In this document: positions 1 through 64,000 of the stretch, one piece after another
Layout of the letters: every line of letters begins with the position of its first letter
Position numbering within the stretch: position 1 is the first letter of the stretch
NCBI GenBank assembly: GCA_019695335.1
Contig: JAIBAF010000007.1
Coordinates: forward strand, 1-64,000
Source: a bacterium
GTDB lineage: Bacteria; CLD3; SB21
DNA: 64,000 bases
Reading direction: 5' to 3'
Position numbers and translations under genes: made by a program
Notes under the pieces: model-generated
What the model was told of the DNA's origin: nothing
What the model saw: only the letters and a program-made list of their open reading frames with translations
Databases searched by the model: none

Positions 1-587
1 TATTCAATCAAGGCATCGAATCGTACAAACAGCGTGACTACGACAAAGCCCGGCAGTCTTTTACTCAGGCATCCACATCAAAAAAATTGTCGACAGCGCA
101 AATGGTAACATTGCACAAACATCTCGCTTTTATCTACGCGATTCAGAAACAAAATGCCGAAGCAGCCGATGAATTTCTGAAAGCATTTACTCTCGACAAA
201 AGTTTCACTCTCGACAAGGCGGAAATGGGTAATCCCTACTGGACCCCAGCTTTCGAAGACGCACAAAAACAATTTGGCCTTCTGAGCATCAGTGGCAATG
301 ATCTGTTTGCAACGGCTAAGGACCATTACGAAAAACGTAACTACGACGAAGCATTGAAATATTTTAATGTAATATTAAAAAAAATTGACCTGGCACTCGA
401 TAATAAAATTCAAAGTTATAAGTATCTGGCTTTTATTTATGCCATTCAGAAAAAAACAGATGCGTCTAAAGACGCTTTCAAAAAGGCTTTTCATCTGAAT
501 AAAAGCTTTGAACTCGACAAAGGAGAATATGGCAACCCGATCTGGACACCGATCTTTGACGAAGTTAAGAAAAGCATGAGTAAATAA
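1..587 (+). CDS. TPR-like protein with a tandem 101-residue repeat (5' end outside window)
   Basis: The reading frame is open from the first complete codon (position 3), so the true start lies upstream of the window. The visible 194 residues hold two copies of one module, spaced exactly 303 nt apart when measured at the shared LAFIYAIQK segment (codons at 123 and 426). Each copy has a TPR-like helical pair (the GIESYKQRDYDKA type), then LAFIYAIQK, KAF-L-KSF-LDK, and ends with GNP-WTP-F. No membrane segment is seen in the part present. It ends 18 nt before the FHA-cyclase gene and is probably co-transcribed with it, so it may be an interaction partner in that signalling pathway. TPR assignment is by pattern only, and the repeated WTP motif is not one I can name. 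Confidence 0.75.
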   Translation, partial: FNQGIESYKQRDYDKARQSFTQASTSKKLSTAQMVTLHKHLAFIYAIQKQNAEAADEFLKAFTLDKSFTLDKAEMGNPYWTPAFEDAQKQFGLLSISGNDLFATAKDHYEKRNYDEALKYFNVILKKIDLALDNKIQSYKYLAFIYAIQKKTDASKDAFKKAFHLNKSFELDKGEYGNPIWTPIFDEVKKSMSK

Positions 588-605
588 AACAGGAAGAAAT
601 TTACA

Positions 606-2306
606 ATGGCCTCATTAGTTTTGGTCGATAAAGAAACTGTTTCCCACCGCTATCCTCTTGAAAAAGCCGAGACGACTATCGGCCGCCGCACCGATAACGA
701 TATTTTGATCTCCAACATGATGGTATCCGGCAATCACGCCAAAATCGTGAAAAGCGGAGCACAGTTTTTCGCCCACGACCTCGGCAGCACTAACGGTACG
801 TCCGTGAACGGTAAACGTATTAATGGAACCGTTGAAATTTTCCATAACGATCACGTCAATCTCGGCGGAATGGATTTTGTTTTCCTCGTGGACGACAGCG
901 CAACGGTACAAGTTGGCAAAGAAAAGAAAAAACCTTCCGCAACCGATTTTTCGATCATTCGCCTGCGGCCTGACGACACCGGGTATGCCGATCGATTCAA
1001 TTCGGCACAATTGATGGAGATGATCAATCTGCTTAAAACGCTTGTTTCTGCGCCTAAAACCGATACCAATAAAGTTCTGGCTCAGTGCGTCGAGATCGAA
1101 CATGCATTGGTTATTCTCAAAGATCAACTCAAGGAATCGGAAAGATTTCAGCAAAAACTCAACACGTTGTATGAAATCGGCAAAATCATCAATCTGATCT
1201 TCGATGAAGAAGAATTGCTCAGTACCATTATCGACCTTGCGCTGAAAGTTATGAACGCCGATTGCGGATTCATCATGCTTTACGATGATGCCAAAGAACT
1301 CGTCCCTAAAATCTCCCGCAAGATCGAATCGGATGAATTCAGCCAGTCGTCTCCGACATTCAGCAAAACGATTGCTAAAAAAGTTGCCGAAACATGCCAG
1401 AGTGTACTGACATCCGACGCACAAAATGACGATCGTTTTCAGGACGGCGCAAGTATCATCTCTCATCACATTCGCTCCGTCATCTGTTCCCCTCTTAAAA
1501 ATAAAGATCAAAAAGTTATCGGCGTCTTGTACGTCGGCTCCAATGTAATGTCCAATGTGTTTTCCAAAAGCGACGTGGAATTACTGGAAGCCTTTTCCAA
1601 TCATGCTGCGATTGCTATCGAGAACGCCAAATTATATGAAGACCGCCGCCGCAAAGAAAATTTAAAAAACGCTCTCGAGCGGTATGTGTCGAAACAGATC
1701 GCCGAAATGATTATAAGCAATGACGATAACGGCAACTTCCGTTTTATTCCGGAACGCCGTGAAGTGACGCTGATCTTTGCCGACGTGCGGGGTTTTACCA
1801 CGTTATCCGAAAACATGAGCCCCGAAGACATGGTTGAAATTCTCAATCGTTATTTTACGCGCATGATCAATATCATCTTTAAACACGGCGGCACGTTGGA
1901 TAAATTTATGGGAGATTCCATCATGGCGTTATTCGGAGCGCCGGCTTCAACCGGTGACGACGCGTACAATGCCATCATGGCCGCGGTGGATATGCTCAAA
2001 GACCTGGTGCTTTTTAATCAGGAGCAGGAAAAGCTAGGCAAACCACCATTGCGCGTAGGAATAGGTATTAATACGGGCCATGTCGTTGTCGGAAATATCG
2101 GCTCGGATCAACGTATGGAATATTCTGCAATCGGCGATAACGTCAATCTTGCGTCTCGCCTTCAGGGCAGTGCGGCGGGCGGACAAGTTTTGATCAGTAA
2201 AGCAACCTATGACAAAGTCAGTGAACGTGTCAAAGCTAAAAAATTAGACCCGATCATGGTCAAAGGTAAAAGTAAGCCGATCGAAATTTACGAAGTTATT
2301 TATTAG
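606..2306 (+). CDS. FHA-GAF-class III adenylate/guanylate cyclase
   Basis: This is a predicted cytoplasmic nucleotidyl cyclase of 566 aa. Domains in order are FHA (about 24-90, with IGRR at 25-28, SGNH at 41-44 and DLGSTNGT at 58-65), a helical linker, GAF (about 195-345) and a class III cyclase domain (about 383-566). Metal-binding Asp392 (FADVRGF) and Asp437 (KFMGDSIMALFG) are present, as are the transition-state residues Asn514 and Arg518 (NVNLASR). Lys433 sits at the adenine-recognition position and the second position is Ser507, which suggests cAMP rather than cGMP and a class IIIb-like enzyme. That is inference. The FHA domain implies control by phosphothreonine partners and the GAF domain implies small-ligand sensing. 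AGGAAG lies upstream of the ATG. The TPR-like gene is 18 nt upstream. Confidence 0.93.
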   Translation: MASLVLVDKETVSHRYPLEKAETTIGRRTDNDILISNMMVSGNHAKIVKSGAQFFAHDLGSTNGTSVNGKRINGTVEIFHNDHVNLGGMDFVFLVDDSATVQVGKEKKKPSATDFSIIRLRPDDTGYADRFNSAQLMEMINLLKTLVSAPKTDTNKVLAQCVEIEHALVILKDQLKESERFQQKLNTLYEIGKIINLIFDEEELLSTIIDLALKVMNADCGFIMLYDDAKELVPKISRKIESDEFSQSSPTFSKTIAKKVAETCQSVLTSDAQNDDRFQDGASIISHHIRSVICSPLKNKDQKVIGVLYVGSNVMSNVFSKSDVELLEAFSNHAAIAIENAKLYEDRRRKENLKNALERYVSKQIAEMIISNDDNGNFRFIPERREVTLIFADVRGFTTLSENMSPEDMVEILNRYFTRMINIIFKHGGTLDKFMGDSIMALFGAPASTGDDAYNAIMAAVDMLKDLVLFNQEQEKLGKPPLRVGIGINTGHVVVGNIGSDQRMEYSAIGDNVNLASRLQGSAAGGQVLISKATYDKVSERVKAKKLDPIMVKGKSKPIEIYEVIY

Positions 2307-2339
2307 ATTTTTATACAAGACCCAACCCAACCTATAACT

Positions 2340-3557
2340 ATGAATCTTGACCAATTAATTTACGATTGGAATGAAGAGGCGTTGCCGGGTAATCGCCCGC
2401 CGCAGCATATCGAACTGAACGACGAAACGTTGCGAGACGGCTTGCAGTCTCCTTCGGTCAAAACGCCGTCGATCGAGCAAAAAATCGAAATACTCCATTT
2501 GATGGAAAAGCTCGGCATTCACTCCGCCGATATCGGACTACCGGGCGCCGGGCCACACGTTCTCGAGCATGTAGTCGCACTGGCTAAAGAAATCGTTGCA
2601 CACAAAATGGGCATTGTTCCCAATTGCGCTGCACGAACTTTGAAAGCCGACATTACACCGATCATCGAAGCGTCCCAGCGAGCCGGCATCAAAATCGAAG
2701 CCTGTACGTTCATCGGATCCAGCCCTATTCGCCAATTCGCCGAAGGTTGGTCGATCGATCAATTACTAAAATATACCGAGGAAGCTGTAACGTATGCCGT
2801 ACAAAACGGGCTCGACGTCATGTTTGTGACCGAAGATACGACGCGAGCGCATCCGGATGACATCAAAAAATTATACCAGACGGCCATTCGCTGTGGAGCG
2901 CGGCGTGTATGTATTTCCGATACGGTCGGACATGCTACACAAGAAGGCATCCATCGCATTGTCAATTTCATGCGCGAAATTATCGATCAAACCGGTGAGA
3001 ACGTCAAAATCGACTGGCACGGACACAACGATCGCGGATTAGCCGTAGCCAACGCCCTCAATGCCATTCAGGCCGGTGCGCACAGAATTCACGGAACAGG
3101 CATCGGCGTCGGCGAACGCGTCGGCAATGTGCAGATGGACCAATTGATGGTCAACCTTAAACTAAAAAAATGGATCGATAACGATCTTTCCATGTTGCCG
3201 CAGTATTGCAAAAAAGTTTCCGATTATACCGGCATTGCCATTCCGTGGAATTATCCGATTTTCGGACGTGATGCATTCCGTACCGGCACGGGCGTCCATG
3301 CCGCAGCAATTTTAAAATCGCTCAACAAAGGCGATATGGAACTGGTCGACCGCGTTTATTCCAGCGTGCCCGCCGGAATGTTTGGGCTCGAACAAGTGAT
3401 TGAAATCGGCCCGCTTTCCGGAGAATCGAATGTGATTTTCTGGCTCAAACGCCGCAAAATAGAGCCCCGTGATGAATTGGTCAAAAAAATATTTAATGCG
3501 GCTAAACAGGCTACAACCGTTTTGACAGACGAACAAATATACGCTCTGTGCAAGTAA
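2340..3557 (+). CDS. DRE-TIM metallolyase (isopropylmalate/homocitrate/citramalate synthase family)
   Basis: This 405-aa protein is a condensing or lyase enzyme of the HMGL-like TIM-barrel superfamily, which makes or breaks C-C bonds with acyl-CoA and alpha-keto acids. The signature DETLRDGLQ is at residues 28-36 and the metal-binding HGHND near 227-231. A conserved TGTGVHAAAI segment follows near 318. The protein stops after a short C-terminal helical region and lacks the long allosteric LeuA dimer domain, so classical LeuA activity is less likely. Homocitrate, citramalate or HMG-CoA-lyase-like chemistry are alternatives that sequence alone does not separate. No leucine-pathway genes adjoin it. 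It follows the cyclase gene by 33 nt and precedes the subtilase by 9 nt, on the same strand. Confidence 0.85.
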   Translation: MNLDQLIYDWNEEALPGNRPPQHIELNDETLRDGLQSPSVKTPSIEQKIEILHLMEKLGIHSADIGLPGAGPHVLEHVVALAKEIVAHKMGIVPNCAARTLKADITPIIEASQRAGIKIEACTFIGSSPIRQFAEGWSIDQLLKYTEEAVTYAVQNGLDVMFVTEDTTRAHPDDIKKLYQTAIRCGARRVCISDTVGHATQEGIHRIVNFMREIIDQTGENVKIDWHGHNDRGLAVANALNAIQAGAHRIHGTGIGVGERVGNVQMDQLMVNLKLKKWIDNDLSMLPQYCKKVSDYTGIAIPWNYPIFGRDAFRTGTGVHAAAILKSLNKGDMELVDRVYSSVPAGMFGLEQVIEIGPLSGESNVIFWLKRRKIEPRDELVKKIFNAAKQATTVLTDEQIYALCK

Positions 3558-3566
3558 GGACGTTGA

Positions 3567-5216
3567 ATGAAACTCATCGCATGCGTTTTGATCGTTTTAA
3601 TTCACGAAACAGCCATCTCGCAGTCCAATAAATACTGGATTTTTTTTAGCGATAAACCCAATAATACTGTTTTAAAAAAATCTATCGTCGAAAACCTCCC
3701 CGAACGCACCGTTCAACGCCGTTTAAAAAATGCGTCCATTGATATCGCCGATGAATACGATCTCCCGATCGATGCATCGTATATTGCGCAAATTGAGTCT
3801 TCAGGAATTATTATTCAACGCCGATCCAAATGGTTCAATGCTGTCACGGCTTATCTCGATGCATCCGGTGTTAATACCGTCAAACAATTGCCGTTCGTTA
3901 AATCCATTCGTTTGGTTGCTAACGGTGTAAAGGACAATGTTACGCGATCGCGGAATCAATCCTCATCCGCTCTTAATCTGCAATACGGCGCATCACAGAA
4001 ACAAAATGCCACCATCAATGTCGTCAATGCGCATATCTTAGGTTATTCGGGAAAGGGCGTATTGATCGGCATGATCGATACAGGATTCAATCTTACTCAT
4101 GAGGCTTTCGACAGTATTAAAGTTGCAGGACAATACGATTTTATTGAAAATGACACGGACGTTTCCGAACCGGTTGGATCGAAAGGCGGCAGTAGTCACG
4201 GAACGCAGGTTTTATCGACCATTGCCGGTTATGCCGGCGGACATCTGATCGGGACGGCATTTGGCGCCACTTTCCTTTTGGCACGAACGGAAGATGATGA
4301 TGGGATCGGCGAGAAAGCCGAGGAAGATCAATGGATCGAAGGACTGGAATGGTTAGAAGAACAAGGCGCCGATATCGTCAGCAGTTCAATTAGTTTTTTC
4401 GATGAATTTCAGAATTCCGTCGATAATTATTCTTTATCCGATCTTAACGGAAAAACGGCGCTCACCACGTTAGCGACCAATATCGCTTTTGATAAAGGCG
4501 TCCTGGTTTTTAATTCCGCCGGCAATATGGGAAGCCGTGGCGCGCGTTATCTCGGAACGCCATCCGACGGAAAAAAAATGATCGCCGTCGGCGCCGTCAA
4601 TGGCGACAGCTCGAAAGCTAATTTTAGTTCGTACGGCCCGACAGCCGACGGGCGTAAAAAACCGGATGTGTCGGCGCTCGGCAGGTTCGTACGCGTTGTT
4701 GCCGTGAACGATGATTCGGGCTATGACAATTTTGACGGCACTTCCCTCTCAACGCCACTCGTCGCTGGTTTGGCCGCACTGGCGCTGGAAGCACATCCTG
4801 ACTGGTCGTCAAAACAACTCTACGATGCCCTCCGTAAAACTTCTTCACTGGCTTCGGGCCCGGATAACGAAATCGGTTATGGTATTCCCGATGCTGTACG
4901 CCTTATTAATTATTCTCCAAGCGGATCCAGTATTCCTCTTATCGATATTAAAAGCTTTCCTAATCCGGCCAACGCCACGGTTTCGTTCTCATTCAAATCA
5001 CTGACCAATTCCTCTTATTCGCTCAGTATCTATAATGTTCTGGGCGAAAAAGTTACTGAATTGGCAAAAAACGAATCGATTTCGTTTAATCAAACGGTAA
5101 CCAAAACCTGGCTTGGAAAAAATCTGGCTGGAAAGGATGTTGCTTCAGGAGTGTATTTCTATCGCATCGTAGTGGACGGCAATGCTGTCGTGCAGAAATT
5201 AATGATCGTTAAATGA
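3567..5216 (+). CDS. Secreted subtilisin-like (S8) serine peptidase with T9SS C-terminal domain
   Basis: The 549-aa protein starts with a hydrophobic signal peptide that ends near AISQS (residues 15-20). A propeptide-like region covers about 22-115. The catalytic domain follows, with Asp near 171 (GMIDTG), His near 211 (SSHGTQV), the oxyanion Asn in NSAGNMG and the nucleophile Ser near 393 (GTSLSTP). The last 85 or so residues form a beta-sandwich sorting domain: NPAN, then YNVLGEKV, then DVASGVYFYRI and a final KLMIVK. This is the layout of type IX secretion cargo in the FCB group, so the enzyme is probably exported across the outer membrane. The stop lies 3 nt from the stop of the convergent cysteine desulfurase, with no obvious terminator between them. 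Confidence 0.93.
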   Translation: MKLIACVLIVLIHETAISQSNKYWIFFSDKPNNTVLKKSIVENLPERTVQRRLKNASIDIADEYDLPIDASYIAQIESSGIIIQRRSKWFNAVTAYLDASGVNTVKQLPFVKSIRLVANGVKDNVTRSRNQSSSALNLQYGASQKQNATINVVNAHILGYSGKGVLIGMIDTGFNLTHEAFDSIKVAGQYDFIENDTDVSEPVGSKGGSSHGTQVLSTIAGYAGGHLIGTAFGATFLLARTEDDDGIGEKAEEDQWIEGLEWLEEQGADIVSSSISFFDEFQNSVDNYSLSDLNGKTALTTLATNIAFDKGVLVFNSAGNMGSRGARYLGTPSDGKKMIAVGAVNGDSSKANFSSYGPTADGRKKPDVSALGRFVRVVAVNDDSGYDNFDGTSLSTPLVAGLAALALEAHPDWSSKQLYDALRKTSSLASGPDNEIGYGIPDAVRLINYSPSGSSIPLIDIKSFPNPANATVSFSFKSLTNSSYSLSIYNVLGEKVTELAKNESISFNQTVTKTWLGKNLAGKDVASGVYFYRIVVDGNAVVQKLMIVK

Positions 5217-5219
5217 AGT

Positions 5220-6362
5220 TCATTCGCTGGATAGTTTAACGAGGCTGCTTTTTAATGCATCAATGATCGTCGGAATATCTTCTTCTTTGCTCGATCGTCC
5301 CAGCGTCATTCTTACGGCTCCCCTGCCGTATTGAGGTTCAATGTTCATACCTTTCAACACGTGCGACAATCCAACAGCACCGGATGTGCAAGCTGACCCC
5401 GTCGATACGGCTATCCCATTGAGATCGAGATGAATCAACAATTCATCACCTGCTGCGTTGTTGAAGGAAACATTCAGATGTCCGGGTAATCGCTGTTCGG
5501 GATGCCCGTTCAGACGGACATTGGGAATTTCTTTTTGTATCGCATCCCAAAGAAGAGTCTGCATTTTTTTTAAGCGCGGTATTTCAGCGTTCATTTCCAA
5601 TCTGCACAACTCAGCTGCTTTTCCAAATCCAACGGCTCCTGCAATATTTTCCGTTCCGGCACGCTGACCCCGTTCTTGCGAACCGCCGTATAAAATCGGC
5701 ATCACCTTCACGCCACGTCTTACCCACAAAGCCCCGATACCTTTTGGACCATAAATTTTGTGCGCCGACATCGACATCAGATCGATAGGCATGGTTTTGA
5801 CATCCAGCGGTAATTTGCCGAAACTCTGCACAGCGTCAGTATGAAATAAAATATTCCTGTTTTTTGCGATGGAACCGATTTCCTGAACCGGATTGATCGT
5901 CCCGACTTCATTGTTTACGTGCATGATCGAAATCAGAGTTGTACCCGGTCGAATGGCCGCTTCAACTGTTTGGGGTAAAATCATTCCATATTGATCACAT
6001 TCGACGTACGTGACCTCAAATCCTTCTTTTTCGAGTTCTTCGAAAATATGTAATACAGCATGATGTTCGATCCGGTTGGCAATTAGATGGTTTCCTCTTT
6101 CCCGATGAGCGCGTGCAACGCCGGCAATAGCAAGATTATCCGCCTCCGAACCGCCGCTCGTGAAAACGATTTCGCCCGGAGAAGCATTGATGACCGAAGC
6201 GATCTTCTGGCGCGCTTCTTCAAGCGCTACTTTCGCTGCCCGCCCAAAACTGTGCAAGCTCGAAGGATTGCCAAATTCTTCGGTTAAAAATGGAAGCATG
6301 GCTTCCAACACACGTTTGTCGACAGGCGTGGTTGCGCTGTGGTCTAAATAAATTCGCTTCAT
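5220..6362 (-). CDS. Cysteine desulfurase (NifS/IscS family)
   Basis: This PLP enzyme of 380 aa would take sulfur from L-cysteine as an enzyme persulfide for Fe-S cluster or tRNA thiolation. Visible features are the N-terminal YLDHSATTP, SGGSEADNLA near 69-79, the cofactor-contacting EHHAV at 99-103, the Schiff-base Lys202 (SAHKIYGPKG) and the catalytic Cys325 in STGSACTSG. The loop around the cysteine is the long group I (IscS/NifS) type. No iscU, iscA or thiI gene lies next to it, so the sulfur acceptor cannot be told from context. It lies 58 nt downstream of the alr stop on the same strand and may have its own promoter in that AT-rich gap. Confidence 0.93.
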   Translation of the reverse strand: MKRIYLDHSATTPVDKRVLEAMLPFLTEEFGNPSSLHSFGRAAKVALEEARQKIASVINASPGEIVFTSGGSEADNLAIAGVARAHRERGNHLIANRIEHHAVLHIFEELEKEGFEVTYVECDQYGMILPQTVEAAIRPGTTLISIMHVNNEVGTINPVQEIGSIAKNRNILFHTDAVQSFGKLPLDVKTMPIDLMSMSAHKIYGPKGIGALWVRRGVKVMPILYGGSQERGQRAGTENIAGAVGFGKAAELCRLEMNAEIPRLKKMQTLLWDAIQKEIPNVRLNGHPEQRLPGHLNVSFNNAAGDELLIHLDLNGIAVSTGSACTSGAVGLSHVLKGMNIEPQYGRGAVRMTLGRSSKEEDIPTIIDALKSSLVKLSSE

Positions 6363-6420
6363 GCCATCAGTAATGTATTAAAAAATTTCGGTGTAATGAT
6401 ATTTAAAACGCGTAACATTG

Positions 6421-7554
6421 TCAAGCATGGATATAAACGCGAGGCACGCGGGCATTGATCATGCAGGTTACTTCGTACGGAATCGTGCCCATCTTATCGG
6501 CGATGTCATTGGCCGTGATTTCTTCGTCGCCCATCTGGCCGATCAAAATCACTTCGTCGCCTATATTGATTCGGTCATCGCCGACATCCACCATCAGTTG
6601 GTCCATGCATACGGCGCCTACGACGGGATACCGTTTTCCGCGGATCAAGACATCGGCTTTATTGGTCAACAAACGTGAATAGCCGTCACCGTATCCAATA
6701 GGAATTGTGACAATACTGGTTTCACGCTTAGTATAATATTTCAATCCATAACTGATGCCGGTGCCGGCTTGAACACGTTTGAGAAAAACCACTTTGGATT
6801 TTAGAGTCATCACTGGTTTCAGTAACAAATTATTTTTCATGTGCGATGACGGCGTCATTCCGTAGAGGACAATTCCCGGGCGCACCATGTCCATAATGCT
6901 GGACTGAAGATCGACAACGGCCCCGCTATTCGCCATATGTTTGATCGGAATTTCAATACCATTCTTTTTCAATGTATCGAGCACGTCGTTAAATCGTTCA
7001 AATTGAGTATGTGCAAACGATTTGTCCTCATCGTCCGCCGTTGCAAAATGAGAATAGATTCCAACGATTTCGATATTCGGAAGCCGCGCGACACGCGTAA
7101 CAAATTCTACGGCATGGCGATGCGATACGCCGATACGTTCCATTCCCGTATCAATCTTCAGATGAACGCGCGCCTTCGTGTTCTTTACTTCATCGTTAAT
7201 ATGCTGCGCCAACTCGAGCGATGAGACAGTAATCTCCAGATCGTTCTGAATGAATTTTTTCACCTGATAACCGAGAATACCACCCATCACAAGGATCGGG
7301 GCTTCGACATCATGTTGACGAAGAAACATACCTTCTTCCAAAAACCCAACGCCGATATATTCGACGCCGCTCCGAACCGCTTGCTGCGTAACTTCCAGAA
7401 TGCCGTGCCCGTACGCATTGGCTTTGACAATCGCCATGATTTTTTTAAATCCGACACGACCGCGAATTTGCCGGATATTGTGATCGAGCGCGCCTAAATC
7501 CACGATGGCATATGTTGGCCGAATTTCACGCAGAACGTTGAACAAAGTATCCAT
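6421..7554 (-). CDS. alr: Alanine racemase
   Basis: This cytoplasmic PLP enzyme interconverts L- and D-alanine and supplies D-Ala for peptidoglycan. The 377 aa match the usual length. The PLP lysine is Lys44 in AIVKANAYGHG. The second catalytic base, Tyr, is near residue 269 in GTGISYGLKY. A later GYGDGY motif, the conserved VGAVCMDQ segment and the C-terminal beta domain are also present. The start ATG is at 7554, 4 nt after the DoxX stop, which suggests translation from a shared transcript (pnp-like, doxX, alr). No ddl or mur genes are nearby. Confidence 0.95.
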   Translation of the reverse strand: MDTLFNVLREIRPTYAIVDLGALDHNIRQIRGRVGFKKIMAIVKANAYGHGILEVTQQAVRSGVEYIGVGFLEEGMFLRQHDVEAPILVMGGILGYQVKKFIQNDLEITVSSLELAQHINDEVKNTKARVHLKIDTGMERIGVSHRHAVEFVTRVARLPNIEIVGIYSHFATADDEDKSFAHTQFERFNDVLDTLKKNGIEIPIKHMANSGAVVDLQSSIMDMVRPGIVLYGMTPSSHMKNNLLLKPVMTLKSKVVFLKRVQAGTGISYGLKYYTKRETSIVTIPIGYGDGYSRLLTNKADVLIRGKRYPVVGAVCMDQLMVDVGDDRINIGDEVILIGQMGDEEITANDIADKMGTIPYEVTCMINARVPRVYIHA

Positions 7555-7558
7555 ATTC

Positions 7559-7945
7559 TCACTTCTTCTTATGCGTGAAAAGCACCGTCAACAACACCAC
7601 AATAATCAAAACGCTGTATTCCATTCCGCCGTTTCCCGCGCCGACCACAAACCACCCGTAATGACGGTGCACCAACACGATTCCCATAATCATTTGAAAT
7701 ACAAAATAAATGGTCAGCGGCATCACATAAAGATTGACAACCAGCGCAACGCCACCGACTAATTCGCTCAGTGTGATGAACCAGGCCAATATCGTACCTA
7801 GCGGGAATCCTTGTCCTCCAAGGAATTCGCCGAATCCGCCAACCGTACCTAAATACATCCGCGTAATACTGTGAATGATGAAAACCGAACTCACACCTAG
7901 CCGCAGCATCGCTAACGCAGGCGATGGCTGAAATAATTTGACCAT
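7559..7945 (-). CDS. DoxX family membrane protein
   Basis: This small inner-membrane protein has 128 aa and four predicted transmembrane helices. It has the DoxX pattern: an N-terminal LRLGVSSVFIIHSITR segment, GFGEFLGGQGFP, then a helix starting LAWFITLSELVGGVALV. I start it at the ATG at 7945 because GGAGG lies 5 nt upstream. A GTG two codons earlier overlaps that ribosome site. DoxX members are linked to thiosulfate/quinone or redox-stress functions in some bacteria, but many are uncharacterised and no specific role can be read here. It sits between the purine nucleoside phosphorylase and alr genes. Confidence 0.88.
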   Translation of the reverse strand: MVKLFQPSPALAMLRLGVSSVFIIHSITRMYLGTVGGFGEFLGGQGFPLGTILAWFITLSELVGGVALVVNLYVMPLTIYFVFQMIMGIVLVHRHYGWFVVGAGNGGMEYSVLIIVVLLTVLFTHKKK

Positions 7946-7957
7946 ACACACCTCCGG

Positions 7958-8779
7958 TTACATTTTTCGGATGATTTCTGAAATCAGGTTTTGAAACGAT
8001 TCTTTGACTCTATTCGCCGTCTCCGTAACTTCTTGGTGACTGAGCGGCGTTGTGCTGATACCGGTGCCAAGATTTGTGATACAACTGATACCCAAAACAC
8101 GCATAGCCTGATGCCGCGCGACGATTACTTCCGGGATCGTCGACATGCCGACGGCGTCAACACCCATTTTCTGAAACATTTTTACTTCGGATTTGGTTTC
8201 ATAAGTCGGGCCCGAATGCGCGCAATAAACGCCGCGTTGCGTACGAACTTTCAATTCCAATGCGATCGATTCGGCCATATCGATATAGGCGCGATCATAA
8301 TCCTCTTCCATATCCGGGAATCGCGGACCCAGACTATCGACATTCATTCCCTGCAACGGATTATCAAAAAAATAATTGACATGACTCGTAATAAACATCA
8401 GATCGCCCGGCGCAAATCGTGGATTCAATCCACCCGCAGCATTGGTAACGATCAGTGATCGTATACCTAGAAAATGCATCATCCGCGTGGCGTACGTTAC
8501 TTGTTCCATCGAATAGCCTTCGTAATAGTGCACGCGGCCTTTGACGGCCAGAATATCTTTACCGTGAATTTTACCAAACACCAGTTCTCCCGAATGACCC
8601 TCGACAGTCGACAGAGGATAATGAGGTATTTCAGACGTACGAACCGACGTGGCCTGTTCTAGCATATCGGCAAAAGGACCTAACCCGGAGCCAAGAATAA
8701 TTGCAATGGAAGGGCTCGATGAAATTTTCGTCCGGACAAATTCTACCGACTCCCGTAATCGGATCAATACATCAGACAT
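7958..8779 (-). CDS. Purine nucleoside phosphorylase (PNP/MTAP family)
   Basis: This 273-aa enzyme phosphorolyses purine nucleosides to base and (deoxy)ribose-1-phosphate in purine salvage. It belongs to the trimeric PNP family, as shown by the phosphate-binding ILGSGLGPF near 28-36, a GHSGELVFG segment, GRVHYYEGY, the base-binding TNAAGG and the TYETKSEVKMF and GMSTIPEV segments. Length is normal for the family. The start ATG at 8779 is 2 nt after the stop of the unknown upstream gene, so the two are likely translated from one message. A 5'-methylthioadenosine phosphorylase role is less likely given the length and motifs but is not excluded. Confidence 0.94.
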   Translation of the reverse strand: MSDVLIRLRESVEFVRTKISSSPSIAIILGSGLGPFADMLEQATSVRTSEIPHYPLSTVEGHSGELVFGKIHGKDILAVKGRVHYYEGYSMEQVTYATRMMHFLGIRSLIVTNAAGGLNPRFAPGDLMFITSHVNYFFDNPLQGMNVDSLGPRFPDMEEDYDRAYIDMAESIALELKVRTQRGVYCAHSGPTYETKSEVKMFQKMGVDAVGMSTIPEVIVARHQAMRVLGISCITNLGTGISTTPLSHQEVTETANRVKESFQNLISEIIRKM

Positions 8780-8781
8780 GG

Positions 8782-9357
8782 TTAAATAAGTTTTGATGTG
8801 AATGAATACGAAATATTCTGAAGAAGGACTTGAATGCGCTCCGGTTCTTTGGGTGCCAGCTGTGATAATTCTTTTCCGACGCGTATCAGAAAATTATGCG
8901 GATCGGGATAGATGGACGCTAAACGTCTGACAATCGTTGCGATCAAAGTATCGACTGGTGCCTGGCACGTATTCTCAAAAATGATTTTAATAAAATTGGT
9001 CTCGACCGTGAAAGGATACCAGTCTTCTTCCGAGCACACCCACGCCGGTGATTTTTTGGTCGGTACGTGATCATGAGCAAGTGGCTGGGGCAATTCGTCC
9101 GGATGTTTCTTGGATCGTGAACCGATCAACAGAATTTGTAATTCCGTATGAAAAGTAAAAGGCCGATTACCGGGAGTTTCCGCATTGCGTACAATCGCAT
9201 TACAGATAAAACCGTAAATCCAGCCGATGCCGTCATCAATTTTTACAAGACTTCCGAAAACCGGCGGCGGAATGTGCAACCGTGTATCAAATAACACCAG
9301 CGCCCGCCCGGGAGCGCTGTCCACAACATGTCCGAATGCGAGTTTGGAATGCATCAT
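8782..9357 (-). CDS. Conserved-looking protein of unknown function, possible HAS-barrel-like N-terminus
   Basis: I do not recognise this 191-aa protein with confidence. It has no signal peptide and no membrane helix. The N-terminal 60 or so residues look like a small beta-barrel: HVVDSAPGRALVLFD, then VFGSLVKID, then GWIYGFICNA. This resembles the HAS-barrel found at the front of HerA-like ATPases, but no ATPase follows here. The C-terminal half is helical, with an IYPDPHNFLIRVGKELSQL segment. The gene starts with two adjacent ATGs (9357 and 9354), 1 nt after the flavoprotein stop, and ends 2 nt before the PNP gene, so it is firmly inside an operon. Function is unassigned. Confidence 0.7.
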   Translation of the reverse strand: MMHSKLAFGHVVDSAPGRALVLFDTRLHIPPPVFGSLVKIDDGIGWIYGFICNAIVRNAETPGNRPFTFHTELQILLIGSRSKKHPDELPQPLAHDHVPTKKSPAWVCSEEDWYPFTVETNFIKIIFENTCQAPVDTLIATIVRRLASIYPDPHNFLIRVGKELSQLAPKEPERIQVLLQNISYSFTSKLI

Positions 9358-9358
9358 A

Positions 9359-10540
9359 TCACGTAAAAAGTTTGATCACGTCAAAAATAAGTTTGGGTTT
9401 TGCTTTCAGGGCAGCTTTGAAAATTCGCATCAGGCTGCGGTCTTGCATCGGGATTTTCAATACTTCCACGGCCAGTTTATTGAACTGATCATCGGTAAAA
9501 TCAAAAACAGCTTCTTTGATACGGTAAAAACGTTCGTGATCTTTGCCTATTGTCGAATGCCATTCGCGATCGTATTCATATAATCGTTTAGCTGAGAAAT
9601 CACGTTCGCGGGATGCTTGACCCGCCGTTTTACCCGCCAGCATTCCGGCGTACATGCCGGAAACGATGCCGCCACCCGAAATCGGATTGACCTGATGCGC
9701 GGCATCACCAACGAGCATAAAACCATCGCCGGAGATTTTTTTACGCGTCATGGCACAGGGTACGCCGCCGCACAACGTCGATAAAATCGGTTTGCCTGGA
9801 AACCGTTCCTCCACAAAATCTTTCAGAAAACTCAGCGCCGAGCGTTTGCCGGAATAATCGCCCGAAATGCCGATGCCGACGTTGGCTGTGCGGTCCCCCT
9901 TCGGAAAAACCCAAATGTAACCGCCCGGAACTCTCTTCGTTGAAAAAATGAATTCGCAAGTGTCCTGATCGATGTTAAGATCGGCCATGGTAAATTGCGC
10001 GCACGATTCCATGTCAATCATTTTGGTAAATGTGTTATAACCCGCCCATCGCCCGATACGCGATTCGACGCCATCCGCGCCTACAACAATTCCGCTGCGA
10101 ACATCGATATCAACGCCCATATGTTTGACTTTGACACCGATCACTTTACCGTTATCATCTTTCAGAAGTCCCGTGACATATGCTTTTGTGACGACTTCCG
10201 TTCCTTCTTTGGCAGCCATGTTGGCCAGTTCGTAATCGAAGACGCGTCGATCGAGACAATACCCGCTGTCTCCCCAACGCGCATCCACAGCCGTTCCGTT
10301 CGGTGCCACAAGGCGAAATCCCGTGATCGTTGCAGCGATCCATTTGGGATCGACGTAATCGAGCACCCGCAAAATGCCTTTGGCACCCACACCTTCAGCG
10401 CATCGCACCGGCACTCCTACTTCACGGTCTTTTTCAAGCAGCAGCACGCGCGCTCCGTTTTTGGCCGCATACCGGGCCATAGTGCTACCGGAGGGTCCTG
10501 CACCTACTACAACCACATCATAGTGATCTTTACTAATCAT
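9359..10540 (-). CDS. Geranylgeranyl reductase family FAD-dependent oxidoreductase
   Basis: This 393-aa flavoprotein has an N-terminal Rossmann dinucleotide-binding site (VVVVGAGPSGSTMARYAA, residues 9-26) followed by LLLEKDREVGVPVRCAEG, the motif typical of the geranylgeranyl reductase family. A second FAD motif, GDGFMLVGDAAHQVNPISG, lies near 270-288, followed by GGGIVSGMYAG. Family members saturate double bonds of isoprenoid chains on lipids, quinones or chlorophyll. The substrate here is unknown, and menaquinone or polyprenol side chains are plausible in a non-phototroph. AGGA lies upstream of the ATG. It lies 17 nt downstream of recR. Confidence 0.88.
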   Translation of the reverse strand: MISKDHYDVVVVGAGPSGSTMARYAAKNGARVLLLEKDREVGVPVRCAEGVGAKGILRVLDYVDPKWIAATITGFRLVAPNGTAVDARWGDSGYCLDRRVFDYELANMAAKEGTEVVTKAYVTGLLKDDNGKVIGVKVKHMGVDIDVRSGIVVGADGVESRIGRWAGYNTFTKMIDMESCAQFTMADLNIDQDTCEFIFSTKRVPGGYIWVFPKGDRTANVGIGISGDYSGKRSALSFLKDFVEERFPGKPILSTLCGGVPCAMTRKKISGDGFMLVGDAAHQVNPISGGGIVSGMYAGMLAGKTAGQASRERDFSAKRLYEYDREWHSTIGKDHERFYRIKEAVFDFTDDQFNKLAVEVLKIPMQDRSLMRIFKAALKAKPKLIFDVIKLFT

Positions 10541-10557
10541 TAATGATCCTGATTTAA

Positions 10558-11154
10558 TTACAGATTAACGCGGCCTTCCAAAGCACGCGTCAATGTCGTC
10601 ATATCGGCAAATTCAAGATCGCTGCCAATGGGAATTCCACGGGCTATCCGCGTCACCTTCACCGGATAATTTTTTAATTTTTCGGCAATAAACATCACGG
10701 TCGCGTCGCCTTGTACGTTCGGATTGATGGCCAGAATAATTTCTTTAACATCCGCGGTCAATCGCGGTAAAATTTCCGCAATACGAAGATCACCGGGTCC
10801 AATACCATCGAGCGGGTTAAGTAATCCGCCTAAAACATGATACAGGCCGCGAAATTGTTCCGTACGTTCGATGGCCAGTACATCATTCGCTTCTTCAACC
10901 ACACAAATCACATGACGATCGCGGCGCGGATGCGTACAGATGGAACACGGATCCGTTTCTGTGATATTAAAACAAACCGAACAGCGCCCGATTTTATCTT
11001 TAATATCGATCAGTGCCTGGGACAAACTCAACACTTCTTCCTTCGGTTGCTTCAAAAGGTGAAAAGCAAGACGTTGAGCGGTTTTCCGTCCGATGCTGGG
11101 CAGTTTGGATAATTCGTGGATCAATTTTTCAAGCGCTTGCGACGTGTATTGCAT
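10558..11154 (-). CDS. recR: Recombination mediator protein RecR
   Basis: RecR works with RecO (and RecF) to load RecA on SSB-coated single-stranded DNA. The 198 aa equal the family length. The N-terminal helix-hairpin-helix is seen as KLPSIGRKTAQRLAFHLL. The four zinc-ligand cysteines follow in CSVCFN and CSICTHPRRD. The Toprim domain begins ICVVEEANDVLAIE, and RIARGIPIGSDLEFAD is near the C-terminus. The start ATG is 3 nt after the ybaB stop. The order dnaX-ybaB-recR is a widely conserved bacterial operon, which strengthens all three calls. Confidence 0.97.
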   Translation of the reverse strand: MQYTSQALEKLIHELSKLPSIGRKTAQRLAFHLLKQPKEEVLSLSQALIDIKDKIGRCSVCFNITETDPCSICTHPRRDRHVICVVEEANDVLAIERTEQFRGLYHVLGGLLNPLDGIGPGDLRIAEILPRLTADVKEIILAINPNVQGDATVMFIAEKLKNYPVKVTRIARGIPIGSDLEFADMTTLTRALEGRVNL

Positions 11155-11157
11155 GAC

Positions 11158-11478
11158 TTATTTGAGCTTCATGCCCGGCAGGATGCCGCCGGTTACTTTA
11201 TTCATTTCCTGGTTGGCCATATCTTCAGCTTTGTGCAGAGCATTGTTAACGGCGGATAATACCAAATCTTCAAGCATGGTAACATCATCGGGATTAACCA
11301 CGTCTTTTTCGATGTGAATGGATTTGATTTTGGCATTGCCGGTTGCAACCACGGTGACGGCGCCGCCGCCGGAAGAACCCTCCACCGTGACGTTTTCCAA
11401 TTCCGCCTGCTGTTTTTCAAATTGTTTTTGCATTTTTTCAGCCTCTTTCATGAGGCTTTTCATATCCAAACCCTTCAT
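11158..11478 (-). CDS. YbaB/EbfC family nucleoid-associated protein
   Basis: This small DNA-binding protein of 106 aa forms dimers and coats DNA in other bacteria. It has the family pattern: an N-terminal coiled helix (MKSLMKEAEKMQKQFEK), a glycine-rich strand (EGSSGGGAVTVVATGN) and a C-terminal helix ending MNKVTGGILPGMK. The ATG at 11478 is preferred because AAAGGG lies 5 nt upstream. The frame is open to an upstream start near 11541, but that extension is not family-like. The gene lies between dnaX and recR, as in many bacteria, and may help recombination or replication-fork processing. Confidence 0.94.
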   Translation of the reverse strand: MKGLDMKSLMKEAEKMQKQFEKQQAELENVTVEGSSGGGAVTVVATGNAKIKSIHIEKDVVNPDDVTMLEDLVLSAVNNALHKAEDMANQEMNKVTGGILPGMKLK

Positions 11479-11549
11479 AGATACCCTTTCTGAATACGCT
11501 AAGATATTGATATTCGAATTAGTTTCAAGCTTTTTGTCCAATCCGGCAA

Positions 11550-13340
11550 TCAGTTTTTCTTAAAGTCGACATTGACCAACTCGCCGTCAAGCATTTCAAT
11601 GACTTTTTTTAAAGGATTTTGTTGTTCCAATTCGCGTAAATATGTAAAAATCTGGCTTTGTTCTTCCGGAGACACAGTGGTTGAAATTTTCGGTAAACGT
11701 TCTTCAGCCTGTTCACCATCGATGGTCGGATAATGGTTGAACAGCGAATCCTGCGTTTCTTGTGGCGCCGCGATCCGTAAATCGATAGGCGTTAATTCAA
11801 GATCGCATTTAACTCGGATTTTTTTCCCAATGAAACCCTGCAGCACTTGCGTCAGATAATCTTTCTCTTTATTGATAATTTCAGCATGAAAGTCATGCAA
11901 TTCATCATTCTTGAAGCCTATGAGGAGCGTGTCATTGACAATATCGTGCGGAAATGTTTCTTCTAAAATAGCGCCAACCCGTATTTTTTCGGTTTTGACG
12001 CGTGAGACAATTTCATTCCATCGGGATTCGATATCGGTTATAGCAATGGAAGTTTTTTGAACTTCGGACGAGGAATTCGGATGATTGGTCTTCTGTTGTA
12101 CAGGCAAAACAGGCGGGGTTGCGGCAACAATATTCGTATTTTCGTTCAGTTTATCATTTTTTTTTTCTGGTTCACTGACGGAAGGTGAACCAGTCTTGGC
12201 GCCGTTTTCGATGCGATCCAGACGCTGTAGTAACTCTCCAAGCTGGACGCTGCTATCCATGTGAAGTAACTTCATGAGCGCCAATTCGAATACGAATTTC
12301 TGTTTTACGCTCCATTTTATCTTTTGAATGGTATCGGAAACTAAGTTCATCATGCGCATCAGATCGGTTTCGCTGAAATGCCGGCCTTGTTGGAAATATT
12401 TTTCCTGGTATGCTTCAAAAACTTCGGTCAGCGACTGGCGTCCGCATGTTTTGGCAACGAGCACGTTACGCAGATGCTCGAGAAATCCGTGAAGAAATTC
12501 CGTAATATCCCAGCCGGAATCCAATACTTTGGCGACAAATTCGAACATGTTTTTGACGTCGCGCTGACGAATGACGTCGATCAGTTCAAAATACATCTGC
12601 TGATTGATCAATCCGAGCGCCTGGCGCACCTGATCGACCGACACATTCATTCCACAAAATGAAATTACCTGGTCCAGCAGCGTCATCGCATCGCGCATAC
12701 CGCCATCCGCCATCTGTGAAATGGAAAAGAGTGATTCATCATCGACGGTGATCCCCTCTTCCTTACAGATATAACGCATCCGATCGACCATCTTGGCCGT
12801 TGGAACGCGTTTGAAGTCGAACCGTTGGCAACGCGAAAGAATCGTCGGCAAAACTTTATGCGGTTCCGTCGTTGCAAAAATAAAAATCACGCGCTCGGGA
12901 GGTTCTTCGAGCGTTTTCAGGAGCGCATTGAATGCGTCCTTTGTGATCATATGAAATTCGTCAATGATGTAAATTTTATGGCCGCCGCGCATGGGCATGA
13001 ACCGGACTGTATCGCGCAAATTGCGTATTTCGTCGATGCCGCGATTCGACGCGCCGTCGATTTCCAAAACGTCCAGACTTCGTCCGGAAGTAATTTCCTG
13101 GCAACTCACACATTGATTACATGGCGTGGGAGTCGGCCCTCCATTTTCACAATTGATGGCTTTCGCCAAAATGCGGGCTGACGTCGTTTTCCCGACTCCG
13201 CGAGGCCCGGAAAATATGTATGCATGCGCCAAACGATTCGTAGCAATGGCATTTTTTAAGGTAGTAGTGACATGCTCTTGTCCTACAACATCTTCGAAAA
13301 CCATCGGGCGCCATTTACGGGCAATGACTAGGTATGACAT
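11550..13340 (-). CDS. dnaX: DNA polymerase III subunit gamma/tau
   Basis: This is the clamp-loader ATPase, 596 aa in the full-length (tau-like) form. The AAA+ core has Walker A GPRGVGKT at 45-52, the zinc module cysteines 64, 74, 77 and 80, Walker B near 123-131 (IYIIDEFHM) and sensor 1 around FIFATTEPHKVLPTILSRC. The clamp-loader collar continues to about residue 375, followed by a low-complexity linker. In that linker the codons for Glu392-Lys-Lys-Asn395 form a run of ten A residues (12157-12166 on the plus strand). Gaining one A gives an immediate TGA and losing one gives TGA three codons later, so a roughly 395-aa gamma product is likely. The C-terminal tau region is divergent. Confidence 0.97.
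   Translation of the reverse strand: MSYLVIARKWRPMVFEDVVGQEHVTTTLKNAIATNRLAHAYIFSGPRGVGKTTSARILAKAINCENGGPTPTPCNQCVSCQEITSGRSLDVLEIDGASNRGIDEIRNLRDTVRFMPMRGGHKIYIIDEFHMITKDAFNALLKTLEEPPERVIFIFATTEPHKVLPTILSRCQRFDFKRVPTAKMVDRMRYICKEEGITVDDESLFSISQMADGGMRDAMTLLDQVISFCGMNVSVDQVRQALGLINQQMYFELIDVIRQRDVKNMFEFVAKVLDSGWDITEFLHGFLEHLRNVLVAKTCGRQSLTEVFEAYQEKYFQQGRHFSETDLMRMMNLVSDTIQKIKWSVKQKFVFELALMKLLHMDSSVQLGELLQRLDRIENGAKTGSPSVSEPEKKNDKLNENTNIVAATPPVLPVQQKTNHPNSSSEVQKTSIAITDIESRWNEIVSRVKTEKIRVGAILEETFPHDIVNDTLLIGFKNDELHDFHAEIINKEKDYLTQVLQGFIGKKIRVKCDLELTPIDLRIAAPQETQDSLFNHYPTIDGEQAEERLPKISTTVSPEEQSQIFTYLRELEQQNPLKKVIEMLDGELVNVDFKKN
12157..12166 (-). promoter_or_regulatory. A10 slippage site inside dnaX (candidate gamma/tau switch)
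   Basis: On the coding (minus) strand the sequence is G, ten A, then TGATAAACTGA. In frame it reads Glu-Lys-Lys-Asn-Asp. One added A, or a -1 ribosomal shift, gives Glu-Lys-Lys-Lys-stop. One lost A gives Met-Ile-Asn-stop. The tract lies just after the clamp-loader core, as in Thermus dnaX, where an A9 run causes transcriptional slippage. I saw no strong downstream stem-loop, which favours polymerase slippage over ribosomal frameshifting. Slippage itself is inferred. Confidence 0.6.
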
Positions 13341-13380
13341 AAAAACTCTAAAACCGGTAAAAATTCGATTTTAAAATAAA

Positions 13381-13476
13381 GCCCAAGCTGGTTACGGCAC
13401 ATCCAAGGTAAAGCTTACCGTTGCTTCCTTCCGGACCTGGCGGGGTTCACTGCCTCAAATTGCGTAAGGCTCGGGC
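13381..13476 (-). ncRNA. ffs: Bacterial small signal recognition particle RNA (4.5S type)
   Basis: Read on the minus strand, the RNA begins GCCCGAGCC and ends CAGCUUGGGC, and these ends pair in a terminal helix. In the middle lies the nearly invariant SRP domain IV sequence CCAGGUCCGGAAGGAAGCA with its GGAA tetraloop, which binds the Ffh M domain. At about 96 nt it is the short form without an Alu domain. It directs membrane-protein translation together with Ffh and FtsY. The gene sits 40 nt upstream of dnaX on the same strand, the same SRP RNA-dnaX-ybaB-recR order found in Bacillus and others. The ends are estimated from pairing. Confidence 0.95.
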
Positions 13477-13527
13477 ATAATTTATTTCTGAAAAATTCTA
13501 AAAACAATGTTTCAAAAATTGCGGCTT

Positions 13528-13556
13528 AAAATAACCATTCACCCCCAAAATGTCAA
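13528..13556 (-). promoter_or_regulatory. Predicted sigma-70-type promoter for SRP RNA and dnaX operon
   Basis: On the minus strand there is a perfect -35 hexamer TTGACA, a 17-nt spacer and a TATTTT -10 (4 of 6 consensus). Transcription would start near 13521, about 45 nt before the mature SRP RNA 5' end, which would then need 5' processing. The -35 box abuts the weak terminator hairpin of the upstream thioesterase gene. This is pattern-based only. Confidence 0.45.
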
Positions 13557-13558
13557 TT

Positions 13559-13577
13559 AAAATCACGGCGTGATTTT
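13559..13577 (-). terminator. Weak hairpin after the thioesterase gene
   Basis: The inverted repeat AAAATCA-CGGCG-TGATTTT directly abuts the thioesterase stop codon. On the minus strand it is followed by only a broken T-run (TTTTAATT), so it is at best a weak terminator. It would separate the thioesterase message from the SRP RNA promoter just downstream. Confidence 0.4.
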
Positions 13578-14075
13578 TTACTTTTCCCATCGCGTTGTAA
13601 CCGGATGAACCGGAGGTTCCGGTACGTCGTTGACAGCAAGTTTGGCCACTTCCTGCGGCGCAATTCGTCCTCCTTTTCCTAAGAATAACGCCCGCAATTC
13701 AGCCCTTGCACATACTTTTCCGTCTCGTTCAAAACGCTGTTCAATGTAGAACCATTTTTCGTCCCATGTTAATAGTTGGGTCACGATGTCAAATGATTGA
13801 AACGGGTCAATCGATTTTAGAAATTGAATATCGACCGCTCCGACAACCGGAAACCATTTCTTTTTGGGTAATTGCCATAATATTTTTAATTCGGACATAA
13901 AATGCGTGCGTCCCAAATCCATCAGCGTCAGGTAACGACCGTTATTCATATGCATATTGACATCCAGGTCGTTGGGCCAGCAACGAAAACGAACTTTGCT
14001 TGAATCAAAAATACCAATTTGCTTAACAAAGAGCGATTTAATAAAAATCCGAATCATTCTAAACCATAGGTTCAT
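13578..14075 (-). CDS. Hotdog-fold acyl-CoA thioesterase (4HBT/THEM6-like)
   Basis: This 165-aa protein has the hotdog-fold thioesterase pattern of the 4-hydroxybenzoyl-CoA thioesterase group. The core motif is WPNDLDVNMHMNNGRYLTLM (about 33-52), with the central helix and candidate catalytic Asp and His/Asn, followed by LKSIDPFQSFDIVTQL and WFYIEQRFERDGKVCA strands. The first 20 residues are hydrophobic-basic and may be a membrane-proximal helix, as in THEM6-type proteins. The likely reaction is hydrolysis of a fatty or aromatic acyl-CoA; the substrate is unknown. GGAG precedes the ATG at 14075. It is a single gene between the H1-tailed protein gene and the SRP RNA. Confidence 0.87.
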   Translation of the reverse strand: MNLWFRMIRIFIKSLFVKQIGIFDSSKVRFRCWPNDLDVNMHMNNGRYLTLMDLGRTHFMSELKILWQLPKKKWFPVVGAVDIQFLKSIDPFQSFDIVTQLLTWDEKWFYIEQRFERDGKVCARAELRALFLGKGGRIAPQEVAKLAVNDVPEPPVHPVTTRWEK

Positions 14076-14150
14076 GGATACTCCAAATGTTAAATCAATC
14101 AGAAGCCGTTTGTCAAGAAGTGATTAAGCCATTGAAAAAGAAAAATCATA

Positions 14151-14180
14151 AAAAAACCAGCGAAGTACACCTTCGCTGGT
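14151..14180 (-). terminator. Rho-independent terminator after the H1-tailed YbjN-like gene
   Basis: A perfect 10-bp stem, ACCAGCGAAG and CTTCGCTGGT, with a 5-nt loop (TACAC) spans 14156-14180. On the minus strand it is followed by a run of T (the A run at 14151-14155 on the plus strand). It lies about 30 nt past the stop of the 14212-14805 gene. Confidence 0.85.
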
Positions 14181-14211
14181 CGTTATTAAAACCTATTCAT
14201 ATTAACCAATA

Positions 14212-14805
14212 TTACATGATGCCTTGCTTCATTGCTTCGCGTGCCGTCATACCTCCGGCCATCTGTACGATACGTTCATCATAATAATCCGCAATGCGGG
14301 CAACCGATTTGATCGACGCCGTAAATTCATTTTCATCCAAATGAGCGCCGGCTAAAGAATGGCTGAAGATAATCGTTCCGTCAAACGTTAATCCAAAAGC
14401 GCCGAAATGAATGACGGCATTTTCTCTTAACAAAAATTTCATCAGATTGTCGTCGATATTGGCATTTTGTACGACATACGAAAAAGACTCGACCATCACG
14501 TCATCATCATGCCACGGACGAATGACGGTTTGGACGGCTGTAGAGCCTTCAAAAGCAAGGAAGCGGCCGTCTTCATGTTTTTCAAAAGAGCCTTTATATA
14601 TTTTCTTGAGAAAACCTTCGACTTTGTTCTGAACTTTTATCGTTAATTGCTCGGGAGAAAGTTTGGGCGAGCGTGAAGCTTTTGATTTCTTAACCTTTTT
14701 GGCAGATTTGGTCTTTTTCGCCACAACTTTTTTTGCCGCTTTTTTTACTGCTTTTTTCACAGGCTTGGCTTTTTTAACTGCTTTCTTTTTGGTTTTTTTG
14801 GCCAT
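14212..14805 (-). CDS. Lysine-rich histone H1-like tail fused to a YbjN/CesT-like chaperone domain
   Basis: The 197-aa protein has two clearly different parts. Residues 2-48 are almost only Lys, Ala and Val in KKAVKK/KKAAKK-type repeats, like the C-terminal tails of histone H1 and bacterial H1-like proteins, and end in KKSKASRSPKLSP. Residues 50-197 form an alpha/beta domain with KVEGFLKKIYKGSF, GSTAVQTVIRPWHDDDVMV, NLMKFLLRENAVIHFGAFGL and GTIIFSHSLAG. This fits the YbjN/type III chaperone-like fold. The tail should bind nucleic acid or other polyanions, and the second domain may bind peptides. GGAGC lies upstream of the ATG. It is transcribed alone, with its own terminator. Confidence 0.82.
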   Translation of the reverse strand: MAKKTKKKAVKKAKPVKKAVKKAAKKVVAKKTKSAKKVKKSKASRSPKLSPEQLTIKVQNKVEGFLKKIYKGSFEKHEDGRFLAFEGSTAVQTVIRPWHDDDVMVESFSYVVQNANIDDNLMKFLLRENAVIHFGAFGLTFDGTIIFSHSLAGAHLDENEFTASIKSVARIADYYDERIVQMAGGMTAREAMKQGIM

Positions 14806-14930
14806 AACAAAGTGCTCCTGAATTTATCGAATGTACTCCGAACAGTTATGAAGTTATAAATTTGGCAAAAAATATAAGATCTAAATTGATTCTGTGAAGT
14901 TATGCAAATTACAGACTAAAAGTCAAGCAA

Positions 14931-15869
14931 TCATTCGTTTGAAACTGTTTTGTTAGCTTGATTCATGACGTGCCTTATATTGCGGTTAAATCCGGAAAAT
15001 TTGGTTCGCTTAACGGCGCTCTTCTTGAATCGCTTTTGAAATGATTCTGGATTCATCGAAACCAGTTCATCCAAAGGAAGATTAATGTTCTCCATACGCG
15101 GATTAAATGGTTCGACATCTGTTGGTTTCGAAAATTTATTATTCCACGGACAGACGTCCTGACAAATGTCGCAGCCATAAATCCAATTTTGCATTGGCAG
15201 ATCCGGCAGAACTTCACCGTGATGTTCGATAGTGAGATAGGAAATGCAGCGGGCTGAATTCACGACATATGGTTCAGTAATGGCCTGTGTCGGACAAGCG
15301 TCGATACACCGCCGGCACGTACCGCAAAAATCAACCGCCGGCTCATCATATTCCAAAGATTTATTGACGATGATTTCACCGAGAAAAACCCATGAACCCA
15401 TTTCGCGCGTGATGACATTAGAATGTTTCCCCTGCCATCCGATGCCTGCTTTGGCTGCCCAATATTTATCCATGACCGGCGCCGTATCGACACAACATTT
15501 GCCTTCAATCGAAGGATCCATTTCTTGAATCGCATCAAGCAATCGATGCAACTTATTCTTCACAACTTCGTGATAATCATCCCCCCATGCATAGCGGGAA
15601 ATTTTTCCGACCGATAGGTCGTCAGGAATGGGAGTAGACGTATAATAATTTAACGCAACACAAATAATTGAATGAGCTCCAGGAAGTATTACACGAGGAT
15701 CTTCACGTTTATCACGGTTGCGTTCCATCCAACTCATTGTACCGTGATAACCACGTGATAACCACTCTTCAAGTAACGGTACGGTATCAATTTTTTCGGC
15801 AGGGGCGATTCCGACTTTATGAAAACCGATCTTGAGAGCTTTCGACTTGATTTGCTCAGTAAAATTCAT
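14931..15869 (-). CDS. queG: Epoxyqueuosine reductase QueG
   Basis: QueG carries out the last step of queuosine synthesis in tRNA, reducing epoxyqueuosine to queuosine with cobalamin and two 4Fe-4S clusters. The 312 aa fit the short form of the family. Visible motifs are the N-terminal KALKIGFHKVGIAPAE, the active-site region CCVDTAPVMDKYWAAKAGIGW, and the ferredoxin-type cysteines in CGTCRRCIDACP and YGCDICQDVCPWN. No other queuosine genes (queA, tgt) are in the window. It is divergent from the glycan-type cluster that starts at 16164. The need for cobalamin matches the B12-type radical SAM enzyme in that cluster. Confidence 0.95.
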   Translation of the reverse strand: MNFTEQIKSKALKIGFHKVGIAPAEKIDTVPLLEEWLSRGYHGTMSWMERNRDKREDPRVILPGAHSIICVALNYYTSTPIPDDLSVGKISRYAWGDDYHEVVKNKLHRLLDAIQEMDPSIEGKCCVDTAPVMDKYWAAKAGIGWQGKHSNVITREMGSWVFLGEIIVNKSLEYDEPAVDFCGTCRRCIDACPTQAITEPYVVNSARCISYLTIEHHGEVLPDLPMQNWIYGCDICQDVCPWNNKFSKPTDVEPFNPRMENINLPLDELVSMNPESFQKRFKKSAVKRTKFSGFNRNIRHVMNQANKTVSNE

Positions 15870-16163
15870 ACTCTTATGAATGATTCTAAAGAAACATCAA
15901 AGCTTCCTGAATAATTTGTTCTTAAACGATTGACATCCAACCGTCGGAATTATTTTTTTGTAGAACAAAATGGTCAATAACATTACCCAACAGTATAAAT
16001 CATTTATAGATTTGATTCAAGTTAGCTTTATCACCCACATGTTTAGAAAATTCCTATTGTATTCATTTTCATTGTTTAGTATATATCTAATAAATACTGC
16101 ACTTTAGAATTCCTATCGATTTTTTGTGCCTCAATCATATCAAAGTCCAGCTAAGGAAGACGC
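15870..16163. other. AT-rich divergent intergenic region
   Basis: This 294-bp gap is the longest between genes in the window. It separates queG (leftward) from the 16-28 kb cluster (rightward). It is strongly AT-rich and holds no open frame of note. It contains one plausible rightward promoter (16057-16085) and the AAGGAA ribosome site for the first cluster gene at about 16154. I saw no inverted repeats long enough to call an operator. Confidence 0.7.
16057..16085 (+). promoter_or_regulatory. Predicted promoter of the 16-28 kb cluster
   Basis: TTGTAT (4 of 6 to the -35 consensus), a 17-nt spacer and TATATA (4 of 6 to the -10 consensus) lie about 80 nt upstream of the first ATG. This is the best-spaced pair in the gap. 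In AT-rich DNA such matches arise easily, so confidence is low. Confidence 0.35.
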
Positions 16164-17045
16164 ATGTCTGAAGAACTCCAACGAAGTATTTTACATACTT
16201 TGTCTTATTTTGATGTATTTCGCCATCCTCTGGCAAGCCGCGAAATTTTTGCAACTTTGCCGACCAATTCCGTCACTGAAACCGATGTGCAGTCAATGCT
16301 TGATACAATGGTTGGCATGGATCTTATTCAAGAACACGAACAATTTTACTTTTTACCCGGCCGTTCAGCGCATTTAATTCAGGAACGCAACAACCGGGAA
16401 GCGTTAGCCAAAATTCTGCAGAAACGTGCGCGTTGGGTTGCTCACTTATTTAAGCGTTTTCCGTTTGTTCGGGCCGTTTTCCTGACCGGAAGCCTCTCAA
16501 AAAATGTGGCGTACGAAAACTCAGACATTGATCTGCTGATCGTCACTGCACCGAGCCGAGTGTGGATTTGCCGAACGTTATTTACGATTTTTAAAAAACT
16601 CTTCCTCCTGAATTACAATAAATACTGCTGTTTTAATTTCATTATTTCTGAAAAAGCTTTGTCTATAGAGCAGCGTAATATATACACAGCTATTGAGACG
16701 TCAACCGTGATTCCTCTTTGGAATCAGGCAATCTTCCGACAGTTTAACGAAGCCAATCAGTGGATTTTCAACTTTTTACCTAATTGGCGTTTCGATGAGA
16801 ATCGTACACTGTTGATCTCATCAAGACAATCACTGTTTCAATGGTTCACAGAAAAATGTTTCTTAGTTTTACCGCTCGATCAAATCGACAAAAAGTTGAT
16901 GAATATGTGGCAGTTCATCTGGTCTAAACGGCATCCTGAATTATCCGAGGAAGAACGCAAACTGCGTTTCCAATGTCATCAGGATGTTTCAACGCGATGG
17001 GATATTAATTATTATGAAACGATTCGGAAACAAATAAACAATTAA
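16164..17045 (+). CDS. MNT-type nucleotidyltransferase domain protein
   Basis: The 293-aa protein opens with a winged-helix-like segment (residues 8-65, SYFDVFRHPLASREIF) and then a minimal nucleotidyltransferase domain. The signature is GS at 109-110 followed by Asp121 and Asp123 in SDIDLLIV, the pol-beta-fold metal-binding pair. A long helical C-terminal region follows. Such proteins transfer a nucleotide to a protein, RNA or small molecule; the target here is unknown. AAGGAA is well placed before the ATG. The next gene starts 1 nt after its stop. It is the first gene of the cluster and its position next to a B12-type radical SAM gene suggests a shared substrate. No HEPN partner is seen, so a toxin-antitoxin role is unlikely. 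Confidence 0.82.
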   Translation: MSEELQRSILHTLSYFDVFRHPLASREIFATLPTNSVTETDVQSMLDTMVGMDLIQEHEQFYFLPGRSAHLIQERNNREALAKILQKRARWVAHLFKRFPFVRAVFLTGSLSKNVAYENSDIDLLIVTAPSRVWICRTLFTIFKKLFLLNYNKYCCFNFIISEKALSIEQRNIYTAIETSTVIPLWNQAIFRQFNEANQWIFNFLPNWRFDENRTLLISSRQSLFQWFTEKCFLVLPLDQIDKKLMNMWQFIWSKRHPELSEEERKLRFQCHQDVSTRWDINYYETIRKQINN

Positions 17046-17046
17046 T

Positions 17047-18474
17047 ATGCGAATTCTCTTCAGTCAATCCTATTTTCGCATTTTCGATCCCAAAGAGATG
17101 CAACGGCAAATGCCGTATCCTCCGCTTGGTACTTTGATAGCGGCGACGCTGGCACGTAACCAGGGACATAATGTTCAATGCGTCGATGGAATGATGGCGT
17201 CTTCATTAGAAGCTTTTGACCGAAGCGTTGAAGAATTTCGCCCGGAGCTTGTGGTCATCTATGATGATGAATTCAATTATCTCACGAAAATGTGCTTATC
17301 AAACATGCGGCATGCGGCATTTCACATGATCCGGAAGGCTAAATCCCTGAAAGTGCCCGTCATTGTTTACAGTTCGGACGCAACCGATCATACTCCTATC
17401 TACTTGTTCGAAGGAAGCCATGCAATTATTGTTGGAGAAGGTGAAAATACTTTGATGGAAACGGTTGCAGCTTTTTCGAATGAGTGTTTTGAAACAGCCA
17501 AACATTCCATCAACGGTTTGAAATTTTTAGATAGCGGACAATTGCATGCAACGCCTAAGCGAGAATGGATCGATGACCTGGATTCACTCCCCGATCCTGA
17601 TCTGACCATGATCGATATCGCAGCCTATCACAAGCTCTGGCTGAAATATCACGGCTATTTTTCATTAAACATTTCGACAACTCGCGGTTGTCCCTACCAC
17701 TGCAATTGGTGCGCTAAGCCAATCTACGGTCAGATCTATCACACTCAATCGCCTGCCAAAACCGTACAACAATTGCTCAAGTTAAAAAATAATTATCATG
17801 CGGATCACGTGTGGATTACCGATGATATTTTTGGATTGAAACCAGGATGGCTCGAATTATTTGAATCCGAATGCAAAAAGCAAAATATTGTAGTCCCCTA
17901 TAAATGCCTCACCAGAGCTGACTTGCTCCTAAAAACTAATACTATTAATCATTTGAAAAACTCCGGCTGCCGAACGATTTGGATTGGCGCTGAATCCGGT
18001 TCACAAAAAATTCTGGATGCTATGGAAAAAGGTACACGGATAGAGCAGATTTACGAAGCAACGGATAAAGTACAAAAAGCCGGAATAGAAGTGGCTTTTT
18101 TCATTCAATTCGGCTACACCGGTGAAACATGGCCTGATATTCAACTGACCCGTAAAATGATCCGTGAATGTTTACCTGCTGAAATTGGCATTTCCGTATC
18201 GTATCCGTTGCCGGGAACGAAGTTTTATGAACGTGTCCGCGATCAACTCAGGCACAAGAGCAATTGGACAGATTCTGACGACCTTGACCTAATGTTCAAT
18301 AACACCTACGAGAAAGCTTTTTATAAAATTCTTCACCGGTTTGTACACGCAGAATACAGGCTGCATCGCATTATTAAGCAGAGGCAATGGAAAAAAATGC
18401 CCAGAGCAGTTTATCATTTTTTACGATTTTGCTTTTTTAAAATTCGTCTAATCCCTTACTATAAACATGCCTGA
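17047..18474 (+). CDS. B12-binding-domain radical SAM protein
   Basis: The 475-aa enzyme has an N-terminal Rossmann-like cobalamin-binding-type domain (residues 1-165, beginning MRILFSQSYFRIFD and with YPPLGTLIAATLARNQGH). It lacks the classical DxHxxG cobalt-ligand motif, as do many class B radical SAM methylases. The radical SAM core follows with Cys215, Cys219 and Cys222 (GCPYHCNWC) for the 4Fe-4S cluster and GAESGSQKILDAM downstream. A basic C-terminal helix bundle ends the protein. Likely chemistry is methylation of an unactivated carbon or another radical rearrangement on a glycan or lipid intermediate. It overlaps the next gene by 8 nt. Confidence 0.9.
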   Translation: MRILFSQSYFRIFDPKEMQRQMPYPPLGTLIAATLARNQGHNVQCVDGMMASSLEAFDRSVEEFRPELVVIYDDEFNYLTKMCLSNMRHAAFHMIRKAKSLKVPVIVYSSDATDHTPIYLFEGSHAIIVGEGENTLMETVAAFSNECFETAKHSINGLKFLDSGQLHATPKREWIDDLDSLPDPDLTMIDIAAYHKLWLKYHGYFSLNISTTRGCPYHCNWCAKPIYGQIYHTQSPAKTVQQLLKLKNNYHADHVWITDDIFGLKPGWLELFESECKKQNIVVPYKCLTRADLLLKTNTINHLKNSGCRTIWIGAESGSQKILDAMEKGTRIEQIYEATDKVQKAGIEVAFFIQFGYTGETWPDIQLTRKMIRECLPAEIGISVSYPLPGTKFYERVRDQLRHKSNWTDSDDLDLMFNNTYEKAFYKILHRFVHAEYRLHRIIKQRQWKKMPRAVYHFLRFCFFKIRLIPYYKHA

Positions 18475-19309
18475 CCCATCGATTGCAAATTTAGAGATCG
18501 ATTTTAAAACTGTCGCGGATGCTTTCACACGTCAATCGACCTATTTTGATGATTATGAAGTCCATAATCCCATTTTGCAATGGATGCGTAAGCAGGTATG
18601 GCAACATGTTGAATCATTTTTGAAACCGAACTCGCGAATCCTGGAACTCAACGCCGGTACTGGCATCGACGCCGTTCATTTTGCGCAACTGGGACATGTT
18701 GTTCATGCAACGGATATTTCCGAAGGGATGCTTCTGCAGCTAAGAAACAAAGTTCAACAGTATCAATTAGAAAAACAAATAACGTTCCAGCAGTGCTCAT
18801 TTACTGAACTTGATCAGATATCTCAACAGCCGTTTGATTATATTTTTTCAAATTTCGGCGGACTAAATTGCATCGATGATCTCAAAGTTGTTACTCAACA
18901 TTTGCCAAGGCTTTTAAGAACCGGTGGAATGGTGACCTGGGTCATCCTTCCCCGGATTTGTCCATGGGAAATGATGATGGTATTAAAAAATCATTTAAAA
19001 TTGGCCACGCGAAGATTCAAAAAAGGCGGCAGTTCAGCACATATTGAAGGCTTATACTTCAAATGTTTTTATCATTCACCGGCATCGGTTGTGCAAGCTT
19101 TCGGAAGAAACTTCGAATTAATCAAACTTCAAGGCTTAGCATCGTTGAGCCCACCGCCTTATTTAGACGATTTTGCCAAAAAATTTCCACGCGCCTATCG
19201 TTTGTTAACTTTATTAGATGAAAAAACATCTGCCTATTTTCCATTTAACCACTGTGCCGATCATTATATTTTAACAGTACATATTGCAACTAAATCAACA
19301 GTTCAATGA
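18467..19309 (+). CDS. Class I SAM-dependent methyltransferase
   Basis: This 280-aa predicted cytoplasmic methyltransferase has motif I as ILELNAGTGIDAVHFA, followed by the acidic motif II loop in VHATDIS and a post-I segment FDYIFSNFGGLNCIDD. The C-terminal 120 residues are variable and probably bind the substrate. It overlaps the radical SAM gene by 8 nt and the SGNH hydrolase gene by 4 nt (ATGA), so translation is coupled. By context it probably methylates a sugar, lipid or intermediate made by the cluster. A second, unrelated methyltransferase gene lies at 24195. Confidence 0.88.
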   Translation: MPDPSIANLEIDFKTVADAFTRQSTYFDDYEVHNPILQWMRKQVWQHVESFLKPNSRILELNAGTGIDAVHFAQLGHVVHATDISEGMLLQLRNKVQQYQLEKQITFQQCSFTELDQISQQPFDYIFSNFGGLNCIDDLKVVTQHLPRLLRTGGMVTWVILPRICPWEMMMVLKNHLKLATRRFKKGGSSAHIEGLYFKCFYHSPASVVQAFGRNFELIKLQGLASLSPPPYLDDFAKKFPRAYRLLTLLDEKTSAYFPFNHCADHYILTVHIATKSTVQ

Positions 19310-20433
19310 TCAAAAAATTCTTTTTTGTGATAATGGCTATCGTGTTATCGTTGACCCTTATTGAGATAGTCCTTCAGGCACTTGTAGTTATAAAACATGG
19401 TTGGGAGAATGGGCCGATAAACCCAAGAATTTATTTATCTCCTTACAAGGATAAAAGCTGGGCAAAATCTATGTTTAACGAAATTCGCGAAACAGAACTA
19501 GAATATCAGCCATATTTGGATTCACGCACCCGACCATTTCATGGTCAAAATATTAATATAGACAGCCTCGGTTTCAGAAAAACATGGAATGAATCTTTAT
19601 TTGAGGATACTTTATTGATTTTCGGAGGTTCAACTATTTGGGGATACGGTGCGCGTGATTCAAAAACAATTCCTTCTCTACTCTCCCAAAAAATAGTAAC
19701 AAAGGGATTCAAAATCACTACTCTTAATTGTGGTGAACAAAGCTATAATTTTACACAAGAAATAATAAGACTTATTTTTTTATTACGCGATGGGTACCGT
19801 CCAAAATATGTAATATTTTATGATGGGGCTAACGATGTTTTTCTCACTTATTATTATAATCAACCGGGCAAAACCGCTTTTACTCATCATTTTCAGGATT
19901 GGATTGATTTCAGAAAAAGGTCGTTTTTTTCTCAAATAGGCTTTATATCCTGGGAGTGGATTACTATGCACAGTAAAATATATAAAGGCATCTCTCTATT
20001 GCTAAATTTAGACGTTATCAAAAAAGATTCTTCTCCGTTTGACAGCATACAATTAACTGCGCTTGCACTATCTTATAAAGATTATTACAAAAAAAATTTC
20101 TTATTTCTCCAGCAACTATCGAAAGTTTATCAATTCAAATTGATTTGCTTTTGGCAACCTGTAATTCAAACAAAAAAGACTCTTACTGATGAAGAAAGAT
20201 TGGTTAAACAACCTGTTATGGACGATCCAGATGGCCAATTGTATCCAATGATTAATCAATTGATGACAACTGATTCTTCGCTTCATTTTTATAACATTAG
20301 TAATATATTTGACGAAAACCCTACAACCGTTTTTATTGACAATATCCATATCACCGAGGAGGGCAATCAAATAGTTGCCGATAAAATTTTTGAAATAATC
20401 TATCCAATTTTAAATAAAAATATTCACTACTAA
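19306..20433 (+). CDS. Membrane-anchored SGNH/GDSL-family hydrolase
   Basis: The 375-aa protein starts with a hydrophobic anchor (about 5-28) and then carries an SGNH hydrolase domain facing the periplasm. The nucleophile block is FGGSTIWGYGA (about 106-116), the oxyanion Asn is in YDGANDV, and the C-terminal catalytic Asp-x-x-His is in DNIHITEEGN. Family members add or remove acetyl or other acyl esters, often on polysaccharides. This fits a role in trimming or decorating the product of the surrounding glycosyltransferases. It shares one base with the ABC gene start (TAATG). From here the DNA is visibly more AT-rich than flanking housekeeping genes. Confidence 0.87.
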   Translation: MIKKFFFVIMAIVLSLTLIEIVLQALVVIKHGWENGPINPRIYLSPYKDKSWAKSMFNEIRETELEYQPYLDSRTRPFHGQNINIDSLGFRKTWNESLFEDTLLIFGGSTIWGYGARDSKTIPSLLSQKIVTKGFKITTLNCGEQSYNFTQEIIRLIFLLRDGYRPKYVIFYDGANDVFLTYYYNQPGKTAFTHHFQDWIDFRKRSFFSQIGFISWEWITMHSKIYKGISLLLNLDVIKKDSSPFDSIQLTALALSYKDYYKKNFLFLQQLSKVYQFKLICFWQPVIQTKKTLTDEERLVKQPVMDDPDGQLYPMINQLMTTDSSLHFYNISNIFDENPTTVFIDNIHITEEGNQIVADKIFEIIYPILNKNIHY

Positions 20434-22088
20434 TGAAGCCACCAACTCATACCCTCAATTACTGGCTTTTGAAAAATCTTGATATCAGTAATTCGGATTT
20501 ATTTAAAATATTCGGTTTGCTTTCATTTGTATCGATAGGCCATTTAAGTTATCCATGGTTATTAAAAATAATGGCTGATCGGTATTCAGTTGATTTTTAT
20601 GTTGGTGTTTCCATTAATGTCTTGATCGCATCAATGATTATATTGTTCTTTCTTTCTTCTGTATGCACACATTATTCGGAAAAACAATTATTTTTATGGG
20701 GAAATACACTCAGAAATTCAATCAGAATTCAGCTCTATCATACATTATTGAACAATTCTGTTAATTTTATTCGTCAGCAAAAAATAGGTGAGTTATCTGC
20801 TCGATGCAGTGAGGACTTAAGTCGAATTCAGTTGATTATCCCAGACATCATCGCCCCATTATACAGAAATGTTTTATTTGGTTCCGGATGTATCGTGTTT
20901 ATGATCACATTAAATGTCAAGGCAACGCTAACCGTTATATCATTCTCAGTTTTTATTTTGCCCTTGCTCTTTTTTCTAGCAAAACGCAATCAATTATTTG
21001 CGGCAAAAACACAGGACGACCATGCTGAAGCCAATGCGCTATTTGAAGAAACGTTGGTAGGGCTCCGAGAAGTCAAGGCGTTTGTCAGAGAAGATTTTGA
21101 GCTAAAACGATTTCAAAATTATCAATTTAAAGCACACACACATGAAACACATTCTTTCAATTATACAGCCTTGTTTAACCAAATAATTTACTTATGTGTA
21201 ACAGGATTATTACTATCCGTTTTTTATTTTACTTATCATGGAACGTTGTTTTCTTCAACTGGCGAAAGTATTGCTTTTTATATGTATTCCTATACTCTCG
21301 CAATGAGCGTGCTATCCTCGGCTAAATTGTTTTTTAATTTTAAAAAAATTGCCGCTCCAATTGAAAGAATTAAAAGATTGATCGATGATGTACCGCAGAA
21401 AATCACATCGAATAAAATTGAAAAGGAACTACTTGGAGCAATTCAGTTTGAAAACGTCAACTTTGGGTATAATAATAGACCTATAATAAAAAATCTTTCG
21501 GCTAATATTGATATAGGTGATTGTCTAATAATCAAGGGACCATCTGGCAGTGGGAAATCAACCATTGCCAACTTATTAATGGGTTTTTATTACCCACAGG
21601 AGGGGGCAATCATTTTCGATGATGTTTCATTACTGAATTGGGATTTATCGCGTCTGAGAGCACAAATAGGCTATGTAGGACAAGATCCTTATCTGTTTCG
21701 TGGTACATTAAGAGACAATATTTGTTTTGCAATCAAGCCTGTTTCAAAGCTTCGTCTTGAAGAAACGATCTTCAACTGTTGTTTGGAAGAGATGATTTCG
21801 CAAATGCCTGAAGGATTAGAAACTGGCATTAATGAAAGAGGACTGAACTTAAGCGGTGGACAAAGAGCGCGGATTGCAATTGCCAGAGCTATTTTACATG
21901 ACCCTCCGGTGCTTATTTTAGACGAAGCCAACAGCATGTTGGAAGATGGTCTCGAGAGTCGATTATGGAAGAACATATTTATTGATCGGAAACAAAAAAC
22001 AACTATTGTTATCAGTCACCATACTGAATGTATTTCTTCATTTAAAAACACTAAGCTTATAGATTTAAATGTATCAGTCACAGTTTGA
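20433..22088 (+). CDS. ABC exporter with fused membrane and ATPase domains (MsbA-like)
   Basis: The 551-aa half-transporter has a six-helix type IV exporter domain (about 20-310) and an ATP-binding domain (about 335-545). Walker A is GPSGSGKST near 369-377, the Q-loop is GYVGQDPYLF, the signature is LSGGQRARIAIARA and Walker B is VLILDEANSML. It would act as a homodimer in the inner membrane. In this context it likely flips the lipid-linked or small product of the cluster outward. Coupling is tight on both sides: one base shared with the upstream gene and 20 nt with the downstream gene. Confidence 0.94.
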   Translation: MKPPTHTLNYWLLKNLDISNSDLFKIFGLLSFVSIGHLSYPWLLKIMADRYSVDFYVGVSINVLIASMIILFFLSSVCTHYSEKQLFLWGNTLRNSIRIQLYHTLLNNSVNFIRQQKIGELSARCSEDLSRIQLIIPDIIAPLYRNVLFGSGCIVFMITLNVKATLTVISFSVFILPLLFFLAKRNQLFAAKTQDDHAEANALFEETLVGLREVKAFVREDFELKRFQNYQFKAHTHETHSFNYTALFNQIIYLCVTGLLLSVFYFTYHGTLFSSTGESIAFYMYSYTLAMSVLSSAKLFFNFKKIAAPIERIKRLIDDVPQKITSNKIEKELLGAIQFENVNFGYNNRPIIKNLSANIDIGDCLIIKGPSGSGKSTIANLLMGFYYPQEGAIIFDDVSLLNWDLSRLRAQIGYVGQDPYLFRGTLRDNICFAIKPVSKLRLEETIFNCCLEEMISQMPEGLETGINERGLNLSGGQRARIAIARAILHDPPVLILDEANSMLEDGLESRLWKNIFIDRKQKTTIVISHHTECISSFKNTKLIDLNVSVTV

Positions 22089-23118
22089 AGAATCTCAGTC
22101 CATCAATTCCTGGAATCGACAATCAGATCCAAAGCGCATTCTAATTATTCGCTTTCATGCTATTGGCGACGTTGCCATCACTTTCCCTTCATGTGCTGGC
22201 TTATCTACATTATTTCCGAATTGCGAAATCGATTTTTTGACTACAGAATCCTGCCGTACTTTAGTCGAAGTGCCATGTATGTTTACTCGCATTCATATTA
22301 TCCCTGACATCCATCATAGTACGATTAAACTATGGCAAACATTGTTTCAAATCCAAAAGTTACAAAAATATTCTTATGATATTGTTATTGATTTACAAAG
22401 GAACCGGTACTCACGCCTTATGCGTCGATATTTAAATCCCACCGCATGGGGGGAATTCGACAGGTTTTCACCAATTCCAGCCGGACTTCGCACTTTGTAT
22501 ACTTTTAGAAAAACTGGCCTGGCTGTCAACTTGGAGTTCTGCTGTCCTATCAAACCTGAAATAAAAACTAAAGCAACTCAAATCCTTTTTCAAAATGGAT
22601 GGAATGGTACAGATTTATTAATCGTTATTAATCCTGCCGGCCTATGGAAAACGAGAAATTGGCCGATAGAAAATTACGTGGAATTTATGCGATTGTTAGA
22701 ATCTTCTTTTCCGGTTACATTTTTATTTCTCGGAACTGAGCGAATAAAAAATAAAGTCGAATTTTTATCAAGCAATACCTCCTTCCGATCAATTAATTTA
22801 TTGACTAAAACGTCAATAGGAATGGCCTTCGCCATCCTTCAAGAAACTTCGGCAATGATCAGTGAAGATTCCGGATTAATGCACATGGCATGGATATCTG
22901 GAATTCCCACAATTGCACTTTTCGGTTCGAGCCGCCACGACTGGTCTACGCCTCTTGGGGCGCATTCGGTATGCTTACATTCCGGAGATTTAAAATGCGG
23001 ATCGTGTATGCAACCGGAGTGCTCTCTCGGTGATATTCAGTGTTTAAAACGCCGCTCTCCTGAAATAGTATTTAAAATCTTTTGTGAATTAACTAAAGCA
23101 AGAACCAACAAGGTATGA
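22069..23118 (+). CDS. Glycosyltransferase family 9 (heptosyltransferase-like)
   Basis: The 349-aa GT-B enzyme shows the GT9 pattern: RILIIRFHAIGDVAITFPSC near residue 24, YDIVIDLQ, and in the C-terminal half TFLFLGTE, then SEDSGLMHMAWISGIPTIAL and FGSSRHDWSTP. GT9 members transfer heptose or similar sugars from nucleotide donors to lipid A-core-type acceptors. The C-terminus has several cysteines (CGSCMQPEC), as is common in this family. The first 20 or so residues before the conserved core overlap the ABC gene. It suggests that the cluster builds an outer-membrane glycolipid or similar molecule. Confidence 0.9.
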   Translation: MYQSQFEESQSINSWNRQSDPKRILIIRFHAIGDVAITFPSCAGLSTLFPNCEIDFLTTESCRTLVEVPCMFTRIHIIPDIHHSTIKLWQTLFQIQKLQKYSYDIVIDLQRNRYSRLMRRYLNPTAWGEFDRFSPIPAGLRTLYTFRKTGLAVNLEFCCPIKPEIKTKATQILFQNGWNGTDLLIVINPAGLWKTRNWPIENYVEFMRLLESSFPVTFLFLGTERIKNKVEFLSSNTSFRSINLLTKTSIGMAFAILQETSAMISEDSGLMHMAWISGIPTIALFGSSRHDWSTPLGAHSVCLHSGDLKCGSCMQPECSLGDIQCLKRRSPEIVFKIFCELTKARTNKV

Positions 23119-24185
23119 CCAAAAAAAAATTAAATATTCTTTATTTGGTTCCAGGCTTTTCAAGTAGCGAATCTGTAACAAACTTCCTTCCATATTTGGA
23201 AGTTTATATAAAACATATGGCCATGCAACATTCGCATAATCGGTATTGTATACTTTCCTTCCACTATCCTTATCCATCTGGCATTTATTTGTGGAACAAT
23301 CTTAAAGTGTATTCGGCAGGTGGACGACAACGGAAACATATTTTTCGTATTCTGACATGGCTTCATGTTTTCTTTCTATTTTTCAAAATCCATTCAGAAG
23401 AAAAGGTCGATATTATACACAGCTTTTGGTTAACTGAGTGCACATTGATTGGCCAATATTTGTCCAATTTATTTGATATAAAACAAATTGCTTCTATAAT
23501 GGGACAAGATGTTTTGGAAAATAACCGTTATTTACGGCTTTTGAATTTCAAAAATACGATGCTAACAGCTTGTTCTGATTTTGCGGCATCAAAATTCTCA
23601 TTTACCAGACAAAAAAAAACAGATGCGGTCATACCATGGGGACTTGACCAAGGCTTATTTGAGTCTTATAGAAATGATCAACCACGGCAAATTGATATTA
23701 TAGGCATAGGCGCGTTGAGCACGGTTAAGAATTTCACCTTATTTATTGATATTTTGCATGAAATCACAAAAGAGCATCGCCATCTTAAAGCCGTAATCAT
23801 CGGTGAAGGTCATCAGCGCCCGCTCCTTGAAAAAAGGATAAGCGATCTTAAGCTTGAAGATACGATTTATTTGACTGGCCTTTTGTCCAGAACCAAAGTG
23901 ATCGAATATTTGTTTCAAAGTAAAATCCTTTTACATACGGCACAATTTGAAGGGATGGGATATGCGATAGCCGAAGCCTTGCATGCTGGCTTAAATGTTA
24001 TATCATTTGAAGTCGGACACAATTACCGAACCAGTAAGGCTGTCCGATGCCGTTCCGTTCCAGAAATTATTGATCAGCTGAAACGCTTGCTTGAAAGCCG
24101 TCTTGACTTCAATCCTGTTTCGACCTGTTCTGTTACAGATACCGTGACATCGTTTGAAAAAATCTATCAACAATTAAGTCAGTAG
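23115..24185 (+). CDS. Glycosyltransferase family 4-type (GT-B)
   Basis: The 356-aa protein has the two-domain GT-B layout. The C-terminal domain has the GT4 hallmarks: GALSTVKNFTLFID, AVIIGEGHQRPLLE, IYLTGLLSRTKV, and the donor-binding EGMGYAIAEALHAGLNVISF with the E-x7-E pattern. The donor sugar and acceptor are unknown. The ATG overlaps the upstream stop (ATGA). Nine consecutive A residues at 23121-23129, directly after the second codon, encode three lysines. A one-base change there would close the frame after about 15 codons, so expression could be sensitive to slippage. Confidence 0.9.
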   Translation: MTKKKLNILYLVPGFSSSESVTNFLPYLEVYIKHMAMQHSHNRYCILSFHYPYPSGIYLWNNLKVYSAGGRQRKHIFRILTWLHVFFLFFKIHSEEKVDIIHSFWLTECTLIGQYLSNLFDIKQIASIMGQDVLENNRYLRLLNFKNTMLTACSDFAASKFSFTRQKKTDAVIPWGLDQGLFESYRNDQPRQIDIIGIGALSTVKNFTLFIDILHEITKEHRHLKAVIIGEGHQRPLLEKRISDLKLEDTIYLTGLLSRTKVIEYLFQSKILLHTAQFEGMGYAIAEALHAGLNVISFEVGHNYRTSKAVRCRSVPEIIDQLKRLLESRLDFNPVSTCSVTDTVTSFEKIYQQLSQ

Positions 24186-24194
24186 CCATTTATT

Positions 24195-24833
24195 ATGTTT
24201 TCGAAATTTAAAATAGAGAGAGTTGACTCGCAGACAGGCTTTGATTTATTAGCACAAACCTATGATACCACATTAAATCCTGTTAGAGATTTATCCAATG
24301 AGATAGTAAAAAACTGGATGACGGATTTATATGGTAAACGATTGTTAGATTTAGGCTGTGGTACCGGCTACTTTTGTGAAATAGCCGAAAAAAAAGGCGC
24401 TCAAACAGTAATTGGCATTGACCATTCGGAAAAAATGATCTCTATCGCTCAAAAAAAACTTAAAACAACACAACTTATTTGTCAAAATTTAGAAACTACC
24501 CAATGGCCCGATCTAAAATTTGACTTAATCGTGTCAGCATTGGTTGTGGGATATATTTCAAATCTGAAAGACTTCTTTTCGAAGATTGCGCGAGTTTTAG
24601 AGAAAAAAGGCGTCTTTCTAATAACAGACTTTCATCCTTTCCAGATTCTTACCGGAGCTGAAAGATCTTTTTTGACACAATCAAAGAATCGAATCGAGAT
24701 TCATCATTTTTTACATATGATCGAAGACTATATCTCTGCCTGCAACACTAATAATTTCTATATCGCCGACATGAAAGAACTATTGTGGCAACAACAGCCT
24801 CTTGTTTTAGCACTACAACTGAAAAAATTATGA
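24195..24833 (+). CDS. Class I SAM-dependent methyltransferase (Methyltransf_11-like)
   Basis: The 212-aa protein carries motif I LLDLGCGTGYFCEIA, motif II IGIDHSEKMI and a post-motif FDLIVSALVVGYI region. It resembles small-molecule methyltransferases such as those acting on quinones or sugars. It starts 9 nt after the GT4 gene and overlaps the amidohydrolase start by 4 nt (ATGA). It is not closely similar to the other methyltransferase in the cluster (18467-19309): spacing of motifs and length differ, so the two probably act on different positions or intermediates. Confidence 0.88.
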   Translation: MFSKFKIERVDSQTGFDLLAQTYDTTLNPVRDLSNEIVKNWMTDLYGKRLLDLGCGTGYFCEIAEKKGAQTVIGIDHSEKMISIAQKKLKTTQLICQNLETTQWPDLKFDLIVSALVVGYISNLKDFFSKIARVLEKKGVFLITDFHPFQILTGAERSFLTQSKNRIEIHHFLHMIEDYISACNTNNFYIADMKELLWQQQPLVLALQLKKL

Positions 24834-26026
24834 AATTATTGTTAAAAAATCTCAGTTGGTTTAGCGAGAATATTGAAAGAGACGGCGATATACGAATTGA
24901 TAGAGGTTATATTACTGAAATTGGTAAGGGTTTAATTTCTAAAAAACGTGAAAATACAATCGATTATAGCGGACATTTCGTGTATCCGGGTCTTATCAAT
25001 GCCCATGATCACTTTGAATTTAACCTATATCCGATTCTTGGAACGCCTCCATATTCTAACTATGCTGAATGGTCAAAAGATATTCACAAAAAGAATGAGA
25101 GAACTATTCAAGCGATTCAATCTGTTCCCCTATACGATCGCTTAGTATGGAGCGCAATAAAAAATATAATTTCAGGTGTGACTTGTGTAATTCACCATAA
25201 TCCGTATTACAAGCATTTTCATAAGCAGTGGCCAAATACATTTCCTATCCGAGTTTTAAAAAATTACGCATGGCAACATTCATTGAACCTTCCTGAGCAA
25301 ACCGGCTCTACTTTTAGTGCTAAAAAACCTTTCATAATCCATGCCGCTGAAGGTACTGACAAATTCTGCCGTGATGAAATCTATCTCCTTGAATCGAGAG
25401 GTTGGCTGAAATCTAATACGGTTATAGTTCACGGCATTGCGCTAACTGATTCGCAAATTGACTTGATAAGCCAACGGAACGCAAGTTTAATTTGGTGTCC
25501 ATCATCAAATCTCAATATATATAAACAAACAGCCCCTATTATTTATATGAAAGATAAAATTAAAATTGCTTTAGGAACAGATTCAACTTTAACCGGTTCC
25601 CCAACATTACTGGATGAAATGAAAATAGCTCTAAATACTGGCTTGACCAGTGAAAAAGAACTCTTCGATATGGTAACACGTAATTGTATTCAAATTTTTC
25701 CTTCAATCATATTTAATGAAATGCACTGCGGTTCTCCTGCAGATTTATTTATTTTACCGGAAACATCCTCCTCTTACTATGCTAATTTAATGACTGCAAA
25801 TCCATCGAATATTCAGCTCGTACTTATTGGCGGTAATCCATGCTTAATTGACGATACGTGCATTTCACAATTTAACAAGGATGGCCCTAATGCTCTAATT
25901 TGGGGAAAAGCAAAATGGATGTCGGTTGATTTGCAAAGTTTAAAAAAGCGAATATCTAAAATTGTATCCGATTCGATTTTAAATCAAACCAATTTATGGC
26001 CGAAGATACAAGCATTGACAGTATGA
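24830..26026 (+). CDS. Metal-dependent amidohydrolase/deaminase (ATZ/TRZ-like)
   Basis: I start this 398-aa protein at the ATG at 24830, which overlaps the previous stop as ATGA; a TTG 45 nt upstream is also in frame. It has the amidohydrolase superfamily fold: an N-terminal beta sandwich, then HxH at His59 and His61 (LINAHDHFEF), a later HAAEG, VHGIAL and the metal-binding Asp in LGTDSTLTG. This pattern is closest to the cytosine deaminase/chlorohydrolase branch that deaminates or dehalogenates N-heterocycles or amidines. Finding it among glycosyltransferases is unusual. It may remove an amide or amidine group from a modified sugar or lipid intermediate. Function is inferred only from motifs and context. 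Confidence 0.85.
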   Translation: MKLLLKNLSWFSENIERDGDIRIDRGYITEIGKGLISKKRENTIDYSGHFVYPGLINAHDHFEFNLYPILGTPPYSNYAEWSKDIHKKNERTIQAIQSVPLYDRLVWSAIKNIISGVTCVIHHNPYYKHFHKQWPNTFPIRVLKNYAWQHSLNLPEQTGSTFSAKKPFIIHAAEGTDKFCRDEIYLLESRGWLKSNTVIVHGIALTDSQIDLISQRNASLIWCPSSNLNIYKQTAPIIYMKDKIKIALGTDSTLTGSPTLLDEMKIALNTGLTSEKELFDMVTRNCIQIFPSIIFNEMHCGSPADLFILPETSSSYYANLMTANPSNIQLVLIGGNPCLIDDTCISQFNKDGPNALIWGKAKWMSVDLQSLKKRISKIVSDSILNQTNLWPKIQALTV

Positions 26027-26997
26027 AAGTTAGTATTGTAATCCCTACACGAAATCGCTTGCAAAACCTGAAACGGCTTCTCCAGTCACTCTCATCGCAA
26101 ACTAATATTCACGAAGTAATTGTTGTTGATGCGAGTGACATAAAACTATCTCCGTCTGATATCGATGGTTTTCACCTTCCCATATGTATTTGTTACACGC
26201 AACCTTCTGTCTGCCATCAGCGTAATTTTGGCATTCAACGTTCCAAATCCGAATGGATACTACTTTGCGATGACGACATTGAATTGCCTAAGGATTATTT
26301 ACAAAGATTATCAATCTATGCATTAAAGAATAAAGAAGCTGTCCTCATCACAGGTTTGTTTTTGGAAAAAAACATTCATAATGAATGGAGTTACGAATAT
26401 CCGGTTTCTTTCAAAGGATTAATTTGGAATTTTATCTTTCAACTTCCATTATGGACAAATTTAAATAATATCCCGAAAGGATTTATCAAAAACTTTTATA
26501 CAAAACGGAGAAACACTTTCACTCTAGCCGGATGGCCATTAGTAACGGATTTTCAATACCCGTCATTTAAAACATCCATCTATAGTTTAGGCGCCGCGTT
26601 AGTGCAACGAAAAATTCTTTTACAGATTCCTTTTGACGAAATTTTGGATTCCAATGGAATCGGTGATAATTATGGCGTCGCTATTCAAATACCTCAAGAG
26701 CAGCCATTTCATATTTTAATGAATACCTATGTCTACCATCACAAAAGCCCGATTAACCGTTTGAATCGTCATATCTCTTATGGCCGAAGAATTTTGGCGC
26801 TGGATTATTTTATGCGAAAAAGTGGCCGTTTTTCTTATTTAAATTTTATGTTCTTACTATGGTCGATCGTTGGGAATTTTGTGAGACAAACTTTAACGTG
26901 GCAATGGAATTTAGCTTTTACAAGCGGAAAAATTTTCTTTCTTCTTCTCCTTAACAGAAATTCATACCGCATCCGTATAAAGACAGTAAATAAATAG
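26023..26997 (+). CDS. Glycosyltransferase family 2 (GT-A)
   Basis: This 324-aa inverting glycosyltransferase is started at 26023, where ATGA overlaps the amidohydrolase stop; an in-frame ATG 27 nt upstream would lengthen the overlap. The N-terminal nucleotide-sugar domain begins VSIVIPTRNRLQNLKRLL, with VVDAS and the metal-binding DDD in WILLCDDDIELP. A C-terminal hydrophobic segment (LNFMFLLWSIVGNFV) suggests membrane association. Sugar specificity is unknown. It is one of three glycosyltransferases of different families in the cluster. Confidence 0.9.
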   Translation: MKVSIVIPTRNRLQNLKRLLQSLSSQTNIHEVIVVDASDIKLSPSDIDGFHLPICICYTQPSVCHQRNFGIQRSKSEWILLCDDDIELPKDYLQRLSIYALKNKEAVLITGLFLEKNIHNEWSYEYPVSFKGLIWNFIFQLPLWTNLNNIPKGFIKNFYTKRRNTFTLAGWPLVTDFQYPSFKTSIYSLGAALVQRKILLQIPFDEILDSNGIGDNYGVAIQIPQEQPFHILMNTYVYHHKSPINRLNRHISYGRRILALDYFMRKSGRFSYLNFMFLLWSIVGNFVRQTLTWQWNLAFTSGKIFFLLLLNRNSYRIRIKTVNK

Positions 26998-27011
26998 TTG
27001 ACCAGCAGCCT

Positions 27012-28046
27012 ATGCTATCAAAAATCTCGAGTACATTTCTGCGTATTGTCAAACCAACAAATGATCGAATTGTTTCCCTTCCCATTGTCGTTCTTATGCC
27101 ACATAGCGCCTGCAATTGCCGATGCGTGATGTGTGACATCTGGAAAAATAATATTAATAAGTACGAGCTCGATACCGATCGTATTGGAAAAATTGTTAAC
27201 GATTTAAAAAAATTACGTACTCGTTTGGTTGTATTGTCCGGAGGTGAGGCTTTGCTTCATCCTAAAATATTCGATTTTTGTACAATCATCCGTAATGCCA
27301 GAATAAAAATCAGCTTGTTGTCCACCGGACTGCTCTTGGAGAGATTCTGTAATCAAATTATTACACATACCGATGATGTTATTATTTCTCTTGATGGCTC
27401 GGAAACTGTTCACAATCTCATTCGCCGTATTCCCGACGCTTTTCTTAAACTCAAAACGGGTGTCCAAAGTATTAAACAATTAAAACCTCATTTTCGCATT
27501 ACCGGACGATGCGTTATCCAAAAGAAGAACTTTAGAGATATTGAGAACATTATTGTGTCGGCGAAAAACATGGGCTTAGATCAAATTAGCTTTCTAGCCG
27601 CCGATACTTTTACATCGGCTTTCAATCACGATACCACAAGATTGCATATAAATGAAATTACCATTGACAAAAACGAATTACCTGAATTCCATCAAATCCT
27701 TAAAGATCTTTTTGTCAAATTCAAAATAGATTTTCAAAGCAAGTTTATTGTCGAATCCCCGAGTAAAATGATGCACATTTATCATCATTACGCTGCCGCC
27801 AATGATATCGGCAATTTTGAAGCACCCAGATGTAATGCACCATGGGTTTCGGCTGTCATTGAAGCGGACGGAAATGTACGGCCGTGTTTTTTTCACACCT
27901 CTTACGACACACTGTCCTCCGGAACGATTGAATCAATTATAAATGCCCCACAAGCCGTTCAGTTTAGAAAAAATTTAGACGTTAAGAAAAATGATATTTG
28001 CCGGCATTGTGTATGCTCATTGTATTTCAAACACCGTCTATTTTAA
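27012..28046 (+). CDS. Radical SAM/SPASM-type protein
   Basis: The 344-aa enzyme has an early radical SAM cluster motif, Cys34, Cys38 and Cys41 (ACNCRCVMC), followed by the SAM-binding LSGGEALLHP. The C-terminal region has further cysteines (RCNAPW, RPCFF, ICRHCVC) in the pattern of a SPASM or twitch auxiliary cluster domain. SPASM enzymes modify peptides or act as dehydrogenases and epimerases on small molecules. No precursor peptide gene was recognised next to it, so a sugar or lipid substrate is possible. It is the last gene of the cluster and ends 83 nt before the next gene. Confidence 0.88.
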   Translation: MLSKISSTFLRIVKPTNDRIVSLPIVVLMPHSACNCRCVMCDIWKNNINKYELDTDRIGKIVNDLKKLRTRLVVLSGGEALLHPKIFDFCTIIRNARIKISLLSTGLLLERFCNQIITHTDDVIISLDGSETVHNLIRRIPDAFLKLKTGVQSIKQLKPHFRITGRCVIQKKNFRDIENIIVSAKNMGLDQISFLAADTFTSAFNHDTTRLHINEITIDKNELPEFHQILKDLFVKFKIDFQSKFIVESPSKMMHIYHHYAAANDIGNFEAPRCNAPWVSAVIEADGNVRPCFFHTSYDTLSSGTIESIINAPQAVQFRKNLDVKKNDICRHCVCSLYFKHRLF

Positions 28047-28129
28047 GTCGTTGTGTCTTGCTTTTATTACAATCGTTTTCTATATTAATAACGTTACAAT
28101 CCTACCCATCCATGTTAAAATAAATCAGA

Positions 28130-29161
28130 ATGAACTATCCGCACACTTTGCAGTTTCCTCATTCTTTTATTACAAATGAACAACGTTTTTATTCTTATCA
28201 TCAATACTTAAAATCCCGTTTCGGCCATCGGATACATAAAATAACCGTAGACGGCGGGTTTACTTGCCCCAATCGCGACGGCACCGTGGCTTTTGGCGGC
28301 TGTACTTATTGCAATAATGAAGGCTTCAGTCCCGCTTCAAATACGTACCGCCCAAAAATTTATCTGAAGCCGTCTACAGGAATTCGGGATCAAATTGACA
28401 ATAGCTTGCCGCAGATGCGTCGGCGATTTAAAATCGATAAATTCTTTGTCTATTTTCAGGCTTACAGCAATACGTACGCACCGGTCGAACAGTTGAAAAA
28501 AATGTATGATGAAGCTTTGAGTCATCCTGATATTATCGGCCTCGTTATAGGCACTCGTCCAGATTGTATTGATCCGGAAAAATTAGACCTGTTAGAATCG
28601 TATACTCATAACTATTATATCAGCATTGAATACGGGTGTGAGTCGATTTACGATCGCACGTTGGAATGGGTCAACCGCGCCCATACATATCAATGTTTTG
28701 TCGATGCCGTTCAGGCCACAGCCGATCGAGACATCGACGTGTGCGGACATATTATCCTCGGTTTTCCGACCGAGTCTCGCGATGAAATGGTAGCGATGGC
28801 CGATGCATTATCGATATTACCGCTGAAATTTATTAAAATTCACAACCTGCACATCGTTGATGGCACCGCACTCGCTCACACCTATAAAACTCACCCCTTT
28901 CATGTTTTTGAATTCGATGAATATCTCGAATTAGTTACGGATTTTGTTGAACGACTTTCTCCATCCATTGCGATCGAAAGATTGTACGGCGATGCGCCTC
29001 AAGGAATGATGATCGCGCCTACATGGATGACCACCGGTTCCGATATGGCAAAAGCCGTTAATCAAAAATTGATCGAACGTAATACCTATCAAGGTATTCT
29101 CTCTGTAAACAGGTTCATGGATACCAATATCAAAAAAACAGAAACGGTTAATTCGCAATAG
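28130..29161 (+). CDS. Radical SAM protein, TIGR01212/YhcC family
   Basis: The 343-aa protein matches the YhcC/TIGR01212 group of Elp3-related radical SAM proteins. The cluster-binding motif has the family's wide spacing: Cys46, then Cys58 and Cys61 in CPNRDGTVAFGG-CTYC. Other family segments are YFQAYSNTYAP, IGTRPDCI and HIILGFPTES. The role of the family is not settled. The gene lacks a strong ribosome-binding site and follows the glycan-type cluster, but its housekeeping-like base composition marks it as outside that cluster. It ends 9 nt before the eRF1-like gene. Confidence 0.9.
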   Translation: MNYPHTLQFPHSFITNEQRFYSYHQYLKSRFGHRIHKITVDGGFTCPNRDGTVAFGGCTYCNNEGFSPASNTYRPKIYLKPSTGIRDQIDNSLPQMRRRFKIDKFFVYFQAYSNTYAPVEQLKKMYDEALSHPDIIGLVIGTRPDCIDPEKLDLLESYTHNYYISIEYGCESIYDRTLEWVNRAHTYQCFVDAVQATADRDIDVCGHIILGFPTESRDEMVAMADALSILPLKFIKIHNLHIVDGTALAHTYKTHPFHVFEFDEYLELVTDFVERLSPSIAIERLYGDAPQGMMIAPTWMTTGSDMAKAVNQKLIERNTYQGILSVNRFMDTNIKKTETVNSQ

Positions 29162-29170
29162 GAGGCCCGC

Positions 29171-30334
29171 ATGCTTACTCAGAAAGCTATCGAGCGGCTG
29201 TCCAAATTAGGCAGCAAAGATTTTTTTATTACCAGCCTTTATCTTAATGTTGACCGTAATGCTAAAACCAACGATTACAAAATTGTCCTGAAAGACCTTC
29301 TGAAAGAAAAACGTCAACGGTTAGAATCCGTAAAAATCGAACGTAAATTAACCCGCGAACAGGCGCAATCCATCGAAAACGATTTTGCAAAGCTTGAACA
29401 GTTTATTAATTCCGGATACATTCATAAGGATAATCATAAAGGTTTAGTCATTTTCTGCTCTACGGCCAATAATTTCTGGGAGATGTTTGAATTGCCTCAG
29501 CCCGTAGCGGATTATTTAAATGTCGATATCGATCCGTATGTGAGACCTTTGAGCGAACTGGTGTGCGATCACCGCAGCTATGCGATTCTGCTGATTGATA
29601 GCGCAAAAGCTAAAATGTTTGACGTGCATCTTGGCTTCGTTAAAGAGCAATTTAATATTCAAAATGACGTACAACCCAAAATCAAATACGGCGGTATCGA
29701 CGGAATGGATGAGCGTAAAGTCGACCGTGCTCATGACGAAATGGTCAACAAACATTTCAAGCATGTTGCGGGCGAAGCTGAAAAACTTATAGGCACCGGC
29801 GATATAACGTGGTTAGTCGTGGGAGGACGCCAGAACATGATCAATCAATTTGAATCTTTATTGAGCGGTCCGTCGCGTAAAAAAATTATCGGACACATCG
29901 TCGTTGAACCTGAAGCGCCGTTGACCGATGTCTTATACAAAGCCGAAGAAGTTGCCAAACAAGCTGAAAAAAAATATGAAACGGAATTGATTGAAAAACT
30001 GCGCGCTGAAGCTCATGGAACCGGCGGCAAGGGAATTTTTGGCCTGCAACCCACCTTGCAATCGCTCCGTCGCGGTGGCGTCAATACACTTGTCGTAGCC
30101 AAAGGCTACACGGCGCCGGGATTTGTATGCCATAAATGTTTTTTTATCGGAGTACCTGAAGAAAAAGGCGCCAAGAACACTTGCCCCATCTGCTCCGGCG
30201 ATGCCCATGACGTCCATGACGTCATTGATGAAGCGATTACGTTCGCATTCATGCAAGGATGTCGGGTTGAAAATACAGCCGAGAATTCGCGCCTTAAGAT
30301 TATGGGTAACATCGGAGCGATCCTCCGATATTGA
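29171..30334 (+). CDS. Bacterial eRF1/aRF1-like protein (baeRF type) with replaced GGQ loop
   Basis: The 387-aa protein resembles archaeal/eukaryotic release factor 1 over its middle and C-terminal domains. Where eRF1 has KHGRGGQ plus a long helix, this protein has KYGGIDGMDERKVDRAHDEM (about 172-191) and NKHFKHVAGEAEKLI. Further on, GKGIFGLQPTLQSLRRGGVN matches the domain 3 helix, and the C-terminus NIGAILRY matches the eRF1 GGIGGILRY. CHKC (near 322) and CPIC (near 341) form a zinc ribbon. No GGQ tripeptide is present, so peptidyl-tRNA hydrolysis by the usual route is unlikely. Bacterial members of this family are thought to act in translation quality control or as tRNA/ribosome factors. 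GGAGG precedes the ATG. Confidence 0.85.
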   Translation: MLTQKAIERLSKLGSKDFFITSLYLNVDRNAKTNDYKIVLKDLLKEKRQRLESVKIERKLTREQAQSIENDFAKLEQFINSGYIHKDNHKGLVIFCSTANNFWEMFELPQPVADYLNVDIDPYVRPLSELVCDHRSYAILLIDSAKAKMFDVHLGFVKEQFNIQNDVQPKIKYGGIDGMDERKVDRAHDEMVNKHFKHVAGEAEKLIGTGDITWLVVGGRQNMINQFESLLSGPSRKKIIGHIVVEPEAPLTDVLYKAEEVAKQAEKKYETELIEKLRAEAHGTGGKGIFGLQPTLQSLRRGGVNTLVVAKGYTAPGFVCHKCFFIGVPEEKGAKNTCPICSGDAHDVHDVIDEAITFAFMQGCRVENTAENSRLKIMGNIGAILRY

Positions 30335-30394
30335 TTTTCATCAATTGAAACTGACTCTAAACCATTCCATTCATACTAAGGGAAGGAGAACCTT

Positions 30395-31630
30395 ATGAGG
30401 TTGTTTGCCGTACTATGTTTTGGTCTTATGATTTCGAAGGGTTACGCACAATCCCATACGGATTTGTTTGCCAAAGTTCAAACTATATTCAACAATCGCT
30501 GCGTGAGTTGTCACGGCTCTGATGAACCTACTGGCGGCATGTCGCTTGAGGCCGGAGTCAGTTATAAAAATATCGTTAATGTGCCGAGCAATGAAAATGG
30601 CCAACTCCGCCGCATCGCACCGAATGCACCAACGGACAGCTATCTCTTCAGAAAAATATTACAAGAACGCGATCACTGGCCCTATGCCGAAGACGGAATG
30701 CCGCTCGATGCCGACAAACTGTCAACCAATGAAATTAATACCATCAAAGAATGGATCAATTCATTCCCTCAAGATGTTTGGGGCAATTCTAAAGATGTGA
30801 CAATTGCTGATAATAATAATTCCACTCTTGAAAAAGAATCCTTTCTGGCCACTCAATTGATTAATCTGCCCACGACCAGAACTCTCGGACAAAAAACCGC
30901 CGAATTTCGCATTCTTCACCGTTTCGGTTTGATCAATGGCGGTGGCAGTAATACGTTCGGATCTTTTTTTGGATTGGATAACGGCGCTTTTACCAGCATC
31001 AACCTTAGTCTGGCATTACGTAATGATTTGGACATCCTGGTTCGCAGAACCGGCCCGTTCAAAGATATTGAAGTAGCGGCCAAATACGTCCCGGTTAAAC
31101 AACGACCGGAAATGCCTGTGTCATTTGGTCTATATGCCGGATTTGACTGGCTTAGTCGGAAAGACACCGGAAAAAATCGCTTCGCTCCAAATATTCAGAT
31201 CCTCGTAAGCTCTCAAATCAACAACGATTTTTCTGTTTTAGTTGTTCCGACATTTGCATTCAAGAGTAACCACAATGAAGTTGTAATCAAAAACGGAAAC
31301 GAATATACTGACACGCGCTATACGATGGCCGTCGGGTTTGGCGCTCAATACCAATTCAAACCCAATGCAGCCGTCACAGGTGAATTCATCCCCCGTCTTG
31401 ACGGTTACAAAGGGATTAAAGACTCGCAGGATCCCCGCTTCAATACATGGTCGCTCGGCTTAATGTACAAAATACGATTGCATGTTTTTCAAGTCTTAGT
31501 ATCCAACACCCAATTCCTTCACACGACGCAATACACCGCCGGAAGCTCGGCTATTACGGAAAATAAATTATTTAAAGGCGGAGCCAATTTCCATTTTGGT
31601 TTCAATATCATCAGGCAATTCAAATGGTAA
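30395..31630 (+). CDS. Haem c domain fused to a predicted outer-membrane beta-barrel
   Basis: The 411-aa protein has a signal peptide (residues 1-19, ending KGYAQS). A cytochrome c-type domain follows, with CVSCH at 36-40 and a candidate axial Met102 in DGMPLD. From about residue 155 to the end the sequence is a series of alternating strands rich in aromatic residues (LNLSLALRNDLDILVRR-type) with a terminal aromatic Trp, typical of an outer-membrane barrel (DUF5777-like). This puts a haem on or inside a porin-like protein, which would suit electron transfer across the outer membrane. GGAAGGAG precedes the ATG. It overlaps no gene but lies 8 nt before a related haem lipoprotein. Confidence 0.8.
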   Translation: MRLFAVLCFGLMISKGYAQSHTDLFAKVQTIFNNRCVSCHGSDEPTGGMSLEAGVSYKNIVNVPSNENGQLRRIAPNAPTDSYLFRKILQERDHWPYAEDGMPLDADKLSTNEINTIKEWINSFPQDVWGNSKDVTIADNNNSTLEKESFLATQLINLPTTRTLGQKTAEFRILHRFGLINGGGSNTFGSFFGLDNGAFTSINLSLALRNDLDILVRRTGPFKDIEVAAKYVPVKQRPEMPVSFGLYAGFDWLSRKDTGKNRFAPNIQILVSSQINNDFSVLVVPTFAFKSNHNEVVIKNGNEYTDTRYTMAVGFGAQYQFKPNAAVTGEFIPRLDGYKGIKDSQDPRFNTWSLGLMYKIRLHVFQVLVSNTQFLHTTQYTAGSSAITENKLFKGGANFHFGFNIIRQFKW

Positions 31631-31638
31631 GGAACAGC

Positions 31639-32058
31639 ATGAAAACATATTTATTACTTTTGGTAATAATGGCTTTGATCATAGTGCAAGGTTGTGGCGA
31701 ACTGGAAGAAAAAAATCCCGAAGCGAATAGAGTTCCAACCGATGTTCAGGCGATTTTTACAACCTATTGCGCAAAAAGCGGATGTCATGCCGGCTCGTCT
31801 CCACAACAAGACATGAACTTATCAGAAGAAGTTGCATACCAGAATATTGTCAATGTCACCAGCATGGAGAATCCGTCGCTGAAGCGTATTAACCCCGGCA
31901 ACGCCAACAATAGTTATCTCATTCGTAAAATCGAAGGCACCCAATCGGTTGGAGATCGTATGCCGCTTGATCAGGAAGGCCCTGATGGCGGTTACCTTAG
32001 TTCCACGCAGATTAATACCATCCGCACATGGATCGATAATGGCGCACTGCCACGTTAG
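31639..32058 (+). CDS. Cytochrome c-like lipoprotein (CX4CH)
   Basis: The 139-aa protein has a lipoprotein signal with Cys19 in IVQGC, so it should be anchored to a membrane facing the periplasm or outside. The domain is a paralogue of the haem domain in the upstream gene: both share an NIVNV segment, RI-P-N, SYL-RKI, MPLD and an INTI-W-I ending. Its haem motif is C44-AKSG-CH (CX4CH) rather than CXXCH, a variant known from some cytochromes. Met108 is the likely sixth ligand. I start it at 31639, where AAGGAA is well placed; an ATG at 31624 overlaps the upstream gene. Confidence 0.8.
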   Translation: MKTYLLLLVIMALIIVQGCGELEEKNPEANRVPTDVQAIFTTYCAKSGCHAGSSPQQDMNLSEEVAYQNIVNVTSMENPSLKRINPGNANNSYLIRKIEGTQSVGDRMPLDQEGPDGGYLSSTQINTIRTWIDNGALPR

Positions 32059-32065
32059 AAATTGC

Positions 32066-32100
32066 AAAAAAAAGGGCGAGTTTTTCGCCCTTTTTGTTTT
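32066..32100 (+). terminator. Rho-independent terminator after the haem gene pair
   Basis: The stem AAAAAGGGCGA / TCGCCCTTTTT with a 5-nt loop is followed by TTTTTGTTTT. It lies 8 nt past the stop of the haem lipoprotein gene, ending the 28.1-32.1 kb transcript. Confidence 0.9.
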
Positions 32101-32174
32101 ATCCAACCAACTCCCGCTTGCTTGTTAATCTATATGTGCTAAATTAATCGACTTCAATAATACATGGAGATGCC

Positions 32175-32666
32175 ATGGCCGATATGCATTCGTTTGACAT
32201 TGTTTCAAAAATCAACACGCAGGAACTCACCAATGCTGTTCAACAGGCTATCAAAGAAATTCAAACACGATATGATTTTAAAGGCACTAAAAGTTCTATC
32301 GAACAAGGCAAAGAAGAAATCGTAATTTTAGCCGATGATGATTTCAAAATGAAAGCTATTATAGATATTCTCCAAAATAAAATGATCAAACGCGGCGTAC
32401 CCATCAAAGCATTGAAATATGGAAAGCAAGAAGAGGCTTCTGGAAGTATGGTCCGAATGACTATCAAGCTACAGCAGGGTATTGAGCAGGAAAATGCCAA
32501 AAAAATTGTCGCTCAAATCAAAGAAAGTAAATTAAAAGTCCAAGCGGCGATACAAGGCGATCAGGTTCGCGTCAGCGGCAAAAACATTGATGACCTTCAG
32601 ACCATCATGAAAATGCTCAAGGAAAAAGAGCTCGACTTCGCCATGCAATTCGAAAATTATCGCTGA
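32175..32666 (+). CDS. YajQ family nucleotide-binding protein
   Basis: The 163-aa cytoplasmic protein matches YajQ over its full length: an N-terminal [31 protein letters not shown], then [12 protein letters not shown] and a C-terminal [16 protein letters not shown]. Homologues bind cyclic di-GMP, nucleotides or tRNA and act as co-regulators in some species. It has two ferredoxin-like domains of the family. GGAG lies upstream of the ATG. It is probably followed on the same message by galE, 25 nt downstream. Confidence 0.95.
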
Positions 32667-32691
32667 TAACATAACCTATTATTACTCAAAC

Positions 32692-33675
32692 GTGAAAGTT
32701 CTAGTTACAGGCGGTGCCGGGTATATTGGCTCTCATGCCTTACGGCGGTTGAAACAAGCCGGCCATCAAACGGTTGTTTTGGACAACCTTGTTTTCGGGC
32801 ACGCTGAATTTGTTTCACCGGATGAATTGATTATCGGTGATCTGTCGGATTCGGCGTTGCTTCAAAAAACTTTCAAGGAAAACCAATTTGATGCGGTCAT
32901 GCATTTCGCAGCATACGCCTATGTAGGTGAATCGGTTGAAAATCCTGCTAAATATTATCGCAATAATGTAGCGTCAACACTTCAGCTGCTCGAAACGATG
33001 GTTGCACACGGCATCAAACAATTTATTTTTTCTTCAACGTGCGCAACGTATGGTTTACCTAAATCCGTTCCGATTACTGAAGATCATCCGCAATCGCCAA
33101 TCAACCCATACGGCATGACAAAATGGATGGTTGAAAAAATATTAAAAGACTTTGATCATGCCTATGGATTAAAATCCGTATGCTTACGCTATTTTAATGC
33201 AGCCGGCGCCGATCCTGATGGAGGTATTGGCGAAGATCATTCTCCGGAAACTCATTTGATCCCGCTCGTTTTCGATACAGCATTGGGACGTCGGCCATAC
33301 ATAACCGTCTTTGGAACTGATTACCCTACTCCGGACGGTACATGCATTCGCGACTATATTCACGTCACGGATCTTGCCGATGCGCATGTGCTGGCCTTGA
33401 AATATTTATGCGATCATGGCCGCAGCGAAGCATTTAATCTCGGTAACGGTCATGGCTTTTCAGTCAAAGAAGTTATCCAAGCTTCTGAAAAAATTGTCGG
33501 ACATGATATCCCGGTAAAATTTGGAAACAGACGCGAAGGCGATCCTCCTGTTCTTATCGGCAGTGCCGATAAAGCAAAAACAATTTTAGGATGGCGTCCT
33601 CATTTCGCAGAATTATCTGTCATTATTGAAACTGCGTGGCATTGGCACCGTCTCCGATTTCAGAAAAATAATTGA
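32692..33675 (+). CDS. galE: UDP-glucose 4-epimerase
   Basis: This short-chain dehydrogenase-type epimerase of 327 aa interconverts UDP-glucose and UDP-galactose. It has the NAD-binding TGGAGYIGSH (6-15), the catalytic Ser-Thr region FSSTCATYG, YGMTKWMVE with the Tyr-x3-Lys pair, and YFNAAGAD. The start is a GTG at 32692 with no clear ribosome site. It could supply UDP-sugars to the glycosyltransferases of the 16-28 kb cluster, though it is not linked to that operon. Confidence 0.93.
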   Translation: MKVLVTGGAGYIGSHALRRLKQAGHQTVVLDNLVFGHAEFVSPDELIIGDLSDSALLQKTFKENQFDAVMHFAAYAYVGESVENPAKYYRNNVASTLQLLETMVAHGIKQFIFSSTCATYGLPKSVPITEDHPQSPINPYGMTKWMVEKILKDFDHAYGLKSVCLRYFNAAGADPDGGIGEDHSPETHLIPLVFDTALGRRPYITVFGTDYPTPDGTCIRDYIHVTDLADAHVLALKYLCDHGRSEAFNLGNGHGFSVKEVIQASEKIVGHDIPVKFGNRREGDPPVLIGSADKAKTILGWRPHFAELSVIIETAWHWHRLRFQKNN

Positions 33676-33741
33676 ACAGTAAATAATTTTTAAAGTTCTC
33701 GAAAGTAATTCTAATTTTTAACTTTTAATTAATAATTTTTT

Positions 33742-34623
33742 ATGATCTACAGTATGACTGGTTACGGCAAAGCTGAAAAGCTTCAGAATGGCACTTCGAT
33801 CGCCGTCGAAATACGTTCGCTCAACAATCGATACCTTGATTTGACATTTAAATGCCCCCGCCTTTTTCTTTACCGGGAAAATGAAGTCAAAGAGTTCCTG
33901 AAAAAGAAAATTGAACGTGGAAAAATTTCGCTGACCGTTACGGTTCAATCCAATCAGTACAACTTTACCAACATGCGTATCGATCATGATCTGGTAAAAC
34001 AATATGTGCATATGCTGCGGGAAGCTTCAGAAAAAGCCGGAATCGGAGGCGAGATCAAGCTCGAACACCTACTTAATTTCTCGGACATTTTCTCCGCCAA
34101 TACCGACGACGAAGAATACAATCTGCTCTGGAAAGATATTCTCGACGCTACGAACCAGGCGATTGATGAATTAAATGAGATGCGGCGAAAAGAAGGCGAT
34201 CAATTGGCAAAAGACCTGATTGGTCGTGTTCAACTCGTCGAAAACTATCTCAACAAGATTACTGAACTGGCTAAAAACGAAGTCAGCCTTGAATTTGCTA
34301 AATTGCAGGAACGGCTTGTAAAGCTTTTAGAACGAACAGATATGGATCCACAACGTTTGCAGATGGAAATTGCCGTCCTTGCAGACAAAGTTGATATTAC
34401 AGAAGAATTAGTACGTTTTCGAAGCCATAATAAATTGTTCGTCGATCTGATTCATGGAAAAGAAACGCAAATTGGAAGAAAGTTAAATTTCATCGCTCAG
34501 GAAATGGGCCGCGAAGCCAATACGATCGGCTCCAAATCATCGCTACCGGAAGTTATTCATACCGTTGTATCCATTAAAGAAGAGCTTGAAAAACTCCGCG
34601 AACAAATTCAGAACGTCGAATAA
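33742..34623 (+). CDS. YicC family endoribonuclease
   Basis: The 293-aa protein begins with the signature MIYSMTGYGKAE and then IRSLNNRYLDLTFKCPR. It has a long central coiled helix and ends with the family C-terminal block GREANTIGSKS, then VIHTVVSIKEELEKLREQIQNVE. YicC members are RNA-cleaving enzymes linked to stationary-phase survival and small-RNA turnover in E. coli. The stop overlaps the dedA start by one base (TAATG), so the two genes are coupled. In many bacteria yicC adjoins gmk and rpoZ; that context is missing here. Confidence 0.95.
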   Translation: MIYSMTGYGKAEKLQNGTSIAVEIRSLNNRYLDLTFKCPRLFLYRENEVKEFLKKKIERGKISLTVTVQSNQYNFTNMRIDHDLVKQYVHMLREASEKAGIGGEIKLEHLLNFSDIFSANTDDEEYNLLWKDILDATNQAIDELNEMRRKEGDQLAKDLIGRVQLVENYLNKITELAKNEVSLEFAKLQERLVKLLERTDMDPQRLQMEIAVLADKVDITEELVRFRSHNKLFVDLIHGKETQIGRKLNFIAQEMGREANTIGSKSSLPEVIHTVVSIKEELEKLREQIQNVE

Positions 34624-35270
34624 TGTTTGAAAATCTAGAATATTGGTGGCAGACTCTTAATGCACTTGACACGGCCACAATTTATCTGCTTATTTTTCTA
34701 AGTGGATATCTGGAAAATTGCATACCCCCTATTCCTGGCGATATGGTAACCGTATTTGCCGCCAGTATGGTTGGTACCGGAAGACTCAATTATTTCCTAA
34801 CATTTTTAACGGCCACCGCTGGCAATCTTTCCGGGTTTATGACCATGTATCATATTGCACGTTACTTTGGAAAAGATTTTTTTGTCAGAAAAAATTATCG
34901 TTTCTTTCCTGTGGAAAACATCGAAAAAGCCGAAGCCTGGTTTAACCGACATGGCTATCGAATCATTTTGTTCAATCGCTTTTTGAGCGGACTTCGTTCG
35001 GTTATTTCAATTTTTGCCGGAATGGCTCATTTAAAACGAAGGAAGATCATTCCTTTGGCGCTGTTGAGTGCATGTATGTGGGATGGAGTCCTCATTTACG
35101 GCGGCTTTTTACTTGGAGATAACTGGAAGGGATTCATTAAAATTGTTGAACAATATAATAAAATTGTAGTCACGCTGATTGTTTTGTTTATTACTATTTT
35201 TATAGTCCGAAAATTAGTAATACGGTATAAAACTAAATCGCATAATCGCTCAACCAATGTTAACGAATAA
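34623..35270 (+). CDS. DedA family membrane protein
   Basis: This 215-aa inner-membrane protein has the DedA pattern: a membrane-inserted ENCIPPIPGDMV loop (around residue 31), GNLSGFMTMYHIARYFG and the family's RFLSGLRSVISIFAGMAHLKRR helix with two Arg residues thought important for transport. DedA proteins are undecaprenyl-phosphate or phospholipid flippases and affect proton homeostasis. There are about five hydrophobic segments. It overlaps the yicC stop by one base and the glnD start by 14 nt. Confidence 0.94.
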   Translation: MFENLEYWWQTLNALDTATIYLLIFLSGYLENCIPPIPGDMVTVFAASMVGTGRLNYFLTFLTATAGNLSGFMTMYHIARYFGKDFFVRKNYRFFPVENIEKAEAWFNRHGYRIILFNRFLSGLRSVISIFAGMAHLKRRKIIPLALLSACMWDGVLIYGGFLLGDNWKGFIKIVEQYNKIVVTLIVLFITIFIVRKLVIRYKTKSHNRSTNVNE

Positions 35271-37827
35271 ATCCTATCCTTCTCTTTCGTCTACAACTCC
35301 TCAAGCACTTAAAATAATTCTGGCGTCCGAAAAAAAAGACATCATCGGAAAAACCGGCCATGAAAAATGGGGATTGGAATTATCTGCAACGCTTACTCAA
35401 TTTCACGATGGCATTCTCACACATGTGTTCAGCCAATTCTTAAACGAACGATTTGATGAGCAACTCCCTCCTTTGTGTATGATCGCACTCGGAGGTTATG
35501 GCCGTAATGAATTGAATATTTATTCGGACATCGACATCAATTTTATTTATTCGTCTACTTCCCGCGGCGAATCCGATGCCATCCATGAAACGGTTCATGC
35601 CATAGTACGGTATCTTTGGGACATAGGTCTCGAAATTGGCCATAGTATTCGTAGTATTGATGATGCACTTAATTTTGCTAAAAGCGATTTAGACATTAAA
35701 ACATCGTTTCTGGAATCGCGATTCATTACCGGACATTCAGGCTGCTTTAATGATTTCCAGGATGTCATGGTTTCAAAAATTTTTAGAAACCACTTCGAAG
35801 AATTCGTTCAGGCGCGCTTCGAAATCGCCGATGTGCGTCACCAGCAATTTGGACGTTCCAGCCGTTTGTTAGAACCTAACCTTAAAGAAAGCGCTGGCGG
35901 TCTTCGCGATATTCATGAATGCTTATGGCTGACGAATGCTTGGTTGTTACAAGATCAACCATGGCCGGTTACAGACAGCCAATCCATGTGCATACGGGCG
36001 CTTCAAAACCTGGCTGAACACAAAATAATCACCTCTGAAAAATTATCAGAAGTAACGAAAGCGTTCGATTTTATTCTAAAAGTCAGAAATCACCTTCATG
36101 TTTTAAATCAACGCCGTCAAGATGTGCTCACCTATCCGATGCAATCAAAAGTTTCTGAGAACTTGGCATTCCTTGATAGCAACGATTCACGCGGTGTTGA
36201 ACTGTTTATGCAGACTTTTTATCTTCACGCCCGCAATGTTGCCAATTGCACAGCCTTGGTACGCTATAAACTTAAGTCTTCAACGAAAAATACTCCCAAC
36301 ATTAGCGGACAATTCGTGGAAGTCGAAAACCAATTCTATGTGGATACCGGGTCAATACCTCAAATGTTGTTCTACCGAGGCGACTTGGACGATGATTTAA
36401 AGCGGGTACCGGCACTGCTGATGAAAATTTTCTTATACTCACAAAAATACCATGCCGAATTGAGCGAACAATTAGAAAATGCAGTGCGTGAAAATTTGCA
36501 ATTGATTAACGAGAGCTTCATTCAATCCAAATCCATCGGGCATGATTTCCAGGAGATTTGGCGTTATGAAGGTCAAGTTGCATTATGTTTAAAAAAAATG
36601 CATGACCTCGAATTTCTGGAACATTATCTGCCGGAATTCGGCTTTATCGTCGCCAATTATAATTATAACGTATACCACGCTTTTACAACCGATGAACATC
36701 TGATTGTATCCATTCAAAAATTAGAACAACTGTTTTACGAACAAGACGGATCCGCTGCCGGTCATTTAAAAAAAATTTACGATGAACTATCGTTGTATGA
36801 AAAATATCAACTGTATTGGGCCGTTTTCCTTCATGACATTGGCAAATCGCGCGGCGGCGATCATTCGGTTATCGGTGCAGAATTGGCAAAAACCATATTT
36901 GACCGAATTGGCTTCACAGACGAACGCGAGCCGATTTATTTCTTGATCAGACAGCATTTGACGATGGAGCAAATCGCCTTTCGCCGGAATTTAAAAGATC
37001 CGTCGACCATTAAAAATTTCGCTGATACAATCCAAAATCACCGATGGCTCAAAATGCTTTATGTGCTAACGTTTGCTGATATGTCGGCTGCCAATAAAAA
37101 TGTGTGGACAGAATGGAAAGGCTTGTTGCTTCACGAACTGTATACCAAAGCGGACGCCTATCTTAAAAATAAAGAGCATGGTAGCGGCGAAATATCTAAT
37201 TGGAACGAATTAGATTACGAATCCATTCAGTTTCAGTCCGATCTGGATGTCAAATTCAGCGATAAAATCAATTATACCGAAATTACCGTTATCACTTCGG
37301 ATGATCCATACCGGCTATCGCAAATCTGTGGCGCGATGGCCGTATGTGATGTAAGCATCTTTGATGCGCATGTTTTTACGCGCCATGATGGTGTTATTAT
37401 CGATCAGTTTCGTGTCGTAGATTTTCGAAGTCACCAATCGCTTTCACAGGTTCAACAGAACAAATTAGAATCGGCTTTACAAGATATATTGATCAGAAAG
37501 ATGGGCATTGAAGAAAAAATTGAAAAGGCCAAACAACGATGGAAAAGGCTGAAATATCAAAATCTGGTTGCTACTGAAATTCATTTTGAAGACGACCACA
37601 GGCATTCGATCGTAGACATTTTCACTTCAGACCGTGTTGGCTTATTGTATACCATTACCAAAACGTTATCGGATTTGCAACTCAACATTACGGCAGCAAA
37701 GATTGGAACGCGATTGGACGGCGTAGCCGATTGTTTCTACATCACTGAAAAAAACGGCGAAAAAATCACGGCTATCACACGACAGAATGAAATACGCAAA
37801 AAATTAACTGAAGCATTAAATAAATAA
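35257..37827 (+). CDS. glnD: Bifunctional PII uridylyltransferase/uridylyl-removing enzyme (GlnD)
   Basis: The 856-aa nitrogen sensor adds or removes UMP on PII proteins according to glutamine. Domains in order are nucleotidyltransferase (GGYGRNELNIYSDIDINF near 78-95, metal Asps in SDID), a helical GlnE/GlnD linker (SAGGLRDIHE), an HD hydrolase (HDIGKSRGGDHS near 527-538) and two C-terminal ACT domains (about 680 and 795 onward). All parts needed for both activities are visible. No glnB or glnA is in the window, so the partner PII must lie elsewhere. It overlaps dedA by 14 nt. Its stop is 9 nt from the convergent Rieske gene's stop. Confidence 0.94.
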   Translation: MLTNKSYPSLSSTTPQALKIILASEKKDIIGKTGHEKWGLELSATLTQFHDGILTHVFSQFLNERFDEQLPPLCMIALGGYGRNELNIYSDIDINFIYSSTSRGESDAIHETVHAIVRYLWDIGLEIGHSIRSIDDALNFAKSDLDIKTSFLESRFITGHSGCFNDFQDVMVSKIFRNHFEEFVQARFEIADVRHQQFGRSSRLLEPNLKESAGGLRDIHECLWLTNAWLLQDQPWPVTDSQSMCIRALQNLAEHKIITSEKLSEVTKAFDFILKVRNHLHVLNQRRQDVLTYPMQSKVSENLAFLDSNDSRGVELFMQTFYLHARNVANCTALVRYKLKSSTKNTPNISGQFVEVENQFYVDTGSIPQMLFYRGDLDDDLKRVPALLMKIFLYSQKYHAELSEQLENAVRENLQLINESFIQSKSIGHDFQEIWRYEGQVALCLKKMHDLEFLEHYLPEFGFIVANYNYNVYHAFTTDEHLIVSIQKLEQLFYEQDGSAAGHLKKIYDELSLYEKYQLYWAVFLHDIGKSRGGDHSVIGAELAKTIFDRIGFTDEREPIYFLIRQHLTMEQIAFRRNLKDPSTIKNFADTIQNHRWLKMLYVLTFADMSAANKNVWTEWKGLLLHELYTKADAYLKNKEHGSGEISNWNELDYESIQFQSDLDVKFSDKINYTEITVITSDDPYRLSQICGAMAVCDVSIFDAHVFTRHDGVIIDQFRVVDFRSHQSLSQVQQNKLESALQDILIRKMGIEEKIEKAKQRWKRLKYQNLVATEIHFEDDHRHSIVDIFTSDRVGLLYTITKTLSDLQLNITAAKIGTRLDGVADCFYITEKNGEKITAITRQNEIRKKLTEALNK

Positions 37828-37836
37828 TCGCTACAT

Positions 37837-38163
37837 TTATGTATTCAGTTCAAATTCAATGAAAATTTCGCCGTTCTCGATGAGCACCGGATAATGACGC
37901 AGAGCTATTCCACTATGATTAAGACATTCGCCGCTAAGAATATCGTATTCCCATCCGTGCCATGAGCAAACTAATTTTGTTCCTTTGATCTTTCCGGTCG
38001 TTGCCAGCGGCGCATTCATGTGTTTGCACAAACCATCCATCGCATGAATAACCCCATCAATTCGATACACTGCAATCTGTCGTGCAAAAATCTTAAGCGT
38101 CCTCACTGAACCTTCGGATAATTCCGATTCGCTGCAAACTTTAAACTTCTTTATGCCAGCCAT
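37837..38163 (-). CDS. Rieske [2Fe-2S] ferredoxin-like protein
   Basis: The 108-aa soluble protein binds a Rieske cluster through CKHMNAPL (Cys and His) and CSWHGWEYD (Cys and His). The rest fits the NirD/dioxygenase-ferredoxin type. I start it at 38163, where the ATG overlaps the stop of the methyltransferase gene (TGATG) and AGGTGA lies upstream. An ATG at 38187 would add eight residues. No oxygenase component is nearby, so its electron partner is unknown. It probably donates electrons to an oxygenase or a reductase encoded elsewhere. Confidence 0.9.
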   Translation of the reverse strand: MAGIKKFKVCSESELSEGSVRTLKIFARQIAVYRIDGVIHAMDGLCKHMNAPLATTGKIKGTKLVCSWHGWEYDILSGECLNHSGIALRHYPVLIENGEIFIEFELNT

Positions 38164-39332
38164 CACTTCACCTGTAATACCAGGCATTTGAGATACTCCG
38201 TTTCACGCATCGACAGAAGAATAGGATGATCTTTCGGCTGCCCGTGTGTTTCCAACAAAATTGCATCACGTCCTGCACTCACAATACCTTGTTGTACCGT
38301 GTTGCGAAATGTTTCTGGATCAATCGCATGAGAACAACTACAAGTAATAAGAATACCACCTTGCGCAAGCGCCTTGGCAGCCCGACGGTTAATTTCGCGG
38401 TAACCTTTGACTGCGTCTTTGACTTCGCTGCGCGATTTGGCAAACGCCGGTGGGTCAAGAATAATTATGTCCCAACGTTCTTTTGCGTCATTAATATTTT
38501 TTAATTCATCAAAAACATTAACCGCTTTAAACGAACATTGTGATAACTTATTAAGCTCCGCATGTTCCCTGCATTGGTTCACCGCGGCTTCAGAAATATC
38601 CAATCCGACTACTTCTTTCGCGCCAAATCGTGCCGCGTTCAAACTCCACCCACCAATATGAGAAAAGCAATCCAATACACGTTTGCCATTTGCAAACGCC
38701 CGAGTCAGTTTCTGATTTTCACGCTGATCCAGAAAAAAACCGGTTTTTTGTCCGTTCAGTAAATCGAGTTGGAAAGTCAATCCATCAATGTCGACAGCAA
38801 CTTTTTCAGGCATCTCTCCAAACACGGTTTTTTTGGTCAATTCCAAATGTTCAAGCTTGCGAATAGTTGAATCGTTGCGCTCGACGATAGTTTTGGGATT
38901 GAATAGCTTTTTAAGCGATTCATAAATCAATGGAAGTAACCGTTCAATACCGGCTGTCAGCGATTGCACTACAAAAAAATCTTCATAACGATCGATCACA
39001 AGTCCCGGTAAAAAATCCGATTCACCGAAAACAACACGATAACAGCGCGCATCCGGAATCAGATATTCTCTCCGCTTAGCGGCTTCCCGAATGCGCTCAA
39101 AAACAAATTGTTCCTCAACGGTTTCGTGTTGGCGAGTCATCAGGCGCACCGCAATCAGCGAATGAGGATTAACATATCCGATTCCAATAAAATACCCGTT
39201 ATGATCCGCTACTTCGACCATTTCGCCCGGATCGAATTCTTTGAGGTTACTTTGGATTTCATTGCTGAAAATCCAAAGATGGCCGTTACGCACACGGTCG
39301 TCGTTTTTTGATTTGAGTTGAATTGTTTTCAT
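38163..39332 (-). CDS. RlmI-like 23S rRNA (cytosine-C5)-methyltransferase
   Basis: The 389-aa protein has an N-terminal PUA domain (about 1-75, with RNGHLWIFSNEI), a middle EEHD-like domain and a C-terminal class I SAM domain. The SAM site reads VLDCFSHIGGWSLNAARFGA and VGLDISEAA, and the catalytic motif is IILDPPAFAKS. RlmI methylates C1962 of 23S rRNA in E. coli; the exact target here is inferred. It overlaps the Rieske gene start. The gene is divergent from lepA, with 110 bp between. Confidence 0.9.
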   Translation of the reverse strand: MKTIQLKSKNDDRVRNGHLWIFSNEIQSNLKEFDPGEMVEVADHNGYFIGIGYVNPHSLIAVRLMTRQHETVEEQFVFERIREAAKRREYLIPDARCYRVVFGESDFLPGLVIDRYEDFFVVQSLTAGIERLLPLIYESLKKLFNPKTIVERNDSTIRKLEHLELTKKTVFGEMPEKVAVDIDGLTFQLDLLNGQKTGFFLDQRENQKLTRAFANGKRVLDCFSHIGGWSLNAARFGAKEVVGLDISEAAVNQCREHAELNKLSQCSFKAVNVFDELKNINDAKERWDIIILDPPAFAKSRSEVKDAVKGYREINRRAAKALAQGGILITCSCSHAIDPETFRNTVQQGIVSAGRDAILLETHGQPKDHPILLSMRETEYLKCLVLQVK

Positions 39333-39442
39333 GCAAATATTGGTTTGAGACCGGCAATGTTATTAAATATAAATTGCTTTTGCAAATCCTAATTGATATA
39401 TTCGCCGCAATTAAAAATAAACTGCGAAAGTTATTGTAAAAC

Positions 39443-41242
39443 ATGGTTGTTGAATTCATTCGGAATTTCTGTATTATCGCTCATATCGATCACGGCAAAT
39501 CCACGCTGGCAGACCGTTTGCTTGAATTTACCCACACGATTAACAAACGGGAGATGGAAAACCAGGTACTCGACAACATGGATCTGGAAAAAGAACGCGG
39601 CATTACCATCAAAGCACATGCCATCCGGATGGAATATAAAGCCAAAGATAAAAACTCTTATGTTCTTAATTTGATTGACACTCCGGGACATGTGGATTTT
39701 ACTTATGAAGTATCGCGCAGTCTTGCAGCTTGTGAAGGCGCTATTCTTGTGGTTGATGCATCGCAAGGCGTTGAAGCTCAGACGATCAGCAATTTATATC
39801 TCGCGATCGAAGCCGGATTACACATTATTCCGGTTGTCAATAAAATCGACTTACCGAGCGCAGAGCCTGAACGCGTGTGCCAGGAAATCATTGATCTGAT
39901 CGGATGCAACCGGGAAGAAATCGTTTTGGCCAGCGCCAAAGCCGGTATTGGCATAGAAGAAATTCTTGAAGAAATTGTAAAAACAATCCCGCATCCTAAA
40001 GGCGATGCTGCAAAGCCCTTACAAGCTCTGATTTTTGATTCGGTTTTCGATTCATTCAGAGGCGCTATTGCTTACGTACGCGTGTTTGAAGGTGAGTTGA
40101 ATGAAGGCGACCGCATCAAATTCTTTTCCACCAATAAAAATCACCTCGCCGATGAAATTGGTTTCTTACGCCTTGATCGCGTAAAAACCGACAAACTGAT
40201 GCCCGGGGAAGTCGGCTATATCGTCGGCAATATTCGTGAAATCAGCGACATTCGCGTCGGTGACACTATTACGAATACAGACAATCCTGCTGACGAACCG
40301 CTAGCCGGCTATAAAGACATCAAACCCATGGTCTTCAGTGGTATTTATCCGACTAACAGCGATGACTTTGAAGAACTTCGATCCTCGCTTGAAAAACTCA
40401 AGCTGAATGATTCCTCGTTGATTTACGAACCGGAAACATCGGCAGCGTTAGGTTTTGGCTTCCGTTGCGGTTTTCTCGGATTGCTGCACATGGAAATCGT
40501 ACAAGAACGTCTCGAGCGCGAATTCAATATAAGCATGATCACAACTGTTCCCAATGTGCGCTATCGCGTCTTCAAAACGAACGGTGAAATGATTGAAGTC
40601 AGCAATCCGTCGACTATGCCGTCCGCCGGTGTTATCGAACATGTTGAAGAACCGTATATCAAAGCGCAAATCATCACCCCTTCTGAATTTATCGGCAACA
40701 TCATGCAACTGGCGATGGAACGGCGCGGTATTTATATCAATACGCAATATATTTCCCCAACACGCGCTGATTTGAGTTTTGAATTTCCTTTGTCAGAAAT
40801 TATTTTCGATTTTTATGACAAGTTAAAATCATCGACACGTGGTTACGCTTCATTTGATTATGAATACGCCGGTTACAAAGACGGCGACCTGGTCAAACTT
40901 GACATTTTGATCAACAGCGATCCAGTTGATGCCTTTTCCAGCATTATTCACCGAGACAAAGCATACGAATGGGGCCGTAAACTCTGCGAAAAGCTTAAAG
41001 ACCTGATTCCGCGTCAAATGTTTGAAGTCATAATTCAGGCGGCCATCGGAAGCAAAATTATCGCCCGCGACAGTATCCGGGCTATGCGCAAAGACGTAAC
41101 CGCTAAATGTTATGGCGGAGATATTTCCCGTAAACGGAAATTGCTCGAACGCCAGAAAGAGGGTAAAAAACGCATGAAACAAGTTGGAAGCGTGGAAATT
41201 CCACAGGAAGCGTTTCTTGCCGTATTGAAAATTTCAGATTAA
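39443..41242 (+). CDS. lepA: Elongation factor 4 (LepA)
   Basis: This 599-aa ribosomal GTPase acts in ribosome assembly or back-translocation. The P-loop is AHIDHGKST (residues 12-20), then G2 in KERGITI, G3 in DTPGHVDF and G4 in NKIDLP. The translational-GTPase domains II, III and V follow, and the LepA-specific C-terminal domain has [12 protein letters not shown] and a final [14 protein letters not shown]. Length is standard. cutA begins 1 nt past the stop codon. Confidence 0.97.
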
Positions 41243-41243
41243 A

Positions 41244-41579
41244 ATGAGCGGAACTTCCAATATAAATTCTATCGTAGTTTTGGTTACGATCGGCCGTGAA
41301 GACGAAGCAGCTAAACTGGCTAAAACTTTAGTCGATGAAAAATTAGCGGCATGTTGCAATGTGATCGAAAAAATCCGTTCGATCTACAGATGGGAAGGAA
41401 AAGTCTGCGATGAAAGCGAAACGCTTTTGATCATCAAAACGATTGGGAAGAACTACGATAGACTTGAAAAACGTATTAAAGAACTTCATAGCTACCAGAT
41501 ACCCGAAATCATAGCATTAGACATTACTCAGGGATCCCCTGCCTACCTCGCATGGCTCGCCGAAAATTCTCAACTTTAA
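41244..41579 (+). CDS. cutA: Divalent-cation tolerance protein CutA
   Basis: The 111-aa protein has the CutA fold, a trimeric ferredoxin-like protein: VVLVTIGREDEAAKLAKTLV, LAACCNVIEKIRSIYRWEGKV and the C-terminal SYQIPEIIALDI and YLAWLAEN. CutA is linked to copper and other metal tolerance in E. coli, but its biochemical role is not settled. It starts 1 nt after the lepA stop and its stop overlaps that of the convergent polyprenyl synthase gene by 4 nt. Confidence 0.94.
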   Translation: MSGTSNINSIVVLVTIGREDEAAKLAKTLVDEKLAACCNVIEKIRSIYRWEGKVCDESETLLIIKTIGKNYDRLEKRIKELHSYQIPEIIALDITQGSPAYLAWLAENSQL

Positions 41580-42619
41580 GCAATGGCTAATTTTTTCTTC
41601 GGAGGTTCGGTCAATTTTTGATCGGCCATTGACTCATAAACGCGTACAATTTTGCGCGCTTTTTGCGAAACCTGCTCGCATAATCCAGCCAGAACTACCA
41701 ACGCCGAATCATTTGTTTCGTTCGCCGTAAAATACTTTAATTCTTTTTTGGCGGCATCAAGATGCTTTTGAATCTGTGCGATCATCGTTTTAAAAATGGA
41801 AAATGTACGCATCAGCTTCAACAAACTTATACGATTAGCTTCATTTAGATTCTGGATGTATTTTTTGATATCGGCTTTATTATTTTTTGGAACCGCATGG
41901 AGCAGTTCGATGATCGGTAAACTGAAATACCCGTTTGCCAAATCGTTGTCCGAATCCTCTATCACTCCCAATAAATCTTCAAGATCGTCCACTAACTGAT
42001 AGGCGATACCTAATTGATGTCCGAATGAACTCATACGCTGAATGGCCGTTTGATCGGCTGACGTCAAACGGATACCAATTGATGCCGCCATCGCAAAAAG
42101 TACCGCCGTTTTATTGGCAATAATTTCGAAATATTCTTTTGACGTAATGTCCCAGTTGTATTGTAATTTATTGGATGTAATTTCGCTGCGGATCATGAGC
42201 TGAATCGTATCTAAAAAATACTTTACAACTTCGGCGGGCAAATGCTTGACCATTAAATTAATGCTCTCGGCAAGAAGATAATCGCCGGTTAAAATCGATT
42301 TTGAAATGCCGACTTCTTTCTGAGAAGTCAATCGGTTGCGCCGTGACTCCGTACGATCCAATACATCATCGTGAAACAACGACGCCAGATGAAAAAGTTC
42401 AATGGCTGCGGAACCGTATGCCAGCACTTTGGTCTCGCTTTCCCCTAATTGTGCCGATGCTCCGACAATCATCGGACGTAGCCTTTTTCCCCCGCTATGC
42501 TGCGATTTCAAGAGTTCCTTGAGCGCGGCGCTACCCGTTCTTTCAAAAATCTCATGAATAACCAATTCTGTATCTTTGACCAACGCTTGTAGCCACGGAA
42601 TGTGTTCAAAATTTTTCAT
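41576..42619 (-). CDS. Polyprenyl diphosphate synthase
   Basis: This 347-aa trans-type isoprenyl chain-elongating enzyme has the GGKRLRP motif near 44-50, the first aspartate-rich motif in LFHDDVLDRTESRR and the second in LVDDLEDLLG. It should make C30-C50 side chains for a quinone or a polyprenyl carrier. The residues before the first motif (ELFHLASLFHDDV) are large-chain-like, but chain length is not predicted firmly. AAGGAA precedes the ATG. It lies 9 nt after the GbsR-like regulator gene on the same message, so it is probably controlled by it. Confidence 0.93.
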   Translation of the reverse strand: MKNFEHIPWLQALVKDTELVIHEIFERTGSAALKELLKSQHSGGKRLRPMIVGASAQLGESETKVLAYGSAAIELFHLASLFHDDVLDRTESRRNRLTSQKEVGISKSILTGDYLLAESINLMVKHLPAEVVKYFLDTIQLMIRSEITSNKLQYNWDITSKEYFEIIANKTAVLFAMAASIGIRLTSADQTAIQRMSSFGHQLGIAYQLVDDLEDLLGVIEDSDNDLANGYFSLPIIELLHAVPKNNKADIKKYIQNLNEANRISLLKLMRTFSIFKTMIAQIQKHLDAAKKELKYFTANETNDSALVVLAGLCEQVSQKARKIVRVYESMADQKLTEPPKKKLAIA

Positions 42620-42628
42620 GAATTTCCT

Positions 42629-43168
42629 TTATTTCCATTGAATCGGAATTTTTCGTAACGTGGACGATGTAACTTCTTCGCCTTGAATGAATCGTTCGAG
42701 AAGCACATTGACGGCTTCGGAAATTTTATGCATATCATCGAGGCGCTTTAAAAAAACAGACGCTTTTTTACGGTCCACGGCATTCATCGATGATATGGAC
42801 GAACGTAACAAATCCGAACTGCGGCTGATCGTATCTAGTACGGGCTCAAGTTCGCGCTTTTTGCGTTCCCGTACAAAGTGGATGATCACTTTCCACATAT
42901 CTTCGTCCAATTCATAATAATCTTTGCGATCGCCTTTGACGCGAACTTTTCGGATGATTCCCCATTCTTTTAAAGCACGGATATTCATGCTGACGTTCCC
43001 CCGGCTTATACCTAACTGCACGCTCATGTCATCCAGTGTAAGCGGTTTGTCGCTTGCAAAAAGAAGTGCATACAGTTGACCCATGACCTTATTGATACCC
43101 CAGAACGAACCTACTTCACCCCATCGCTGGGTAAAATGTTCAACCGATTTTTCCAAGGCCTTGTTCAT
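42629..43168 (-). CDS. GbsR/MarR-type transcriptional regulator
   Basis: This 179-aa winged-helix regulator of the GbsR group has an N-terminal helix AVEHFTQRWGEVGSFWGINKV-like, the HTH segment LTLDDMSVQLGISRGNVSMNIRALKEWGII and the wing KVRVKGDRKDYYELD. The C-terminal helices may dimerise or bind a ligand. The first GbsR members control choline/glycine betaine genes, but this one is paired with a polyprenyl synthase. A perfect palindrome (43199-43228) lies 31 bp upstream of its start, so it probably represses its own operon. AAGGA lies 5 nt before the ATG. Confidence 0.88.
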   Translation of the reverse strand: MNKALEKSVEHFTQRWGEVGSFWGINKVMGQLYALLFASDKPLTLDDMSVQLGISRGNVSMNIRALKEWGIIRKVRVKGDRKDYYELDEDMWKVIIHFVRERKKRELEPVLDTISRSSDLLRSSISSMNAVDRKKASVFLKRLDDMHKISEAVNVLLERFIQGEEVTSSTLRKIPIQWK

Positions 43169-43198
43169 GTGTCCTTAAAAGGATTTAGTATAATTCTG

Positions 43199-43228
43199 TC
43201 AAAGTTTCAAAAAATTCTGAAACTTTGA
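43199..43228. promoter_or_regulatory. Palindromic operator candidate upstream of the GbsR-like gene
   Basis: The arms TCAAAGTTTCA and TGAAACTTTGA are a perfect 11-bp inverted repeat with an 8-nt AT-rich spacer. It lies between the GbsR-like gene (leftward) and ribD (rightward). A TATACT box on the minus strand follows directly on its left side, so a bound regulator would cover the promoter. Sequence symmetry fits a dimeric winged-helix protein. No second copy was seen in the window. Confidence 0.6.
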
Positions 43229-43379
43229 TGTGGCGACAATTTATGCGAATCGCCAAGAATTGTCAAGGAAAGAAGATTTAACTCGAAAATACTGAACCGC
43301 TAAGTTTATGAAATCATAAATTGCTTGAATACCAAAACAATTCTGGCTAATTTTGTTTACAAATTTCAAAGGAAAAGTC

Positions 43380-44489
43380 TTGTATTCTCACGAACATTTC
43401 ATCCGGCAAACGCTGAAACTCGCTAAAAAAGCTGAAGGAAAGACGTTGACCAATCCCATGGTTGGGGCGGTTCTGGTATGTTTGCGCAATAATCAACGCC
43501 ATATAATTGGCCAGGGCTTCCACAAAGGATATGGAAAACCGCACGCCGAAATCGAGGCTATCGAAGACGCCAAACGTAACGGATATTCTGATTTGTCCAA
43601 TTGCACGTTGTATGTAAACCTGGAACCTTGTTGTCACTTTGGTAAGACGCCTCCATGTACTGACCGAATTTTATTGGAGAAAATTCCGCATGTTATTTTC
43701 GGAACGCTCGACCCGTTTAAGGAAGTAGCTGGAAAAGGCAAAAAAAAATTACTTGGAAACGGCGTGCAGGTTGAATTCGGGTTTCTTGAAGATGAATGCC
43801 GAGAATTGAATAAAGTGTTTTTCAAGCATGTAACCTACAGTTTACCGTGGATTACTTTGAAAATGGCCCAATCGTTAGATGGCAAAATTGCAACCTTGAA
43901 CGGCGATTCCCAATGGATCAGTTCGGATTCATCACGCAAATTGGTTCACCGGTGGCGTACTGTTTATGACGCAGTGCTGGTCGGCGCCGATACCGTGCTG
44001 AAGGACAATCCTTCACTGAACGTCCGTTTGGTCCGCGGCCGTCACCCCAAAAGAATCATACTTGACGGACGACTGCGTCTTCCGGAAAAAGCGGCCGTTG
44101 TCCGCGATGCTCTGCGCAATCAAACTATTATTTTAACGTCAGAATCTGCTTCGGCAAAGAAGATCAAACTTTTTCGTGATCGCGGCGTTAAAGTGTATAC
44201 GTTTAAAACTAATGGGTACCGGATCAATATCCGAAAGGCGCTGAAAAAAATTTTGTACGAAGAAAAAATCACATCTGTCTTGGTAGAAGGTGGCGCCATC
44301 GTACACGGCGAATTTCTGAAAGAAAAATTAGCGGACGAAATCGCTGTCTTTATTGCACCTAAATTGATCGGCAATGGACGAACTGCAATTAATGCAAATT
44401 TAGCTGGAACCATCAACCGGTCGATTCTATTGAAAAGTGTCACCTACTCAAAATCGGGTGATGATATATTATTGCGCGCACGGTTATAA
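43380..44489 (+). CDS. ribD: Riboflavin biosynthesis deaminase/reductase RibD
   Basis: The bifunctional enzyme of 369 aa deaminates and then reduces the pyrimidine intermediate in riboflavin synthesis. The N-terminal deaminase has HAEIEAIEDA and the zinc ligands in LEPCCHFGKTPPC. The C-terminal reductase has TLKMAQSLDGKIAT and the NADPH-binding VGADTVLKDNPSLNVR, with VLVEGG near the end. I start it at the TTG at 43380, with AAAGGA 6 nt upstream. The frame is open further upstream but without family similarity. No other rib genes or FMN riboswitch are nearby. It contains an A9 tract (43740-43748). Confidence 0.95.
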   Translation: MYSHEHFIRQTLKLAKKAEGKTLTNPMVGAVLVCLRNNQRHIIGQGFHKGYGKPHAEIEAIEDAKRNGYSDLSNCTLYVNLEPCCHFGKTPPCTDRILLEKIPHVIFGTLDPFKEVAGKGKKKLLGNGVQVEFGFLEDECRELNKVFFKHVTYSLPWITLKMAQSLDGKIATLNGDSQWISSDSSRKLVHRWRTVYDAVLVGADTVLKDNPSLNVRLVRGRHPKRIILDGRLRLPEKAAVVRDALRNQTIILTSESASAKKIKLFRDRGVKVYTFKTNGYRINIRKALKKILYEEKITSVLVEGGAIVHGEFLKEKLADEIAVFIAPKLIGNGRTAINANLAGTINRSILLKSVTYSKSGDDILLRARL

Positions 44490-44492
44490 CGT

Positions 44493-45146
44493 ATGGCATC
44501 GACAACATTCCATATAACCCTGGCTTTTTCGTACGGCTTCGCTATCGGTTTTGTAAACTCTATTCCCATCGGACCGATCAGCGTATCGATCATTGACACC
44601 AGTTTCCGCAAAGGTTTTTGGCAGGCATTCACGATTGGATTAGGTGCGCTGGTAATTGATATCCTGTATTGTACGATTGGGGTGTTTGGTATTACTGTAT
44701 TTCAATCGCAGATTGAAACCGTATTTTTACCCTTGGGCTTTCCGGTACTGACTTTCTTAGGCGGACGCCTGGTGTACATGGGCATCAAAGACCAGTCTCC
44801 GCAAACTTTTCATCCGCCAACTCACAAAGATATTACCAAAAATTTTTCGCTGGGATTTATTCTGTATTTGACGAATCCACTTGCCATCGGATTCTGGGTA
44901 TTCGCATTAGGAGTCATTTTTTCATATCAGCTCATTCGTCAGCAGATGCATGACCAGATTAGTTTTATCACAGGAATGGCCATCGGAACCACGCTCTGGT
45001 TTTTCCTGCTGGCTAAAATCGTGGCCTGGCGCCGCAAAACAATTTCGGAAGATACGATTCGAAAAATTTCAATAGGTACGGGCCTCATTTTAATCGCTTG
45101 CGGCTTGTATTTGGGTTATGAATATTTCAAAAAAATAGCATTATAA
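44493..45146 (+). CDS. LysE/RhtB family exporter-like membrane protein
   Basis: The 217-aa protein has six predicted membrane helices and the LysE-type N-terminal pattern GFVNSIPIGPISVSIID, followed by RKGFWQAFTIGLGALVIDIL. LysE/RhtB proteins export amino acids or related metabolites. The substrate here is unknown. It starts 3 nt after the ribD stop on the same strand and is 15 nt from the phosphatase gene, so these may form one operon. Confidence 0.88.
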   Translation: MASTTFHITLAFSYGFAIGFVNSIPIGPISVSIIDTSFRKGFWQAFTIGLGALVIDILYCTIGVFGITVFQSQIETVFLPLGFPVLTFLGGRLVYMGIKDQSPQTFHPPTHKDITKNFSLGFILYLTNPLAIGFWVFALGVIFSYQLIRQQMHDQISFITGMAIGTTLWFFLLAKIVAWRRKTISEDTIRKISIGTGLILIACGLYLGYEYFKKIAL

Positions 45147-45161
45147 ATTTCGACCAATCTT

Positions 45162-45809
45162 GTGATAAAAATCGAATTACTGATCTTTGATCTGGACGGG
45201 ACACTGGTTGACTCCCTCAAGGATATTGCGCAGTCGGTGAATTTCACGCTACAACAGCTTGAAATTCAGTCGCTTCCTGAAAAACAAATTCAATCTTACG
45301 TTGGTGATGGAATCTCACTGTTACTTTCCCGGTGTCTGCAGACCCAGTGCGAACCCAATGAGTCTTTGCTGAAGGAAGCTTTGGGCATATACGAAAAGCA
45401 TCATATGGATCATTGCCTGGATTATTCCAAATTGTATCCTGATGTTGAAGCCGTGTTGTCCCATTTTCAAAATAAAAATAAGATCATCATCAGCAATAAA
45501 CCTGAAAATTTCACAAAAAAAGTTGTTCAAGGACTCGGCATTGCTCATTATTTCGACATCATTTTAGGCGGTGATAGCCTTCAAGAAAAAAAGCCAAGCC
45601 CCTTCCCTGTTTTATTTGCATTGAATAAGCTCCGAAAAGCGCCTCGTAGCGCTGTTATGATTGGTGACGGTCATCAGGATATTGCGTGCGGCAAAGCCGC
45701 TGGAATCTGGACATGCGGCGTCACCTACGGCTTTCGTTCAAAAGATGCGGTTGCAGACGCTGATTTCATCGTTGATCAATTGAACAAAATTAAATCCATT
45801 TTTAACTGA
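45162..45809 (+). CDS. HAD-family phosphatase, phosphoglycolate phosphatase-like
   Basis: The 215-aa hydrolase has HAD motif I LIFDLDGTLVDS, motif II in IIISNKPENF, Lys in KKPSPFPV and motif IV MIGDGHQDI. The helical cap between residues 20 and 80 is of the Gph/PGPase type. The start codon is a GTG (45162) with no strong ribosome site. Phosphoglycolate is the likely substrate from family pattern, but HAD specificity is hard to read from sequence. Confidence 0.88.
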   Translation: MIKIELLIFDLDGTLVDSLKDIAQSVNFTLQQLEIQSLPEKQIQSYVGDGISLLLSRCLQTQCEPNESLLKEALGIYEKHHMDHCLDYSKLYPDVEAVLSHFQNKNKIIISNKPENFTKKVVQGLGIAHYFDIILGGDSLQEKKPSPFPVLFALNKLRKAPRSAVMIGDGHQDIACGKAAGIWTCGVTYGFRSKDAVADADFIVDQLNKIKSIFN

Positions 45810-45819
45810 TAGAATCTAC

Positions 45820-46713
45820 ATGAATTCCGTCAACACCAAAGATATTTTAAAAAGAGTGCGCCGGATCGAAATTAAAACGCGCGGCTTGGTCAATAACGTT
45901 TTCAGCGGCGAATACCATACTGTTTTCAAAGGCCGGGGCATGTCATTTTCCGAAGTGCGTGAATATCAATTCGGGGACGAAATCCGGTTTATCGACTGGA
46001 ATGTGTCAGCGCGTATGGAACGGCCATATGTAAAAATCTTCGAAGAAGAACGTGAACAAACGTTGATGATTCTCTTCGATGCCAGTGCATCGGGCAATTT
46101 TGGAACGTTCCGCCAGATGAAAAGAGAATTAATGGTTGAAATGGCGGCTCTCGTCGCCTTCAGCGCAATTAAAAATAACGATAAAGTCGGATTGCTGATA
46201 TTTACCGACCAGATTGAAAAATTCATTCCGCCAAAAAAAGGAAAATCCCATGTTTTACGATTGATCCGCGAAATCCTTGGATTTACACCCACTCATAAAG
46301 GCACGAATATCGGGGCCGCGCTGGAATATACCCGACACGTGCTGAACCGAAGGAGCATCGTATTTCTCATGAGCGATTTTGTTGACGATCAATTTGAAAA
46401 GCCGTTGCGTACCGTTGCCAAAAAACACGACTTGATCGGTATTCGTGTATTTGACCGACGGGAAAGAGAAATACCGAATGTCGGGCTCATGACATTGCAA
46501 GATGAAGAATCGGGTGAAAGGATTGACGTCGACACTACATCGACCGTTGTTAGAGAACACTTGAGAAAAAACGTACAAGAATGGACAAAAAAACAAGATA
46601 CCCTTTTTCGTAAAAGCCGGGTCGATTTGATAGACGTCTCAACAGGCTCAGATTTTGTGGAATCCCTGATCCGGTTTTTTGAAACACGCGAAAAAAGAAT
46701 GCGGCACGGCTAA
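45820..46713 (+). CDS. DUF58 domain protein
   Basis: The 297-aa protein has the DUF58/vWA-like pattern: RIEIKTRGLVNNVFSGEY, then the characteristic GRGMSFSEVREYQFGDEIRF and IDWNVSARM, and a vWA-like region with ILFDASASGNF and LMSDFVDD. DUF58 genes usually sit with a MoxR-type AAA ATPase and Bat/aerotolerance proteins and are thought to act as a chaperone-like complex. No MoxR gene is seen here, so its partner lies elsewhere. It has no signal peptide. It starts 10 nt after the phosphatase stop. Confidence 0.92.
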   Translation: MNSVNTKDILKRVRRIEIKTRGLVNNVFSGEYHTVFKGRGMSFSEVREYQFGDEIRFIDWNVSARMERPYVKIFEEEREQTLMILFDASASGNFGTFRQMKRELMVEMAALVAFSAIKNNDKVGLLIFTDQIEKFIPPKKGKSHVLRLIREILGFTPTHKGTNIGAALEYTRHVLNRRSIVFLMSDFVDDQFEKPLRTVAKKHDLIGIRVFDRREREIPNVGLMTLQDEESGERIDVDTTSTVVREHLRKNVQEWTKKQDTLFRKSRVDLIDVSTGSDFVESLIRFFETREKRMRHG

Positions 46714-46867
46714 CCCTCGGTTTCTAATTTTTTCAATATTTTATGCAAAATAATCGTTGACTTAATCGATTAATTGTTTTAAGTTTACAAAAATAAATTC
46801 CTAGACTTGAATTTAGAATCAGATTGTGTAAAGTTCAACCCCACCTATCTAACTTACGAGGTATGAC

Positions 46868-47683
46868 GTGGATTTAGTCTATAACAGGGCGAGAGACTTG
46901 CGTGATAAAGTTGAATCCGTGATGTTAAAGAAAATCGAATGGCAAATTCTCTTCTCCGTGGATGGTAAACGTTCCGTGTCACAAATCGCCAATAAAGTCC
47001 AGCGCGATGAAAATTTTGTTGGACAGATATTGCAATCGCTGGCTGGCAAACAGCTTGTCATCGGCGGCGGAGCTACAACTCCGGCTAAAGACAATGGGGT
47101 TGAAACCAAGAAAGCCGAAACCAAGAAAAAAGAGACTAAAAAAGAAGAACCCAAAGTCGAAAAAGTAAAAGAACCGGAACCGGTTAAAAAAGAAACCAAA
47201 CCGGTTGTTGAAAAGAAGGCGGAAGCATTCGATCTCCAGTCGGTAATGACGGAAGAACCTAAACCGACAGCTACACCGGTCGTGAAACAACCGGCGGCTT
47301 CGGCAGCAAAATCCGGCGGTAAAAAGATTCTGGTTGTTGACGACAGTATTGTCATTCAAAAAATGGTCGAAATTGCGCTTGAAAACGAACAGTTCCAACT
47401 GAATGCGGCAATGAAAGGCGAAGATGCCGTTCGTTTAGCCAAAGAAAATCAACCGAGCTTGATCCTGTTGGATATCATGCTGCCGGATATGAGCGGACTG
47501 GACGTTATGAAAGCTATTCGCGCGCTCGGCGCTCCGTTTGATGCCGTGCCGATCGTTATTCTCAGCGGTAAAGATTCACCGCAAGATAAAGATGCGGCTT
47601 TAAATAACGGCGCGAACGATTTCCTTACCAAGCCTTTTCACGATGAAGATCTTCTGGCTAAGGTGCATGAATACCTCGGATAA
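46868..47683 (+). CDS. Response regulator with N-terminal winged-helix-like domain
   Basis: The 271-aa protein has an N-terminal helical DNA- or protein-binding-like domain (about 1-65, LKKIEWQILFSVDGKRSVSQI), a long Lys/Glu/Pro-rich linker (about 72-150) and a C-terminal receiver domain (151-271). Receiver residues are Asp158/Asp159, the phosphorylation site Asp202 in LLDIMLPDMSG, Ser233 and Lys255 in TKPF. The start is a GTG at 46868 with GAGG 9 nt upstream; an ATG five bases upstream runs into a stop and is not used. It precedes the multi-HPt gene, its likely phosphate source. No histidine kinase is nearby. Confidence 0.88.
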   Translation: MDLVYNRARDLRDKVESVMLKKIEWQILFSVDGKRSVSQIANKVQRDENFVGQILQSLAGKQLVIGGGATTPAKDNGVETKKAETKKKETKKEEPKVEKVKEPEPVKKETKPVVEKKAEAFDLQSVMTEEPKPTATPVVKQPAASAAKSGGKKILVVDDSIVIQKMVEIALENEQFQLNAAMKGEDAVRLAKENQPSLILLDIMLPDMSGLDVMKAIRALGAPFDAVPIVILSGKDSPQDKDAALNNGANDFLTKPFHDEDLLAKVHEYLG

Positions 47684-47710
47684 AACGATCAACGCATAAT
47701 GAAATCGTAG

Positions 47711-47743
47711 AACCCTAAACGTTTCCGCTTAGGGTTTTTTTTT
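47711..47743 (+). terminator. Rho-independent terminator after the response regulator
   Basis: The 8-bp stem AACCCTAA / TTAGGGTT with a 10-nt loop is followed by a run of T. It lies 27 nt past the stop of the response regulator and 15 nt before the HPt gene, so the two are only partly co-transcribed. Confidence 0.85.
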
Positions 47744-47758
47744 CTATTTGAATATTAT

Positions 47759-50545
47759 ATGGCGGCTGTAAGCAAAACAAAAAAAATCGTCGACTTCTAT
47801 TTGCCGGAATTGCTCAATCATTTCCGGAGCATGAGCGAACATCGTTTTTCTCCGATCAATTTCAGTATCATCAAAAAAATTATCCTGTCGGTTATCAATG
47901 CATCTGACCGGATGGAGCGCATTGATCAACTGAAAAATTCCCCTTCCCTCACTCCTTTCTTTCAATTCCTCCAGCAAATCCTGGAAATGGCTGAAAAAGA
48001 AGAAGTCAAAATCAGCCAGCTCATTGCCAATATTGAAAGTGATTCAGAAAAATTATACAACCTATTTACTCAAATCCTTCCGGCGCATGTTGATCTTAAT
48101 GCCATGGAGACGGAGCTGCAAACGATTGGCATTACGATTGACCTGAATTATCTCAAAAAAACATACCTGTCAAAAACCGAAGAAAAAGTAACAGTTGCTC
48201 CCAAGCCGGTTATTACAAAAACTGAAACTCCAAAACCGGCTAAAAAGCCAATTCCAACTGAATTTGGTAAAGTCGATGATATGATTGGGTTCCTAAATGC
48301 GCGCGGGAAAAAAACTTCCGAGAAAAAGGAACCGGTTCCTTTTGATGAAGTCATTGACATGACGGCAGCAGCGGTCAAACAAGTTTTCGGGAAAAAAGTC
48401 GCACCGAAAATCGATAACGAAACGATGATTGCATTCCGGGAAGAAGTATCGTCGTATTCCAAAATGATTGAAGACAGTTTGAGCCGGTTACGCCGCCAAA
48501 ACGATCGCTCGGCGCTCAGAGACATTCAGCAGTCCTCTCGCGCGCTCATTACGGCATCAAAACTGCTTAAATTCAAAGTGTTGACGGACACTTGTCAATC
48601 CATGATGACCGTATATACCGAAGCCATAGGAAAAGAATTGGCCGCAACGTCCGAACTTATTGATCTAACGGGCGAGACTATGCACGCATTAAAAACATTT
48701 GCTGAAACACAACAACTGACTGAAGAAAATTTCCTGGCTTTATCACGACAATTCTCGCAATTTAAATTTGGCTCCGCTGTTCCTACACCGTCTAAAGAAA
48801 TAGAAAAAACTCAGAGCGAAGTACAATCGAAAACTGAAGAAAAGCCGAAGGTCATAGAAAAAACCAAGACTGAAGAAAAACCTGTCGTCGCAGTAGAATC
48901 AAAATCGGATGAAAAACAGACCGCTGGGGATTTGTCATGGATGGACTCGATGCAAAACGTCATCAGTCAGAATTTTCCGAAAACATCAGCAATGACAACG
49001 GAAATTCCTGAACCGGTCAAAGAAACTCCTAAAATTGAAACGAAAGAAGAAGAACACGAAACTACCGTTAAGCTTGATTTACCGCCAGAAACCCCAAAGA
49101 CCGTCCCTATTGTACGAAAAAAACCGGCTACACCCACCGAACAAAACGTATTGGAGCCGGAAAAGCTTTTGGATATGATGGCCTCGCATGATCCGGACGT
49201 TGATTTGACACAGATGAAGATGCCGAGTTTTATTGAAAAAATGAGCGTTGAACCGGAAGATATTGTTGCTACGGCGGCGCCCAAAACTAAAAAGAAAAAA
49301 TCAGTAACAAAAACCGAAAAAACTGTAATCAAAGAGGCCCCGAAAGTTTCTGAGACACAGGAAATTAAAAAAGCCGAAAAAACGGAAGTTAAATCCCCAA
49401 TTCAATCAGAACCAACAGAATCAGATGGTTTGCTTCGTGAAATGTTTACAGAAATGGATGCTGAAATTCTTGAAATTTTTGAACAAGAAGCCGGCAGTTA
49501 TTTCAAAATGTTCGATAAATCCATTGAAAAGCTACGTACCAATCTTAAAGACGACAATGCAATCAAAGACCTCGAACGCGCCAGTCACAGTTTGAAAAGT
49601 TCGTCTCGTATGCTTGGCTTCGAAAAAATATCCGGACTCGCAGCATGTATCGAATTAATTACGGAAAGATTTTTCGAGAATGAAATTGTTCTCGATGCGT
49701 CGATGCTGCAACTTTTATATGACATTGTGATCGCACTCAAGCAGTTATTCAATCGCGCGGCGGTTGACGCATTGTCCATTGCCGAAAGGCTTGTTGCGTT
49801 GGAACGAACTTTATCAACACCGGATATTTTCATGCGCAATTTACCCAGTCTCAAAGCGGGTGCATCTAAACCGGTAACAGAAAAAGCTGTTAAAACCCCT
49901 GAGACTCCGATTCCCGAAAAAAATGAGGTCAAAGAAGTCAAAGAAGAAGATCAAGAATCTGGAAAAGATTATTTTGCATCGACCGGTGTCGATGAAGAGA
50001 TCGTTCAAATCTTCAAAGAAGAGGCCGGCACTTACATTAAATCGATCAGTAATGCAGTCGTGTCTTTGAATAAAGATATCAATAACCTGACTGTAATGCG
50101 TGATATTGAAAAATCGGCGCATAGTTTACGCAGTTCGGCGAAAATGCTCGGATTCCTGAAAATCAGCAATCTTGCCCGACCGATTGAAGTATTGGCCGAA
50201 CGAATTAATAAAGGAAAAGCACAAATCGACCCCGGAATGATTGCTTTATTCGATGAATCGTCTACAGTACTAAAAACCCTCGTCGCTGGCACGGACGTAC
50301 CCGTTGACGACGTACTGGATCGATTATCAGCTGCAGAAAAGCAACCTGTGAGTACTGCCGATAAGCCCATTAAAAAAGAAAGCGAGGCAGTTGTGAAAAG
50401 TAAAAAGATCAAAAAAGAGCCTAAGACTTCACCCAAAGCTTTCACCGATATCCAATTAGATTCCGACCCGATACTCAAACGGCTTGTAACGGGAGAAAAT
50501 GAATTGCTAAGCGAAATGGCTGAGTCCAGTCATTCGTTAAAATAG
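47759..50545 (+). CDS. Multi-HPt scaffold protein without histidine kinase domain
   Basis: The 928-aa protein carries three HPt-type helical bundles separated by long Lys/Glu/Pro/Thr-rich linkers. HPt 2 (about 565-675) has His610 in SHSLKSSSRMLGF, and HPt 3 (about 745-850) has His788 in AHSLRSSAKMLGF. HPt 1 (about 210-325) has the same fold pattern but Arg261 in place of the histidine (SSRALITASKLLKF). This resembles the N-terminal part of CheA/ChpA-type kinases, yet no ATPase or CheW domain follows. The ATG has no clear ribosome site. The upstream receiver protein is the likely partner. The protein ends ESSHSLK, itself similar to the phosphosite motif. Confidence 0.85.
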   Translation: MAAVSKTKKIVDFYLPELLNHFRSMSEHRFSPINFSIIKKIILSVINASDRMERIDQLKNSPSLTPFFQFLQQILEMAEKEEVKISQLIANIESDSEKLYNLFTQILPAHVDLNAMETELQTIGITIDLNYLKKTYLSKTEEKVTVAPKPVITKTETPKPAKKPIPTEFGKVDDMIGFLNARGKKTSEKKEPVPFDEVIDMTAAAVKQVFGKKVAPKIDNETMIAFREEVSSYSKMIEDSLSRLRRQNDRSALRDIQQSSRALITASKLLKFKVLTDTCQSMMTVYTEAIGKELAATSELIDLTGETMHALKTFAETQQLTEENFLALSRQFSQFKFGSAVPTPSKEIEKTQSEVQSKTEEKPKVIEKTKTEEKPVVAVESKSDEKQTAGDLSWMDSMQNVISQNFPKTSAMTTEIPEPVKETPKIETKEEEHETTVKLDLPPETPKTVPIVRKKPATPTEQNVLEPEKLLDMMASHDPDVDLTQMKMPSFIEKMSVEPEDIVATAAPKTKKKKSVTKTEKTVIKEAPKVSETQEIKKAEKTEVKSPIQSEPTESDGLLREMFTEMDAEILEIFEQEAGSYFKMFDKSIEKLRTNLKDDNAIKDLERASHSLKSSSRMLGFEKISGLAACIELITERFFENEIVLDASMLQLLYDIVIALKQLFNRAAVDALSIAERLVALERTLSTPDIFMRNLPSLKAGASKPVTEKAVKTPETPIPEKNEVKEVKEEDQESGKDYFASTGVDEEIVQIFKEEAGTYIKSISNAVVSLNKDINNLTVMRDIEKSAHSLRSSAKMLGFLKISNLARPIEVLAERINKGKAQIDPGMIALFDESSTVLKTLVAGTDVPVDDVLDRLSAAEKQPVSTADKPIKKESEAVVKSKKIKKEPKTSPKAFTDIQLDSDPILKRLVTGENELLSEMAESSHSLK

Positions 50546-50577
50546 ATATATTCGATACACTAACCAAGGGGCCACGC

Positions 50578-52128
50578 ATGCGATCCAAAGGTGCGATCAT
50601 CATTTTATTTGTTCTTCAAACGGCGTTCGTTTCAGCCGCGACAACATCCGGCGTGCTTAAAGGCGATGAGACATGGGAGGGCGTCGTACAAGTCACCGGC
50701 GACGTCATCGTTCCCGAAGGCGTCACTCTAACAATCAAACCCAATGCCTTGATCAAGTTTGCCGCTAATAGCGACGATCAGGAAAGCGGTTACGATATTA
50801 CAAAATGCGAGCTGATCATTGAAGGCGTACTCCGGGCCGAAGGCAAAGACAAATACGAGATTCGTTTTACTTCCGGCAGCTTTACCCTACCCAACGAAAC
50901 TGCAAAAAACAACCTTCAGCCTCAAGCCAGCGATTGGTATGGGATCATCTTTAAACGCGGCAATCACGATCGCAGCATTGTTTCATACAGTGTAGTGGAA
51001 TTTGCGTATGATGGCATCACGTGTATTAACGCGTCGCCAAGAATTTTCCGGAACCGTATAGAAGGTAATTACTGGAATGGCATTTTGTGCGATATCATCT
51101 CCTCGCCCAAAATCAATAATAACGAAATCCTGAATAACGGTTATGCCGGCATTAATTGCAAAATCAATTCAACGCCGAGCATTACCAATAACGAAGTCAC
51201 GGGCAATCGCTACGGGATTTTGGTGCAAGACGTGTCGGAGCCGGTTATTGGCGATCTGCGCCTTGGAGAAAATGTTGGCCGGAATGCGATCTACAATAAT
51301 CTGGAGTTCAACCTCTATAATCATACTAAAAACGTCATTTACGCTCAACGAAACGACTGGGGCGACAATACCAATGCCGATCGCAGTATTCACGATGACG
51401 ACGAAAACGGCAAGTTTGGGCTCGTAGTTTACACCCCTGTTTACACTTCCGGTAAAGTTTCATTTGTTGAATTCCAAACTTTTGCGCCCATTGACAATAA
51501 AGCCGCCGAGGAAGAAAAAGCCAAACGCGAAAAAGAAATCGAAGCGCTCAAGAAAAAACTCGAAATTAAAAAAGAAGATAAAACCTCTCAAAGTAAAACC
51601 AGCGGATTGGAAGAAAAATCCAACGAAGAGCAAAAGAAAATCCTGGCCGAACAGCAGAAAGAAAAAGAGCGACTACAACTATTGGAAGAACAAGCTCGTC
51701 AACAGGAGCAAATACGGGTTGAGCAAGAAAAACAACTGGCCGTTCAGAAAAAATTAGAAGAAGATAAGAAAAAAGAAGACGCTAAGAAAACTGAAATAAA
51801 GAAAGAAGTTAAAACAGAAGCATTTATTCCTACAAAAATGGCCAATGAATTGGATAATAATCCCAAACCGGTTACAAAAGTCAATCCTGTGATGCCCGAT
51901 CTGGCCAAAAAAGCTAATTTGAGCGGAACAGTATCATTGCGTGTTCTTGTCGGAACGGGCGGTATTCCTGAAGAAATATATGTTTCAAAACGCATTGGTA
52001 ATAAAGATTTTGATCAAATGATCAACGATGCCGCTATCGGAGCCGTCAAACAATGGACTTTTGAAACAGGGTTGTCGGGCGGTCAAACTGTAAAATATTG
52101 GACGGTCGTTACGATTCTGATGAAATAA
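50578..52128 (+). CDS. Secreted beta-helix protein with coiled coil and TonB-type C-terminus
   Basis: The 516-aa protein has a signal peptide (1-20), a right-handed parallel beta-helix of about 10 turns (about 35-290; ISSPKINNNEILNNGYAGIN-type repeats), a charged coiled coil of Lys/Glu/Gln heptads (about 300-410) and a C-terminal TonB-like domain (about 425-516; VNPVMPDLAKKANLSGTVSL, then AIGAVKQWTFETGL). It has no N-terminal anchor apart from the signal. The combination suggests a periplasmic or surface-linked protein that reaches across the envelope. TonB tails normally belong to an inner-membrane anchor, so its mode of action is unclear. Confidence 0.85.
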   Translation: MRSKGAIIILFVLQTAFVSAATTSGVLKGDETWEGVVQVTGDVIVPEGVTLTIKPNALIKFAANSDDQESGYDITKCELIIEGVLRAEGKDKYEIRFTSGSFTLPNETAKNNLQPQASDWYGIIFKRGNHDRSIVSYSVVEFAYDGITCINASPRIFRNRIEGNYWNGILCDIISSPKINNNEILNNGYAGINCKINSTPSITNNEVTGNRYGILVQDVSEPVIGDLRLGENVGRNAIYNNLEFNLYNHTKNVIYAQRNDWGDNTNADRSIHDDDENGKFGLVVYTPVYTSGKVSFVEFQTFAPIDNKAAEEEKAKREKEIEALKKKLEIKKEDKTSQSKTSGLEEKSNEEQKKILAEQQKEKERLQLLEEQARQQEQIRVEQEKQLAVQKKLEEDKKKEDAKKTEIKKEVKTEAFIPTKMANELDNNPKPVTKVNPVMPDLAKKANLSGTVSLRVLVGTGGIPEEIYVSKRIGNKDFDQMINDAAIGAVKQWTFETGLSGGQTVKYWTVVTILMK

Positions 52129-52145
52129 AAAAAAATAAATCTCAC

Positions 52146-52178
52146 AAGGCTGTATTGATTTCAATACGGCCTTTTTTT
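52146..52178 (+). terminator. Rho-independent terminator after the beta-helix/TonB gene
   Basis: The stem AAGGCTGTATTG / CAATACGGCCTT (one U-G pair) with an ATTT loop is followed by seven T. It lies 18 nt past the stop of the beta-helix gene. Confidence 0.88.
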
Positions 52179-52250
52179 ATGCTCTTTAAGAACTTCTCAA
52201 AACTGCTGTTGCAGAACCTTTCCTTGTTCTATTAACACTCAAAGGTTTCC

Positions 52251-52931
52251 ATGAATACTTATAACCCAATTCCCTACCAATTCGAACGTATGACAGAATC
52301 TACAATGATTCACCGAGCAAAAGAATTTTATGAGCACATGAATCATCGCCGTAGCATCCGTTTTTTTTCGGACAAGACTGTACCCCGCGAATGCATCGAA
52401 TATGCGATTCGCACGGCCAATACGGCTCCTTCCGGCGCGCACAAACAGCCGTGGACATTTGTTATTATCGACGACCAGGAATTAAAAAAGCAAATTCGTA
52501 TCGCTGCAGAAAAAGAAGAATTTATCAGTTACGAAGGCGGACGAATGACGCCAGAATGGTTAAATGCACTCGCGCCTTTGGGCACGGACTGGAAAAAACC
52601 TTTCCTGGAAATCGCGCCGTACATTATTGTTTGTTTCCGTCAAAACTATGCTGTGGACCCTCAAGGTAATCACATAAATCATTATTATGTTCATGAAAGC
52701 GTGGGAATCGCATGCGGCTTGTTGATCGCCGCTATTCATACTATGGGTTTGGTTACATTAACCCATACTCCCAGCCCGATGAATTTTTTATCAAAAGTCC
52801 TAAACCGACCCGAGAACGAAAAGCCATTTATATTATTTCCTGTAGGTTATCCGGCTGAAGACGCGACAGTTCCAGATCTGACTCGTAAACCTCTGGATCA
52901 GATCATTCAGTGGAATGACGGGCGCAAGTAA
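52251..52931 (+). CDS. Nitroreductase-fold flavoprotein, iodotyrosine deiodinase-like
   Basis: The 226-aa FMN protein closely follows human iodotyrosine deiodinase: RRSIRFFSDKTVP, the FMN-binding TAPSGAHKQPWTF and the C-terminal ATVPDLTRKPLDQI. The substrate-lid triad that holds the halotyrosine zwitterion in the human enzyme (Glu157, Tyr161, Lys182) has matching residues here at the same spacing: Glu90, Tyr94 and Lys115. Related bacterial enzymes can dehalogenate halotyrosines. The natural substrate in this organism is unknown. AAAGG precedes the ATG. It is preceded by a terminator and followed by ileS. Confidence 0.9.
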   Translation: MNTYNPIPYQFERMTESTMIHRAKEFYEHMNHRRSIRFFSDKTVPRECIEYAIRTANTAPSGAHKQPWTFVIIDDQELKKQIRIAAEKEEFISYEGGRMTPEWLNALAPLGTDWKKPFLEIAPYIIVCFRQNYAVDPQGNHINHYYVHESVGIACGLLIAAIHTMGLVTLTHTPSPMNFLSKVLNRPENEKPFILFPVGYPAEDATVPDLTRKPLDQIIQWNDGRK

Positions 52932-53023
52932 GATAATATTTGATTTTGTGGCATCCTTTTTTTATATATGCCCCTTACGAAAGTATCGCTGATAATGCCA
53001 GCGCATGGATAGGAGACAGGATC

Positions 53024-56000
53024 GTGTTCAAAGAAATCGAAACCCAAGACGAATTACCACAGCTCGAAAAAGAGATTCTTTCTTTCTGGAAAACGAACGC
53101 TATTTTCCAAAAAAGCGTCGATCAGAAAGATCCGGCTAAGCCCTATGTTTTTTACGAAGGCCCGCCAACCGCTAACGGGAAACCCGGTATTCATCACGTT
53201 TTAGCTCGATCAATCAAAGACTTCGTTTGCCGCTACAAAACCATGCAGGGATACCGCGTCGAACGCAAAGGCGGGTGGGACACGCACGGATTGCCGGTGG
53301 AAATTGAAGTTGAAAAGTCGCTTAAAATCAGCGGCAAAAAAGATATCGAAGCTTTTGGTATGGAAGCATTTAACAAAAAATGCTTTGAAAGCGTATGGAC
53401 TTACAAAGAACTATGGGATGAACTCACTGATCGCATGGGTTATTGGGTCGATTTGAAAAACCCTTATGTCACATGCGACAGTAATTATATTGAATCTGTA
53501 TGGTGGGTACTCAAACAATTTTATAACAAAAACCTCATTTACAAAGGTTTTAAAGTTGTTCCCTACTGTCCTCGTTGCGGAACACCGTTATCGTCCCATG
53601 AAGTGGCGCTGGGTTATAAAGACGTCAGCGATCCGTCTATTTATGTCAAAATGAAATTAAAAAATGAGGATAATACTTATTTCCTTGTGTGGACGACAAC
53701 GCCATGGACATTAATTTCCAATGTGGCTTTAGCGGTTGGACGAGACATCGATTACGTTAAAGCGCATTACAAAGACCAGTTTCTCATTTTGGCCGAAGCG
53801 CGCGTCAAGGAAGTTTTAAAAGAAGATTATGAAATCATTGAACGTTTCAAAGGCTCTCAATTACTTAATAAAGAATACGAGCGTTTGTTTGATTACGTTC
53901 CTGTCGATAAGCGTGCTTTTTTTGTCATTCATGGAGATTTTGTTACTACCGAAGACGGAACGGGCATCGTGCACACGGCGCCGGCATTTGGCGAAGACGA
54001 CTATCTCGTCTGCAAGGCCAATGACCTTCCATTTGTACGACCGGTCGATGCGGCAGGAAAATTTGAAGACATTGTAACGGATTTCAAAGGCAAATTTGTC
54101 AAAGATGCGGATCCTGATGTCATTACTAATGTCAAGCGCCGAGGCCTGTTATTTCGTTCGGAAAAATTCATGCACAGTTACCCGCATTGCTGGCGCCATC
54201 ATACGCCGCTGATCTATTATGCACGGGACGCATGGTACATCCGGACAACGTCTTTCAAAGATCAGATGGTAGAAAACAATGCCAAGGTTAACTGGTTCCC
54301 TCCGGAAATCAAGGAAGGGCGCTTTGGCAATTGGCTCCGTAACAATATTGATTGGTCGCTTTCACGCGATCGTTATTGGGGAACTCCCCTGCCTTTATGG
54401 ATCCATGAAGAATCCGGCGAAATGATATGCATTGGGAGCCGTGAGGAATTGCAAAAAGGAAAAATGAAAGACGGAACCTCTGTTCCGAAGGACATCGATT
54501 TACATCGACCTTATGTCGATAACATTGTTTTCGAAAAAAACGGAAAAACATTTGCGCGAACACCGGAAGTAATTGACGTATGGTTTGATTCCGGCGCGAT
54601 GCCTTATGCTCAATGGCATTATCCGTTTGAAAACAAAGAAATTTTTGAACGCCAATATCCGGCGGATTTTATCTGCGAAGGCGTCGATCAAACACGCGGG
54701 TGGTTTTATTCCCTGATGGCTATTTCAACGTTTTTATTTGGCCAATCACCTTACAAAAATGTAGTTGTCAACGAACTTGTGCTTGATGGACAAGGCCGTA
54801 AAATGAGCAAATCTATCGGCAACGTCGTCAATCCTTTTGAAATGTTGGATCAATTTGGCGCCGATATTGTTCGCTGGTATTTATTGGTTAATACGCCTGT
54901 CTGGCTTCCAAAACGGTTTGACGTCGAGGGCGTGGTAGAGATTAAAAAGAAATTCTTCCGCCCGTTACTGGAAACGTACAAGTTTTTTGCCCTGTATGCC
55001 AATATCGACGGATTCGATCCTCGCGAAAAAGAAATTTCATATCAGGAACGTCCTGAAATGGACCGTTGGATTCTCTCTCGTTTGCAAACGACCATTGCTG
55101 AAGTCACGGAACACCTGGAAAGATATGATACGACCAAATCGGGCAAACTTATCCAAGAATTTGTTGACCAAGACTTGTCGAATTGGTATATTAGGCTTTC
55201 TCGGCGCCGTTTCTGGAAAGGCGAGAAAGGTCTTGACAAATCATCGGCTTACCAGACGCTGTATGAGATTTTGGTTTCGTTGTCTGGGCTGATTGCTCCT
55301 TTTTGTCCGTTTTTATCCGAACGAATGTATCGGAATCTTACTGCGGAAACAAGTAATCAGGCCATGAGTATTCACCTTTCGAATTTTCCGAAAGCTGCTG
55401 CATCGAAACAAAACAAAGCGCTGGAAGAAAAAATGAGTTCACCTCGCCGTGTCGTCCAACTTGGGCGTGCGTTACGTGAACTGAAATCTCTGAAAGTCCG
55501 TCAACCGCTGTCTAAAATTATCGTGGTAACACACGAATCGGCTGTTCGCAACGACGTAACGGATTTCAGCGATATCATCAAGTCCGAGCTCAATGTCAAA
55601 ACGATAGAATTTGTCACGGACAGCGGTTCACTGGTCCGTCATAAAGTCAAACCCAATTTTAAAGCACTCGGACCGAAATTCGGTAAAAATGTCAATCGTG
55701 TGGCCGAAGTTATCAAAGGATTTGATGACCGTCATATTGAATCCATTATGCATAACGGGCAAACGTCCATCCACTTTGAAGGACATGAGTATGAAATTAC
55801 TAAAAACGAAGTGGACATTCTGCATGAAGAAAAAGAAGGATTAGCGGTCCAAACCGACGGTAACCTTACTGTGGCGCTGGATACACATTTGACACAGGAA
55901 TTGATCGAAGAAGGATTTGCAAGGGAGTTTATCAATCGTGTTCAGAATATTCGTAAAGATGCCGGATTCGAAGTGACCGAAAGAATACAAATTCGATACA

Positions 56001-56167
56001 GCGGTGGCTCGGCATTAGCAGCCGCTATACACAATCAAAAAAAATATATTATGGCTGAAACGTTATCCGTCGATATTCTTGCAGAATCAGGGAATGGTGA
56101 CTTCATGAAAACGGTCGATATTAACGACGAAGAAGTGACGATCAGCGTCCAACGTGTAAAAAATTAA
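53024..56167 (+). CDS. ileS: Isoleucyl-tRNA synthetase
   Basis: This class I synthetase of 1047 aa charges tRNA-Ile. I start it at the GTG at 53024, with AGGAG upstream; an open frame reaches back to 52940 but has no family similarity. The HIGH-type motif is GIHHVLA near 56 (PPTANGKPGIHH), and the KMSKS motif is near 593. The CP1 editing domain lies between, and the anticodon-binding and C-terminal region follows. The form with GIHH and a long C-terminus is the larger, eukaryote-like IleRS type, which in other bacteria can be less sensitive to mupirocin. The cysteine-rich YCPRCGTPLS region is a likely zinc site. Confidence 0.96.
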   Translation: MFKEIETQDELPQLEKEILSFWKTNAIFQKSVDQKDPAKPYVFYEGPPTANGKPGIHHVLARSIKDFVCRYKTMQGYRVERKGGWDTHGLPVEIEVEKSLKISGKKDIEAFGMEAFNKKCFESVWTYKELWDELTDRMGYWVDLKNPYVTCDSNYIESVWWVLKQFYNKNLIYKGFKVVPYCPRCGTPLSSHEVALGYKDVSDPSIYVKMKLKNEDNTYFLVWTTTPWTLISNVALAVGRDIDYVKAHYKDQFLILAEARVKEVLKEDYEIIERFKGSQLLNKEYERLFDYVPVDKRAFFVIHGDFVTTEDGTGIVHTAPAFGEDDYLVCKANDLPFVRPVDAAGKFEDIVTDFKGKFVKDADPDVITNVKRRGLLFRSEKFMHSYPHCWRHHTPLIYYARDAWYIRTTSFKDQMVENNAKVNWFPPEIKEGRFGNWLRNNIDWSLSRDRYWGTPLPLWIHEESGEMICIGSREELQKGKMKDGTSVPKDIDLHRPYVDNIVFEKNGKTFARTPEVIDVWFDSGAMPYAQWHYPFENKEIFERQYPADFICEGVDQTRGWFYSLMAISTFLFGQSPYKNVVVNELVLDGQGRKMSKSIGNVVNPFEMLDQFGADIVRWYLLVNTPVWLPKRFDVEGVVEIKKKFFRPLLETYKFFALYANIDGFDPREKEISYQERPEMDRWILSRLQTTIAEVTEHLERYDTTKSGKLIQEFVDQDLSNWYIRLSRRRFWKGEKGLDKSSAYQTLYEILVSLSGLIAPFCPFLSERMYRNLTAETSNQAMSIHLSNFPKAAASKQNKALEEKMSSPRRVVQLGRALRELKSLKVRQPLSKIIVVTHESAVRNDVTDFSDIIKSELNVKTIEFVTDSGSLVRHKVKPNFKALGPKFGKNVNRVAEVIKGFDDRHIESIMHNGQTSIHFEGHEYEITKNEVDILHEEKEGLAVQTDGNLTVALDTHLTQELIEEGFAREFINRVQNIRKDAGFEVTERIQIRYSGGSALAAAIHNQKKYIMAETLSVDILAESGNGDFMKTVDINDEEVTISVQRVKN

Positions 56168-56205
56168 TTGATACGACCCGTCAACCATATCACAGAGGAT
56201 TGTCT

Positions 56206-56610
56206 ATGAAGAAAAAAGATCTCGAGTATTTCAAAAAATTGATCATTGAGGAACAAAATAAAGTCCTCAAAGATATGGGATACATCAAAGAAAACCTTCT
56301 GGATTCGACGATCCGCGATGCTTCAGGCGACCACTCGGCTTATGCATTTCACATGGCCGATCAAGGAAGCGATACGTACGACCGTGAAAAAACATTCATG
56401 CTGGCCTCGCGTGAAAATAAATATCTCTCCGAACTCGTGGACGCGATGAGGCGAATTGAAGAAGGAACCTACGGCGTATGTATGATCTGCGGCAAGGACA
56501 TTGAAAAAGAGCGGCTCGAAGTGGTGTTAGTTGCAAAATATCACGTGGAATGCAAACGCCAACTCGAAAAAGTAAAAAGTAAAGACGCTCAAGAAACTTC
56601 GAATTATTAA
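56206..56610 (+). CDS. DksA/TraR-type zinc-finger protein
   Basis: This 134-aa protein has a long N-terminal coiled helix and a C-terminal DksA/TraR zinc finger. The metal ligands appear as Cys92 and Cys95 in CMIC and His113 and Cys116 in HVEC, so the usual four-cysteine finger is a C3H variant here. The start is the ATG at 56206; AGAGGA lies 6 nt upstream and a TTG two codons earlier is less likely. DksA proteins bind RNA polymerase with ppGpp, but many short relatives of this type, next to ileS and lspA as here, are not characterised. It lies 38 nt after ileS and 13 nt before lspA. Confidence 0.9.
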   Translation: MKKKDLEYFKKLIIEEQNKVLKDMGYIKENLLDSTIRDASGDHSAYAFHMADQGSDTYDREKTFMLASRENKYLSELVDAMRRIEEGTYGVCMICGKDIEKERLEVVLVAKYHVECKRQLEKVKSKDAQETSNY

Positions 56611-56623
56611 AACAGGACAGCCT

Positions 56624-57163
56624 TTGAAAATATATTGGGTAGCCTTTTGGATTGTTATTTTCGATCAAATATCTAAGATCGTCGTTAAAAATTATATGAT
56701 GTTGCATGACTCCATCCCCCTTATTGGTACGACTGTGCAACTGACATTTTTAGAAAACCCGGGTATGGCGTTCGGTATCCGTTTTTTTGAGACCCACCCC
56801 TTCTGGGGACGATGGTTTTTTTCAGTAGTCTCTGTCGTCGCTTCAATCGGTTTGATCTGGTACATTTATAAAATGCGGCATGAAAAATTCCTGTACCGAT
56901 TGTCTCTCGGTTTAATTTTAGGCGGCGCCGTGGGTAATTTGATCGATCGTGTACTCTTTGGAAGAGTTGTCGATTTCGTCGATGTGGATATTCCCGATGT
57001 CTTTGGTATGCAACGATGGCCGGTTTTTAATATCGCTGATTCGTCCGTTGTCTGCGGCATGATTATCATGACCGCATTTGTATTGTTCGCAAAACCCCAT
57101 TCCGTACATCCGCCGAATGATGAAGAAATCATTTCCGGCGAACAAAAAACTATAACGGAATAA
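56624..57163 (+). CDS. lspA: Signal peptidase II (lipoprotein signal peptidase)
   Basis: This 179-aa inner-membrane aspartyl protease cleaves signal peptides from prolipoproteins. It has about four membrane helices, the conserved ENPGMAFG and the catalytic pair region GGAVGNLIDRV and FNIADSSVV (Asp). The start is a TTG at 56624 preceded by AGGA. The gene order ileS-dksA-like-lspA is widespread in diderm bacteria. It supports the presence of lipoproteins, as found at 31639. Confidence 0.94.
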   Translation: MKIYWVAFWIVIFDQISKIVVKNYMMLHDSIPLIGTTVQLTFLENPGMAFGIRFFETHPFWGRWFFSVVSVVASIGLIWYIYKMRHEKFLYRLSLGLILGGAVGNLIDRVLFGRVVDFVDVDIPDVFGMQRWPVFNIADSSVVCGMIIMTAFVLFAKPHSVHPPNDEEIISGEQKTITE

Positions 57164-57253
57164 ATTTTCTGACTTTTCGTTGAAATGAACCGGCACCGAT
57201 GTATACGATAATGATTAATGAATTAATATATGTCTATAACTTAAGGAGAACTT

Positions 57254-57583
57254 ATGAGCCATCCTGTTACTTTAACTGATGACAACTTCGAAAGTGAAGT
57301 GTTAAAGTCCGATAAAACCGTTATGGTGGATTTTTGGGCTACATGGTGCGCACCTTGCAGAATGATCGCTCCGGTTGTCGAAGAAATGGCTAAAGAATAT
57401 GAAGGTCAAGCCAAAATTTGTAAAATCGATGTCGATGCCAACCCCGCAGTTCCCTCAAAATACGGCATCATGAGTATACCGAGCCTTCTGTTTTTTAAAA
57501 ATGGTCAACTTGTCGATAAAATCGTCGGAGCCGTGCCCAAAAGTCAGTTGGTCTCACGGCTGAGTTCTGCAATGTCCAAATAA
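57254..57583 (+). CDS. trxA: Thioredoxin with CAPC active site
   Basis: The 109-aa protein has the thioredoxin fold. The active site is WCAPC rather than the usual WCGPC, which may shift redox potential slightly. Other family residues are DFWATWC at the start and the cis-Pro loop in IPSLLFFKNG. A strong ribosome site (AAGGAG) lies before the ATG. Partner thioredoxin reductase is not in the window. A Rho-independent terminator follows about 60 nt downstream. Confidence 0.95.
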   Translation: MSHPVTLTDDNFESEVLKSDKTVMVDFWATWCAPCRMIAPVVEEMAKEYEGQAKICKIDVDANPAVPSKYGIMSIPSLLFFKNGQLVDKIVGAVPKSQLVSRLSSAMSK

Positions 57584-57640
57584 TTCTTTCTCACCAGAGG
57601 AACCGCTGCACACTTTGTGTTGACAGATTTCTTACTAACA

Positions 57641-57674
57641 AAAAAACCGCTTTTAGTTCAAAAGCGGTTTTTTT
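57641..57674. terminator. Bidirectional terminator between trxA and ispH
   Basis: The stem AAAACCGCTTTT / AAAAGCGGTTTT with a 5-nt loop is flanked by A and T runs on both sides. It can end trxA transcription rightward and ispH transcription leftward; its right end touches the ispH stop. Confidence 0.9.
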
Positions 57675-58899
57675 ACTCAAATGCTGTTAACACTTCATCG
57701 GAGTGTTTCGCATCTTTAAAAAACGAAAGCAGGCGTCTTAGAATACTTTCAACAATACTGTCAGGACATGACGCACCACTGGTAATCATGATCGTCACCG
57801 GCGAAGTGTTTGGAATAAAATCATCCGTTATTATTTCTTTTTTTGAATGATAATCCCAATGTTGTATCGTTTTTTGTGATAATATCTTATCAGCCGTAGT
57901 GATGAGATAAGTGGGCAGTTTCTCTTCACACAATTCAACTATATGCGAAGTATTGGAACTATTGTACCCACCTGCCACTATCGCAAAATCGGCTTTTTTG
58001 TGAAGTAGCCCGTAAGTTGCGCTCTGATTATCATTTGTTGCATAACACAACGTATCACCCGTATCGGCAAAATGATCACTCGCAGTTGCATCCGACAAGT
58101 GAAATTTCCGAATCATAACATTTTTTAAATAATCGGCTATAGCTTGCGTATCGCTCGCCAGCATAGTCGTCTGATTGACTACACCGATACGGTTAAGATC
58201 TTTCAATACATCAAAACCTTCCGAATATTGCCCGGCAAAAATTTCGTAGAATGAATTCATCGGTTTCTCACCCGATATGATAGCACCCAATTCTTTGGCT
58301 TGCATCATGTCCCTCACAATCACGGTCGGAGCGTGAATATAACTATGCGAAAACGTTGCGCGCGTTTCCTCGTGCAATGGCTTACCATGAATAACTACCG
58401 TATAACGATCCTGACCAATCGTTGCAGCCTTGTTCCAGACTTTTTCGACAAACGGACATGTCGTATCATACTGATAGGATTGAATTCCAATTGAATGCAA
58501 TTTTTTTTCAATTTCAATAGTTGTGCCAAAGGCCGGAACCAGCACTACATCATCCGAAGTAAGTTCGTCCCAATCGACAATTTGCGAGCCGTCAGTCCGC
58601 ATAATGAACTTTACTCCCCGGCTTTGTAAATCTTTATTAACCTCAGGATTATGGATCATTTCGCTTAACAAAAATAATCTCTTACCCGGATTTTCTTCAA
58701 TTGCTTTGTAAGCAATTTCAATGGCATTTTCAACCCCATAACAAAAACCAAAATGTCGTGCAATCAAAAATATTACAGGTCCAAAATCAAGCTGTGTCGG
58801 TGAAAAATCTTTTTTCTTCTGATCAAAATTCTTACGATAGTTTTTGATTGTCGTAATAATCGGGCTTTTATAGAATTCAGGTATATTAAATTTTTTCAT
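57673..58899 (-). CDS. ispH: 4-Hydroxy-3-methylbut-2-enyl diphosphate reductase
   Basis: This iron-sulfur enzyme of 408 aa makes IPP and DMAPP in the last step of the MEP pathway. The three cluster-binding cysteine regions are HFGFCYGVENA, TCPFVEKVW and ASCPDSIVE. Conserved His sites are MIHNPEVN and IHGKPLHEETRA, and the N-terminal extension of about 50 residues is longer than in the 310-residue E. coli type. The long form occurs in several FCB and other phyla. It supplies precursors for the polyprenyl synthase at 41576 and the isoprenoid reductase at 9359. The 190-bp gap upstream to the next gene is AT-rich. Confidence 0.94.
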   Translation of the reverse strand: MKKFNIPEFYKSPIITTIKNYRKNFDQKKKDFSPTQLDFGPVIFLIARHFGFCYGVENAIEIAYKAIEENPGKRLFLLSEMIHNPEVNKDLQSRGVKFIMRTDGSQIVDWDELTSDDVVLVPAFGTTIEIEKKLHSIGIQSYQYDTTCPFVEKVWNKAATIGQDRYTVVIHGKPLHEETRATFSHSYIHAPTVIVRDMMQAKELGAIISGEKPMNSFYEIFAGQYSEGFDVLKDLNRIGVVNQTTMLASDTQAIADYLKNVMIRKFHLSDATASDHFADTGDTLCYATNDNQSATYGLLHKKADFAIVAGGYNSSNTSHIVELCEEKLPTYLITTADKILSQKTIQHWDYHSKKEIITDDFIPNTSPVTIMITSGASCPDSIVESILRRLLSFFKDAKHSDEVLTAFE

Positions 58900-59091
58900 T
58901 TTTTCTGTTGTTTTAAAAAGCGAAGTAAATTTATCAAAATATCCAGAAATTCAAACAGATATTTTTACTAAACCGGTTAAACGAACATGCATGCTTATAG
59001 TCAAATGGTGTTCAACAGCATGGCCTGCTCATTTAATCCATGAAATATATTTTTATTATTCATATCTTATAGTAACAAGTGAAAGGCTTCA

Positions 59092-59964
59092 GTGAGCAAA
59101 TTTATTCGAATAAGGCTTGGCGGATTCTTGATGATCGTTCCTATGCCTCAATTCAATGACGAACAATTGAAACTGCTGTTCGGTGTTGTTTTGTCGCTTT
59201 TGCTTAATACTTTGTTGATAATATTTTTAAAATTTTTGACACCTGCTTCCGTTATCCATAATACTTTTTCTGACCCGCAGAAAATCATTACGTTAAATCT
59301 GCAGGAAGATAAGGCGCTACAAAAAGCTAAAGAATTATTAGCCAACCCTTTGGCTAATCGGCAAAAACCTGGCGATGCCAAAATACTTTCTGATGTTGAT
59401 TCCAAAGGTTTGAAAGAAATTCCCGATGAAATGAAAAATTCTCAAACCATTACTATGGCGCCATCCGGAAATACAAAAGAAGGAATAGATAAAAGTAAAG
59501 AAGATATTAATACGAAAGAAGACGATTTCGACAATACCAAAAATGTCCGACCATTTCTTAAAGCCGGAGACAAACCGTCTATTATGGACTATATCACCGG
59601 TAATAAATCTTCCAATAAAGAAAAGAATACAGGTGTAGGTCAATTGTATGAATTGAGCACTTACCGATGGGATTTTGCACCTTATATGCTCAAATGGAAG
59701 GATAAAATGACCGGTAAATGGTACGAAATTACTTCGCGTATCAATTTCTACCAATTTGCAAATCTTGGAACAATTTTGGTATACGTAAAAATGGACCGCA
59801 ACGGTAAATTGCTCGATTCAAAAGTCCTTGAATATAATTGCGACAAATCTTTTGTAGCTCCCGCGTATGCATCGATCATTAATTCTTTTCCTCTTGACCC
59901 TCTTCCTGAAACTTTTCCGGACGAATTTCTCGAAACCACATGGACCATCACTATTACAAATTAG
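59092..59964 (+). CDS. TonB/TolA-like energy-transducer-type protein
   Basis: The 290-aa protein has one N-terminal membrane helix (about 28-48, VVLSLLLNTLLIIFLKFL), then a charged extended segment (about 70-185, Lys/Asp/Asn-rich) and a C-terminal folded domain (about 200-290) with YVKMDRNGKLLDSKVLEYN and a final FLETTWTITITN, similar to TonB C-terminal domains. This is the layout of TonB/TolA envelope-spanning proteins. No ExbB/ExbD or TolQ/R is nearby. The start is a GTG (59092) with AAAGG upstream; an ATG 39 nt later would omit a basic stretch. Confidence 0.72.
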   Translation: MSKFIRIRLGGFLMIVPMPQFNDEQLKLLFGVVLSLLLNTLLIIFLKFLTPASVIHNTFSDPQKIITLNLQEDKALQKAKELLANPLANRQKPGDAKILSDVDSKGLKEIPDEMKNSQTITMAPSGNTKEGIDKSKEDINTKEDDFDNTKNVRPFLKAGDKPSIMDYITGNKSSNKEKNTGVGQLYELSTYRWDFAPYMLKWKDKMTGKWYEITSRINFYQFANLGTILVYVKMDRNGKLLDSKVLEYNCDKSFVAPAYASIINSFPLDPLPETFPDEFLETTWTITITN

Positions 59965-60488
59965 CCCGATTTCTTCATTGCTGTAATGATTTTTCGGCAT
60001 CTAGCTTTTACAGCAGGGCTACCTACTTTCAATGCCTTTTCGATTACCGGTTGAACTAATTTGATCAATTTGGGCTTACTTTGTGCCAAATTCGCCATGG
60101 CTTGCAGGCAATTAACCCGAACAATATTACTTTTTCTTTCAGATTGAAACCAACCGATCAGTAATTTAATGATTCTCCTGGTTTCGACACTATTCCACTT
60201 TACATACGACAACATGAGAGCTACATGCCAACGTACTTCATGCTGCTCAATGGGCGCTATGGAGTGTAGTAAAACATGTTTATATGGCTCGAGCCAATCG
60301 GGATATTTTGCTGTTATTTTTTCTAACGCATCTGCTGCGCGCATTTTAAGCAACGGATCCTCGCTCATAACCGCCGTAAACAATTCGCTGATTTTTTCAG
60401 GATGTTTTAAAATTTCTTCAACGATTCGATTGGATCGGCCGATAGAGCGGCGGTCCCCGCCTTTGAGGCGGTCAGTAATGGCAGACAT
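59961..60488 (-). CDS. HEAT-repeat-like helical protein
   Basis: The 175-aa protein is all-helical with HEAT-like pairs (DPLLKMRAADALEKITAKYP; then RVNCLQAMANLAQSKPKL), each roughly 35 residues apart. It has no signal or membrane segment. The ATG at 60488 is directly preceded by an in-frame TTG. It overlaps the convergent TonB-like gene by 4 nt at the stop. I cannot assign a role; HEAT repeats usually mediate protein binding. It is the last gene of the minus-strand run. Confidence 0.72.
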   Translation of the reverse strand: MSAITDRLKGGDRRSIGRSNRIVEEILKHPEKISELFTAVMSEDPLLKMRAADALEKITAKYPDWLEPYKHVLLHSIAPIEQHEVRWHVALMLSYVKWNSVETRRIIKLLIGWFQSERKSNIVRVNCLQAMANLAQSKPKLIKLVQPVIEKALKVGSPAVKARCRKIITAMKKSG

Positions 60489-60502
60489 CAATTATACCTG
60501 AA

Positions 60503-61087
60503 TCATTTTAAAACTGCGGTGTGAATCGCTGAGGCGCCCCAGGTTGGTGCGTGTTCGATAGCATTCATTAACTGTGCGGGTTTATCAATCACACTCCAGA
60601 TATTCCGGTGTTTTTCTGACATGAATTTTTCAGCAATACATTTATCCAACATCGCAAGCAAGGGATCGTAATAGCCTTCGAGATTAAAAATGATAATGGG
60701 TTTAGTGAATTGGCCAAGTCGCTTGAGCGTAATCGCTTCGAGTAATTCCTCCAAAGTGCCGCATCCGCCCGGCAAAGCTAACAATGCATCGACGCCTTCT
60801 AAAAACTTTTTCTTTCTCGCGTGCATATCATCCACAAAATGAACTTCGTCCAGCTTTTTATGGTCCCATTCAACCTCACGCATAAAATGCGGCATGATCC
60901 CGATAATACGCCCGCCGCGTTCCACCATTCTGTCGGCTAAACAACCCATGAGGCCTTGCGCTCCACCGCCAAATACAACTTCAACCTTATTATCGGCAAG
61001 AACATCGGCAATCGCGCGAGTTGCAGTAAAATATTTTTGATGAACCTGAGCGCTTGAAGCACAATATATACAAATACGTTTGATCAT
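60503..61087 (-). CDS. LOG-family Rossmann-fold protein (TIGR00730)
   Basis: The 194-aa protein has the lysine-decarboxylase-like/LOG signature PGGCGTLEELLEA and the N-terminal ICIYCASSAQVHQKY, with the nucleotide-binding VVFGGGAQGLMG. Characterised LOG proteins cleave cytokinin or other nucleoside 5'-monophosphates to free base and ribose-5-phosphate. In bacteria this would be nucleotide salvage or repair. The Glu in the GTxxE motif is intact. It lies in the minus-strand run that also holds the NtrC-type regulator. Confidence 0.94.
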   Translation of the reverse strand: MIKRICIYCASSAQVHQKYFTATRAIADVLADNKVEVVFGGGAQGLMGCLADRMVERGGRIIGIMPHFMREVEWDHKKLDEVHFVDDMHARKKKFLEGVDALLALPGGCGTLEELLEAITLKRLGQFTKPIIIFNLEGYYDPLLAMLDKCIAEKFMSEKHRNIWSVIDKPAQLMNAIEHAPTWGASAIHTAVLK

Positions 61088-61103
61088 AATTTGAAAATTG
61101 GTA

Positions 61104-62096
61104 TTAATGTTTTTTCTTAAAATCTGCCAGCCAATACGCTTCCTTAGCCGTTGATTCGTAGCGATTTGCCTGGGCCAGCGCTAAAGACCATTCATATTGA
61201 AATTTTTGCAGAACAACATAAGGAGCATCTGTTGGCGCTACCCTGATATTGGAAAGTGGTAAAGTATTGTGAACTTCTACGAAAGGTAAGTTTAGAGAAT
61301 CCTGATTGTCTGCATTCAATTTACTCAGTACAATATCGGTATGAAACTCGCGAAATAAGATCTTTGAATCGCGTGTAGCCGCATACGCCGACATTTCATT
61401 AGAGATAATCTTGATTTTGCGATTTAACCGGATATCCGTATCAAGCTGACGTATCTTCTGTTCCATTGTTTTAGCATAATGTAAGAATTTATCATGTTGA
61501 TCCATCAAAAAATCGGCTTTTTGTGACATCAATTCGGCGTCGTCATTACGACTGATTTTGACATTTTGGATTACTATATCAATAGGCTCTGCTTCCATCA
61601 ACTGCATCGCCGATTTTTCATGTATCATGGCTTGTAAAGTATCCGTCATCATTTCACGCAAAACACCCGCCGAATATTTCGTTTTTGTAATTCTACCGAT
61701 CAGTGCTTCAATTTCTTCGGACATTAAATTGGTCATCGATTCAATTTTTACATGATTCGTTTCGCGATGCGCCAAAATCAACTTGTCCAATTTAACAAAT
61801 TGCTGCGATAAGTCTTCAGATTCTTTTAAGAGGTTCTTCAATTGAATTTTGCCAAACCATCCGAGATCTTCTTTTTCTTTTAAATCTCCGATGGTCAGGA
61901 TCATGGTTTCATATTGAAGCAGCATGAGCCGTTTGGCTTGATTAAGCGTGACCAAATCCTGTCTGGATTTTTCGAGATACGCCCTGATATCTTTAATGGC
62001 TGTAGATGCAAATACTGTAGTGGAATCTTGCGAATGCAGTAAAGCGCTTGCAATCAATGTCGTATACAGAAAAATTATGGAAATAACTTTACTCAT
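61104..62096 (-). CDS. Exported coiled-coil protein of unknown function
   Basis: The 330-aa protein starts with a signal peptide (about 1-22, ending LLHSQDS). The rest is mainly alpha-helical with long amphipathic segments (LEKSRQDLVTLNQAKR and HDKFLHYAKTMEQKIRQL). No enzyme motif is seen. It should act in the periplasm or be surface-attached. It starts 1 nt after the stop of the sigma-54-type regulator upstream (62097), so it is part of the regulator's operon and may be its target or an envelope sensor. Confidence 0.7.
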   Translation of the reverse strand: MSKVISIIFLYTTLIASALLHSQDSTTVFASTAIKDIRAYLEKSRQDLVTLNQAKRLMLLQYETMILTIGDLKEKEDLGWFGKIQLKNLLKESEDLSQQFVKLDKLILAHRETNHVKIESMTNLMSEEIEALIGRITKTKYSAGVLREMMTDTLQAMIHEKSAMQLMEAEPIDIVIQNVKISRNDDAELMSQKADFLMDQHDKFLHYAKTMEQKIRQLDTDIRLNRKIKIISNEMSAYAATRDSKILFREFHTDIVLSKLNADNQDSLNLPFVEVHNTLPLSNIRVAPTDAPYVVLQKFQYEWSLALAQANRYESTAKEAYWLADFKKKH

Positions 62097-63485
62097 TTAC
62101 ACTAACCCGTACTTTTCGAGCTTGTAATAGAAAGCGCTTGTCTTGACGCCCAGAATACGTGCGGCTTCGCTTCGAACGCCTTGAGATTTTGATAGCGCTT
62201 TTTCAATCATGGATTTTTCAATTTTTTCCAAAGCCGAGTCCAATCCCATTTTTTCAACGTCTTCGAGTTGAACGCCGAATTCTGAAACCGTTTGGCCGAG
62301 GCTTGCAAAATCATCAACCGTAAGCTGATTATTATTCGACAAGACAACAGCGCGTTCGATTACATTTTCGAGTTCGCGGACGTTGCCGGGCCAACGGTAG
62401 TGAGATAAATGGTCATAAATTTCAGAACTGATTTGAATGTGCCGGCGGGCCAAATCCTTTTCAAGACGTTGCACAAAAAAATCAATTAATTTGGGTATAT
62501 CTTCGCGACGATCACGCAAAGGCGGAAGATGCAGCGGAATAATATGTAATCGGTAATACAAATCTTCCCGGAATGATCCGTTTTTCACGGCCTCCTGAAG
62601 ATTTTTATTGGTAGCGGCGATGATACGTGTATCGACACTCAATGTCTCTTCCCCGCCGACGCGCTCGAATTCCTGTTCTTGCAAAACCCGTAGCAACTTT
62701 ACTTGTACATTCTGGGAGATTTCACCGATTTCATCAAGAAAAAGTGTTCCTGTGTCGGCAAGCTCAAACCGCCCCTTTTTTGTTTTAATCGCGCCTGTAA
62801 ATGAACCTTTTTCATGTCCAAATAATTCGCTTTCAAGCAACGTTTCACTTAAGGCTGCGCAATTAATTTTTATAAAAGGTTTGTCTTTTCGCTGGCTACT
62901 ATAATGAATGGCGCGTGCAACGAGTTCTTTACCTGTTCCGCTCTCTCCATAGATTACAACTGAACTGTCAGAAGCGGCACTTTTCTGGACGAGCTGAAAG
63001 ATTTCAACCATTTTCGGAGATGTGCCAATAATTTCGCCAAAATTATATTGTCCCTCAATTTCTTCGCGAAGGTACAAATTTTCTTCAGTGGTTCTGATGA
63101 ATTGCCGCCGCTCAAGAAAAATTCGCGCGATTTTTTCGATTTTTACCGATAATTCATCCGGAGAAAACGGTTTGGTAATAAAATCTGCCGCACCTAATTT
63201 CATCGCTTCAACGGCCACATCGACGGTACCAAATGCCGTAATCAGAATAACTTCCGTGTCGGGAGCCACTGATTTGATTTCTTTGAGAACGGTCAGTCCG
63301 TCCAACGGGCTCATCTTATAATCGGTAATAACCAGATCCGATCGGTGTTTTTTGAATAGCGACAATGCATCGCGACCATTGGAAGCCGTGACGATTTGAT
63401 ACTGTTGTTTTTGTAAAACTTCAGTGATGCCTTCACGCATCGTCGCATTATCTTCTACGACAAGAATTTTGATGGGATCGCTCAT
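62097..63485 (-). CDS. Sigma-54-dependent response regulator (NtrC family)
   Basis: The 462-aa regulator has a receiver domain (1-120, phosphosite Asp55 in VITDYKMSP), a sigma-54-interacting AAA+ domain (about 140-385; Walker A GESGTGKE near 175, sigma-54 loop GSFTGA near 227, and the catalytic FLDEIGEI) and a C-terminal Fis-type HTH (about 418-462; GVRSEAARILGVKTSAFYYKL). The GAFTGA loop has Ser instead of Ala, a known tolerated change. It would activate sigma-54 promoters on phosphorylation. No cognate kinase is visible. Its stop lies 1 nt before the coiled-coil gene's start. Confidence 0.95.
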   Translation of the reverse strand: MSDPIKILVVEDNATMREGITEVLQKQQYQIVTASNGRDALSLFKKHRSDLVITDYKMSPLDGLTVLKEIKSVAPDTEVILITAFGTVDVAVEAMKLGAADFITKPFSPDELSVKIEKIARIFLERRQFIRTTEENLYLREEIEGQYNFGEIIGTSPKMVEIFQLVQKSAASDSSVVIYGESGTGKELVARAIHYSSQRKDKPFIKINCAALSETLLESELFGHEKGSFTGAIKTKKGRFELADTGTLFLDEIGEISQNVQVKLLRVLQEQEFERVGGEETLSVDTRIIAATNKNLQEAVKNGSFREDLYYRLHIIPLHLPPLRDRREDIPKLIDFFVQRLEKDLARRHIQISSEIYDHLSHYRWPGNVRELENVIERAVVLSNNNQLTVDDFASLGQTVSEFGVQLEDVEKMGLDSALEKIEKSMIEKALSKSQGVRSEAARILGVKTSAFYYKLEKYGLV

Positions 63486-63495
63486 GCGGTGAGAG

Positions 63496-64000
63496 TTAGA
63501 ACTTGCCGTCTTTATACTTCTGGTAGGTTTCTTTATTCTTAGGATCGATCTCTATCAGACGGTCAAATACGTTTTTATCCGAAGACGTTTCAAATATTTT
63601 ACAAATTTCGTAATAATGAACTTGCATAAAACGCTCGGTATGATTTTTAGTCAGAACTTGCGTCAATAATTTTTCAATTATATCCAATGATTTGAGAATA
63701 TTTTTTCTTCCGGTTTCCGTATCACCCTCATCAAAAAAATTATACTTACCTTCGTAATAAAAATCCTTCATTTCACGATAAGGCTGATAGCGAATGTCGA
63801 GAAATTGATCGGCTTTTAACTGACGGTCGTCCCATCCTGAAGCATTGTACGTTACAAAAGCTTTACCCTGCGCGGCTATTCCGCTCGCCTTCTGGAAAAA
63901 CGGAGTTCCAAGAAATTTGCCGACGGTATCCAATTCATCGCCGATCATCAGATAAACATAAAAGTTAATTATGCTGAGAAAGGGATCGATGACATTGTCA
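63496..64000 (-). CDS. Unknown protein, 5' end outside window
   Basis: The frame is open to the right edge of the window, so only the C-terminal 167 residues are seen. An internal ATG at 63948 is possible, but the in-frame codons upstream of it (DNVIDPFLSIINFYVYL) suggest the protein continues. The visible part is helical and aromatic-rich, with EGKYNFFDEGDTETGRKNIL and a possible TPR-like EIDPKNKETYQKYKDG end. No function can be given. It lies 10 nt upstream of the NtrC-type regulator on the same strand. Confidence 0.6.
   Translation of the reverse strand, partial: DNVIDPFLSIINFYVYLMIGDELDTVGKFLGTPFFQKASGIAAQGKAFVTYNASGWDDRQLKADQFLDIRYQPYREMKDFYYEGKYNFFDEGDTETGRKNILKSLDIIEKLLTQVLTKNHTERFMQVHYYEICKIFETSSDKNVFDRLIEIDPKNKETYQKYKDGKF

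Follow-up and report, generated by a model that had tools for sequence, protein, structure and literature searches.

An eleven-gene bacterial cluster built around a recurrent nucleotidyltransferase and cobalamin-type radical SAM core: a candidate pathway for an edited cell-surface glycan

In a 64,000-nucleotide stretch of bacterial DNA (the window), eleven closely packed genes combine a nucleotidyltransferase (NT), a cobalamin-binding-type radical SAM enzyme (B12-A) and a methyltransferase (MT1), which recur together across phyla, with a SPASM-type radical SAM enzyme, three glycosyltransferases and an exporter (Table 1). On balance, we favor the view that these genes form a single operon whose product is an oligosaccharide or glycolipid of the cell surface, in which a sugar or the lipid head would be edited by the radical module. 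Direct observations comprise the gene content and motifs of the cluster, the recurrence of its core, the swapping of transport and glycosyltransferase genes among relatives, and fusions between GT4 and NT.

Organization of the gene cluster

As a preliminary description had claimed, eleven plus-strand ORFs fill positions 16164–28046, and Pfam bore out every gene family name given there. In gene order, neighbors are spaced by +1, −8, −4, −1, −20, −4, +9, −49, −31 and +14 bp, the last being the largest intergenic gap. The listed starts of the amidohydrolase (AH) and GT2 genes are probably too early, as starting at the in-frame ATG codons at ~24830 and ~26023, the probable true starts, would make either gene overlap the preceding one by 4 bp (ATGA).

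Table 1. Genes of the cluster, with Pfam matches
Gene product	Position	Strand	Pfam
NT, winged-helix + nucleotidyltransferase protein (core gene 1)	16164..17045	+	NTP_transf_2 (PF01909)
B12-A, cobalamin-binding-type radical SAM enzyme (core gene 2)	17047..18474	+	Radical_SAM (PF04055), B12-binding (PF02310)
MT1, class I SAM methyltransferase (core gene 3)	18467..19309	+	Methyltransf_25 (PF13649)
SGNH/GDSL hydrolase, N-terminal membrane segment (local cargo)	19306..20433	+	Lipase_GDSL (PF00657)
ABC exporter, permease + ATPase, MsbA/PglK-like (local cargo)	20433..22088	+	ABC_membrane (PF00664), ABC_tran (PF00005)
GT9, heptosyltransferase-like glycosyltransferase	22069..23118	+	GT9 (PF01075)
GT4 glycosyltransferase	23115..24185	+	GT4 (PF00534)
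MT2, class I SAM methyltransferase	24195..24833	+	Methyltransf_11 (PF08241)
AH, amidohydrolase, deaminase-like TRZ/ATZ type	24785..26026	+	Amidohydro_1 (PF01979)
GT2 glycosyltransferase	25996..26997	+	GT2 (PF00535)
SPASM-type radical SAM enzyme	27012..28046	+	Radical_SAM (PF04055), SPASM (PF13186)

The cluster is AT-rich (37% GC, compared with 44% for the other genes), with a GC minimum in its middle, and is flanked on either side by housekeeping genes. Predicted promoter and terminator signals are no more common than expected by chance, and the search for mobile-element ends or repeats around the cluster returned just short repeats of low identity. The gene at 28130, the third for a radical SAM enzyme, was rejected as a member: it encodes the tRNA enzyme MnmL/YtqA (334 bits, cut-off 180) and stays beside a baeRF10 gene in genomes G003 and G004.

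Consistent with the preliminary description, the cluster has no sugar-nucleotide genes, no Wzx or Wzy and no regulators, but a GalE-like epimerase gene lies 4.6 kb downstream of it (32692–33675). Among the 11 ORFs, Pfam detected no phosphonate gene and no polymerase, ligase or priming transferase for a lipid-linked glycan, although Wzy_C is present in relatives.

Recurrence of a three-gene core

We surveyed 80 relatives of B12-A from Chloroflexota, Acidobacteriota, Bacteroidota/Ignavibacteria, KSB1 and Gemmatimonadota, 72 loci being testable for neighbors. NT lies immediately upstream of B12-A in 52 of these 72 loci, representing at least five phyla, and MT1 follows B12-A within three genes in 44. 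Furthermore, the distances of NT and B12-A are correlated (r = 0.84, 54 loci), the best of 500 permutations reaching 0.30. Acidobacteriota are an exception, with NT adjoining B12-A in one of six testable loci; in the class relative G008, NT, B12-A, B12-B and B12-C are on four separate contigs. In larger clusters of relatives, B12 radical enzymes number as many as three and are joined by a SPASM enzyme and a deaminase; no B12-C orthologue was found elsewhere in the genome of the window (best score, 77 bits).

A relative of the SPASM enzyme was detected in 4 of 386 sampled genomes, all four of which also carry NT and B12-A. Similarly, the five genomes (of 386) scoring highest for AH are all B12-A genomes, and AH shares a contig with other cluster genes. 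We rejected the idea that AH is exclusive to these clusters, as stand-alone amidohydrolases of ~30% identity exist elsewhere; the top-scoring subgroup alone is linked to them. MT2 relatives are paired with AH in seven of eight clusters. A PNP-type phosphorylase (PNP_UDP_1, HpnG superfamily) is encoded in the clusters of 23 relatives and never together with AH, which is found in eight; because this pattern is tied to lineage, mutual exclusion of the two is suggestive, an idea only.

Beside the core, relatives carry Wzx, Wzy_C, GT39, GT87, GT2 and GT4 genes (relatives of the window's GT4, family F19, being present in other clusters), and exporter and glycosyltransferase genes (ABC, Wzx, Wzy_C, GT39, GT87, GT4) are swapped among them. 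In at least six loci, NT is itself fused behind a GT4. The recurring parts are the NT, B12-A and MT1 core and, separately, the MT2–AH pair and the SPASM enzyme, while the SGNH hydrolase, the exporter and the glycosyltransferases make up a local cargo that can be exchanged. Since the parts recur across phyla, the grouping exceeds chance: genes of the set stay together in many phyla rather than being scattered. We found no close named family or PDB entry for the core, and in the literature neither a description of it nor a described pathway with this gene set.

In a sister species, the same site encodes NT (76% identity), B12-A (84%) and the SPASM enzyme (76%), on contigs that are not joined. 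The NT–B12-A–MT1 and GT2–SPASM ends are retained, with a GT2 copy (59% identical) placed before SPASM, and the middle differs: the copy of the ABC exporter (L184) is 43% identical, that of GT9, which adjoins the ABC gene, is 51% identical, and a GT4-like gene has the opposite orientation. O-antigen, capsule and EPS loci likewise combine conserved ends with a variable middle.

Properties of the encoded enzymes

The CxxxCxxC motif is retained in both radical SAM enzymes; that of B12-A does not vary among 11 relatives belonging to several phyla (46–83% identity). The B12-type Rossmann domain of B12-A may bind cobalamin; its PF02310 match falls below the curated cut-off (23.9 vs 32.1 bits). B12-A exceeds the cut-off of no named B12 radical SAM subfamily (BchE, HpnJ, AprD4, PhpK and others; best, BchE with 117.9 vs 481 bits), and membership of the hopanoid, BchE, PhpK or AprD4 families was rejected, as the NCBIfam scores are far below their cut-offs. 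In Foldseek searches it matched MgmA, OxsB and TsrM (E ~2e-17 or better) and AprD4, the apramycin radical diol dehydratase, which has the same fold and is among its nearest solved relatives, but on whose model B12-A scores only 49 bits (cut-off 500). As B12-A is about equally near in fold to all four, AprD4 suggests only weakly that it acts on a sugar.

In the SPASM enzyme, core cysteines 34, 38 and 41 and five further cysteines are invariant in nine sequences. It exceeds the cut-off of no named SPASM subfamily (BlsE, NirJ, PapB and others; best, 68.7 vs 380 bits). Its nearest PDB entry is the cytosylglucuronate decarboxylase BlsE (4e-20); however, its score on the BlsE model is 52 bits, against a cut-off of 400, and the cluster lacks cytosine-nucleoside genes. 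When only solved radical enzymes whose small substrates are known are considered, those nearest to B12-A and the SPASM enzyme, AprD4 and BlsE, respectively, act on sugars.

NT matches PF01909 with 26.9 bits (cut-off 21) and contains the active-site motif GSLS...DID, a Pol-beta-type G[S]...DxD pattern. In 28 NT relatives the aspartate pair is invariant, while the serine is variable (Ala, Gly or Asp in several), so that nucleotidyl transfer is not assured. The AF2 model (pLDDT 91.7) had no PDB match at E ≤ 0.001 in Foldseek. The "MNT-type" label given earlier fits the catalytic domain, but the whole protein is larger, 293 residues with winged-helix, nucleotidyltransferase and helical parts; this size, the winged helix and the absence of a HEPN neighbor led us to reject a HEPN/MNT toxin–antitoxin system with a small MNT antitoxin.

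The metal and catalytic set of AH (HxH, His, HxxE, His, Asp) corresponds to H74, H76, H186, E189, H216 and D266, invariant in nine sequences, and its nearest PDB entries are 8-oxoguanine and MTA/SAH deaminases. The SGNH hydrolase contains GGST, GAND and DxxH blocks and matches CgnD in the PDB (4e-10). The best 25 NCBIfam matches of the PglK/MsbA-like exporter are all below their own cut-offs, and GT9 scores 92 bits on heptsyl_trn_II (cut-off 134.6).

A proposed role in surface-glycan modification

The operon holds several glycosyltransferases (GT9, GT4, GT2) and a candidate flippase or glycan ABC exporter (ABC_membrane + ABC_tran), with Wzx in relatives; the swapped export and glycosyltransferase genes, the differing middle in the sister species and the NT–GT4 fusions are marks of a surface-glycan locus. 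Wzx/Wzy- or ABC-dependent loci for O-antigen, capsule or EPS share with it serial glycosyltransferases, a flippase-type exporter and AT-richness, and relatives of the cluster carry their Wzx and Wzy_C. In contrast to such loci, the cluster adds the conserved NT and cobalamin radical SAM core, a SPASM enzyme and an amidohydrolase, and lacks sugar-nucleotide genes, a priming transferase and a polymerase. Without polymerase, ligase or priming transferase, it would work like a surface-glycan locus rather than being a standard member. That an unusual glycoconjugate is made, modified by radical chemistry and exported, as proposed in the preliminary description, is the best-supported reading, although its eleven genes do not travel as a single unit.

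We infer the class of the product, the order of the steps and the substrate of each enzyme as follows. GT9, GT4 and GT2 would build a short glycan at the inner membrane face, which the PglK/MsbA-like protein would then flip outward, while the conserved radical module would edit one sugar (or lipid head) before or during assembly. NT would probably couple a nucleotide to the substrate or to its carrier, and editing may take place on the nucleotidylated form, as in fosfomycin synthesis, where Fom1 cytidylylation precedes B12 radical methylation by Fom3 (PMC8158854). Both systems pair a nucleotidyl transfer function, here a predicted one, with a B12 radical SAM enzyme; the cluster lacks phosphonate genes and FomD, its context is one of glycosyltransferases, and NT, with a Pol-beta-type fold, is at most a putative relative of Fom1. 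B12-A may use cobalamin and SAM for a radical reaction, for example C-methylation or deoxygenation, and the SPASM enzyme may catalyze a second one of the BlsE/BtrN kind (sugar decarboxylation or dehydrogenation). MT1 and MT2 would add O- or N-methyl groups, AH could act on the product, or on an intermediate of the adenosine type, by taking off an amino group or something similar, and the putative membrane-anchored SGNH hydrolase would probably trim or transfer acyl groups outside. The occurrence of an amidohydrolase in some clusters and a PNP-type phosphorylase in others recalls futalosine and hopanoid logic, in which an adenosyl-transferring radical enzyme is followed by a deaminase or nucleosidase; however, the sequences bear little similarity to the models for aminofutalosine deaminase and HpnG, and the cluster has no MqnE or HpnH orthologue.

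Alternatively, though we regard this as unlikely, the product may be a secreted small molecule of the aminoglycoside or nucleoside type, its sugars joined by the glycosyltransferases, edited by radical enzymes comparable to AprD4, GenK and BlsE, and exported by the ABC protein, with NT inactivating the product in self-protection as AadA does. Of the named relatives with solved structures that modify sugars, AprD4 and BlsE come closest, AH resembles nucleoside deaminases, and the streptomycin adenylyltransferase AadA is among the partial Foldseek matches of NT. The AadA matches, however, span only ~90 residues with E above 0.05, the cluster lacks a cyclitol or scaffold-forming enzyme, and Wzx, Wzy_C, GT39 or GT87 lie beside the core in relatives; the NT–GT4 fusions and the co-evolution of NT with B12-A are more in keeping with a role of NT in the pathway than with one in resistance.

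The AT-richness, variable middle and swappable glycosyltransferases would also be expected of an ordinary variable surface-polysaccharide locus that gathered modifying enzymes by chance, its radical enzymes sharing no pathway. This is rather improbable, as the core is kept across phyla with correlated divergence and the SPASM family, in the 386-genome sample, occurs only alongside NT and B12-A.

Modification of a membrane lipid (hopanoid-, ladderane- or tetraether-like), with radical enzymes acting on the lipid chain or an adenosylated lipid and the sugars forming its head group, is suggested by BchE, HpnJ, the ladderane enzyme and HpnR being among the best NCBIfam relatives of B12-A, and by the HpnG-superfamily phosphorylase of the 23 relatives. 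We consider it very unlikely: all those scores are far below the cut-offs (HpnJ, 112 vs 577.6 bits), the cluster has no lipid-chain enzyme, and the SPASM protein, whose nearest solved relative is BlsE, scores 37 bits on HpnH (cut-off 225). A radically modified ribosomal peptide is scarcely credible: although SPASM and B12 radical SAM enzymes are often peptide maturases, gaps of at most 14 bp leave no space for a precursor gene inside the cluster, and the SPASM protein, with BlsE as its closest solved structure, exceeds the cut-off of no peptide-maturase model.

Returning to the edited surface glycan, a bolder and less likely version is that the cluster represents a widespread, undescribed pathway in which a building block of the glycan or glycolipid is tagged by NT and recognized in its tagged form by the partner enzyme B12-A; in fuller versions, a SPASM enzyme, a deaminase and as many as two further B12 radical enzymes would follow. 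This would be surface-sugar chemistry unseen so far in Chloroflexota, Acidobacteriota and Ignavibacteria. Sugar-acting radical SAM enzymes are known mostly from antibiotics. If correct, the proposal would reveal new surface-sugar chemistry in abundant environmental bacteria of poorly cultured phyla, and would provide concrete enzymes and substrates to test, including nucleotidylation as a mark for B12 radical enzymes beyond fosfomycin.

The eleven-gene cluster and its surroundings

The eleven-gene cluster is real: all of its open reading frames lie on one strand as the preliminary description had it, most of them overlap (neighbours are at most 14 bp apart), and every gene family named there was matched by Pfam. 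Its GC content, 37.2%, is below the 44.2% average (s.d. 2.8) of the other genes in the window; the genes for the nucleotidyltransferase (NT) and the cobalamin-type radical SAM enzyme (B12-A), at 40–42%, are nearer to this background, and the middle genes have 33–39%. The cluster is flanked upstream, on the opposite strand, by genes for QueG, a YbjN-like protein and a thioesterase, and downstream by genes for MnmL/YtqA and for baeRF10 and DUF5777 proteins; these flanking groups also occur intact at sites in the family that lack the cluster. A UDP-sugar epimerase-like gene 4.6 kb 3' of the cluster is a possible source of sugar nucleotides for it. The window also encodes a protein with FHA, GAF and adenylate/guanylate cyclase domains, and a strongly AT-skewed stretch (about +0.22), adjoined by a response-regulator gene, covers the genes for an Hpt-domain protein of 928 aa and for a beta-helix/TonB_C protein.

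Coordinates of features in the window and in related genomes
Feature	Locus	Position	Strand
Eleven-gene cluster	Window	16164–28046	+
FHA/GAF/cyclase protein	Window	606–2306	
Epimerase-like gene	Window	32692–33675	
AT-skewed stretch	Window	47759–52128	
411-aa protein	L016	15716–16951	-
Fullest cluster	L059	3424–19100	
Fullest cluster	L087	7980–17034	
GT4-NT fusion	L049	7992–9974	
GT4-NT fusion	L050	235–2229	
GT4-NT fusion	L051	6650–8740	
GT4-NT fusion	L052	5234–7195	
GT4-NT fusion	L055	8024–9985	
GT4-NT fusion	L162	6034–8112	
Scattered locus, G008	L168 (C25)		
Scattered locus, G008	L167 (C32)		
Scattered locus, G008	L018 (C41)		
Scattered locus, G008	L170 (C50)		

A conserved core with exchangeable partners

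In a sister species the cluster occupies the same site: one contig carries queG followed by NT (76% identity), B12-A (84%) and the first methyltransferase, MT1 (78%); a second carries GT2 (59%), the SPASM radical SAM enzyme (76%) and MnmL (89%); and a third, short one carries the ABC exporter (43%), GT9 (51%) and an oppositely oriented, weakly GT4-like gene. No amidohydrolase was found in this broken assembly. The cluster of another genus lies at a different site, adjoining leuS, and comprises NT, B12-A (56%), MT1, a distant GT9, GT87, a 411-aa protein without Pfam or NCBIfam match, a second B12 radical enzyme (B12-C), the second methyltransferase (MT2), the amidohydrolase and SPASM. Thus, the core and the ends are kept, while the exporter and glycosyltransferases change.

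Scanning GTDB genomes for B12-A yielded 80 loci (L048–L127), which, as labelled in the sequence records, belong to Chloroflexota (56), Acidobacteriota, Bacteroidota/Ignavibacteria, KSB1 and Gemmatimonadota (one); identities beyond the genus are about 46–60%. Profile searches placed NT immediately 5' of B12-A in 52 of 72 testable loci and MT1 no more than three genes 3' of it in 44. Pairwise identities of NT and B12-A correlate at 0.84 (54 loci; best of 500 permutations, 0.30), which, because host relatedness inflates the value, supports but does not prove their joint inheritance.

Relatives' clusters repeatedly include two further B12 radical enzymes, with about 31% and 24% identity to B12-A, as well as SPASM, an additional family of methyltransferases and MT2 paired with the amidohydrolase; Wzx, Wzy_C, GT39, GT4, a GT2 and a PNP-type phosphorylase also recur. 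The two fullest clusters contain NT, SPASM, three different B12-type enzymes, MT1, MT2 and the amidohydrolase, and are both followed by a Wzx flippase. Clusters with the phosphorylase (23 of the 80 loci), mostly from Anaerolineae, never contain B12-C (25) or the amidohydrolase (8).

Among 386 genomes sampled both from relatives and from the domain at large, 12 have NT, nine have B12-A or its close paralogue B (matches >350 bits) and seven have both; all four genomes with the SPASM family have NT and B12-A. The five best-scoring amidohydrolase genomes are B12-A genomes, and five weaker matches inspected lie in unrelated contexts. A class relative, G008, carries NT and three B12-type enzymes of the same families on four contigs, so clustering is usual, not obligatory.

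Predicted functions

NT begins with a winged helix, continues with a nucleotidyltransferase domain of the Pol-beta type and ends in helices (pLDDT of the model, 91.7); the model matched no PDB structure at E<=0.001, with partial structural matches to MNT antitoxins, HalB and AadA. Both residues of its DxD pair are shared by all 28 sequences compared but the motif serine varies, so catalysis is likely but not certain. In at least six loci of Ignavibacteria/Bacteroidota-type genomes, NT forms the C-terminal part of a fusion with a GT4-type glycosyltransferase (assigned by domain search for L049, by sequence family and length for the others), an arrangement that ties NT directly to glycan synthesis. 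The B12-A fold resembles MgmA, OxsB, TsrM and AprD4; the SPASM enzyme, with eight invariant cysteines, is closest to BlsE; and the amidohydrolase, closest to 8-oxoguanine and MTA/SAH deaminases, retains the deaminase-type metal and catalytic residues. None of NT, B12-A, SPASM or the amidohydrolase reached curated NCBIfam subfamily cut-offs.

Three features point to a lipid-linked glycan that is flipped to the outside: genes for Wzx, ABC, Wzy_C, GT39 and GT87 are exchanged beside a core that stays constant, NT is fused to GT4 in some loci, and the middle of the cluster varies. The constant core would accordingly supply the unusual group. In fosfomycin synthesis, 2-HEP is first converted to a CMP conjugate, which Fom3 then methylates (PMC8158854); here, similarly, NT adjoins a B12 radical enzyme, and NT may likewise form a nucleotidyl conjugate for a radical step. 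The deaminase of some clusters and the phosphorylase of others might act on an adenosine-type intermediate or on the by-product 5'-deoxyadenosine.

The proposal of an unusual glycoconjugate holds in direction, but what it took as a single unit falls into two parts: a radical core that is widely conserved, and glycan cargo that is local. The open-licence papers searched yielded no account of a pathway with this gene set. Our confidence is low for the exact chemistry and moderate for the product class; we consider this a surface-glycan-type locus built on a radical-enzyme core undescribed in that literature.

Follow-up and report, generated by a model that had tools for sequence, protein, structure and literature searches.

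Proteins of the baeRF clade, including family 10 (PF18854), were described in bacteria in 2019 (Burroughs and Aravind, PMC6514570), and a well-conserved catalytic glutamine is said to be kept by family 10 (PMC6514570). Balon, another member of the aeRF1 superfamily, has been established by cryo-EM as a ribosome hibernation factor (PMC10901736). Both the bacterial family and the missing GGQ motif of bacterial relatives are already described. The locus considered here lies in a window of 64,000 nucleotides (positions 1 to 64,000 of contig JAIBAF010000007.1, assembly GCA_019695335.1), in which an initial annotation had pointed to an eRF1-like protein with an altered GGQ loop. The protein does not represent a new kind, since it or its close relatives are already covered by Pfam, NCBIfam and the two studies cited above (PMC6514570; PMC10901736); it extends the aeRF1-like hibernation factors by a clear branch, is otherwise an essentially ordinary member of its family, and overturns nothing established.

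The baeRF10 gene (29171..30334; like all features given by coordinates below, on the forward strand) encodes a Balon-like protein of 387 amino acids, attributed to baeRF family 10 by its PF18854 match and its AlphaFold2 model, for which Msmeg1130 is the best fold match. Its Shine-Dalgarno sequence, AGGAGG (29160..29170, read directly from the sequence), shares bases with the TAG stop codon of the radical SAM gene before it (28130..29161), an arrangement consistent with translational coupling of the two genes. The ORF is real. Between the pair of congeners, both carrying GMDER in the loop, dN was 0.027 and dS 1.18 (dN/dS approximately 0.02), indicating strong purifying selection on the protein; this ratio and the absence of stops ruled out a pseudogene or sequencing error, as did the fact that the Q to D replacement takes two base changes and is common to both congeners. 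A viral, phage or plasmid origin was also discarded, relatives being absent from viral contigs, phages and plasmids. The gene is present in single copy in all seven genomes examined from the source's bacterial family, and none was found in two genomes from another family of the same class. The reverse-strand ORFs across the gene (82 and 107 amino acids) showed nothing notable.

Similarity to aRF1/eRF1 is far above chance and spans all three domains. The middle domain matched PF18854 with 86.6 bits (E 2.6e-24; cut-off 27.1), as did all 28 aligned relatives with their own matches to the model, and the archaeal/eukaryotic model TIGR03676 (aRF1_eRF1) matched residues 4-387 with 74.2 bits (E 8.8e-21), below its equivalog cut-off of 234.7 bits. 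The Pfam matches to eRF1_2 and eRF1_3 were weaker and fell under their cut-offs, and the NCBIfam Balon models NF052287-NF052289 scored 67.2, 64.4 and 48.8 bits against cut-offs of 330, 480 and 320, which were not reached. Msmeg1130 Balon was the best PDB match of the protein in a single-sequence search, and in a profile search of the PDB it scored 106.6 bits vs 84.7 for aRF1 from H. salinarum (4af1). The initial annotation's proposal of an aRF1/eRF1 homologue in a bacterium is thereby borne out by PF18854 and TIGR03676, and the similarity that it had traced from the GGQ region to the C-terminus reaches further, taking in the N-terminal domain. The pieces that it had quoted are all present in the ORF, namely GGIDGMDER, GKGIFGLQPTLQSL in domain 3, the CxxC...CxxC zinc site lying between the domain-3 pieces, and the closing NIGAILRY at the C-terminus.

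The three-domain aeRF1 fold of Balon is predicted for the protein by the AlphaFold2 model, which was built from 28 sequences (mean pLDDT 88.3, pTM 0.81). Residues 1-121 (29171..29533) would form an N-terminal domain of the decoding-centre-binding type, assigned from the fold match over residues 1-387, in which the NIKS motif is absent, as it is from all family members compared. The middle domain (eRF1_2/baeRF, residues 122-262; 29534..29956) is assigned from the PF18854 match, and the C-terminal domain (29978..30331), of the eRF1_3/Pelota type, from a weak PF03465 match under the cut-off. The best solved-structure match to the model was Msmeg1130 Balon (Foldseek E 1.2e-25), with superpositions at Z 32.9-33.2 over 355-368 residues and 3.4-3.7 Å (8v9l: Z 33.2, 368 residues). 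Rv2629 and the P. urativorans Balon followed at Z approximately 25, eRF1/aRF1 at Z 13-20 and Pelota at Z 10-13, although Balon's lead over eRF1 may owe something to how the model arranges its domains, the whole-chain rmsd to eRF1 being approximately 10 Å. Structure prediction, put forward earlier as a check by superposition on aRF1, therefore agrees with eRF1/aRF1 and agrees better with Balon.

By both sequence and fold, the closest characterised relatives are the Balon hibernation factors. The window protein has the three-domain fold of Msmeg1130, Rv2629 and P. urativorans Balon (PMC10901736) over its full length (Z 25-33), lacks NIKS and GGQ as they do, and has in common with Msmeg1130 a glutamate at column 181 of the alignment. 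Identity to Balon is, however, only about 14-19%, the equivalog cut-offs are far from reached, a zinc ribbon of the aRF1 type stands where Balon has an unrelated hairpin insert in its C-terminal domain, and the long loop insert of several Balon-type loci (L050-L059) is missing. With archaeal aRF1 (TIGR03676; PDB 4af1, 3agk) the protein shares full-length similarity, domain order and the C-terminal zinc ribbon, but it has neither GGQ nor NIKS, scores under the equivalog cut-off and occurs beside two bacterial RF-1-domain factors. These are full-size proteins of the canonical RF1/2 type, and their presence in the source genome ruled out baeRF10 as the organism's primary release factor. Family 10 as described (PMC6514570) resembles the window protein in middle-domain score, three-domain architecture and bacterial host. 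One genome (G105) encodes a family-10 protein (L023) together with two Balon-type proteins (L050, L059), which indicates that the two are separate lineages able to coexist.

The former catalytic loop and the start of the next helix span residues 174-186 (GGIDGMDERKVDR; 29690..29728), and the loop GGIDGMDER itself residues 174-182. GGQ was found neither here nor in any family member compared, so that its loss, as initially annotated, stands; GGIDGMDER, by contrast, is not a special conserved replacement. Within the bacterial family, the five relatives belonging to other genera have GG[IV][DE]G[ST]QER as their loop, GMDER being confined there to the window's genus (both congeners) and recurring in a distant, unrelated phylum. 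Across 60 relatives, residue 180 may be Q, D, E, S, L or others, with at least 10 state changes over the tree, so a search for the loop in relatives recovered lineage variation around the fixed positions G178, E181, R182 and R186. A recent, genus-only loss of the catalytic glutamine (GTQER to GMDER) was consequently dropped as the main account, since position 180 is variable whereas the aligned catalytic column is 181 and holds glutamate throughout the window protein's clade.

Within the window's 35-row clade (25 rows without near-duplicates), G178, E181, R182, R186 and H195 are invariant. Glutamate occupies column 181 in 35 of 35 members, and of the 60 relatives just 6 have glutamine at that place, in GGWSQ loops (L037, L044, L045, L091), in an AQ loop (L041) and in L028, where the loop is as long as that of the window protein, which is itself about three residues longer than the GGW-SQ form. 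The glutamate of Msmeg1130 also falls on column 181 in two HMMER alignments. Because the glutamine-bearing members carry their glutamine in this column, the residue replacing the catalytic glutamine would be Glu 181, an assignment that is well supported but not proved, as it depends on the alignment of a short, variable loop modelled with a pLDDT of approximately 58 over residues 171-180. The glutamine described for family 10 (PMC6514570) thus holds for some members only, and the expectation from the literature that every family-10 protein keeps it is corrected. With glutamate in the catalytic column of the window protein and its whole clade, peptide release by the usual mechanism appears unlikely, as the initial annotation had proposed, and the alignment argues for a non-hydrolytic clade. 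The literature searched gave no data on eRF1 Q185E.

The zinc ribbon insert (30128..30193) is defined by C320xxC323 and C338xxC341, of which C320, C323 and C338 are invariant and C341 almost so in the 28-row alignment. The cysteines are partly lost in a sister phylum (L064-L078), with C323 replaced by D and C341 by H, D or G while C320 and C338 are kept, and Balon-type loci show a cysteine-free stretch at this position. Since the ribbon stands in place of the EF-Tu-contacting hairpin of Balon, the protein may be recruited in another way than Balon; having kept the ribbon in its aRF1 form, it may also represent an intermediate between Balon and archaeal aRF1. The novelty is modest and lies in a widespread subclade with glutamate fixed at the catalytic column and the zinc ribbon kept.

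Related to aRF1/eRF1 but without the peptide-releasing residue, the protein most likely plugs idle ribosomes instead of ending translation. On balance it is probably a Balon-like factor of the A site that is non-hydrolytic and keeps ribosomes silent. As a mimic of aRF1 and tRNA, it would enter the ribosomal A site and extend its middle domain toward the peptidyl-transferase centre, where the loss of the catalytic glutamine would make peptidyl-tRNA hydrolysis impossible; the ribosome would be kept inert and protected, probably jointly with the HPF/RaiA of the genome. From the homology with Balon we infer ribosome binding, the A-site location, the hibernation role and the co-operation with HPF. 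Against this reading stand equivalog scores of 49-67 bits vs 320-480, the zinc ribbon, the lack of a nearby HPF gene in the stretches checked, immediate neighbours that are not stress genes, and a high Z to Balon that is partly due to the placing of the domains in the model. A narrower proposal, which we hold tentatively and regard as somewhat doubtful, is that of a distinct zinc-ribbon, Balon-like subclass distributed over several phyla, with glutamate fixed in place of the glutamine within the invariant loop GxxER(x3)R, acting as a dedicated non-hydrolytic hibernation factor that would dock through the aRF1-type zinc ribbon and not through the EF-Tu hairpin.

The action on stalled ribosomes or tRNA suggested in the initial annotation is possible, even though the nearest characterised proteins are hibernation factors. 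A rival reading is a rescue factor resembling Dom34/Pelota, which would bind stalled ribosomes, leave the peptide unhydrolysed and promote subunit splitting or recycling, as proposed for baeRFs (PMC6514570). Pelota belongs to the same superfamily, also lacks the catalytic glutamine, and has similar middle and C-terminal domain folds, but its structures align with the model only from residue ~106-136 to 387, at the lower Z-scores given above, while the N-terminal domain of the window protein is of the aRF1/Balon kind and Balon is nearer in sequence, which makes such a rescue function unlikely.

The Balon-like reading must also be set against the gene neighbourhood. Upstream lies the radical SAM protein (Radical_SAM and Radical_SAM_C by Pfam), syntenic in all genomes of the family, and downstream a beta-barrel protein of the DUF5777 family whose N-terminus carries a CxxCH motif (30395..31630; Pfam, synteny), followed by a small cytochrome-like lipoprotein (31624..32058) without a Pfam match, placed by synteny and with a heme-like motif recognised by eye. 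The order radical SAM - baeRF10 - DUF5777 was conserved in six of six neighbourhoods from the family's other genomes, and the small cytochrome came next in five of them, the sixth contig stopping short of it. In five genomes of another phylum (L102-L105, L111), baeRF10 adjoins a conserved cluster of MotA/MotB-like and lipoprotein genes, so the genomic context is wholly different between phyla. Conserved linkage of this kind, with unrelated but equally conserved neighbours elsewhere, could suggest a ribosome factor tied to the adjoining radical SAM and cytochrome genes, or a function moved outside translation; this is improbable, as the neighbours change across phyla while a protein with three domains of ribosome-binding type remains constant. 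No HPF gene was found near baeRF10 in the stretches checked (the window's family and distant relatives), which ruled out a stress/HPF operon, and the single HPF/RaiA gene of the source genome lies elsewhere (L060, contig C62).

An active peptidyl-tRNA hydrolase working through another loop residue, as suggested for family 10, described as having a well-conserved glutamine (PMC6514570), and in keeping with GGWSQ in some members and GTQER in close relatives, is highly improbable, because the loop of the window protein has no glutamine, the catalytic column is glutamate across the clade, and Gln 180 is exchanged for D, E, S or L while G178, E181, R182 and R186 stay fixed.

Two further features were observed around these genes. 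The HPF/RaiA gene is flanked by a tyrosine recombinase (XerC/D-like) and an ORF recognised by eye as serine/threonine kinase-like. The DUF5777 barrel protein and the small lipoprotein (30395-32058) carry a similar cytochrome-like N-terminal segment, detected as a BLAST cross-match between the two.
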